Assembly (NCBI GenBank): GCA_025462925.1
Contig: JAOAPL010000080.1
Location: 1 to 33,609 of the forward strand
From: Acidobacteriaceae bacterium
Lineage (GTDB): Bacteria > Acidobacteriota > Terriglobia > Terriglobales > Acidobacteriaceae
Length of the DNA stretch: 33,609 nt
Direction: 5' to 3'
Below the pieces are notes generated by a model. The model did not search any database. It had not been told where the DNA came from and was given only the letters and a program-made list of their open reading frames with translations. Positions 1 through 33,609 of this stretch are shown here, piece after piece. Each line of letters begins with the position of its first letter. The stretch's first letter is position 1. The position numbers and the translations under genes are program-made.

Positions 1-1
1 T

Positions 2-364
2 GGCACCTTCGCTGAATTGGAGGAAGTGATTAATCGAGACATGGGCAAAACCCATTTGATGTTGTTCCTGGAATTTGATCATGGGGCTGTTCTCCGAAAG
101 GAGACGGGACTCAACAAACCGAAGATACTGCGGCTCGTAATCGGTAATCCCTTGGTCATGAAGGAGATGGCGAAGCATGTTCCCGACGCGGGATCTTATG
201 CGCCGGTTACCATTCTGGTCGATGAACGCGAAGACGGGGTCCATTTGTCCTATGACAGAATGGTTAGCTTTTTGGCGCCGTACGAAAACCGGGAAGCGCT
301 GGCAATCGCTCACGATCTGGATCATAAGATCGAGAAGCTAATCAATGACGCAGCGGTTGAGTAA
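2..364 (+). CDS. DUF302 family protein, C-terminal part (5' end outside window)
   Basis: The frame is open back to the window edge, so the gene probably starts upstream; a TTG at 17 is only an internal possibility. The visible part has the DUF302 pattern: a segment reading LEFDHGAVLR, a GNPLVMKEM stretch, then a short hydrophobic strand (VTILVDE) followed by a G-x-HLSYDRM segment, which is the usual ending of the fold. DUF302 proteins are small single-domain proteins of unknown biochemical role, often near redox or metal genes. No signal peptide can be judged because the N-terminus is missing. The stop lies 39 bp before the next gene, so the two may be cotranscribed. Family assignment is by motif recall; function is unknown. 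Confidence 0.75.
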   Translation, partial: GTFAELEEVINRDMGKTHLMLFLEFDHGAVLRKETGLNKPKILRLVIGNPLVMKEMAKHVPDAGSYAPVTILVDEREDGVHLSYDRMVSFLAPYENREALAIAHDLDHKIEKLINDAAVE

Positions 365-403
365 TCGTTCCGCTAAAGACGACAACGCCTAAAGGAGGAA
401 AGT

Positions 404-1033
404 ATGGTTTTCGCCGGCATCAAAGTTCCCGACACGGCTCTGGTCCGCGATGCGGTCGACCTATCGCGGAGTTTATTAGAGCCATTTCTTTTCAACCATG
501 TCATGCGCTCGTGGCTTTTCGCCGTTGTGCTTTCCGACGGTGCTGAACACCCACCAGATTCGGAGCTTTTGGCTGTTGCTGCAGTTCTTCACGATTTGGG
601 TTTGACCGATCGCTACGCCGCTGAGAGTCGCTTTGAGGTAGACGGCGCAAACGCGGCTCGCGCGTTTCTGAGTGATCGTGGCATCTCGACGCGGCAGATT
701 CAACTCGTATGGGACGCTGTCGCACTTCACACTACTCCCACACTCGCTCTTCACAAGGAGCCCGAGGTCGTAATGACCCATTCAGGGATAGCCGTCGATG
801 TCGTAGGTGCCGGTCTAGATCGAATCCCGCAAGATAAGCAGCGTGCGATTCTGTCGGAGTTTCCCCGGTTGGCCTTTAAGGATCAATTCAAGGGATGCCT
901 TTGCAAGGTCGTTCGTCAGAAGCCGATGACCACGATCGACAACATTCTGCGAGATTTCGGCATTCGTTACGTCGAGGGGTTCGCGCTACCGAATTTCGCC
1001 GACCTCGTCGGAAATGCACCGTTTTCCGAGTAG
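404..1033 (+). CDS. HD-domain phosphohydrolase-like protein (cyanamide hydratase-like)
   Basis: A 209-residue protein with the metal-binding HD superfamily signature: H32 (FNHVMRSW), the H63-D64 doublet in AAVLHDLGL, H109 in VALHTTP and D132 in AVDVVGAG. Spacing and the N-terminal NHxxRSW segment resemble the small HD proteins annotated as cyanamide hydratase-like or putative metal-dependent phosphohydrolases. It is expected to be a soluble cytoplasmic metal-dependent hydrolase; the substrate cannot be read from sequence. The start is well supported by a strong ribosome binding site (AAAGGAGGAAAG) just before the ATG. It follows the DUF302 gene closely on the same strand, suggesting a small operon. 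This pair looks like host backbone to the left of the defence island. Confidence 0.82.
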   Translation: MVFAGIKVPDTALVRDAVDLSRSLLEPFLFNHVMRSWLFAVVLSDGAEHPPDSELLAVAAVLHDLGLTDRYAAESRFEVDGANAARAFLSDRGISTRQIQLVWDAVALHTTPTLALHKEPEVVMTHSGIAVDVVGAGLDRIPQDKQRAILSEFPRLAFKDQFKGCLCKVVRQKPMTTIDNILRDFGIRYVEGFALPNFADLVGNAPFSE

Positions 1034-1363
1034 CTGACCAGCGGGTCGCGCGTCCTAGAGCAACGCTAACCCGGATTGCGAAACCTTCCGCGCCAATCAT
1101 CGAATAAATTTCGAGTTCCCGGCATTCCCATTAGCTCTCCTCATCGAAAAGTTCGGCGAACAGTTCTTGACGAAAAACGGTTCGCCCTACGTGACGCACT
1201 TCGACCTCGGTGGAGACGGAAGATGCCAGGAACTTCAAGGAAACGGACAACAAGTTTTCGGAAATTGAGGGAAATGGCAGACACCGTGACAGGGCGAACA
1301 GAGGTTGGTCGTACTAAGTTGCTGATTTTTAAATCGCTTATATCATCGTGACGGTGAGAAAGG

Positions 1364-1404
1364 AGCGTTCTAACCAACTGAACTACGTCCCCAGCTTGTT
1401 TTCA
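1364..1404 (-). repeat. Left copy of 41-bp exact direct repeat with tRNA-Asp-like 5' half
   Basis: The 41 bases are identical to 7666-7706. Read on the minus strand, 1392 down to about 1366 has the layout of a tRNA 5' half: acceptor strand GGGGACG, then TA, D-stem GTTC, D-loop and GAAC. The gene then loses tRNA character near the anticodon stem, so it is a fragment and not a working tRNA. Weaker similarity to the right copy continues for roughly 190 bp beyond the exact block. The best reading is an attachment-site remnant left by integration into a tRNA gene. Confidence 0.75.
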
Positions 1405-1426
1405 GCGGGTTAGTGGGAAACCCGCA
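1405..1426. other. Hairpin next to left repeat
   Basis: GCGGGTT and AACCCGC form a 7-bp stem directly after the exact repeat. The right copy has a different primary sequence here (near 7707-7727, AAGGTTT with AAACCCTT) but can still pair, so the stem seems to be preserved by paired changes. It could be a terminator or part of an attachment site. Confidence 0.5.
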
Positions 1427-1684
1427 TCTTTGCTGTACCTCCTTGCTGTCAACTGTGTCGCCTGTTTCAACCGTTTCCACCCCATATATCAAAAATTCGA
1501 GGCGAAACGGACACCATGGACACCATGCGAAAAAGTGACCAGAGCATCCGTCCCTGCTCTGTGAATTAGATTGTCACAGAGGAATCCGAAGGTTTGGGCA
1601 GCCCGTGATTCATGGGGACACTGAACCGTGGGTTCAGCGCTCTTTTGCGGCCGATTTCTTGGCGTCCGCTCTAAAATGCTTCGT

Positions 1685-2020
1685 ATGAAAAAGTCCACCA
1701 CTATTCCCGAGGATCGGACAGGGGTAGCCCGAGAGGCCAAGGCGCTCGTAGCGTTGGCATTCCGCAATGGCCCAATAGAGAATGTTCATGCCGGAAAGGC
1801 CTGCCCCACCTGTCAGGGTGACCCGGAGTATTCTCACATCACTCAGGCTGAAATGCGGCAGATTATGAAGGCTGCGGTGGACCGCCTTTACACCTTCCTC
1901 GTGCTGAAGCAGCATGAACAAGAAGCGTACGACGCTTTGCTAAGCCTCGGAGAGCGATACACAACCGCATGGGATGACCCGGTTTTTTCGAGGGGAGTTT
2001 TGAGGAACTCCGGCTCTTAA
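1685..2020 (+). CDS. Hypothetical small protein with CxxC, 3' end cut by tRNA fragment
   Basis: A 111-residue protein beginning MKKSTTIPED. I do not recognise a named family, but the middle (LAFRNGPIEN, then GKACPTCQGD with a CxxC, then a helical segment with EMRQIMKAAVDRLY) looks like a genuine conserved protein and not chance reading. An in-frame extension upstream to 1628 is possible but less likely. The last codons run into a tRNA-Lys-like 3' fragment, and the stop TAA comes from that fragment's anticodon loop. The original C-terminus was therefore probably lost when an element inserted. The CxxC may bind metal, but a single pair is weak evidence. Confidence 0.5.
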   Translation: MKKSTTIPEDRTGVAREAKALVALAFRNGPIENVHAGKACPTCQGDPEYSHITQAEMRQIMKAAVDRLYTFLVLKQHEQEAYDALLSLGERYTTAWDDPVFSRGVLRNSGS

Positions 2021-2058
2021 TCAGTAGGTTGAAGGTTCGATTCCTTCCGCGCTCGCCA
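2013..2058 (+). repeat. tRNA-Lys(CTT)-like 3' half, attachment-site remnant
   Basis: From the anticodon loop (CTCTTAA, anticodon CTT) onward the sequence reads as a tRNA 3' half: variable segment, a T-arm with the GGTTCGATTCC core, an acceptor strand and an encoded CCA end. The bases upstream do not pair with it as a 5' half would, so the gene is incomplete. Fragments running from anticodon loop to 3' end are typical duplicated att sites of tyrosine-recombinase elements. It marks an old insertion boundary. Confidence 0.7.
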
Positions 2059-2128
2059 CTCTTTTCAACGATCTACACGCAACCAGGCTCGCACGGAAGC
2101 ACTTTACTGAAGTAACGAAAAGCCCGTA

Positions 2129-2173
2129 TTGGCGCATATTGGCTCGAAGCGTACGGCACACTTACGGCACACC
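2129..2173 (+). repeat. Imperfect island-edge repeat, left copy (arm-type motif)
   Basis: This 45-bp stretch begins TTGGCGCATATTGGCTC and contains the short motif TACGGCACAC twice in tandem. A similar stretch in the same orientation lies at 26026-26072. It sits about 70 bp after the tRNA-Lys 3' half, as arm-type integrase sites often do next to an att core. The function is inferred. Confidence 0.5.
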
Positions 2174-2353
2174 TCGATACCGCCGCGATCCGAAATCAGC
2201 CTTGATTGCACGTAAGTTGGAAGTAAATCCGAGAAGCCCGACAGGAGCCCAAAGTAGCGGCCGAGGGCGTCCACGCGAAAGAAAGGGCGCATTGAGGAAA
2301 GCCGCCCAGTTCAGTAACAGCGGTTTCGATTGGCTGCGCGGACTTTCTCTGGG

Positions 2354-3274
2354 CTAAGAAGACACGGCGACGACTACTGAATGAGCACTTTTATAAACCC
2401 CAAGCGTCAGAGCTTCGTATTGATTAAAGAATGTCTCAAAGTGAAAGAGGTGACGCAGGCCACTATCGTCCTGCAGTTGTAAATCCGTCGCTCCAAGCGG
2501 ACCGCCTTTACGATTTGCGCAGTAGGTCTGCACTTGACGAAAGAGATCGACTTCGCGAGTGTTAGAAAACCGTTGCTGGAAAGATCGCGACCCGACGAAA
2601 TACCGAAATGGATTGCCCCAATCGAATTCTGCCGGAAGGCGATGAGGATGACAGCAAATGGCTCCTATCATGGGCTGTTCGCTTTGCTCGACGTAACGCC
2701 ACAGGGTGGTGGTGATCGTGTTTCCGTATCTCTTTTTCAATGTCGTGACGGCGTTAATCCCGACAGTTAGGTCTCGTGCGTTTTGAACAAATGCCTGTTG
2801 AAAGAACAGCATCTGCCCAGCAGCAAAGTTAGCCTCGTTTTCGATTTGCTCGTGGCAGGCAGGCGTCAGGGTTTGTTTGTTGTCGCCCAGCATCGTATCG
2901 ATGTGCCACGGGATGATGCTGTGACCGACTTCGTGGGCTTCGCTCCATCGCTGTTTGGCCTCGGGAAGTTCGCTGTCAATCAGTATTCGCTTTCGGTCTG
3001 GGATGAAGAGCGCCCGGAGATCCCACTTCTTAATGACATCGAGGAGCAAGGCTGGTCGAGCCAGTACCTGTTTACCCGCTATTGTCAGCCTGTGGGCGAC
3101 CTCTCTTAATGCGCCGTCTTCGGTAGAGGAATAGTATTGGCGGTCGAGCCGCAGCAACTCACGCACATGATCCATGTGGAGCGGCGGCTCGGGATTTCCG
3201 AGGTCGCGGAGCACCTTGGCAACTAACTCGTTGACGTCCTGCGCGGTTCGGTCACGCAAAAAGATGTTTTTCAA
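2354..3274 (-). CDS. ImmA/IrrE-type metallo-endopeptidase
   Basis: A 306-residue protein with a zincin motif at residues 114-118 (SEAHEVGHSI) and a downstream glutamate-rich helix (EQIENEANFAAGQ, about 142-153) that supplies the third metal ligand in this family. ImmA/IrrE proteins cut or inactivate a partner XRE-family repressor, often after DNA damage. That partner is almost certainly the XRE gene immediately upstream, 16 bp away. The start appears to be TTG, because an in-frame stop precedes it and no ATG is available near. The C-terminal 130 residues have no motif I recognise and may be a sensor region. It is the last gene of a four-gene operon that diverges from the ubiquitin-like operon, so its likely job is derepression of that cassette. 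Confidence 0.85.
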   Translation of the reverse strand: MKNIFLRDRTAQDVNELVAKVLRDLGNPEPPLHMDHVRELLRLDRQYYSSTEDGALREVAHRLTIAGKQVLARPALLLDVIKKWDLRALFIPDRKRILIDSELPEAKQRWSEAHEVGHSIIPWHIDTMLGDNKQTLTPACHEQIENEANFAAGQMLFFQQAFVQNARDLTVGINAVTTLKKRYGNTITTTLWRYVEQSEQPMIGAICCHPHRLPAEFDWGNPFRYFVGSRSFQQRFSNTREVDLFRQVQTYCANRKGGPLGATDLQLQDDSGLRHLFHFETFFNQYEALTLGVYKSAHSVVVAVSS

Positions 3275-3290
3275 CTGCTTTCACCGCTGG

Positions 3291-3785
3291 TTATTTCTCG
3301 CTTAAGAATTTCACGAATTCCTCCAAGGCCCGTTGCTCGTCTTTGTTCAATTTTTCTACCGACTCCGAGCGTGCAGCAAATCGAACCGCCTCCTGACCGA
3401 GCGTCTGATCGCGTGCGATTACGTTGCCAGAGAGTTGAAGCATTCTTTCATTGGAAAGACCTAGGGTTCTGGCGAGCTGGTACACGGTTCGTGGTTCCGG
3501 AGTGTAATGAATGTTTCGTTCAATCTCGATCAGTTCCGCGAGGTCGATGTTAGCTTTCTCGGCAAGCTGGTCCGTCCGAAGCCCTTTTTTCCTGCGCCAC
3601 AAGTTAATGAGCTTGCCAAACGCTGGTCGAGGATCTTCGTCGGCGGCAGCATTGATAGATGCAACTTGGTGAGTACGTTGTTTCGACTTGAGTATGTCTA
3701 TGCTGAAAACACCTGCGGAGATTTCGGCTTTGTCATCCCGCTCCGCGCGCTTTGTGAGCCACTCCTTAGTGAGATTTAGTTTCAT
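3291..3785 (-). CDS. XRE-family helix-turn-helix repressor
   Basis: A 164-residue protein with an XRE/Cro-C1 helix-turn-helix at about residues 55-112: LINLWRRKKG, then TDQLAEKANIDLAELIEIER as the turn and recognition helix, then VYQLARTLGL. About 50 residues precede the domain and a charged C-terminal tail follows, which could be the peptidase-sensitive linker or dimer region. The stop of the GNAT-like gene upstream lies 9 bp away and overlaps a GAGG ribosome binding site. It pairs with the ImmA/IrrE peptidase gene downstream in the usual repressor plus anti-repressor order. The likely targets are the palindromes in the 4628-4753 promoter region, though the ribbon-helix-helix protein is a rival candidate. 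Confidence 0.85.
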   Translation of the reverse strand: MKLNLTKEWLTKRAERDDKAEISAGVFSIDILKSKQRTHQVASINAAADEDPRPAFGKLINLWRRKKGLRTDQLAEKANIDLAELIEIERNIHYTPEPRTVYQLARTLGLSNERMLQLSGNVIARDQTLGQEAVRFAARSESVEKLNKDEQRALEEFVKFLSEK

Positions 3786-3794
3786 GGTATTGCC

Positions 3795-4412
3795 TCATTT
3801 TAAGAATTCTGACGCTTGCTCAGCTGTCATTTCGAAGTAGCGGAGGTTATGGGCAGTGGTGTCGCACCCGAGGTCGGTCATTCCGCAATCGTTGGCGTAC
3901 CACCCGTCTGCCTGTGGTAGGGAATGCAATCCGATGCGGCCGGAAAATTCTTCTTGGATACTCAACTGAATCGCGGTTGCCAAGAGTATGCTTCCGACGA
4001 GTGAAAACCGCGGCTCGGTCACAATGCTGGCAAGATTCCAAGGTGCCGCAGCGAGGAAGTGGACGTAGACGAGAGACTTGCCCTTCTGTGACTCGACACG
4101 GCAGACTTTGCCGGCAGTTGAAACCAGCATCATCCCCTGCATCTCTGACGCGCACTCAATCGCAAACATTTGGTAGGCAGCGTAGCCTTCGATGGCGTCG
4201 TACTTCTGTCGCCAATCCCAGTGTCTGTGCTGGGGCAATCGCTCTTTGGGAACACCTGCCGCTTCCATGCGACGGATTTCTTTTTCCAGAAAGGGCTTCC
4301 AGGTCAATTCCGCCGCTTGGACCTCTTCCTCGGTGACGCCATCGATAAGGATCGCTTCAACCAGTGTCCCGGTTCTGCGATCCTTCAAATGGACCTGGGT
4401 GCGCTCGCTCAT
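3795..4412 (-). CDS. GNAT-like N-acetyltransferase fold protein
   Basis: A 205-residue protein. The C-terminal half has GNAT-like order: a strand KSLVYVHFLAAAPWN, a loop and helix with PRFSLVGSILLATAI in place of the acetyl-CoA pyrophosphate loop (the classical R/Q-x-x-G-x-G/A is degenerate), then GRIGLHSLPQADGWY and a final NLRYFEM strand. This is the pattern of acetyltransferases in which the last strands follow a slp.A..fY.. segment. The N-terminal 100 residues are charged and helical with no family match. Its ATG overlaps the stop of the ribbon-helix-helix gene (ATGA), so the two are translationally coupled. RHH plus GNAT pairs are known as toxin-antitoxin modules (TacAT/AtaRT type), but here the pair is embedded in a larger regulatory operon. 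The toxin role is only a hypothesis. Confidence 0.6.
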   Translation of the reverse strand: MSERTQVHLKDRRTGTLVEAILIDGVTEEEVQAAELTWKPFLEKEIRRMEAAGVPKERLPQHRHWDWRQKYDAIEGYAAYQMFAIECASEMQGMMLVSTAGKVCRVESQKGKSLVYVHFLAAAPWNLASIVTEPRFSLVGSILLATAIQLSIQEEFSGRIGLHSLPQADGWYANDCGMTDLGCDTTAHNLRYFEMTAEQASEFLK

Positions 4413-4627
4413 ATCATCATGAGCTCGGCTTTTTCTTTCGTGCTGTCGTGCTCGAAAAAGAGCTTTTCTCCGCGAGTAAGGCGAGCCTCCACCATCTGAT
4501 AGAGGCGCAAGGCCTGTCGTAGGACGGCAGTCTTGCTCATGTCCTTCGTGACCGACAGCTCATCCAAGGCCTTCATCTCTGCCTCGGTCAGATTCAATGT
4601 CATTGTCTTTCGTGCGGGTGTGATCAT
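4409..4627 (-). CDS. Ribbon-helix-helix (CopG/Arc-like) DNA-binding protein
   Basis: A 72-residue protein. Residues 8-45 have the RHH layout: a short strand MTLNLTEAE, helix KALDELSVTKD, then MSKTAVLRQALRLYQMV as the second helix with the typical S-x-T/A-x-x-L-R-x-A-L-R pattern. Such proteins bind DNA as dimers and usually repress their own promoter; many are antitoxins. It is the first gene of the leftward operon, starts 31 bp from a near-consensus promoter and overlaps the GNAT-like gene by 4 bp. An internal start at residue 9 is possible. The inverted repeat at 4648-4676 on its promoter is a natural operator. Confidence 0.82.
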   Translation of the reverse strand: MITPARKTMTLNLTEAEMKALDELSVTKDMSKTAVLRQALRLYQMVEARLTRGEKLFFEHDSTKEKAELMMI

Positions 4628-4647
4628 TGGCCCAGACCCTCCTCTCC

Positions 4648-4676
4648 ACTAGCAAAATAGTATAAAAACTGCTAGT
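4648..4676. promoter_or_regulatory. Inverted-repeat operator on leftward promoter
   Basis: ACTAGCA and TGCTAGT form perfect 7-bp arms separated by 15 bp. They cover the -10 and most of the spacer of the leftward promoter. A dimer bound here would block that promoter. The binder could be the RHH protein or the XRE protein. Confidence 0.6.
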
Positions 4677-4685
4677 TTTTGTCAA
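4657..4685 (-). promoter_or_regulatory. Promoter of the leftward RHH-GNAT-XRE-ImmA operon
   Basis: On the minus strand a perfect -35 TTGACA (4680-4685) is separated by 17 bp from a -10 TACTAT (4657-4662). The start codon of the RHH gene is 30 bp downstream of the -10. Confidence 0.75.
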
Positions 4686-4717
4686 GTAAATTTACATTGA
4701 CATTAGCTAAATTTACT
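4685..4717. promoter_or_regulatory. Inverted-repeat operator on rightward promoter
   Basis: AGTAAATTTA and TAAATTTACT are perfect 10-bp inverted arms 13 bp apart, and the left arm is itself within a palindrome, GTAAATTTAC (4686-4695). The arms bracket the rightward -35. The sequence is unlike the leftward operator, so two different regulators may act here. Confidence 0.6.
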
Positions 4718-4724
4718 GTAATAT
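4697..4724 (+). promoter_or_regulatory. Promoter of the ubiquitin-like operon
   Basis: A perfect -35 TTGACA (4697-4702), a 16-bp spacer and a -10 TAATAT (4719-4724). AGGAGG at 4737-4742 follows as the ribosome binding site, 11 bp before the ATG. Such a strong promoter implies the operon is normally held off by a repressor. Confidence 0.75.
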
Positions 4725-4753
4725 TTACAGAAGAATAGGAGGTTCCGAGACTT

Positions 4754-5077
4754 ATGGGAACTCAAACTCCAGATCTGCGAAGCGTTGCCACCAAACCGCA
4801 GATCGTCAATATTCAGGTGGTCACCGGTTCCGGGAATTACCCGAGTTCCGGATTCGAGCACTACAACTCTCACGAACTGCTGTCCACTGTGCTGCATCAG
4901 GCGCAACAGCACCTTCATCTGCAGAACACGGCTGGGTGGGTCGCTAAGACGGAGGATGATCGAGTATTGAATCCTGCATTGACGATTGCCGAAAACAACA
5001 TTCAAGACAAGACTCAGATCTTCTGGGCGCCAACGGAGAGCGGCGGAGGCAGCTTCGATGCATCCGGAAATCAGTAA
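4754..5077 (+). CDS. Ubiquitin-like modifier protein (single beta-grasp domain) with C-terminal extension
   Basis: A 107-residue protein, too short for more than one ubiquitin-like domain. Residues about 15-95 show a beta-grasp layout: strand PQIVNIQVVTG, a helix containing ELLSTVLHQAQQHL, strand GWVAKTEDDRVL and a final strand TQIFWAP. It then ends with a flexible ESGGG. The GGG (residues 97-99) is not terminal; 8 residues (SFDASGNQ) follow, so a peptidase must trim it before an E1 could adenylate it. The JAMM protein two genes downstream is the obvious candidate. It heads an E2/JAMM/E1 operon, matching bacterial conjugation systems of the Bil/Bub type and the multi-ubiquitin operons described by Aravind and colleagues. 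Its last 20 bases overlap the E2-like gene. The fold call is from pattern and context. Confidence 0.78.
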   Translation: MGTQTPDLRSVATKPQIVNIQVVTGSGNYPSSGFEHYNSHELLSTVLHQAQQHLHLQNTAGWVAKTEDDRVLNPALTIAENNIQDKTQIFWAPTESGGGSFDASGNQ

Positions 5078-5537
5078 GTCGTTATTTGAGGACCAGGTTC
5101 AAAAAGTTCTCACGAATCCGGAGTTGATTGTTAATCGGGGCTGGCTGGTTCTCAAGCACTCGTATCCGAATCTCGTGGTGGCAATGCGCCATCGAAAATC
5201 CGGTCAGCTGCGTGTTTTCGGCTTCAAGTTTGATGGGTGGAATGATCAGCCGCCTTCGCTGACGCTGCTAAGGTGTGACTCGGAAGAGGAGCTGCCTCAC
5301 AGCCAGTGGCCAAAAAACCCTCAAGGAAAAACTTACTGGCATCCTGGAGGCTGGGTCTCCGAAAGCGGAATCCTTGTTCCCTCGAAACCCTTTATGTGCA
5401 TGATTGGGATTCGCGAATATCATGAGCACCAACAACACGTAAAGGATGCTTGGAAGAACTACAAAAATCAGTCCTCATATGAATTGGGTCAACTTCTGAT
5501 CCAGGTATCAGAGGTATTTCAGAAATCCGATGTCTGA
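5058..5537 (+). CDS. E2-like (UBC-fold) conjugating protein of a bacterial ubiquitin-like system
   Basis: A 159-residue protein resembling the prokaryotic E2 family E. The candidate catalytic cysteine is C114 in the segment KPFMCMIGIREYHEHQQH; the CxxGxxEYHxHxxH string with a following W is characteristic of the family. N-terminal strands (LVVAMRHRKSG, LRVFGFKFDGW) fit the UBC-fold sheet. It would accept the activated modifier from the E1-like protein and pass it to a target lysine or amine. The ATG chosen lies in the end of the modifier gene with a GGCGGAGGCAG ribosome binding site; an in-frame start at 4986 would overlap the modifier gene far more and is unlikely. The last bases overlap the JAMM gene, so translation is probably coupled. 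Confidence 0.82.
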   Translation: MHPEISKSLFEDQVQKVLTNPELIVNRGWLVLKHSYPNLVVAMRHRKSGQLRVFGFKFDGWNDQPPSLTLLRCDSEEELPHSQWPKNPQGKTYWHPGGWVSESGILVPSKPFMCMIGIREYHEHQQHVKDAWKNYKNQSSYELGQLLIQVSEVFQKSDV

Positions 5538-6024
5538 CCTATCGAGTCAGTCCCTCGTCTTTCACGTGCCCCGGCAGACGGTAGACCAGTCTCTGCAATT
5601 TTTTAAGCAGCAGGGAGAAAGAGGGCACGAAGGGGTCGCGCTCTGGCCCGGAAAGCTGCTGGCGGAGGTATGTGAGATCGGCCCCGCGGTTATTCCGCGG
5701 CAGATTACTGGGCCTCGCATGTACCAGATTCCAGCTGATGAAAGCTTTCGAATCATCAAAAGCACGGCGAAGCAGAATCTGGTTATACCGATCCAGATCC
5801 ACTCGCATCCCGCATCGGCTTATCACTCAGAGGCTGACGACGAATATGCCTTCCTTCAACATTTGAACGCGATCTCAATTGTTGTGCCCTGCTTTGGGCA
5901 CTTTGATCCAGATGAGTTCCTGGAACACGCCGTGTTCTATCGCCTCCGCGGGCCAGATCTGTGGGAACTGATGGCATTGAGTGAAATTAAAAGATGCTTC
6001 GCGTTTTCTGAGGGGACCCCATGA
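5530..6024 (+). CDS. JAMM/MPN metallopeptidase (deubiquitinase-like, Prok-JAB)
   Basis: A 164-residue protein with a full JAMM zinc site: E34 (GHEGVALWPG), H91 and H93 in IHSHP, and S100-x-x-D103. The gap between HSHP and the S-x-x-D is shorter than in eukaryotic Rpn11-type enzymes but normal for prokaryotic JAB proteins. In conjugation operons this enzyme matures the modifier by cutting after the glycines and may remove it from targets. Here it has clear work to do, because the modifier carries 8 residues after GGG. Its start overlaps the end of the E2-like gene by 8 bp, and its stop overlaps the E1-like start (ATGA). Confidence 0.88.
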   Translation: MSDLSSQSLVFHVPRQTVDQSLQFFKQQGERGHEGVALWPGKLLAEVCEIGPAVIPRQITGPRMYQIPADESFRIIKSTAKQNLVIPIQIHSHPASAYHSEADDEYAFLQHLNAISIVVPCFGHFDPDEFLEHAVFYRLRGPDLWELMALSEIKRCFAFSEGTP

Positions 6025-7472
6025 ACTGGATTGAACAGCACATCCGAAATCTGGCCAAGACCTCGGGATTTGAAGAAGCAGACGCGAAGAGACTATTTGT
6101 GCGGAAGCTGCATGTGTCGATTGATGTAGAACTACGGAGCAATCGGACCTACAGGCTTGCATTCATATATGCGGTCAATCTGTTGTCCAGAATCTTTCCG
6201 TCGTTAACGTTCGATGAACTGCCGGTTTCGAAGCTGCCGATCTTGCCCTGGACAGGAAGCAAGCCGTTAGGAGCGTTTGAGAATCCCGAACTGACACTAC
6301 ACTTCGGGCAAGGCTCAGCCCATGAGGCATTTGTCACTGCGAATTGTCATCGTTGGCACGTGCTAATCGATTCACCGCATACTCCCACGGCTGAAGAAGA
6401 GTGGAATCCCGTGCTTGCATTGCTCACAGCATGTTATGCGACGGGGAGGGCTTGCAAGCTGCTTTTGGGCGATGCCCTCGCGGGGAGAGGTTTCTACGAA
6501 CCGTTCTCGATTTTGGATTTTGATCGCGGTGAAGTGGAGTTCGACTGGAGCCGCGATTCGGATATCGGCCATGTAACTTCGGCGGGAATAGGTGCGATCG
6601 GCTCTGCTTTTTTGTTTGCCTTGGCCTCTCATGGAATGGCATCCGGACGGCTTTCATTGGTCGATCACGATTTACTAGACCGTCCCAATCTGTGCCGTTA
6701 CAGCTTCTTTACTGAGGAAGAGATCGGAACCATGAAGGTCCTAAGTGCGAAGCGCAGGCTCGATTCTCAAGGCATGCAACTTGAGGTCAAGCAATTTGGA
6801 CAGCGATTCGAAACATACTTTGATGAGAACTACCATCGCGATCCACGTTTCAGAGTGGAACAATTGATTTCGGCTCCCGACCGTCGCGATACTCGCCGTC
6901 GCTTTCAAGGGAAACTTCCCAGACGGCTATGGGACGCTTCGACGGGATCTAATCAGGTGGTGCTCCACCACAATGAATACGACCCAAGGCTAGCTTGCCT
7001 GACTTGTATTTACCCAGAGACTCCCGATGAGAATGCACATCTGCGGCATGTTGCGGATGCTTTGAACCTGCCTCTTGAAAGGATTTTGTCGGGTGCCAGC
7101 ATTACCACTGCGGATGCGAGCGCCATTCACAGTAAATATCCCCAATTGGCAGTCGAGGATGTAATTGGGAAGGAATTTGATAGCGTTTTCCGCCAATTGT
7201 GCTCGGCGAGTGAGATAAGAACTGGCGCGAGCCAGTCGGTGCTTGCGCCTTTATCGTTCGTCTCTGCCATTGCCGGAGTTCTCTTGTACTTCGAGTTCAT
7301 CAAGTCGCTTAACCCTGAGGTGTTTGGCTCGTTCCAGTTGTATAACTACACCTATCTTGACCCTTTGACCAATCCGAATCCCAGCTTTCGGCGGCTGAAG
7401 AATCGTAGCTCAGATTGCGTCTGCGCGGACCCGAGATATCGAAAAGTATTTGCGGACATCTGGCACCAATGA
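6021..7472 (+). CDS. E1-like ThiF-family activating enzyme
   Basis: A 483-residue protein. The ThiF/MoeB adenylation domain begins near residue 185 with AGIGAIGS (188-195), followed by the ribose-binding acid D215 in SLVDHDLLD, then N223 and R226 (PNLCRY), K239 and D305 in LWDASTG. A CLTC pair (C326, C329) and a late CVC (C466, C468) are candidates for the thioester cysteine or a zinc site. The first 180 residues show no motif I recognise; bacterial E1s of this kind often have a degenerate N-terminal adenylation domain. It would adenylate the trimmed modifier with ATP and hand it to the E2-like protein. It overlaps the JAMM gene by 4 bp and closes the four-gene core. Confidence 0.86.
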   Translation: MNWIEQHIRNLAKTSGFEEADAKRLFVRKLHVSIDVELRSNRTYRLAFIYAVNLLSRIFPSLTFDELPVSKLPILPWTGSKPLGAFENPELTLHFGQGSAHEAFVTANCHRWHVLIDSPHTPTAEEEWNPVLALLTACYATGRACKLLLGDALAGRGFYEPFSILDFDRGEVEFDWSRDSDIGHVTSAGIGAIGSAFLFALASHGMASGRLSLVDHDLLDRPNLCRYSFFTEEEIGTMKVLSAKRRLDSQGMQLEVKQFGQRFETYFDENYHRDPRFRVEQLISAPDRRDTRRRFQGKLPRRLWDASTGSNQVVLHHNEYDPRLACLTCIYPETPDENAHLRHVADALNLPLERILSGASITTADASAIHSKYPQLAVEDVIGKEFDSVFRQLCSASEIRTGASQSVLAPLSFVSAIAGVLLYFEFIKSLNPEVFGSFQLYNYTYLDPLTNPNPSFRRLKNRSSDCVCADPRYRKVFADIWHQ

Positions 7473-7582
7473 ATTCCGGCATTCTTGTCACGAAACGAAT
7501 ATCCATGCGGGAACGAAAAACAGAGCTCCTCATCTGCGATATGCCGGGCGATTTTGCTCATCTAAGGGGCGCACCGGGTTGA
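7469..7582 (+). CDS. Possible short coupled ORF after E1-like gene
   Basis: A 37-residue reading frame (begins MNSGILVTKR) whose ATG overlaps the E1-like stop as ATGA, the same coupling used inside this operon. I do not recognise it. It may be a true small protein, the remnant of a fifth operon gene cut by integration (the tRNA-like repeat begins 83 bp later), or chance. It does not match the DUF6527 proteins that accompany some related operons. Confidence 0.25.
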   Translation: MNSGILVTKRISMRERKTELLICDMPGDFAHLRGAPG

Positions 7583-7665
7583 AGTCGAGAGTGAATTGCT
7601 GTCTTTTGTGAGGGTAGATCTCAGGGATTGGCGTTTGGACTGAGGAATGAGGTCTGTGACAGGGC

Positions 7666-7706
7666 AGCGTTCTAACCAACTGAACTACGTCCCCAGCTTG
7701 TTTTCA
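7666..7706 (-). repeat. Right copy of 41-bp exact direct repeat with tRNA-Asp-like 5' half
   Basis: Identical to 1364-1404. On the minus strand the tRNA likeness continues through CTGCCCTGTCAC, which supplies an anticodon loop with GTC (Asp), then breaks off. The two copies diverge exactly around the anticodon stem, a common crossover point for tyrosine recombinases. Together the copies bracket the 6.3-kb ubiquitin-like cassette. Confidence 0.75.
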
Positions 7707-7732
7707 AAGGTTTGTGGGAAACCCTTGATTTT

Positions 7733-7829
7733 CCTGTCTTTCCTTACTGTCCATAGTGTCGCCTGTTTCATCCACTTCCACCCCGTATAACCGAATTCCG
7801 GGGGTTAATGGACAGGAAATGGACAGGAA
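7733..7829. repeat. Short inverted ATGGACAG-type repeats
   Basis: On the plus strand ATGGACAGGAA occurs twice in tandem near 7808-7829. The reverse complement (CTGTC and CTGTCCAT) occurs near 7735-7753. The arrangement resembles arm-type binding sites of an integrase around an att core. The left repeat has GGACACCAT twice in the equivalent place. Confidence 0.4.
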
Positions 7830-8346
7830 GCAACCCGAATCCAATCCTGTGCAGAAGGCCCTATGACCAACGCATCTGTCCATGCGCCGTGAATTAAATT
7901 GTAACAGACACTCTTCTGATCCGTCAGCCTGCTGCACCGAATCTGGTGCACTGGAACCCTGCGAGTTGACCTGCTCGATCGGAAATGCGAGCGAAATGTT
8001 CTGGGTGATACCCCGAGCCGACGACCGCTCACAATTTAGCGGATGGCGAGAGACCGACAATCCGATTGAAGAGATTTGGATCGCGGTTTGTACTGGCTAA
8101 TGTTAGCCGTCGAATTTCTCGGCCTACCGAGATGGTGAGTTGCCATAGTGCGCGCCTGCATGACGAAGGCTACGTGCCTCATCACCGCTCAGAATGCCGC
8201 TGCGGCAGCGTGCACGCCGGTCGGCAACAAACGGGGAGGGGTTAAACACCCGAACGACCTCCGCCTTTCGCGAGTGACATGCAAGAGAAAAAAGCGGTAT
8301 AACCTCAGAGGTATCCATTTGATTCCAGTTAAGATATAGAGCCTGA

Positions 8347-10707
8347 ATGCCTCTAAACGAAGCCGACACATGCCGGACGTATGTCCTCCCAAGACTGTAC
8401 AGCGCTGGCTGGGAAGACACGCAGATCAGTGAGCAGAAAAGCTTCACTGATGGCCGCATCGTGGTCGTCGGCAATCGCGCGATTCGTCGTCCTCAGAAGC
8501 GTGCGGACTATCTGCTCCGGTACCGCAGGGACTTTCCTATTGCTGTCGTCGAGGCGAAGGCAGTCTACAGAACCGCGGGCAATGGTCTCCAGCAGGCTAA
8601 GGAATATGCGCAGATTCTTGGGCTGAAGTTCGCTTATGCGACAAACGGCCACAGCATCATCGAGCACGATTTCCTCACCGGCCTGGACAACGAAATCCAG
8701 AATTTTCCGAAGCCTTCCGAGCTGTGGGACAGGCTGCGGGCCGCTGAAAATATCTCGGAGAGCGTAGGAGAACGCCTGCTCACGCCCTACTATCATCTCT
8801 CCGGAAAATCGCCGCGCTACTACCAAGAGATAGCTATCAATGGCGCGGTACAAGCCATTCTGCAGGGCAAGAAACGCGTGCTCCTCACGCTTGCAACAGG
8901 GACCGGCAAAACAGTTGTCGCATTTCAAGTTTGCTGGAAGCTCACGAATTCGCGATGGAACCGCGTCGGTGAGTATCGTCGTCCGCGCATCCTTTATCTG
9001 GCAGATCGCAATATTCTTATCGACGACCCGAAGGATAAGATTTTCGCGCCCTTCGGCGAGGCGAGGCACAAGATCGAAGGGGAAGCGATCAAGAGCCGCG
9101 AGATGTATTTCGCAATTTATCAGGCCCTTGCCAAAGACGAACGTCGGCCGGGTCTGTATCGTGAATACCCGCGAGACTTTTTCGACCTCATCGTTGTTGA
9201 CGAATGCCACAGAGGCAGCGCGCGTGACGAGAGCAACTGGCGCGAGATCCTAGAGTATTTTGAGCCCGCTTTCCAGCTCGGGATGACTGCCACTCCTTTG
9301 CGCGAAGATAACCGCGACACGTATCGCTACTTTCACAATCCGCTTTATATCTATAGCCTGCGCCAAGGCATCGATGACGGATTCCTAGCACCCTACCGCG
9401 TACACCGCATCGTTTCGACGGTTGATGCAGCCGGATGGCGGCCGACGCCGGGCGAAGTTGATAGGTATGGCCGTGAGATTCCAGACAGCGTGTACGGAAC
9501 CCCGGACTTCGACAGACTGATCGCGCTCAAATCCCGCACGGAGGCGATTGCCCGCAACTTAACGGATTTTCTCAAGAAATCTGATCGTTTCGCGAAGACC
9601 ATTGTCTTTTGCGTGGACCAAGAACACGCGGAGGAGATGCGACGCGTACTGAACAACTGCAACGCGGATCTGGTGATGCAATATCCTGACTACGTGGCGC
9701 GGGTCGTTTCCGACGAAGGCGATATAGGGCGCTCGCATCTCGGCCGCTTCATGGAGCTGGAAACCACGACGCCCGCGATCCTCACGACATCGCAGATGCT
9801 CACTACCGGAGTTGATGTACCGACCTGCAAGAACGTGGTCATCGTCCGAACCATTAATTCCATGACGGAATTCAAGCAGATCATCGGCCGAGGCACGCGC
9901 GTGCGTGACGACTATGGCAAGCTGTTCTTCAACATTCTGGATTACACAGGAAGTGCAACTCGTCTTTTCGCCGATCCTGACTTCGACGGCGATCCAGTGC
10001 AGGTGACCGAAGAGCAGATGGACGCAAGCGGAGAAACGATAGGCGAACCTACCGTCGTCGAGGAACAGGTGCCCGTCGAACTCGACGAGCTGCCGCCAGG
10101 AACGGGCCTCACTTTTGACGACGAAGCTCCTCCGCCGCGCAAATATTACGTCGATGCCGGCGTCGTTGAGATTGCCGCGCATCTCGTCTACGAACTCGAC
10201 GCAGACGGCAGACGACTCCAGGTTAAGAAATTTACGGAATACACCGCAGAGAGCGTGCGCAGTATGTATCCCTCCGCCGCCGAGCTGCGTACCAAATGGA
10301 GCAATGCCGCAGAGCGCGCCGCGATCATCGAGGCGCTGGAGGCGAAAGGCATATCGTTCGAGGAACTCGCGGAAGCGTCGAAACAGCCCGACGCAGATCC
10401 GTTCGACTTGCTGTGCCATGTCGCTTATAGTGCGCCCATCCGAAGCCGCCGCGAGAGGGCAGAGGCGGCGCGCAATGGAGGTAAGGCATTTTTTGACAAA
10501 TTCACGAACGGGGCACGGGACGTGTTGAATGAATTGCTGGAGAAATATGTCGAATTCGGGACAGCGCAGTTCCAGATACCTGACGTACTAAAAGTACCGC
10601 CGATATCCCGGCATGGGAATGTCATTGAAATCGCCGATTTCTTCGGTGGACCTGATCAGCTGCGGCACGCGGTCGGGGAACTTCAGAAACTTCTTTACAC
10701 GGCGTAA
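8347..10707 (+). CDS. hsdR: Type I restriction endonuclease subunit R
   Basis: A 786-residue HsdR. The N-terminal nuclease domain has the PD-(D/E)xK site as D54 (KRADYLLRY) and E69-x-K71 (VVEAKA), followed by a QQAKEYA helix. The SF2 motor has Walker A LATGTGKT (182-189) and Walker B VVDECH (284-288). Later motor motifs include the GMTATPL and IIGRGTR segments. It cuts DNA after translocation when bound with HsdM and HsdS at an unmethylated site. The length is on the short side for HsdR but complete. hsdM starts 9 bp after its stop. It is the first gene of the rightward restriction/CBASS block and begins about 640 bp after the integration repeat. Confidence 0.95.
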   Translation: MPLNEADTCRTYVLPRLYSAGWEDTQISEQKSFTDGRIVVVGNRAIRRPQKRADYLLRYRRDFPIAVVEAKAVYRTAGNGLQQAKEYAQILGLKFAYATNGHSIIEHDFLTGLDNEIQNFPKPSELWDRLRAAENISESVGERLLTPYYHLSGKSPRYYQEIAINGAVQAILQGKKRVLLTLATGTGKTVVAFQVCWKLTNSRWNRVGEYRRPRILYLADRNILIDDPKDKIFAPFGEARHKIEGEAIKSREMYFAIYQALAKDERRPGLYREYPRDFFDLIVVDECHRGSARDESNWREILEYFEPAFQLGMTATPLREDNRDTYRYFHNPLYIYSLRQGIDDGFLAPYRVHRIVSTVDAAGWRPTPGEVDRYGREIPDSVYGTPDFDRLIALKSRTEAIARNLTDFLKKSDRFAKTIVFCVDQEHAEEMRRVLNNCNADLVMQYPDYVARVVSDEGDIGRSHLGRFMELETTTPAILTTSQMLTTGVDVPTCKNVVIVRTINSMTEFKQIIGRGTRVRDDYGKLFFNILDYTGSATRLFADPDFDGDPVQVTEEQMDASGETIGEPTVVEEQVPVELDELPPGTGLTFDDEAPPPRKYYVDAGVVEIAAHLVYELDADGRRLQVKKFTEYTAESVRSMYPSAAELRTKWSNAAERAAIIEALEAKGISFEELAEASKQPDADPFDLLCHVAYSAPIRSRRERAEAARNGGKAFFDKFTNGARDVLNELLEKYVEFGTAQFQIPDVLKVPPISRHGNVIEIADFFGGPDQLRHAVGELQKLLYTA

Positions 10708-10716
10708 GAGGGGACC

Positions 10717-12270
10717 ATGGCAATGACGGCAGCGGCTCGCAGGACAGAAGCGCCAAAATCGACGGCACATCAGCTCGGCAGCATCATCAAGGCTTGTCGA
10801 GACATTATGCGCAAGGACAAGGGGCTCAACGGGGACATTGACCGCCTGCCGATGCTGACCTGGATCATGTTCCTGAAATTCCTCGACGACATGGAGCAAG
10901 TACGCCAGGCAGAAGCAAAACTTGCAGGCAAACGCTACCACTCCACCATCGAATCGCCTTATCGCTGGCGGGACTGGGCGGCGAAGCCCGAAGGTGTCAC
11001 CGGCCCGGAACTGATCGCGTTCATCAATCAGGATGAAGCGATGCGCCCGGATGGGAAGAGAGGGCCAGGGCTGTTTGCCTATTTACGCTCCCTGGAGAGT
11101 CTGAACGGCGACCGGCGAGACGTGGTTGCGCGCGTGTTTCAAGGTACCATCAACCGCATGGTGAACGGCTACCTGCTGCGGGATGTCATCAACCGCGTGA
11201 ATGATATTCATTTCACGTCGAAGGACGAGATCCACACGCTGGGCCATATGTATGAAACCATGCTCCGCGAGATGCGGGATGCCGCAGGCGACTCCGGCGA
11301 ATTCTACACGCCGCGCTCGCTCGTGAAATTCATCATCACCGTCGTAGACCCGAGGCTCGGTGAAACAATTCTTGATCCTGCCGCCGGCACCGGGGGATTT
11401 CTGGTCGAAGCCTTCGAGCACTTGCGGGGACAAGCAAAACGCGCGCAAGACTATGACCGCCTGCAGCACGGTACCCTTCAAGGAATTGAAGCAAAGCCCC
11501 TGCCGTACTTGCTCTGCGAGATGAATCTCCTGCTCCACGGCATGGAGTATCCGGAGATTGATTCAGGCAACGCTCTACGCTTTCCGCTTCGGGAGATCGG
11601 TGACAGGGATCGCGTCGATGTCATTGTGACCAATCCGCCGTTTGGCGGCGAGGAGGAGCGGGGAATTCTATCAAATTTCCCCGAGGACAAGCAGACCGCA
11701 GAAACCGCGCTCCTCTATTTGCAACTCATCATGCGCAAACTCAGACGCTCGGTCGGCGGGGTACGCGCCGGACGCTGCGGCATGGTCGTCCCCAACGGGC
11801 TTCTGTCAGGTGACGGAATATCGGCTCGCATCAAGGAAGAGCTGATAAAGGAATTTAATCTTCACACAATCGTCCGGCTTCCCAACGGCGTATTTTCTCC
11901 TTACACTCCGATTCCTACAAATCTGCTTTTCTTTGACCGCTCTGGACGCACAAAAGACGTGTGGTACTACGAACATCCTCTTCCGGAGGGCAAGAAGAAT
12001 TACACGAAAACGGCCCCGCTCCAATTTGAGGAATTCAAGGAGTGCCTTACATGGTGGAGGAAGCGTGAGGAGAATGATCGCGCGTGGAAAGTTGGGGCCA
12101 AGGATCTGCTTGCCACCGGGTGTAATCTTGATCGCAAAAACCCCAGTGCGAAGGAAGACATAACTCATCTTCCACCCCAGCAACTGGCGGAAAGCATCGT
12201 GCTAAAGCAGCAGAAGATCGCAGAAATCATGAGTGAAATCAAAACTCTACTCGGAGATGACCGAGCATGA
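10717..12270 (+). CDS. hsdM: Type I N6-adenine DNA methyltransferase subunit M
   Basis: A 517-residue HsdM. An N-terminal helical domain (residues 15-170) precedes the methyltransferase fold, with the SAM-binding DPAAGTGGF (220-228) and the catalytic NPPFGG (306-311). The C-terminal part has the expected helical tail. It methylates adenine at the site chosen by HsdS and is also part of the restriction complex. A GAGGGGA ribosome binding site precedes the chosen ATG, and a second ATG two codons later is equally possible. It overlaps hsdS by 4 bp. Confidence 0.95.
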   Translation: MAMTAAARRTEAPKSTAHQLGSIIKACRDIMRKDKGLNGDIDRLPMLTWIMFLKFLDDMEQVRQAEAKLAGKRYHSTIESPYRWRDWAAKPEGVTGPELIAFINQDEAMRPDGKRGPGLFAYLRSLESLNGDRRDVVARVFQGTINRMVNGYLLRDVINRVNDIHFTSKDEIHTLGHMYETMLREMRDAAGDSGEFYTPRSLVKFIITVVDPRLGETILDPAAGTGGFLVEAFEHLRGQAKRAQDYDRLQHGTLQGIEAKPLPYLLCEMNLLLHGMEYPEIDSGNALRFPLREIGDRDRVDVIVTNPPFGGEEERGILSNFPEDKQTAETALLYLQLIMRKLRRSVGGVRAGRCGMVVPNGLLSGDGISARIKEELIKEFNLHTIVRLPNGVFSPYTPIPTNLLFFDRSGRTKDVWYYEHPLPEGKKNYTKTAPLQFEEFKECLTWWRKREENDRAWKVGAKDLLATGCNLDRKNPSAKEDITHLPPQQLAESIVLKQQKIAEIMSEIKTLLGDDRA

Positions 12271-13520
12271 GCACTCCTTGGCCGGACACTCCTTTCGGCG
12301 ACTTTCTGAAACCGAACAAGCGCCCTTACACCCTCGGTCCAAACCAAGACGCCAACCTCGTGGGCATGCGCTGGTATGGGGATGGGCCATTTCACCGTGA
12401 ATTGAAGGCTGCGATGAAGATTGCCAAGAAGACGCATTTCGTCATCAAAGCAGGGGATGTCATCTACAACAAACTCTTTGCTTGGAAGGGTAGTTTTGGC
12501 GTGGTTCCTCCGGCACTCGATGGCATGTTCGTGTCCGACAAGTTTCCGACGTATGAGTTGGACCGGAGCAAGGTAGACGAGAACTGGCTACGCTGGTTTT
12601 TCCGTTGGCCGCCGCTTTGGGAGCAGGCCAGGACAATGTCCAAGGGCTCTGCTGCGCTTTCCAAGCTCACGCTGAACCCGCCGAAGTTTCTACTTCTAAA
12701 AATGCCGCTTCCCCACATCGACGAACAGCGGGGACTTGCAGCCAGGCTGGACGGACTTGCCGCTAAGACTGAGGAAGCTCGCGGTCTTCAGGACCAAGCA
12801 CTGATTGAGTCCGCCAATTTATTGAAGACGGCCCTGCGTCGCATCGCGACCAAGGTCAACGCGACGGGCCAGCTAGGACAAGTCCTTACCGGAAAGCCTC
12901 GCAACGGATGGTCCGCGAAATGCGACAACGCTAACAACGGCATTTCGGTCCTGTCACTTGGGGCGGTAACGGGGTTTCGTTATCGAGCTACGGAGTTCAA
13001 GAAAACGTCGCTCCACGCCGACAAGGACGGACATTTTTGGCTGAAGCCCGGCGATCTGCTAATTACGCGTAGTAACACACCTGAACTTGTTGGACACGCT
13101 GCGATCTATAGCGGCAGTCCGTCCCCTTGCATCTACCCCGACCTCATGATGCGGCTTCCGTTGACTCTGGATCATGTAGACCCTACGTTTGTGTGGTACT
13201 GGCTGCAGTCTCCGCCCGCACGAGATTTCATATTCGGGAAGGCCAAAGGAACCAGTTCCACGATGAAGAAAATCTCGCAAGGTGTCGTCATGGCGATTCC
13301 TTTCCCCACGCACCTTAGCTTGCACGAGCAGCGCCGCATCGTCGCCGAGTTGGACCGGCTGCAAACTGAAGCGGATTCTCTGAAGACTCTCCAAGCCGAG
13401 ACTGGAACGGAACTCCGCGCCCTCATGCCGTCGATTGTTTCGAGGGCGTTCACCGGCCAGCTTGCCGGAGTTGGTACCCTCACAAACGTGGACGAATCAA
13501 CCGTTGACACTGCAGTGTAA
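12267..13520 (+). CDS. hsdS: Type I specificity subunit S
   Basis: A 417-residue HsdS with two target recognition domains (about 1-145 and 190-345). They are separated by the conserved helical spacer starting PHIDEQRGLAARLDGL (149-164), and the protein ends with a matching distal spacer (HEQRRIVAELDRLQ). Each recognition domain reads half of a bipartite DNA site; the site cannot be deduced from sequence. The first domain begins almost at the N-terminus, and its segment (VGMRWYGDGPF) resembles other type I S subunits. The last codons contain a palindrome and -35/-10-like elements for the next gene. Confidence 0.93.
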   Translation: MSTPWPDTPFGDFLKPNKRPYTLGPNQDANLVGMRWYGDGPFHRELKAAMKIAKKTHFVIKAGDVIYNKLFAWKGSFGVVPPALDGMFVSDKFPTYELDRSKVDENWLRWFFRWPPLWEQARTMSKGSAALSKLTLNPPKFLLLKMPLPHIDEQRGLAARLDGLAAKTEEARGLQDQALIESANLLKTALRRIATKVNATGQLGQVLTGKPRNGWSAKCDNANNGISVLSLGAVTGFRYRATEFKKTSLHADKDGHFWLKPGDLLITRSNTPELVGHAAIYSGSPSPCIYPDLMMRLPLTLDHVDPTFVWYWLQSPPARDFIFGKAKGTSSTMKKISQGVVMAIPFPTHLSLHEQRRIVAELDRLQTEADSLKTLQAETGTELRALMPSIVSRAFTGQLAGVGTLTNVDESTVDTAV

Positions 13521-13530
13521 GCTCTATAAG
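13504..13530 (+). promoter_or_regulatory. Putative promoter and palindromic operator of the CapH-like gene
   Basis: A TTGACA (13504-13509) inside the end of hsdS is followed by TATAAG (13525-13530) with a 15-bp spacer, shorter than ideal. Between them lies a perfect 12-bp palindrome, ACACTGCAGTGT (13507-13518). The start codon at 13540 is so close that a transcript would be leaderless or nearly so. Confidence 0.45.
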
Positions 13531-13539
13531 CTGACGGTC

Positions 13540-13896
13540 ATGGAAGGCCTCGGACCATTCATGCGCCGCCGTCGAGACGAGCTGGATCTTTCGCTCCGGG
13601 AATTTGCGAAACGGCTCGATTGTTCCGCGGCCTTTGTCTCGGACATCGAACTCGGGCGCCGGAATCCCTCAGAGAAAGTCCTGGCCGAGATTGCCCGCGT
13701 CCTCGACGTAAAGTTGGAAGAACTCCAGGCAATGGATGTGCGGCCGCCCATAGACGATATTAAGCGGCTGACACAGAACGATCCGCGATTTGCCCTGGCG
13801 TTTCGGACGATGATCGACAAAAAGGTCAGCGCAGACGAACTGCTGGCCCTTGCCAATCAAAAAAAAGGGGAAAGACACCCGAAGCATAAGAAATGA
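13540..13896 (+). CDS. capH: XRE-family repressor, CapH-like
   Basis: A 118-residue protein with an XRE helix-turn-helix at residues 5-60: MRRRRDELDLSLREFAKRL, then SAAFVSDIELGRRNPS, then VLAEIARVLDV. The C-terminal 50 residues are an acidic/basic tail. In CBASS loci a small XRE protein (CapH) represses the operon and is cut by a neighbouring metallopeptidase (CapP) after DNA damage. This gene, its overlap with the peptidase gene and its position directly before the CD-NTase fit that pair. An upstream in-frame start at 13435 inside hsdS is less likely. Its operators may be the palindromes at 13507-13518 and 14607-14624. The symbol is by context, since a similar protein could also control the restriction system. 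Confidence 0.8.
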   Translation: MEGLGPFMRRRRDELDLSLREFAKRLDCSAAFVSDIELGRRNPSEKVLAEIARVLDVKLEELQAMDVRPPIDDIKRLTQNDPRFALAFRTMIDKKVSADELLALANQKKGERHPKHKK

Positions 13897-14594
13897 AAAT
13901 CTTCCGCACCAAATCCGGCCCATTCGCCGAACGCCCGCACTTTGAACCCAGCGAGATAGACCGGGTTTGCGCTGACGAGCTGCGGAAAGAGAGCCTCTAC
14001 CCCAGTTCACCGGAAGCCATACGCATCGACCGATTTGTCGAGAAGCGTTTTGGCGTCGTGCCCCAGTACGAAGACCTGCCTGACGGCGTGCTGGGATTTA
14101 CCAAATTCACCAAGAAGGGCGTTGAGGCCATAGTTATTGCGATAGCGCTCGATTCCGAAAGAGGCAAGGTGGCCGAGCGCCGCGTCAGGACCACACTCGC
14201 GCATGAGGCCGGGCATGGGCTACTGCACGCCTACCTGTTCGCGCGCGACGAGAAATCCCTCCATCTCTTCGATGCTGATAGCCATTCGGATCACAAGATT
14301 CTCTGCCGAGATGTCCAGGGCGACGAACGTAAAAGCCGGACCTACGATGGCCGCTGGTGGGAGTTTCAGGCGAACCGGGCGATGGGCGGCCTCCTCTGTC
14401 CCTGGACACTGGTGCAGGACGCGCTGAAATCGTTTCTCGTCCCGAGCGGTTCCTTGGGTGTAGTGACCCTCGACGAAAAACGCCGGGAAGAGGCGACGCG
14501 CACGCTGGCTGACATCTTCGACGTGAACCCGATCGTCGCGAAAATCCGGATCACCGAGCTATACCCCGCGGAGACGGGGCAACTCAGGCTGTAG
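13893..14594 (+). CDS. capP: ImmA/IrrE-type metallopeptidase, CapP-like
   Basis: A 233-residue protein with a zincin motif at residues 104-108 (LAHEAGHGLLH). A later WWEFQANRAMGGLL segment provides the metal-binding glutamate in this family. Its ATG overlaps the stop of the XRE gene (ATGA), which is the classic repressor/peptidase arrangement. CapP proteins are held inactive and cleave CapH when DNA damage products appear, turning CBASS on. A segment with C and H residues between (SHSDHKILCRD) could form an extra metal or switch site, as reported for CapP cysteine switches; that is inference. The CBASS operon begins 98 bp after its stop. Confidence 0.82.
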   Translation: MKIFRTKSGPFAERPHFEPSEIDRVCADELRKESLYPSSPEAIRIDRFVEKRFGVVPQYEDLPDGVLGFTKFTKKGVEAIVIAIALDSERGKVAERRVRTTLAHEAGHGLLHAYLFARDEKSLHLFDADSHSDHKILCRDVQGDERKSRTYDGRWWEFQANRAMGGLLCPWTLVQDALKSFLVPSGSLGVVTLDEKRREEATRTLADIFDVNPIVAKIRITELYPAETGQLRL

Positions 14595-14604
14595 CTTTTT
14601 TTTG

Positions 14605-14637
14605 TTGACAGTGTTCGCACTGTCCGCTTACACTGCA
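14605..14637 (+). promoter_or_regulatory. CBASS promoter with palindromic operator
   Basis: TTGACA (14605-14610), an 18-bp spacer and TACACT (14629-14634). A perfect 7-bp inverted repeat, GACAGTG-TTCG-CACTGTC (14607-14624), overlaps the -35 and spacer, and ACACTGCA (14630-14637) on the -10 repeats part of the palindrome before capH. This fits repression by CapH. Confidence 0.6.
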
Positions 14638-14692
14638 CTCTCGGGCTAGTTTAGGCGGAGCGTGCCGCCGAAAGGCAGATTCAGGCGAACTT

Positions 14693-15652
14693 ATGGAACT
14701 CACAGACACCCAGCTTAATTATTTCGTCAACAACCGACTCAAACTGCCAAAAGGCAAACGTGCCGACTATCTCGCCCAGGTGGACCACCTCATTGAAAGA
14801 TTCTCCGCTGCTGCGGACGGCGACAAGGTTATCAACATCAAGAAGTTCCTGAAGACGGGCTCGCTGCGCAAGGGTACCGTGCTCCGCCCGAGGGGCGACT
14901 TCGGCGTAGATGCCGACGTGGCGGTCTTCCTGAACGCCAACGGGGCTTCCCAATACGATCTCGCCAACCTTCATGACCGTATCCGGAAACTCCTGGTAAA
15001 GATCTACCCCACCAAAGAGCCCGAAGACTTCACTGTCCAGCCGCGGACGCTCGGGATTGAATTTCTGGACTCCGGTCTCGAAATGGATCTCGTGCCGCTC
15101 GTCGTCATAGACGGGCCTGGCGACTACGGATGGCAGCCGTCGTCACGCGGCGACGCGCCCGTCAAAACCAGCGTGGCGAAGCAGCTGGAATTCATCCGCG
15201 CCAGGAAGGATTCCTATGCAAATTTCACAGCGCTCGTACGTTTGCTCAAGTCCTGGCGGAATTTCCATGACTTGGACGAGAGTTTCCGGTCCTTCACGAT
15301 AGAGCTGATTGTCAGCCACCTGCAGGATACTGAAGGGGCACCAGCCTCACTGGAGGCCGGACTTCTGCGGTTTTTCCTCTACGTGGCAGATTCGCAGCTC
15401 AAGACCCCGATCTGCTTCAAGGAATGCGGCACGCCGAAGACCCTCCCGAAAGATCGGGTGGTAATTTTCGATCCATGCAATGCTGACAACAATGTTGCCC
15501 GGAAAATTACGGACCAGGACTGCAAGGCGATCGTTGAGAAGTGTCTTAATGCGTGGGAAACGCTCACTTATGCGCGCAATTACGATGGCAAAACGCAGAC
15601 GCTGGAACTCTGGAAGGAAATATTCGGCCGGTCATTTGTAATCGAGGAGTAA
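14693..15652 (+). CDS. CBASS cyclic oligonucleotide synthase (CD-NTase, CdnC-like)
   Basis: A 319-residue CD-NTase. The nucleotidyltransferase core has GSLRKGT (56-62) as the G-S helix motif, D73-x-D75 in GVDADVAVF and a third acid D132 in GLEMDLVPL. The C-terminal helical half fits the OAS/cGAS-like fold. It makes a cyclic di- or trinucleotide from NTPs when phage infection is sensed. Association with HORMA and TRIP13 genes points to clade C/D-like enzymes, several of which make cyclic tri-adenylate, but the product is not readable from sequence. First gene of the operon, with a weak ribosome binding site. Confidence 0.93.
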   Translation: MELTDTQLNYFVNNRLKLPKGKRADYLAQVDHLIERFSAAADGDKVINIKKFLKTGSLRKGTVLRPRGDFGVDADVAVFLNANGASQYDLANLHDRIRKLLVKIYPTKEPEDFTVQPRTLGIEFLDSGLEMDLVPLVVIDGPGDYGWQPSSRGDAPVKTSVAKQLEFIRARKDSYANFTALVRLLKSWRNFHDLDESFRSFTIELIVSHLQDTEGAPASLEAGLLRFFLYVADSQLKTPICFKECGTPKTLPKDRVVIFDPCNADNNVARKITDQDCKAIVEKCLNAWETLTYARNYDGKTQTLELWKEIFGRSFVIEE

Positions 15653-15655
15653 GGC

Positions 15656-16159
15656 ATGTCTTATTCGGAATCATTGACGGAAACCTACAGCGTAGCCGAC
15701 ATCGGCAAGGTGATCGACTGCGTCGCGGCCGATCTGGATATGAATTCACAATCCACCGGGCTTTTGACGCGCGACCAGGTGAAGAACTATGCGGCGGATG
15801 TCAAAGCGCTGGCCCAAAAGGGCTACCTCGTCGAGGCGAACATCGTCCTGTACGATGCGTCCGGCAAGCCGATCCACGCCGCGAAATACGAAGTGTCCAC
15901 CGATGCTTCGACGCTCACCGCCCAGCGTCCCGGTAATAACCGCTGGCCGCGCACGCCGTCGGGCCAGTTGAATATAGTGGTGCAGTATAGCCAGAAGTGG
16001 CGCAATTTAACGGACACGCAGCGAGCGGCATTCAAGCAAACCTTGAGCACAGGGTGGACGACGTCGAACACGGATCTGTCATTTCCCACCTTGACGCGGT
16101 CGGCCGACCGCAATTACGTCAGCAACGGCTGGGGAGTGACCAAGAGCGTGTATGCGTAA
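15656..16159 (+). CDS. cap7: Bacterial HORMA-domain protein (Cap7-like)
   Basis: A 167-residue protein beginning MSYSESLTETYSVADIGKVIDCVAADL. The long first helix and the following strand pair (VEANIVLYDASGKPIHAAKYEV) match bacterial HORMA proteins, and the C-terminal segment rich in NYVSNGWGV is in the safety-belt position. HORMA proteins bind a peptide from phage and then activate the CD-NTase; TRIP13 resets them. The gene sits 3 bp after the CD-NTase stop and just before the TRIP13 gene. Recognition depends strongly on context, since HORMA sequences diverge widely. Confidence 0.8.
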   Translation: MSYSESLTETYSVADIGKVIDCVAADLDMNSQSTGLLTRDQVKNYAADVKALAQKGYLVEANIVLYDASGKPIHAAKYEVSTDASTLTAQRPGNNRWPRTPSGQLNIVVQYSQKWRNLTDTQRAAFKQTLSTGWTTSNTDLSFPTLTRSADRNYVSNGWGVTKSVYA

Positions 16160-16183
16160 CTCAAACCGGGAAGTAGGTAGTCG

Positions 16184-17089
16184 ATGAGCGAAGTTAAGGA
16201 AATCGCCGAGCTGTTTGAACTGGAGTTGGATCTCCCGAACGCCGGCATCGCTGCGTCGGCGAAGAGGCTGGTCGGTTTTGAGAATCGTTACCAGAAACTG
16301 CACCGGGCGCTCCGCCTGCTGGCTGATCCGGAGGAGCTGCGCGCATGGAGCCGGAAATATCATCACCAGGAACTCGCCGTCTGCTCTGCTGTATCGGACA
16401 GGTATCCCCTGGTTATCTTCGCGGGCGATGTCGGCACCGGAAAGACGGTCACGGCCGAAGGCGCGTGTGACAGACTGGCTCGCGACGCCCGCAAGGAGGC
16501 GATGCTCTTCAAACTCAGCACGCGCGTCCGTGGATCGGGCAAGGTCGGTCAGATGAGCACGCTTCTCAACCAGGCGTTCGATGTCGTCGCCAAGCAGGCC
16601 GGAAAGACCCGGCAGGCCTTCCTCATCATCGACGAGGGCGACTCGCTTGCGTCCACGCGGGACACGGTGCAAAGCCACCATGAGGACAAAGTGGCGGTCA
16701 ACACCATCATCCAGAAAGTCGATGATCTTCGCCGCCATTCCGGCCGGATCCTGGTATTTCTCTGCACCAACAGGGCAGGGGCGCTGGACCCCGCCATTGT
16801 TCGCCGTGCGGCCGTCAGCGAGCAGTTCGACCGTCCGACCGATCAGGAACGGGAAGAGCTGTTCCGTATGGATCTCGGCGGCCTGACTATTAAAGACCAG
16901 ACGCTGCGTGAGTTGGTACGTCTCACCGGCCCGCGAGATGGGCGTCCGGGCCTTACTTTTTCGGACTTGCGCTCGAAGCTTTTGCCAGACGCGCTTTGCC
17001 GCGCATTCCCGAGCCGGGGGCTGACCGAAGACGACTTGATCGCTGCGGCGAAGGAAGTGCGGCCGTCTCCTGTGGTGGGAAACGGATGA
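16184..17089 (+). CDS. cap6: TRIP13/Pch2-like AAA+ ATPase (Cap6)
   Basis: A 301-residue AAA+ protein with Walker A GDVGTGKT (81-88), Walker B FLIIDEGDS (147-154, D150-E151), sensor-1 N196 in LCTNRAG and arginine residues at 207-208 (AIVRRAA) as likely fingers. It unfolds the HORMA protein from its active state and so restrains CBASS signalling. It follows the HORMA gene by 24 bp with a GGGAAGTAGG-type ribosome binding site, and its stop overlaps the effector start (ATGA). Confidence 0.9.
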   Translation: MSEVKEIAELFELELDLPNAGIAASAKRLVGFENRYQKLHRALRLLADPEELRAWSRKYHHQELAVCSAVSDRYPLVIFAGDVGTGKTVTAEGACDRLARDARKEAMLFKLSTRVRGSGKVGQMSTLLNQAFDVVAKQAGKTRQAFLIIDEGDSLASTRDTVQSHHEDKVAVNTIIQKVDDLRRHSGRILVFLCTNRAGALDPAIVRRAAVSEQFDRPTDQEREELFRMDLGGLTIKDQTLRELVRLTGPRDGRPGLTFSDLRSKLLPDALCRAFPSRGLTEDDLIAAAKEVRPSPVVGNG

Positions 17090-18285
17090 CACCCCTGTCA
17101 TCCAGCTCCACCGCGTCAGCACTGCCTCTTCTCGGCCGCCGTATTCAGATTGCCGGTTCGGCCAGTGGGAAAACTGACCTCGCCCTCATCGGCTACGCGC
17201 ACCAGGTCGTAAGCAATCTGGTGAAGGGCGTAATGGCCTCCGGCGGCGGAATCGTAGTCGGTATCGGACGGGAACCTCGCTCGGATGGCTCAGCACCGGA
17301 TGCCCCGAGCTTACTGTTCGATTGGACGGCACTTGAGACAGCTGCTGAGTGCCTGAAACTCGGATTTCCTGCTTGGCCTGCGGAGTCAGGCCTACCCATA
17401 GTTGTCGCCTCTTCCGAGAAGGCGGTAACGGAGATTCCGGACAACCGTTTTCCTCTGTATGAAGAGTTGTTGAGGAGCGGCCTGCTTCACGTTGAGTCGA
17501 TAATGGCCGGCTCCCGTGCCGCTGCTTTTCTGCGCCAGCGCCAGGCGATATTTGGCGAAGCATTAGTCATTCTCGGCGGCGGCACCGGCGTTGAGCATTC
17601 CGCCGATCTATACCTGTCGCGACGAAAGCCGGTGCTGCCACTTGATTTGGCGCTCGGCGCCAGCAGGGACGACGGCACCGGCGGCGCGATGCGCCTGGCG
17701 AAGGAAGCTAGAGCGGAACCTGCCAGATTCTTCCACTTCAACTCCGCTTATGCAAACACGGAGGGCGCGGCGCTCGCAGAAATCGCCACGCGAAACGGCG
17801 CTGCGTCGGCGTCCGATGTCGCGAACCGGACGGTAAGCCTGCTCGCTAAGATTGCGCGTCCCGCTGCATTTTACGTGCGGCTTCTCAATCCCGACCATCC
17901 AAAATTCAAGATAGTCGAGTCGTTTTTCCGTGATGTCGTCGATCCTGTCGTTGATGAAGCCGGAATGCGCCGCATCGAAATGGGTGCCGACAAGAACGAG
18001 TATGCTTTCATGAACGTAGCCATTTTCGAGAGCGTGCACTTCTCCTCGGTAGCCATCGTCGATGTAACCGGCGAACGGCCGAACTGTTTCATCGAACTCG
18101 GCTACGCTCTGCGTGGAGGCCGCGTCCTTGTCACGGCAGAGGACGGGACCAAGCTTCCGTTTGACCAGGAAATGATACCGTGTCACTTCTGGAAGGCCGG
18201 CGACTCCGTTGCCGACAGGAAAAAGGCCTTGGTTGATTTTTGGGAAAAGAATATCAACAGACCGCCAATTGTGAAGATGGCTTAA
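17086..18285 (+). CDS. Predicted CBASS effector: SLOG domain plus TIR/deoxyribosyltransferase-like domain
   Basis: A 399-residue protein in the effector position. The N-terminal half (15-200) looks like a SLOG-superfamily sensor: GRRIQIAGSASG, then GGGIVVGIGREPR, then VILGGGTGVEHSADLYL and KPVLPLDLALG with a DDGTGG loop. The C-terminal half (260-395) resembles nucleoside 2-deoxyribosyltransferase/TIR-like enzymes: AFYVRLLNP, then SSVAIVDVTGERPNCFIELGYALR with candidate catalytic E337, and a C-terminal HFWKAGD segment. In STALD/TPALS-type proteins described by Burroughs and Aravind the SLOG part is thought to bind a nucleotide signal and the other domain to destroy NAD or nucleotides. I infer the same here. 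The ATG overlapping the TRIP13 stop was chosen; a start at 16996 would lie inside the TRIP13 gene. Confidence 0.7.
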   Translation: MTPLSSSSTASALPLLGRRIQIAGSASGKTDLALIGYAHQVVSNLVKGVMASGGGIVVGIGREPRSDGSAPDAPSLLFDWTALETAAECLKLGFPAWPAESGLPIVVASSEKAVTEIPDNRFPLYEELLRSGLLHVESIMAGSRAAAFLRQRQAIFGEALVILGGGTGVEHSADLYLSRRKPVLPLDLALGASRDDGTGGAMRLAKEARAEPARFFHFNSAYANTEGAALAEIATRNGAASASDVANRTVSLLAKIARPAAFYVRLLNPDHPKFKIVESFFRDVVDPVVDEAGMRRIEMGADKNEYAFMNVAIFESVHFSSVAIVDVTGERPNCFIELGYALRGGRVLVTAEDGTKLPFDQEMIPCHFWKAGDSVADRKKALVDFWEKNINRPPIVKMA

Positions 18286-18848
18286 TGGCCCGTGGAGGCG
18301 ATGTGCGAGAGGCTTACATATCGGTTGACGTTGAAGCTGCCGGACCGCTTCCCCCAACCTACAGCATGCTCTCGCTTGGAGCAGTGGACGTGGACGATCC
18401 GAAAGCCACTTTTTATGTCGAATTACGGCCTGTGAACGATGCTTCAGTGCCCGGAGCGATGGAGGTCGTCGGCCGGACGTTGCAGGATTTCGCGCGGTCC
18501 GGACGCGATCCGAAAGACGCAATGGCTGCGTTTCGCGATTGGGTTGGTTCGGTCGCAAAAGACGGGAAGCCCGTGTTCGTGGGCTTCAACGCAACGTTTG
18601 ATTGGGCTTTCGTTAACTTTTATTTTCACCAGTATGTGGGCGAGAATCCCTTCGGGATCGGGGGCATCGACATCAAGTCTTACTACATGGGCATGAGCGG
18701 TGGCACGTGGGAAGATACGCGGTCGAGCCGCATACCGAAGGAATATAAGGATTCGTCCCGGCGTCATACGCATAACGCACTTGATGACGCGATTGAACAG
18801 GCCGAACTATTCCGGCGGATGCGGCAGAAATCTGCGGGGAGCCGCTGA
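18285..18848 (+). CDS. cap18: DEDDh 3'-5' exonuclease (Cap18-like)
   Basis: A 187-residue exonuclease of the DnaQ/RNase T fold: D15-x-E17 (ISVDVEAAG), D106 in GFNATFDWAFV and H163-x4-D168 in THNALDDAIEQ. These are the four acids and the histidine needed for two-metal catalysis. Cap18 is a recurrent accessory in HORMA/TRIP13 CBASS; its exact role there is not settled, and trimming nucleic acids or limiting signal are possible. Its ATG overlaps the effector stop as TAATG. An in-frame start 45 bp upstream lies within the effector gene and was not chosen. Confidence 0.85.
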   Translation: MARGGDVREAYISVDVEAAGPLPPTYSMLSLGAVDVDDPKATFYVELRPVNDASVPGAMEVVGRTLQDFARSGRDPKDAMAAFRDWVGSVAKDGKPVFVGFNATFDWAFVNFYFHQYVGENPFGIGGIDIKSYYMGMSGGTWEDTRSSRIPKEYKDSSRRHTHNALDDAIEQAELFRRMRQKSAGSR

Positions 18849-18858
18849 GAAGGCAGCT

Positions 18859-19380
18859 ATGGCTCTGGTGTTTCAATACGGCTCCAATTGTCTGGAAAGT
18901 CAGATCAACAGCAAGGATCGTCTCTGCGGTGGCGCGAAGTTCATTGACATAGCAGAGACCGTCGATGATTTCCAGCTCGCCTTTGATGTCTGGAGTACCA
19001 ATCGACAGTGTGCCGCCTCGGATCTTGTCGCGAGCCCTGGAAACAAAGCGTGGGGCGCACTGTACGAAGTGCCCGACTACCTTGTTGAACGAAAGACTGC
19101 CGCCGCGCAAAACAGGAAATCTCTCGACGCCATCGAGGGTGAAGGGGCCAACTACAAGCTTAAGAGGATTGCTGTTCGGCGGAACAACGGCTCAATCGTT
19201 ACTGCACTTACTTATCGGGTAAAAACTCCGAAACAGGATCTAAAGACGAACCTGGAATATGTCGGATACATCGTGAAAGGCCTTCGGGAGCGCGGTGTGC
19301 GCAAAGATTACATCGAGCATGTGAAGAAGCTCGCCCAGGCAAATAACCCAGCGATCTCCACTCAGGTGCAGGCACTCTAA
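18859..19380 (+). CDS. Gamma-glutamylcyclotransferase-fold (GGCT/AIG2-like) protein
   Basis: A 173-residue protein starting MALVFQYGSN. YGSN (7-10) is the substrate-binding loop of the GGCT fold, and AIEGEGANYK near residue 92 supplies the acidic residue (E93 or E95) in the catalytic position followed by a Y. A GALYEVP strand lies between, as expected. GGCT enzymes cyclise gamma-glutamyl amines or related groups; some act on modified nucleotides or peptides. It starts 10 bp after the exonuclease stop and is the last gene of the block. Its role in CBASS is unknown to me: detoxification, signal editing or glutathione breakdown are guesses. Confidence 0.72.
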   Translation: MALVFQYGSNCLESQINSKDRLCGGAKFIDIAETVDDFQLAFDVWSTNRQCAASDLVASPGNKAWGALYEVPDYLVERKTAAAQNRKSLDAIEGEGANYKLKRIAVRRNNGSIVTALTYRVKTPKQDLKTNLEYVGYIVKGLRERGVRKDYIEHVKKLAQANNPAISTQVQAL

Positions 19381-20179
19381 ACGCGTTTTCGATTTGTAGT
19401 GCCCGGAAGTTGCATCCGCGCCTCGCACAAGTAAAAATCCAACCTGGCCGCCCAGACCTCTCTTGGCCTAGTCCTCAGCACATGATAATCCCGTTCCAAG
19501 CTCGTTGGTCAATTGGTAGCGGACAGTCCAAAGAAGTCTCTCTTTGATCTGTTCGCAGACAACAATCCGATTGTGGCCGGAGCGGACCTCAGTGGCGTGG
19601 CGTCCGAGGCCATAGTCTCTGCAGTACGCGACGAAGGGGAAGATGTAGCTAGTGATGACCCATCCTTCGGGATCAAGGTGCCCAATCCCACACTTCGCCG
19701 CTACTTGGCGTGTATGCTGGACCGATGAAGGCATTGATGTCACCTTTGATGTTGAGAAGCTAGGCTCCTTGCAGGTTCCTTCCAACATTGATGCTGTGGT
19801 TGCCGCTATTGACTTGATGCGAAGCGCTGATCCAGCCCTCCAGTTCCAAGACTGCCTGCTGGAACTCGACAAGGTAGTGGCTCACCTTTTGGGTATGTCC
19901 GACGCCGACCTGAATTACATAACGTCAGCGATGGTGAACGATGGGTTCCTTAAGCAGCTACGTCCCAGCTTTGAACACAGAGGGCTTCGCGTACAACCGT
20001 ATGCGGATCAGAGTCAGGGAGACCGCTACGCGTGAGTCGGATCGGCTAGCAAAAGGTTGGAAAATACTGCACCACGCTGACGTAGAGATGCGCTGGCAGA
20101 GTCAGACAGACATTCATCGGCACTATACTCACCCCGTAGAAAGGGGCCGACACCTATATGGGCGGTGATTGGAGAACGT
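19381..20179. other. Intergenic region between CBASS and Qat with gene remnant
   Basis: The two defence blocks converge here. Apart from a frameshifted gene remnant, I see no gene. A short CCCC-GTAGAAA-GGGG hairpin near 20132-20146 might aid termination, but it lacks a T-run. A D-arm-like string near 19502-19521 was considered as a tRNA piece and not accepted. Confidence 0.5.
19513..20035 (+). pseudogene. Frameshifted C-terminal remnant of an unidentified larger protein
   Basis: Two adjacent frames make one continuous protein-like sequence if a shift occurs near 19720. The first ends with NPTLRRYLACMLDR just before its stop at 19726. The second continues with EGIDVTFDVEKLGSLQVP, then AHLLGMSDADLNYITSAM, NDGFLKQLRPSFEHRGL and a stop at 20035. 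The ending resembles the tail of N6-adenine methyltransferases such as Eco57I-like enzymes, by recall only. There is no start or ribosome binding site, so it looks like a decayed piece of an earlier restriction or defence gene. Confidence 0.45.
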
Positions 20180-20962
20180 TCACCTGTCTGAGAAGGGAAT
20201 ACTCACACCAGCGAACGCGAGCACGTGTTCGGCGTTGCCTGTGACGATACGTTTCATCTCTTCGACAGGCAAATTGCGTAACTGCGCGAGCCGCGAGATC
20301 ATTGCCGTTACATCCCGAGGCTCGCTTTTCCGATTTTCGATTTCGGTAAAGGGCGCGTCGGTCTCCGTCAGGAGACGGTCGGCGGGCAGGCTTTTAATCA
20401 GCGATATACCGGAGTCGGCGGAGAGCATCCGATGGTTAATCGAGAAATAACAGCCGAATCTTGCGGCTTCGACTGCTGTAGCGACGCTGTCGGAGAACCA
20501 GTGCAGAATCGGCAGGACCCGCTCGGGCGTGGTGTGCTCCACAAGAGACGCGAGCACTTCGCGGCCCGCGCGCCGGCTGTGAATGGTCAGCACACGGGCG
20601 CCCAGCGTTTGCGCCGACTGAAGCACACGGGAAAACACCTCCTTCTGAATCGGAAGTGTTCTGCGGTGCGGAGGACTGCCGTCCAGTCCGACCTCGCCGA
20701 CAAAAGGCGACTCGGCCATGAGTTGTTCCACTAGGGCGATTTCGGCACGCCGCTGGTCAGCCAATTCAGGGTGTAGCCCGATCGCGGGAATCACGAAATT
20801 ACTGCGTTTGGTCCAGCGCCGGTTCTGCGTCCACGCCTTGGGTGTCGTCGTGACCGCCAGCGTCACAATATGGTTGCGATCACAATCCGCAATCAGCGCC
20901 GCCGGATCGGGAAACAGATCGACGTGGCAGTGAAAATCAAATCCGTTCACAACGATCGTCAT
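20180..20962 (-). CDS. qatD: QatD, TatD-like metal-dependent hydrolase
   Basis: A 260-residue TatD-family protein with the metal ligands in order: H11-x-H13 (FDFHCHVD), a catalytic glutamate in FVGEVGLDG, a histidine in LTIHSRRAG and the aspartate in TETDAPF. TatD proteins are DNases of the amidohydrolase fold. In QatABCD it is the fourth gene and is needed for anti-phage defence. Its start overlaps the qatC stop (ATGA) and it ends the operon, converging with the CBASS block. Confidence 0.92.
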   Translation of the reverse strand: MTIVVNGFDFHCHVDLFPDPAALIADCDRNHIVTLAVTTTPKAWTQNRRWTKRSNFVIPAIGLHPELADQRRAEIALVEQLMAESPFVGEVGLDGSPPHRRTLPIQKEVFSRVLQSAQTLGARVLTIHSRRAGREVLASLVEHTTPERVLPILHWFSDSVATAVEAARFGCYFSINHRMLSADSGISLIKSLPADRLLTETDAPFTEIENRKSEPRDVTAMISRLAQLRNLPVEEMKRIVTGNAEHVLAFAGVSIPFSDR

Positions 20963-22323
20963 TCTGGACCCACCACGGCCCGGCCGGTGACACGGTCGAC
21001 TTCCTCGATTCCCCGCCTGAAGACGTCTGCAAACTTCGCGACTTCGTCCGCGGTGTAATCAGACAGTGGGCCGGACTTGTGAACGAGGATCTTTTCAAGG
21101 CCGGGCCGCCGCTTCAGTCGCCGCGCCATCATCTGGAAAGACCGAACGTGCTCGCCCTCGGCGGCTTTTGAATTCAGTTTCCGGGCGTGAAGGTCGGCAA
21201 TCGTGTATGTCGTCGGGTCCTTGCGGAACGCGGATGTCATGGCCGAGCGCCTGATCAGGCACGGCACACAGAAACCGCAGTGGCCAGGCTCTGCGCCGAG
21301 CCATCGCGCCTTCGTGACCGAGGAGCAGGAGATCGTGTCGACCGCGTGCTCGCGCACGATGTCCTGGTTCTTGCACTCCGCGAGCATCTCACCCTTAGTC
21401 TTGAACCGGTACGGGTTCTCGAGTCTGGCGGCGATTCCCAGCGCATCCAGAATCTCCTGCCATCGCGCCATATAGAACGGGTGCGTCGTGCGCGTGCTCC
21501 ACGCGCCCACGCGCAAGCGATCGAGCGGAACATTGAGCGAGATCAGGCCGTTCTCGGGAACGTAGATGATGGGATTCTTGTCCAGGCCGCTGGCGGCGAG
21601 CGCTGCGAGCGCGAAGAACAGGAACGACCGCCCGCGCGTAGTGAACTCGTTACCCATTGCGTGCGAGAAGTCGTTTTTGTCGAACCGGACATTTGCGCGA
21701 ACGTGGCGCGTGCGAATGTCGCCATATACCTTCGCAATCTGATCCGCGCAGCGTTCCTGTGAGCTCGTGCTGTTGTCGCCGTAGTGACTGACGAGAATCG
21801 GCTTCTTGCTTGTAGCGAACAGATCGATGGCGCCGATGAAGCTGTCGAGTCCGCCTGAGAAGAGACACACCGAGGTGAACGGCGGACGGACGAGCGCGCT
21901 TGGTTTCTGGATCAGGGTCTTGTATTTCAGGTGCCGTTCACGGACTAAAAGCCGCCAGTGGTCGCCGGTTAGGAATTTCAGCGTGCGCACGATTAGTGGC
22001 GCAAGCGCCTCCCAGCGGGCGGGATCATCGACCGGCAGATAGAGATCGATTTCACGCGTCCAGCCGTCCTGCGCGTCAGTGACGCGCGAGATGCGTGTAT
22101 CTGCGGCCGTGATTGCGGCCGCGAGGATTCCGAGGTCCGCCGCCGGCTCTGAAGGCACAACCCCACGCTGGATCAACTGGTCAATAATCTGGCCGAGACC
22201 AAACCCGAGGCGACTGTAGCCGTCGATGAAGCGGATTTCCGTCAAGAGGGAGTCCGCCTGCAGGACCTTCACAGGTGCTTTATCGGCCGGGCCGAGCCGC
22301 GCGATGATGCTGTGGCGTCTCAT
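20959..22323 (-). CDS. qatC: QatC, QueC-like PP-loop protein
   Basis: A 454-residue protein. The ATP-binding PP-loop SGGLDS lies at residues 156-161 (VCLFSGGLDSFIGA). A QueC-type zinc site, CGFCVPC (349-355), is preceded by another cysteine in ISCSSVTKARW. QueC makes the preQ0 nitrile from carboxydeazaguanine; QatC is thought to act on a protein or nucleotide within the Qat system. The ATG overlapping the qatB stop (ATGA) was preferred to one 36 bp upstream. About 140 residues precede the PP-loop, longer than in QueC. Confidence 0.92.
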   Translation of the reverse strand: MRRHSIIARLGPADKAPVKVLQADSLLTEIRFIDGYSRLGFGLGQIIDQLIQRGVVPSEPAADLGILAAAITAADTRISRVTDAQDGWTREIDLYLPVDDPARWEALAPLIVRTLKFLTGDHWRLLVRERHLKYKTLIQKPSALVRPPFTSVCLFSGGLDSFIGAIDLFATSKKPILVSHYGDNSTSSQERCADQIAKVYGDIRTRHVRANVRFDKNDFSHAMGNEFTTRGRSFLFFALAALAASGLDKNPIIYVPENGLISLNVPLDRLRVGAWSTRTTHPFYMARWQEILDALGIAARLENPYRFKTKGEMLAECKNQDIVREHAVDTISCSSVTKARWLGAEPGHCGFCVPCLIRRSAMTSAFRKDPTTYTIADLHARKLNSKAAEGEHVRSFQMMARRLKRRPGLEKILVHKSGPLSDYTADEVAKFADVFRRGIEEVDRVTGRAVVGPE

Positions 22324-23204
22324 CCGGCGGCGTCTCCCCATGTGACGAGCAACTCCCACGCATCCTGATAGGTGCGGTCGACGATCCCCTCTATCTGACG
22401 GTCGCTGAGCGAGGCGGGCATGCTGATGTCGCTCGAGAAAGAGTCGCGGACCGAACGCCTGATGTAATCGCGAAGCTGGTTCTCGAAAGCCTCAATCGCT
22501 GCTAAGTCTGCGGCGACCTTGAGACCATTTGCACCGATGTCCTGCAGCAATCGCCCCTCGATCGTGTGCGCAATGAAAGTGAGAAAGATGTCGCGCATCT
22601 GCTCCGCGGTGAGTGCTGCCGGATCGGTGACGTTGAGCTCTTCGAGGTCCGCGACGGTCTCCAGCCACGCATCGAGCGCGATTCCCTCATCGATCGATCC
22701 GCCGTCCTTGCAGACAACATCGGTGAGCCCCGTGAAGACTTCCTCAAGAGGCCTGCCCATGAGGTCGGCGAGATTGAGGCGCCGCAGCGTTGCGTTAAGG
22801 CCTTCGCGCTGAAAGTCTCGGAGAACCCCAAGCATTCCGCGAGCCGCACTCCGCGATGACCCCATACGACGCGTCGCGTTGCGGCTGCCGCCCGTGCCGG
22901 CGCGAACGTAATCGCGCGCCGCGCGACGGAGAGATCGTCCGTCACTGCCGGACGACGATGCGAATCGGGAAAAATTCGATCGCGCGGCCCTGAATCGATC
23001 CGGTGGCGGCGGCGGCGGCAGCGGAGGCAGCGGTCCCGCCGGTTGCGTCGGTAACCGCGGGACCGGAGGAGGAGTGCCGTCAGGAGGAGGCGGTTGAGGA
23101 GCAGGATCGCCGGCGGGGGGCGGGGCGGCAGGAGCGTCATCGAGCCACGACGGGACCAAGGGCGTTCCCGGATTCGGTCCACCTGAACGGCCGGACGTAC
23201 CCAT
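22320..23204 (-). CDS. qatB: QatB, defence system subunit
   Basis: A 294-residue protein with the recurrent QatB opening, GTSGRSGGP followed by PLVPSWLDD. Residues about 25-70 are an extreme proline tract (runs of PPP and PPPPP), probably disordered. After an RS/G-rich linker the C-terminal 180 residues are helical (VLRDFQREGL, MRDIFLTFIAHTIEGRL, YQDAWELLVTWG). Its biochemical role is not known. Its ATG overlaps the qatA stop (TGATG); the preceding in-frame TTG is not needed. Confidence 0.88.
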   Translation of the reverse strand: MGTSGRSGGPNPGTPLVPSWLDDAPAAPPPAGDPAPQPPPPDGTPPPVPRLPTQPAGPLPPLPPPPPPDRFRAARSNFSRFASSSGSDGRSLRRAARDYVRAGTGGSRNATRRMGSSRSAARGMLGVLRDFQREGLNATLRRLNLADLMGRPLEEVFTGLTDVVCKDGGSIDEGIALDAWLETVADLEELNVTDPAALTAEQMRDIFLTFIAHTIEGRLLQDIGANGLKVAADLAAIEAFENQLRDYIRRSVRDSFSSDISMPASLSDRQIEGIVDRTYQDAWELLVTWGDAAG

Positions 23205-25129
23205 CAATGTCCTGCCTTTCTGGCGGGGGCAATGGCCTGCGCAGCGGATCTCTTGAGAATCTGGTTCTCATCCTGAGCGGCCCACTTGGCCAGAATGGCG
23301 CGTAACCGGTCCGGCGTTCCGGGCTCCGTCAGGACCTCCCTCCAGCCTCGCGTCGCCCACGCTCCGAGACTCGTGGCATCAATGCTCTCGACGAGGGAGA
23401 GAAGCTCCGATTGATGGCGCGGATGATTTTTCGCGAGGAGCATCAGCCCAGTGAATCCGGCGGGTTCCGTTGCGAAATTCGGTGCCCGTAAAACGCGTTC
23501 GCGGAGTGCATTGAAGACCTGTTCGGCGTCGCTGGGAGGCAATCCTCTGACTTGCGGTTCGACGGCGCGCGCTGCCAGTTCGCCGCCGCTGAGTGATTCT
23601 ATGAGCGTGTCTAGACCGCCTGACTCGACGGTACTGGCGAGGATGCGCTTGTCGCGGGCAACAAATACGTAGGGGCGCAAGTCGACATCCTTAAGGGCGG
23701 GATCGATTTTCGCCCACTTCACGAGCCAGTCGCGTGACAACCACTTCTCATTGTCGTCATCCCGCCGGGCGGCGGCTTTACTGGGCTTCGCGTCCTTGTT
23801 GGGTTTGGAGTCAGCCTTGTCGTCGCGGTCTTCTGATTCGAGTTCAGCGAGGAGCGGCACTCTGCCTTTTGCCGCGAGCATCGCCTTGGCGGCGAGGTGG
23901 TCGTAGAAATCCGGCTGGAACCGCTCGGCGAGCATGAGTTTGCCGAGCACCGCGGCGTTGAGGTCCATCCCAAAGCCGCTTTCTTTTGCGATCCTCAGCC
24001 GGATAGAGAGTGAGTTGAGGAACCGCTTAATCTGCCGTGGATTGCCTTTTGTGCCCTCGGCGAGAATCGGTCCGATCTGCTGGGCGAGAACAAATGCCGC
24101 CCCGAGTTCCTCACGTTTCGCGTCGTCCACATCACGAACCTGGTCGAGCGTGATGCCGGAGCCGCGCCATGGCTGATTCAGTGCCTTGCGGGCGAGGGCG
24201 AGGAGGTCTTTGAATCCCATGTGGTCCTCGCCCGCGATCGCCTGGACGAGCAGCAGCATCACGTACGTGCGCGACTCCTGCACGCCGAGCGCCGGTATGC
24301 GGAACGGGATCTGAATCAACTTCTCAAGGTAATTCCTCGCGTATGGCAGCGGGCCGGATGCTAGCGGCAGGTTGGGAAAATGCTGTCGCACGGCGTATTC
24401 GATCATTCCCTCATCAGCGCCAATGATGAATGCTGTCTTCGGGACGAAGAGGAAGAGGCGAATCGCTTCGAGCGTGTCGATCGCGGTTGCCGGCAAGCAG
24501 CGGTCAAGGTCGTCGATCAACACGACGAGTTGGTCGATCTTTGCCTCGTCTAGCAGCTTCGCGAATTCCTCCCTAAAATGATGAATCTCCTCCGAGATGC
24601 TTTCTTCTTCGGCGGGTTTCAGAAGGCCGGCGGCCTCGTCGATCTTGCCTTTGATGTCTTCTGCCGACATCGACTGCACATTCGCTGCGAGATCGTGGAG
24701 TCCGCCCAGCGCCGCTGTGACAATGTGCGGAGGAATACCCGTTTTGAGACTGACGGCGAGTCCGATGCCGTGCCGGGCGAGTTTCATGAGGTTAACTCGC
24801 TTCAGCAGCTTGTAGCCAGCTTCTTTGACCTTGCCAAAGGTTGAGCGCTGCCGAATGAGTTCGCTGACGATGACCTCGATCAAGACTGTCTTCGCATCAT
24901 CGAATCCCTGAAACGTCCAGCCGTTGAACCACAGGGTTGCGACTCTCCTGTCGTCGCGCATGCCGGATTCGACCATCTTAAGGACACTGGATTTCCCGGC
25001 GCCCCAGTCACCGTGGATGCCGATCGTCAGCGCGTGCTCGCGATTTTCTTTGAGCAGCGCGACAATCGTTTTGGCAACAGCCTCGTAGTTGAGGAAGTCG
25101 ACAGCCGTTTCTTGGTCGGGAATCAGCAC
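23204..25129 (-). CDS. qatA: QatA, KAP-family P-loop NTPase
   Basis: A 641-residue KAP NTPase. Walker A is GDWGAGKSS (40-48), the WFNGW signature of KAP proteins is at 67-71, and Walker B is LVVLIDDLDRC (201-211). The region between (about 105-155) holds the usual insertion, weakly hydrophobic here and not clearly membrane-spanning. The C-terminal part contains a lysine/aspartate-rich linker (DDKADSKPNKDAKPSK) and helical repeats. It is the energy-using first subunit of QatABCD. No clear promoter was found upstream. Confidence 0.93.
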   Translation of the reverse strand: MLIPDQETAVDFLNYEAVAKTIVALLKENREHALTIGIHGDWGAGKSSVLKMVESGMRDDRRVATLWFNGWTFQGFDDAKTVLIEVIVSELIRQRSTFGKVKEAGYKLLKRVNLMKLARHGIGLAVSLKTGIPPHIVTAALGGLHDLAANVQSMSAEDIKGKIDEAAGLLKPAEEESISEEIHHFREEFAKLLDEAKIDQLVVLIDDLDRCLPATAIDTLEAIRLFLFVPKTAFIIGADEGMIEYAVRQHFPNLPLASGPLPYARNYLEKLIQIPFRIPALGVQESRTYVMLLLVQAIAGEDHMGFKDLLALARKALNQPWRGSGITLDQVRDVDDAKREELGAAFVLAQQIGPILAEGTKGNPRQIKRFLNSLSIRLRIAKESGFGMDLNAAVLGKLMLAERFQPDFYDHLAAKAMLAAKGRVPLLAELESEDRDDKADSKPNKDAKPSKAAARRDDDNEKWLSRDWLVKWAKIDPALKDVDLRPYVFVARDKRILASTVESGGLDTLIESLSGGELAARAVEPQVRGLPPSDAEQVFNALRERVLRAPNFATEPAGFTGLMLLAKNHPRHQSELLSLVESIDATSLGAWATRGWREVLTEPGTPDRLRAILAKWAAQDENQILKRSAAQAIAPARKAGH

Positions 25130-26104
25130 ATCATCCGCCCTCTCACGCAGGCCACTACCGACGACGCGTCAGGCTGCGGCCCAGCGCCCAAACACGATTC
25201 ACTCGTTCGCAATCTCGGTCCGACTCCGCAATCCGGGCAGAGGAGATTTTCCCCAACCGCTGCGCATCGCCGACAAACCTTTCTCGCCAGCTCGGCTGTG
25301 GCCGCATGTTTCTAGCACCTTCCGTGGCTTCGTCGCACAATAGTGTACTCGGGAAATCAAATCTCCCTACAAGAGAAGTAGTCTGCCACCACAAGGGAAT
25401 TCGATTATTAAAGAATTCTTATCCTCCGATTTCCCGATTGTAGAGATTCCTTTCCTTGTCCGTCGTCCCTCCGACCTGGATTAAGATAGGCGTTGATTGT
25501 GTCTGATTGACTGAGACTTTGCGGCATTGGGCCAACAACCTGTCCAACGCAAAATGTCATCCTTCTTAGTCCCCTCTCAAAGGACCTATGGCCTCGGAAG
25601 GAATCGAGCAAAGTTCATTTCAAAGGACGCCTGGAGCTGGTTGGGGCAATCATCCGCGCAGCGTAAACTCCTTCCACTTCGGTCCCTGATCGAGAAACTT
25701 AGACAACGGGGACTGTTTTCAAGCAAACAGTCGGGGTACGAACCTTGGCTGTTCGACGATGAACGCACTTTGCTTTCGACTGGCCGACTGGCCACTTCAG
25801 CTCGACTGGGGATAGGCTGATTTGCCGGTGCTTGCGACATCTTTGCGTAGCGATCGGAACCGCTAAATCCCCGGAAATTCTCTTCGGCCCTTCCCTGAGC
25901 TGACGACTAACTCTAAATCATTGAATAGAGGGCCCGTCGCAGAATGTGCCACTCTCGCGCATCTTCGCCTTGAATGGATCATTAGTAGGGACATTTCCGC
26001 AGGGTCCGGATCGAGCGGGTGAGTTTTGGCGCTTATCGGCTCAAACGTACGGCACCACTCCACGACACACCCCAGCTGTTCCCGGCGCGACCACAACGTG
26101 AAGG
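25130..26104. other. Gene-poor stretch between Qat and dinB
   Basis: No gene is supported in these 975 bp. Reading frames of 80-97 codons occur on both strands but lack ribosome binding sites and family likeness. GAATTC is repeated around an AT-rich core at about 25398-25418. The right island-edge repeat lies near the end. The qatA promoter should lie in the first 300 bp but no clear match was found. Confidence 0.55.
26026..26072 (+). repeat. Imperfect island-edge repeat, right copy
   Basis: TTGGCGCTTATCGGCTC and the following CGTACGGCAC match 2129-2173 with few changes and the same orientation. The second tandem motif is degenerate (ACGACACACC). The pair brackets about 24 kb containing all the defence genes. 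Confidence 0.5.
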
Positions 26105-27166
26105 TCATTCGAAAAGATCCGGTTGCGCTGGAGCGTCTTCAGGCTCGCGGAAACTTCTCAAGCCAACACCGACCAGCCGAAACCGTTGCTTCGGGCCGAG
26201 ATCTACTCGCTCGCGCAGAGCCAGAGCGAGGGCGGTTAATTCCTCGCAGGAAGCGGGAGGAGCGCTGGATGTGTGACTACGTGTGAGGATTTTGAACTCG
26301 CTGGTCTTCAGTTTGAGGACCACTGTTCGGGCTATCCGAGACTCCTTACGCGAAGCGGACCACAGTTTTTCCGCAAGCCGGCGGATCATCACCTCTGTTT
26401 GTGCCAACGGTACGTCGTGCTCAAATGTATCCTCCACCGATATCGATTTGGTTGGCCTGTCCGGGACGACTTCACTACGGTCCACCCCCCGCGAGAGGTC
26501 GTACAAGCGGATACCATAGCTGCCGAAGTCGTCTTCGAGCGCCAGTAACTCTATCCCTCGCAGACCTCCCACCGTCTGAATCCCCCTTTTCGCGAGTTTC
26601 TCACCCGTCACTTTGCCTACGCCGGGCAGGCGTCCAACGGGCAGCGGAAGCAGAAAAGCATCTATGTCGTCGGGCTGGATAACGAATAAGCCATCAGGTT
26701 TGCGCCAGTCAGAGGCGAGTTTTGCCAAAAACTTATTAGTCGCCACGCCCGCCGAGGCCGTCAGGTTCAGTTCCTGGCGGATTTGTTCGCGAATGGTGCG
26801 CGCTACAAGCGTGGCGGTCGGCAAGCCAGTCTTGTTTTCGGTAACGTCCAGGTACGCTTCATCCAGCGACAATGGTTCGATCAAGTCCGTGTGGCGTTTG
26901 AAAATCTCCCGTACGCTGTGAGAGACCACCCGATAGCGCACGAAATCCGGAGGGACAAAGATCGCACTAGGGCACAAGCGTTCCGCTCGTACTGCTGGCA
27001 TGGCCGCACGCACGCCAAATGCCCTGGCCTCATACGAGGCGGCACAGACGACGGAACGATTGCCCTGCCAAGCGACGATCACGGGCTTGCCGCGGAGCTG
27101 CGGATCGTCTCGCTGCTCGACAGAGGCGTAAAACGCGTCCATGTCGATGTGAATGATTTTTCGCAC
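26105..27166 (-). CDS. dinB: DNA polymerase IV (Y-family)
   Basis: A 353-residue Y-family polymerase of normal DinB length. The catalytic acids are D8 (IHIDMDAFYASVE) and D102-E103 (SLDEAYLDVT). The YEARAFGVRAAMP fingers segment, helix-hairpin-helix LPGVGKVTGEKLA and a little-finger domain follow. It copies past DNA lesions with low fidelity. It diverges from the SRAP gene, so both may respond to damage, though I could not identify a LexA-like box between them. The last codons (PAQPDLFE) resemble a clamp-binding peptide QxxLF. Confidence 0.95.
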   Translation of the reverse strand: MRKIIHIDMDAFYASVEQRDDPQLRGKPVIVAWQGNRSVVCAASYEARAFGVRAAMPAVRAERLCPSAIFVPPDFVRYRVVSHSVREIFKRHTDLIEPLSLDEAYLDVTENKTGLPTATLVARTIREQIRQELNLTASAGVATNKFLAKLASDWRKPDGLFVIQPDDIDAFLLPLPVGRLPGVGKVTGEKLAKRGIQTVGGLRGIELLALEDDFGSYGIRLYDLSRGVDRSEVVPDRPTKSISVEDTFEHDVPLAQTEVMIRRLAEKLWSASRKESRIARTVVLKLKTSEFKILTRSHTSSAPPASCEELTALALALRERVDLGPKQRFRLVGVGLRSFREPEDAPAQPDLFE

Positions 27167-27263
27167 AATCGTCTGGAAGCAATATTATTCCTGACTTCGG
27201 AATGATATTGAATGTGTAACGCTTGCCCCAACACATTCGTGGGCTCTGTTAAACTGACGCTCC

Positions 27264-28010
27264 ATGTGTGGCCGATACCGACTTACAGCGAAGGAGCGTT
27301 ACATCCGTGACCATTTCGGTCTCGACGAAGACCCACCTTGGACACCGCGTTGGAACATTGCGCCCACCCAGCCAGTGGCTGTCATTCGGCAGGATCCGCA
27401 TGAACCCAAGCGCACCTTTAGTCTGCTCCGTTGGGGGCTTATTCCGTATTGGGCCAAAGACGCGTCCATCGGATTCAAGACTATCAATGCGATGTCGGAG
27501 ACGGCCGCGGAGAAGCCCGCTTTCCGTGACGCAATGAGTCGGCGCCGTTGCCTGGTTCCTGCGGATTCGTTTTACGAATGGCAGAAAGTCGGACCGAAAG
27601 AGAAGCAACCGTACAGCTTTGGCATGATAGACGACGGTGTCTTTTCCTTCGCTGGATTATGGGAGAGCTGGCGAGATCCGGCCAACGAGATCGTCGAAAC
27701 ATGCACAATCCTTACCACCAAAACGAACTCGCTGGTTGCCGATGTGCATGACCGTATGCCGGCAATCCTGAAGCCGGCAGATTACGACTTGTGGCTAGAC
27801 CCTGGCGTGACAACCCCTGCGCTCGTGGCTGACTGTCTCAAGCCGTTCGAGGCGAAATTGATGAAGAAATATCCAGTGAGTAGTCGAGTGAATCATTCTG
27901 CAAATGATGATGAGGAATGCGCACGAGAGATTCCGGTCGCGAAGGCCCTCAGACATTATTCGGAAGCATCGCTGGATGCGCTGAATGAACAGCCACTGCC
28001 TACCGAATAA
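27264..28010 (+). CDS. yedK: SRAP/HMCES-family abasic-site DNA-protein crosslinking protein
   Basis: A 248-residue SRAP protein. The N-terminus is MCGRY, with catalytic Cys2 exposed after Met removal. WNIAPTQ, the INAMSET segment, E in DSFYEWQ and H in VHDRMPAIL form the conserved active site. It crosslinks to abasic sites in single-stranded DNA and shields them during replication. It is divergent from dinB with a 97-bp gap, forming a plausible DNA-repair pair. It converges with the endonuclease gene. Confidence 0.95.
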   Translation: MCGRYRLTAKERYIRDHFGLDEDPPWTPRWNIAPTQPVAVIRQDPHEPKRTFSLLRWGLIPYWAKDASIGFKTINAMSETAAEKPAFRDAMSRRRCLVPADSFYEWQKVGPKEKQPYSFGMIDDGVFSFAGLWESWRDPANEIVETCTILTTKTNSLVADVHDRMPAILKPADYDLWLDPGVTTPALVADCLKPFEAKLMKKYPVSSRVNHSANDDEECAREIPVAKALRHYSEASLDALNEQPLPTE

Positions 28011-28026
28011 ACCTCTATATCGGCGC

Positions 28027-28683
28027 TCATTGGGATGGCGATGGAGACACGTCCTGGCAATTGTCAAAGCACTCGACCCAGAGCTCCCGGTTCACCTTGA
28101 GGATTCCGAATTCAACACATGCAGGTCTTGCCGTCTCGTCCGCATAAAGGGGACGGCTAAAGCAGAAGGTCCCACGGTTCAAGACACAGTACTGTTCCAT
28201 ATCGCGAAATCGCTTTCCTGCCACCGACCAACCCCGATTGAGATCGCGACGCTGAACGAAGACATTGGCCTCCAGCCCGTCCACCTTTCCTCCGATCGAA
28301 TGCGCGATAAAGTGGCCCTTGTCCCATTCCTTGCCGAACGTCTTTTCGGTAGCCCCAATCCATCCTTTGAGGCGATAGTCATCGCGCGCCATTTCTCGCG
28401 GTTGAGAACGCCCAAGCGCGGCGATGAGTCTCGCCTCAACATTAGGATCATGAGGCACGACCCCAGTCACTTCCAGAGTGGCGTGGTCATCAAAGAGATA
28501 TTCGAAAGATCCATAATGCCAACGGACGATGTTCGTCCGACGCGATGTCATGTCAATGTAAGCATCTCGCCAGACGTAGGGCAGTTCCTCCAATAGAAAC
28601 GCAGCAAGTTTAGCCGAGCCAATAGGCCCTTTCCGCAATACAGCCGGATAGTCGACCGTTCCCTTAAATGGTGGCTGGGTCAT
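28027..28683 (-). CDS. DNA/RNA non-specific endonuclease-like protein
   Basis: A 218-residue protein with a beta-beta-alpha-metal type motif: EWDKGHFIAHSIGG (the DRGH-like catalytic segment), then GLEANVFVQRRDLNRGWS and RFRDMEQYC with the asparagine and glutamate that bind magnesium in NucA-like nucleases. The N-terminal part contains DAYIDMTSRRTNIVRWHYG. No signal peptide is evident, unlike secreted nucleases. A longer frame reaches a GTG at 28875 but lacks a ribosome binding site and its extra 64 residues look unconserved, so I prefer the ATG. It could be a toxin, effector or repair nuclease. Confidence 0.65.
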   Translation of the reverse strand: MTQPPFKGTVDYPAVLRKGPIGSAKLAAFLLEELPYVWRDAYIDMTSRRTNIVRWHYGSFEYLFDDHATLEVTGVVPHDPNVEARLIAALGRSQPREMARDDYRLKGWIGATEKTFGKEWDKGHFIAHSIGGKVDGLEANVFVQRRDLNRGWSVAGKRFRDMEQYCVLNRGTFCFSRPLYADETARPACVEFGILKVNRELWVECFDNCQDVSPSPSQ

Positions 28684-28934
28684 CGCTGATCTATCCCTGC
28701 CGGTACATTGTCGCTCAAAGCGACAGTCATCAATAGGATCTGGACGCCGGGCGTCAAGAAGCAAGCACCAAGGAAGGTCAAGCGCATACGTAGCGAACAG
28801 ATTACCCAAGAGCTGATAAGAAGCATATTTCGGCCGCCGGCGGCGCAGCTTGAGGCACTCAAATGCCTCCTGCACAATTATGAGACCCTTCGACGAATCG
28901 CCCGCGGCACATCTCGTTTGGGCATCTAACGATT

Positions 28935-30053
28935 CTACGAATTAACGAGCCCAGTATGGCTTCGGAAAGAAGATCGTTCGGACAAATGCTCAGGTTGTCG
29001 GAGTTGCAACCAGAAATGATTGTTGGACCAACGGGTTTCACTCTGGTAGATGCTCCTGCAGCGCGACAAATAAATTCTCCGGATGTCTTCTAGCCGACTG
29101 TTGTAGCTGTTCAGGGCTGTGGGGTCCCCCTCCAGAATTCCATGAATGGCCATGCCGGCCATCATGCCGCTGTGAAGGGCCGAGACGATGCCTTGAGCAG
29201 AGATTGGATCGAAGGACATCGCAGCGTCGCCACAGGCAAGCCATCCATCTCCAGTGAAATGGCTCAGGCGGCCACCCGAAGCGTCGAGTGCCCGCAATGG
29301 AAAATTGAATGTCACACCGCCGAATGCAGCGCTGATGTGACAGGTTTCCATCATTGCCTTTTTCCAGGCGGCAGAAGAAGCAGCGAATTGACCCGCATCC
29401 TGGGGAAGAAGATGAAGGCCAACTATTGGCGATCCCGAAGGCAACAGGCCGGCGTACCACCATCCCTGAGGTACTGCTTCGACCATGGTGCGATTCAGCC
29501 GGAATTCTTTTTGCGGCTGGCCAATGCCAAACAGAGCGGTTAACGGAGCATCACGCTGCCATTTGGCGCCAGCCCTGCGCGCTAGAGACGAGCTTCTTCC
29601 CGTGGCATCAATCAGCCAACGCGCAGCCACTATTTCGCCGTTGTCGAGCTTGATCCGCCAAGCTTCGCTCTCACGCTCCGCTTCAAGGACGCGTGCCTGT
29701 TTGAACCCAGCGCCGGAAGATGTCGCTGCCTCGCGCAACTCGGCATCAAAAAGGAAACGATCCAGCCTCCATCCTCGGCCGTCTGGATCATGAAAAAAAT
29801 CCGTCGCAGCCAGATCCTCCGAACCCCAGGAAGAGAGATTCCCGCCAATGGGAGTATGCGGTTCCTGACCATCCGGGACCGGGAGACTCAACGCGCGCAA
29901 GAGACGCAGGGCCGCACCAGGCAACGCTTCGCCCACTTTGATGGTGTGGCGCGGAACGACATCCACCAACAGGACCTGTCGTCCCTTGCGGGCCAAAACA
30001 TGTGCGGCCACCGATCCTGCTGGACCTGAGCCGGCGATCACTGCGTCCCACAT
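28935..30053 (-). CDS. LodB-like FAD-dependent oxidoreductase
   Basis: A 372-residue flavoprotein. The FAD-binding motif GSGPAGS is at residues 8-14 and the second FAD motif GDAAMSFDPISAQG lies near residue 270, as in tryptophan-halogenase and geranylgeranyl-reductase relatives. It starts 6 bp after the LodA-like gene. LodB-type flavoproteins are needed to build the cysteine tryptophylquinone cofactor in LodA-type oxidases, and that is the likely role here. Confidence 0.85.
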   Translation of the reverse strand: MWDAVIAGSGPAGSVAAHVLARKGRQVLLVDVVPRHTIKVGEALPGAALRLLRALSLPVPDGQEPHTPIGGNLSSWGSEDLAATDFFHDPDGRGWRLDRFLFDAELREAATSSGAGFKQARVLEAERESEAWRIKLDNGEIVAARWLIDATGRSSSLARRAGAKWQRDAPLTALFGIGQPQKEFRLNRTMVEAVPQGWWYAGLLPSGSPIVGLHLLPQDAGQFAASSAAWKKAMMETCHISAAFGGVTFNFPLRALDASGGRLSHFTGDGWLACGDAAMSFDPISAQGIVSALHSGMMAGMAIHGILEGDPTALNSYNSRLEDIRRIYLSRCRSIYQSETRWSNNHFWLQLRQPEHLSERSSFRSHTGLVNS

Positions 30054-30059
30054 GATGGG

Positions 30060-33035
30060 CTACCGGTTCCGCACGCGGACAGAACGGAATTCTTCCAGTT
30101 GCTCCTGGCTTTCCCAGCCCGCGCGTTGGGTGCGAGTGGGCGGAGCCGGTTGCTCTGCAAGCATCCGCGTTGCCTGCAATGCCTGCGCCTTCAAGTGGCT
30201 TCCCGCAAGAGTTTCCACATAGATGACTTCAGGGAAATCAGGATCATCTTTGACACCGGGACGCGCTTCCACTATCCCCATGGCACCGAAGTGCGCAACC
30301 ATCTGCTTCATGACTTCTGCTACGCCGCCCTTCAAAGCGCGCAGCCAATTGGGACGATTACTGAAGGCGATGATGCGCTCTTCACGCGGCAATGAGGTAT
30401 CAATCACTTTGTCATAATCTTCCTGGGTAAGCACCTGGTTCGGCACACGTGCGGGCCAGAATGTGGGCAGATAAGGATCATATTCGGGCTCATATCCGGA
30501 GCGGCAGAACGCGGTGTCACCCTGCCAAGGCAAGGCCATCCACCGGCTGATGTCGCCCGGCCCCTGAGCATAGACCGGTCCACCCGGACGGAGAGCAATT
30601 TGCTGCGTGAGTTGGGCACCATAGTTGGGCTCAGGTCCCGGCGCACGGCGGCGAATGCGGAAAGGCGCTTCATACATGCTTGCCTGGCGCATCGGCCAGG
30701 TCATTTCACAACCGGGATGGAACGCATCCGCAAGACAGAAATGCAGCGCCGCCTTGGTCAACATGGCTGGTTGTTCCGCAAGAGGCACGTTGTTAATTGT
30801 TTTCGGCAACACCGCGGCAGGATTCCAGTCATCCACAAAATTGCCTTCCACCCAGTTCCTGAGCAGCGCCTGCTGCACGGAAGGTAGCGGAAGATTGTTG
30901 CCGGGCGAGGCAGTAGAAAATGATCCGAACGCGTCGCCGTAAATCCAGGGCCAGGTACGTGGCTCGTTTACGGCAGTGTTTGTAGGACGAAAGCAATTGA
31001 AGACCACCTGCCGCAGCTCCATATATGGATCTGCCTTAGTCACCGGATCTGGCGTCTGGGCCAATCTGGCAATGAAATCGGAATCTTCAAAATCCATGGG
31101 ACAGCCTTTGCCGAACATTGTGGCAAAGCCCTTGTTGACCCACTGAAGATTGGAGAGACGCCGCAGAACGGGCAGGATGTCATTGGCGAAGAAAACCTGC
31201 TCCGGCATTGCCATCCAGCCGCACTGAACATAGATGTCAACTAGCAATTCATGCATCGTGCGCCAGCCAATAACATTTGGTGCATAGTTGGGCGGAGCAA
31301 CCACGACCCATGCTGATTCCACAGGAATAGACCTGCCATCGATGGACACCGACGCAGTTACAGGGCCGTCAGAAATATCGTCATACCAATCATCGGCATT
31401 GTTGAAGCTGTTGGGATCAGATGGAATAAAAATAGGAGCATCAGAAGGCGACGCAGATTTGCCCGTTCCGCCCAGGACCAGCAATCGGCCGGCATCGTCT
31501 GTCCTAATCTCACCCAGTGGCACCGGTACTCCCTTGAATTTTCCTGTATCGAAATGATGTTCGGGGCCGCCAGAGACCGCCTTACCCGTGATGCTGCGCT
31601 CTCCCGGATCAATGGCCAGACTTGCACGCGCATTGCTTGGGACCTTGGCGTTGCGGAGAGGCACTGACATCGTAGCCGCATCAGGAATATCCAGCGCGGC
31701 TTGAAACTGGTACCACTGAGCTTTCCGGTTGGCGAGATGCACCGTCCATCTAACATCAGCGTTTTCCGCGGTGAGTTCGCGCACCACCTGTCCGGTGGCG
31801 TTGTAAGCATATATTCGAAAACTGGCGGCTTCGCGTTTCAAGGCCCCAGCAGAATCGCGATAGTAATCCGGAGGTTGGGGCGGTGGGTCGACCACTTCAG
31901 GGCCAATGTAGAATTCAGTCGCGCTGTCACCAATGCGTGCAATGCCAATACCGGGACAGATGGCGGCACGCACAATTACCTGATCTACACAGGGCGCCGA
32001 TTCCAGTGCAGGCTTGGGCTCTACCGGCTCTCCCGTGGGGACGCCATTCACGTTTCTTCTTAGATCAGCTGATGTGGCATAAACTACTCGCCGGGCGTCG
32101 GCAATTGAGCCTTGTGGCCTGTGATCTTCGGTCACCCGCCAGATATTCAATGAAAGGTTTTCTCCATAAGAGGCCTGGCCCCTCCACGTAATGTCCTGTT
32201 GCGGCAGAACCAAGTCCGCGATGTGGACGGGTGGGCTGGCTTTTTCACTCCAGCGTACCGTAGCTTCGTCGAGCGGCATTGTTTTTGGATCGGTCCGGAA
32301 CTGGACGGTAAAGCGGAAGCGCACTTCGCCTTCTTTGAGCCGCTTCTCAAGATCGGCGGCGAGGTAGGTGGGATCCGGCGGAGGGCCCGGAAGCGGATCC
32401 GTGTGCGTCTCCGGTTCGAGTTTGTATTTGACGTAACGGTCGGGTCCGAAGGCGAAAGGAACGCAACTCCAGTAATCGACCTCTAAAACGCTGGCGACAG
32501 GCTTGGCCATTTCATCCAGCAATTTAGCGGTTTTCGGGTGGGCCTTGAGGTAAGTGTCGTAGTCAGCATTGACCACTCCCGCCTGTGTGAACTCGCACAT
32601 GTCTTTCGCGGTATTGACAAAGAACACATCAAAGTTCTGAAGGATAAAGTCGAAGGTCTTCTCCTCAGCCAAGCCAAAGATTTTTGGCGTTGGAGTATCA
32701 AACAACTTGATGCCAATGCCGAGGGTGGTTTTGTAGTCTGAAACTGTCGGCAAGGTATCCGAAGAGAAGCGCACCCAGGCGGGATATTCAGTGCCGGCAA
32801 AAAGCCCTACCTTGAGATTGTCGGGCAGGTTGGGCAACATGCGAAAAGTCCCGCGCACCACACCGTGCGGCTTGAGAAATACCGGACGCATCGCCGGGCA
32901 CTGCCCTTTGGCAATGCGTCCCGCCTGCACCATTCCCACAAACATTTCTGTTAACGATGCGATTGGATCAGCATCGCAATCGATCTTTCGTTTTTGTTCA
33001 GGGGAGGATGAATTTGAAGCAAAGAGATGTTTCAT
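30060..33035 (-). CDS. Fusion of catalase-like domain and LodA-type quinone-cofactor amine oxidase
   Basis: A 991-residue two-domain protein. Residues 1 to about 335 are a catalase-like heme domain of the y4iL type: H57 in LKPHGVVRGTF, the WVRFSSD segment and ARRVVYATSADLRR near 314-327, which contains the R-x-x-Y of the heme side. Residues about 350-991 are LodA/GoxA-like, with PGIGIARIGDS at the start and the cofactor residues visible as C776 (HPGCEMTWP) and W837 (ALPWQGDTAFC). LodA-type enzymes oxidise amino acids and release hydrogen peroxide; the fused catalase would remove it. The substrate is unknown. The start has an AGGAAA ribosome binding site. No secretion signal is clear. Confidence 0.86.
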   Translation of the reverse strand: MKHLFASNSSSPEQKRKIDCDADPIASLTEMFVGMVQAGRIAKGQCPAMRPVFLKPHGVVRGTFRMLPNLPDNLKVGLFAGTEYPAWVRFSSDTLPTVSDYKTTLGIGIKLFDTPTPKIFGLAEEKTFDFILQNFDVFFVNTAKDMCEFTQAGVVNADYDTYLKAHPKTAKLLDEMAKPVASVLEVDYWSCVPFAFGPDRYVKYKLEPETHTDPLPGPPPDPTYLAADLEKRLKEGEVRFRFTVQFRTDPKTMPLDEATVRWSEKASPPVHIADLVLPQQDITWRGQASYGENLSLNIWRVTEDHRPQGSIADARRVVYATSADLRRNVNGVPTGEPVEPKPALESAPCVDQVIVRAAICPGIGIARIGDSATEFYIGPEVVDPPPQPPDYYRDSAGALKREAASFRIYAYNATGQVVRELTAENADVRWTVHLANRKAQWYQFQAALDIPDAATMSVPLRNAKVPSNARASLAIDPGERSITGKAVSGGPEHHFDTGKFKGVPVPLGEIRTDDAGRLLVLGGTGKSASPSDAPIFIPSDPNSFNNADDWYDDISDGPVTASVSIDGRSIPVESAWVVVAPPNYAPNVIGWRTMHELLVDIYVQCGWMAMPEQVFFANDILPVLRRLSNLQWVNKGFATMFGKGCPMDFEDSDFIARLAQTPDPVTKADPYMELRQVVFNCFRPTNTAVNEPRTWPWIYGDAFGSFSTASPGNNLPLPSVQQALLRNWVEGNFVDDWNPAAVLPKTINNVPLAEQPAMLTKAALHFCLADAFHPGCEMTWPMRQASMYEAPFRIRRRAPGPEPNYGAQLTQQIALRPGGPVYAQGPGDISRWMALPWQGDTAFCRSGYEPEYDPYLPTFWPARVPNQVLTQEDYDKVIDTSLPREERIIAFSNRPNWLRALKGGVAEVMKQMVAHFGAMGIVEARPGVKDDPDFPEVIYVETLAGSHLKAQALQATRMLAEQPAPPTRTQRAGWESQEQLEEFRSVRVRNR

Positions 33036-33609
33036 GATGGATTTCCTGCTCTTGATGCGGATACGATTTCTTTCTATGAAGCGAGTGGCGCTGTCCTTAG
33101 ATTTAGACAGCGGTTAGGCCACCCCAGGGTTGCGGGAAAGGGCAAGTGTGGCCAGCGTTCAGCCACACCGAAGGAGAATAATCGCTTCATCCTATCATTG
33201 CAACGATTTCATCAGAATAATTGTAGTCATGTTAAAGCACGTCCATGAATACATTAGAGTTTTCAAACTCCTGACTTATACGTGTGCCTCAGCCATTCAC
33301 TGCACGAGGCCGGCAAAATAAATATTGAGCAACAAATTGCCCTCTGTTCTATAGACCTTGCTGAAAACAAAGTCGTATGCTTTTGATGGTCGCATCGTCT
33401 CCAGGAAAATTTCCATGCTTCTCCGCGGTGGACCGATAGCCATCATCCGGCGTCTTAGCTGTCGGTGAAAGGACTCGCACGAACTTCGTCGCCGTAGCGG
33501 GAGGTGCTACCGCGAACTGAGTGCGCGCTTGTCCCACGCTGGGATAGTCTGCCGCTGTGAAAACACCGGTCTGACTAAAAAACCTGTCCATCCCGAGGAT
33601 CGGCATGTC
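33036..33609. other. Upstream region of the catalase/LodA-like gene
   Basis: No gene is supported. Short frames, including one at 33349-33606 on the minus strand, are unrecognised and low in coding character. The promoter of the oxidase operon should lie here, but I could not pick a convincing site. Confidence 0.5.

Follow-up and report, generated by a model that had tools for sequence, protein, structure and literature searches.

We analysed a stretch of 33,609 nucleotides (the window) from contig JAOAPL010000080.1 of an Acidobacteriaceae bacterium. Four open reading frames on its minus strand, spanning positions 2354-4627, encode an RHH, a GNAT-fold, an XRE and an ImmA/IrrE protein. This cassette diverges from a Bil-type operon with the gene order Ubl-E2-JAMM-E1, located at 4754-7472. 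The features were as follows:

1364..1488, no strand, left copy of an imperfect direct repeat with a tRNA-like core; with the right copy it brackets the cassette and the Bil operon
2354..3274, minus strand, gene 4, ImmA/IrrE zinc peptidase (CapP-like), 306 aa; Peptidase_M78 3.3e-6, above cut-off
3291..3785, minus strand, gene 3, XRE protein, 164 aa; Pfam HTH_19 6e-10
3705..3785, minus strand, segment coding for the N-terminal peptide of XRE, a candidate docking element for GNAT/RHH
3795..4412, minus strand, gene 2, GNAT-fold protein, 205 aa; from alignments, AF2 model and Foldseek
4409..4627, minus strand, gene 1, RHH (CopG-like) protein, 72 aa; Pfam RHH_1 2.9e-4, above cut-off
4649-4654 and 4670-4675, half-boxes CTAGCA and TGCTAG around the cassette promoter
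4657..4685, minus strand, cassette promoter predicted from the sequence; -35 TTGACA (4685-4680), -10 TACTAT (4662-4657), 17-bp spacer
4697..4702, plus strand, predicted -35 of the Bil promoter, TTGACA; aligns with the box-anchored consensus from 49 loci
4704..4709, no strand, TAGCTA box in the spacer of the Bil promoter, the sole perfect box in the window copy
4719..4724, plus strand, predicted -10 of the Bil promoter, TAATAT; 16-bp spacer, geometry as in the 49 aligned loci
4754..5077, plus strand, Ubl (BilA position); weak YukD-type ubiquitin-like match, homologous to the Ubl of a Bradyrhizobium locus (L128)
5058..5537, plus strand, E2-like protein (BilB); Pfam Metal_CEHH 1.2e-9, DUF7665; PADLOC BilB 2.6e-7
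5530..6024, plus strand, JAMM peptidase (BilC); Prok-JAB 6.5e-6, BilC 4.3e-5, HSHP...SEADD intact
6021..7472, plus strand, E1-like adenylyltransferase (BilD); ThiF 1.1e-16, BilD 8e-7
7666..7789, no strand, right repeat copy, 83% identical to the left copy

The RHH and GNAT genes overlap by 4 bp (4409-4412), and gaps of 9 bp (3786-3794) and 16 bp (3275-3290) separate GNAT from XRE and XRE from ImmA, exactly the tight packing of four genes that the earlier note had described. The divergent genes share the order of BilABCD, and the E2, JAMM and E1 motifs are intact.

The product of gene 1 matched the CopG structures 2cpg and 1b01 in a profile search, and its C-terminal tail is conserved. For the product of gene 2 we found zero matching Pfam or NCBIfam family models, and phmmer against the PDB gave nothing useful. 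The AlphaFold prediction had a pLDDT of 33.6 from the single sequence and a mean pLDDT of 95.7 with 61 homologues. All Foldseek matches of the latter model in the PDB were GNATs, including AtaT, TacT2 and GmvT, and generic GNATs matched at least as well as these toxins (TM about 0.5). Since the model matches GNAT enzymes of known structure, the predicted GNAT fold, which the earlier note had named, stands despite the missing family support. Tyr172 and an APW motif are invariant in this putative acetyltransferase. The P-loop of the window protein (R135-F-S-L138-V-G140) deviates at position 138, where most relatives have G.

The XRE protein consists of an N-terminal peptide, KEW...(E/D)..I.AG (aa 1-27; the consensus of this "GAG" peptide can also be written KEW...E.D.EIGAG), an HTH domain at about 55-116, and a conserved C-terminal tail, AARSE...L..EE..ALE.FV. 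The N-terminal peptide was also observed on its own, as a protein of 50-76 aa encoded after GNAT (L052, L087, L093), and a similar motif stands at the start of gene 3 in cyanobacterial GNAT loci. This short motif would hold XRE to the GNAT/RHH complex. In the ImmA protein, whose TTG start fits the MKN start of its homologues, HEVGH (HExxH), the downstream ExEAN and the zinc ligands are intact. Residues H114, E115, H118, E145 and E147 are invariant, and the protein matched IrrE (3dte, 8slm) and CapP (7t5t) in the PDB. Its putative substrate is XRE.

We compared the window with relatives of the cassette. The set of 95 loci comprised the best 80 of 236 genome relatives, plasmid loci and the window, and fractions obtained from the genome loci apply to close relatives. 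In this set, with its genome part limited to the best 80 of 236, RHH-GNAT-XRE-ImmA was complete and in order in 81 of the 95 loci; therefore the arrangement is not a matter of chance. The genome scan placed it in Acidobacteriota, Pseudomonadota, Planctomycetota, Gemmatimonadota and Myxococcota (best 80 of 236).

Removal of near-copies left 66 complete cassettes, the genome loci again being from the best 80 of 236. Among these, 35 were next to Bub, 15 next to CBASS, 4 next to Bil and 1 next to a NurA-HerA-SbcCD operon (L016), so 55 of the 66 adjoin one of these systems. One further cassette had another partner (L129), and 10 had no recognised defence operon on the divergent side. Three of these 10 have a TIR gene or operon of the Cap12/Pycsar type on the divergent side (L025) or a Bub operon within about 3 kb (L060, L127). 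The Bub partner is a multi-ubiquitin/E1 (ThiF)/DUF6527 operon (L006-L009, L011, L131), and the CBASS partner is cyclase-HORMA-TRIP13-SAVED (L010, L012, L013). The Bil partners are those of the window, of Methylomonas (L041), of Bradyrhizobium (L128), where a homologous Bil operon lies beside the same four-gene cassette, and of L130.

On the tree the Bil linkage needs 3 changes, which suggests that the cassette acquired Bil about three times. The window cassette is most closely related to L019 and L016, the latter with NurA-HerA-SbcCD. Taken together, these two results indicate that the partner behind the window cassette has been exchanged. In loci with a Bub partner, GNAT, XRE and ImmA correlated with each other at 0.89-0.91 in pairwise identity, and E1 and DUF6527 at 0.90, while correlations across the two sets were only 0.35-0.56 (0.35-0.47 for the cassette against Bub E1). 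Therefore, the cassette and the Bub operon appear to be two modules that recombine.

The earlier note had taken the four genes for a regulatory operon tied to ubiquitin-like genes, and had held that a wide occurrence without such genes would make the link accidental. The reading as a regulatory operon and the functional tie to the divergent operon held up. The arrangement is not specific to ubiquitin-like systems: cassettes without ubiquitin-like genes are widespread (15 CBASS-linked and 10 unlinked of the 66), which, taken literally, is the outcome that the note had named as refuting the link. Even so, the link is no accident: nearly all partners are defence operons, and a shared operator lies within their promoter. 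The connection with ubiquitin-like genes is thus real but not exclusive, and the comparison of loci presents the cassette as a swappable controller.

The operator consists of phased short palindromes upstream of RHH, TAGCTA-N5-TAGCTA, often with three or four boxes. The exact pair was present in 36 of 78 distinct upstream stretches and in 0 of 1560 dinucleotide shuffles. With at most one mismatch it was found in 59 of the 78 (0.06% of the 1560 shuffles), and a relaxed TRGCYA pair spaced at 11, 22 or 33 bp in 66 of 78 loci as compared with 0.08% of shuffles. Over 134 loci the exact pattern occurred 47 times, each time (47/47) upstream of RHH. When 49 loci were aligned on their boxes in the direction of the defence operon, the profile was TTGA(A/C)T, 17 bp, TATAT, and the two boxes fell within the spacer. 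This geometry was identical for Bub, CBASS and Bil partners. The spacer between -35 and -10 is a classic location for a repressor.

The window operator itself is degenerate, with one perfect TRGCYA box and a best pair that has 3 mismatches. The window copy may therefore have drifted or changed its specificity. We searched the genome of the window for a second operator with at most one mismatch and found none except for one ordinary-looking site on contig C56, which argues for local control by the cassette and not for a regulon.

The operator of CopG from pMV158 is made of short palindromes that are read by side-by-side dimers. Gene 1 of the cassette is a family match to this repressor, which differs in that it controls plasmid replication and has no partner genes. 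We observed that phased boxes are kept in four loci without any HTH (L052, L087, L089, L093); in one of these, L089, RHH-GNAT is followed by a different gene 3. Because the boxes persist without HTH, they are probably read by RHH. The RHH beta-strand KTMTLNL, which is near-invariant, also points to RHH, as its conservation is 0.93 compared with 0.60 for the putative recognition helix of XRE. XRE was considered as the reader of TAGCTA and ranked second, since HTH-less loci retain the boxes.

Little is known of how defence systems, which are costly, are silenced until infection. To our knowledge, only a few controllers of such systems have been described (CapW, CapH+CapP, CapK+CapS). We propose that RHH-GNAT-XRE-ImmA is a co-inherited, partner-swapping cassette for transcription control of defence operons, and we give this explanation, together with the mechanism below, a probability of about 0.7. 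CopG-like RHH would bind the TRGCYA boxes side by side, with 11-bp phasing, within the -35/-10 spacer of the promoter that drives the divergent defence operon. As the boxes reach towards the promoter of the cassette itself, RHH would hold both operons down, that is, act by repression rather than activation. GNAT would work with RHH as a co-repressor or modifier, as suggested by the overlapping genes and the conserved RHH tail. The N-terminal peptide of XRE would couple the RHH/GNAT complex to a switch of the CapH/CapP type. ImmA would sense damage or infection (ssDNA, by analogy) and cleave XRE; loss of the complex would then turn on the divergent operon, be it Bil, Bub or CBASS. The trigger is taken by analogy only. 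The comparison of loci itself shows the unit with its gene order, the exchange of partners, and the operator with its place in the promoter. The degenerate window operator, the 10 of 66 cassettes without a recognised partner (genome loci from the best 80 of 236), the weak similarity to CapH and CapP and the deviating P-loop of GNAT speak against the explanation as a whole. As a controller with a readable operator beside ubiquitin-like, CBASS, TIR and nuclease operons, the cassette is a candidate for a fourth type, and its promoter switch is directly testable.

An ordinary CapH+CapP controller could account for part of these data. CapH+CapP is an HTH repressor with an ssDNA-activated ImmA-type protease that controls CBASS and Bub (Lau et al. 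2022, as cited in PMC13373217), and CapW or CapH+CapP accompany 219 of 544 Bub operons (PMC13373217). Here too, an HTH gene is followed by an adjacent ImmA/IrrE gene on the same strand, next to the promoter that drives an immune operon. The family matches are partial and weak (PADLOC CapP 1.1e-14 over 110 aa, CapH 1.3e-6; PDB 7t5t 0.0018, 7t5u 4e-4), and they agree with the earlier note, which had suggested control by repressor cleavage. If such a controller were the whole story, XRE would read TAGCTA-N5-TAGCTA, a dyad of 17 bp like many lambda-type operators, and RHH and GNAT would be passengers or an inconsequential accessory. We consider this unlikely, given the boxes that remain where the HTH domain is missing and the higher conservation of the RHH strand. 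Moreover, simple HTH-ImmA pairs next to Bub operons (L132, L133) have neither RHH, GNAT and the N-terminal peptide nor the boxes. Another rival reading starts from toxin-antitoxin (TA) pairs: RHH-GNAT and Xre-COG2856 were both listed in 2009 as predicted TA-like pairs, with GNAT-RHH enriched on plasmids (PMC2701414). The cassette could then be two such modules, RHH-GNAT resembling type II TacAT/AtaRT and XRE-ImmA resembling RosmerTA, which stabilise plasmids and islands, hitch-hike there with defence genes and do not control them. Type II pairs (TacAT, AtaRT, KacAT, GmvAT) share with the cassette the order of RHH and GNAT, the overlap of the genes and the GNAT fold. Their RHH binds its own operator, as is predicted for the cassette RHH. 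The toxins among the Foldseek matches and the existence of RHH-GNAT(-XRE) loci without a defence operon would also fit. We nevertheless judge hitch-hiking to be quite improbable, as the operator sits inside the divergent promoter for Bub, CBASS and Bil alike and the four genes are co-inherited as a single unit. The cassette RHH is CopG-like and not DUF1778, no TA family model (GNAT toxin or DUF1778; Pfam, NCBIfam) matched gene 1 or 2, and the toxins did not outscore generic GNATs. Among close relatives the pair is always part of a larger unit.

The conserved Tyr172 of the GNAT fold and the protein-conjugation systems among the partners would suit an activator or a post-translational modulator, for example a GNAT that acetylates the enzymes of Ubl conjugation or CBASS, with boxes that serve only for autoregulation of the cassette. 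We hold this to be very improbable: one GNAT family accompanies chemically unrelated partners (E1/E2, cyclases, NurA-HerA), and the boxes lie in the spacer of the defence promoter, not upstream of its -35. Within the preferred reading, transcription control by a swappable cassette, we tentatively suggest a further step, which we think somewhat doubtful. The cassette could belong to an undescribed class of controllers in which an RHH-GNAT complex is the DNA reader and the acetyltransferase gates defence transcription, with gene 3 as a modular adaptor cut by ImmA. Such an adaptor would join a GNAT-docking peptide at its N-terminus to a sensor or switch part, which is XRE here and elsewhere other parts or nothing. 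If this is true, one control core would serve ubiquitin-like, cyclic-nucleotide, TIR and nuclease defences.

CapK+CapS, a kinase with a STAS-wHTH repressor, is damage-linked and accompanies Bub, CBASS and a small number of Bil operons (PMC13373217); it resembles the cassette as a swappable controller and differs in its unrelated proteins and chemistry. CapW/BrxR regulators with a WYL domain control transcription of diverse defence systems (PMC9122601) and, unlike the cassette, are single proteins without RHH, GNAT or peptidase. The two-gene definition of CapH+CapP does not cover four co-inherited genes, and the cassette adds RHH, GNAT, the N-terminal extension of XRE and a phased TRGCYA operator. 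It would work like a CapH+CapP-type defence controller but with a different DNA reader, and the Bub survey (PMC13373217) may have counted such cassettes under CapH+CapP. In the literature searched we came across no description of either the four-gene unit or its operator, and the published Bil and Bub accounts among it do not mention the RHH-GNAT-XRE-ImmA cassette. The second layer from RHH and GNAT, which the earlier note had suggested, accordingly holds as new for Bil and Bub in that literature, and no described controller that we found has this layer, the operator or the "GAG" peptide. The cassette can also be used as a marker, as divergent operons behind TRGCYA boxes are candidates for new defence systems; examples are NurA-HerA-SbcCD (L016), a DUF2188 gene (L014, L129) and an MBL-fold gene (L066).

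A tblastn search with GNAT against plasmids gave 50 records, and the cassette XRE was present on 18 plasmids, exactly the 18 top-scoring records for GNAT. A phage module was ruled out: we found no GNAT in phage records, and only distant relatives, at 4 loci, in viral contigs. Among 346 other Acidobacteriota genomes GNAT was observed in only 1 (G038), where a fragment stands together with XRE and ImmA next to a Bub E1, and the other Bil and Bub loci of this phylum lack an intact cassette. Since GNAT is so rare there and these loci have no intact cassette, the window's genome probably acquired it horizontally. Neither Rfam nor ARAGORN identified a tRNA at the flanking repeats. The imperfect repeat (125 bp) occurs only in these two copies in the assembly, and as the pair brackets both the cassette and the Bil operon, it suggests that they moved in as one piece.

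The window that holds the four-gene cassette (RHH, GNAT, XRE and ImmA) and the divergent Bil operon is a multi-system defence island, in which we also identified:
8347-13520 (+), type I restriction-modification genes: an EcoEI-type HsdR, HsdM and a weak HsdS
14693-18848 (+), HORMA/TRIP13 CBASS operon
20180-25129 (-), Qat anti-phage system with all of its components (QatA, QatB, QatC and QatD; PADLOC E-values 1e-86 to 1e-245)

The effectors of the CBASS operon were Cap17-like and a DEDDh exonuclease, and the four-gene cassette was absent from this operon. Genes for a LodA-type lysine-epsilon-oxidase and a LodB-like flavoprotein (28935-33035, -) adjoined the island.

We observed that the cassette and the Bil operon were enclosed exactly by imperfect direct repeats:
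1364-1488 and 7666-7789, 125-bp repeats with a tRNA-like core

Further, a stretch at approximately 2030-2058 resembled a tRNA 3'-end and was similar to contigs C226 and C377. These sequences may have served as attachment sites for a small mobile unit.

In other loci the cassette was accompanied by different neighbours:
L016 (acidobacterium), 619-7698 (-), an operon of NurA, HerA-like, SbcD and SbcC genes that lies behind the operator of the cassette, the phased TRGCYA boxes upstream of RHH
L014, 5412-5642, and L129, 7401-7625 (Rhodobacterales plasmids), DUF2188 gene divergent from the cassette
L129, 10283-13285, Cas9-like HNH protein after the cassette

The operon of L016 is a candidate defence operon. 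A Jiella plasmid (L127) had one Bub operon flanked by a plain HTH-ImmA pair as well as by the four-gene cassette.

The XRE of the cassette begins with a conserved KEW...GAG peptide. Stand-alone miniproteins of 50-76 aa that contained only this N-terminal peptide were encoded directly behind GNAT in three loci:
L052, 8592-8789
L087, 6498-6650
L093, 8598-8828

Two Nostoc plasmids (L015 and L136) carried cyanobacterial three-gene GNAT loci that encode a small protein, GNAT and a 157-aa protein, and these loci are distantly related to the core of the cassette. The 157-aa protein had a similar IGAG N-terminus, and its gene was present on 32 plasmids.
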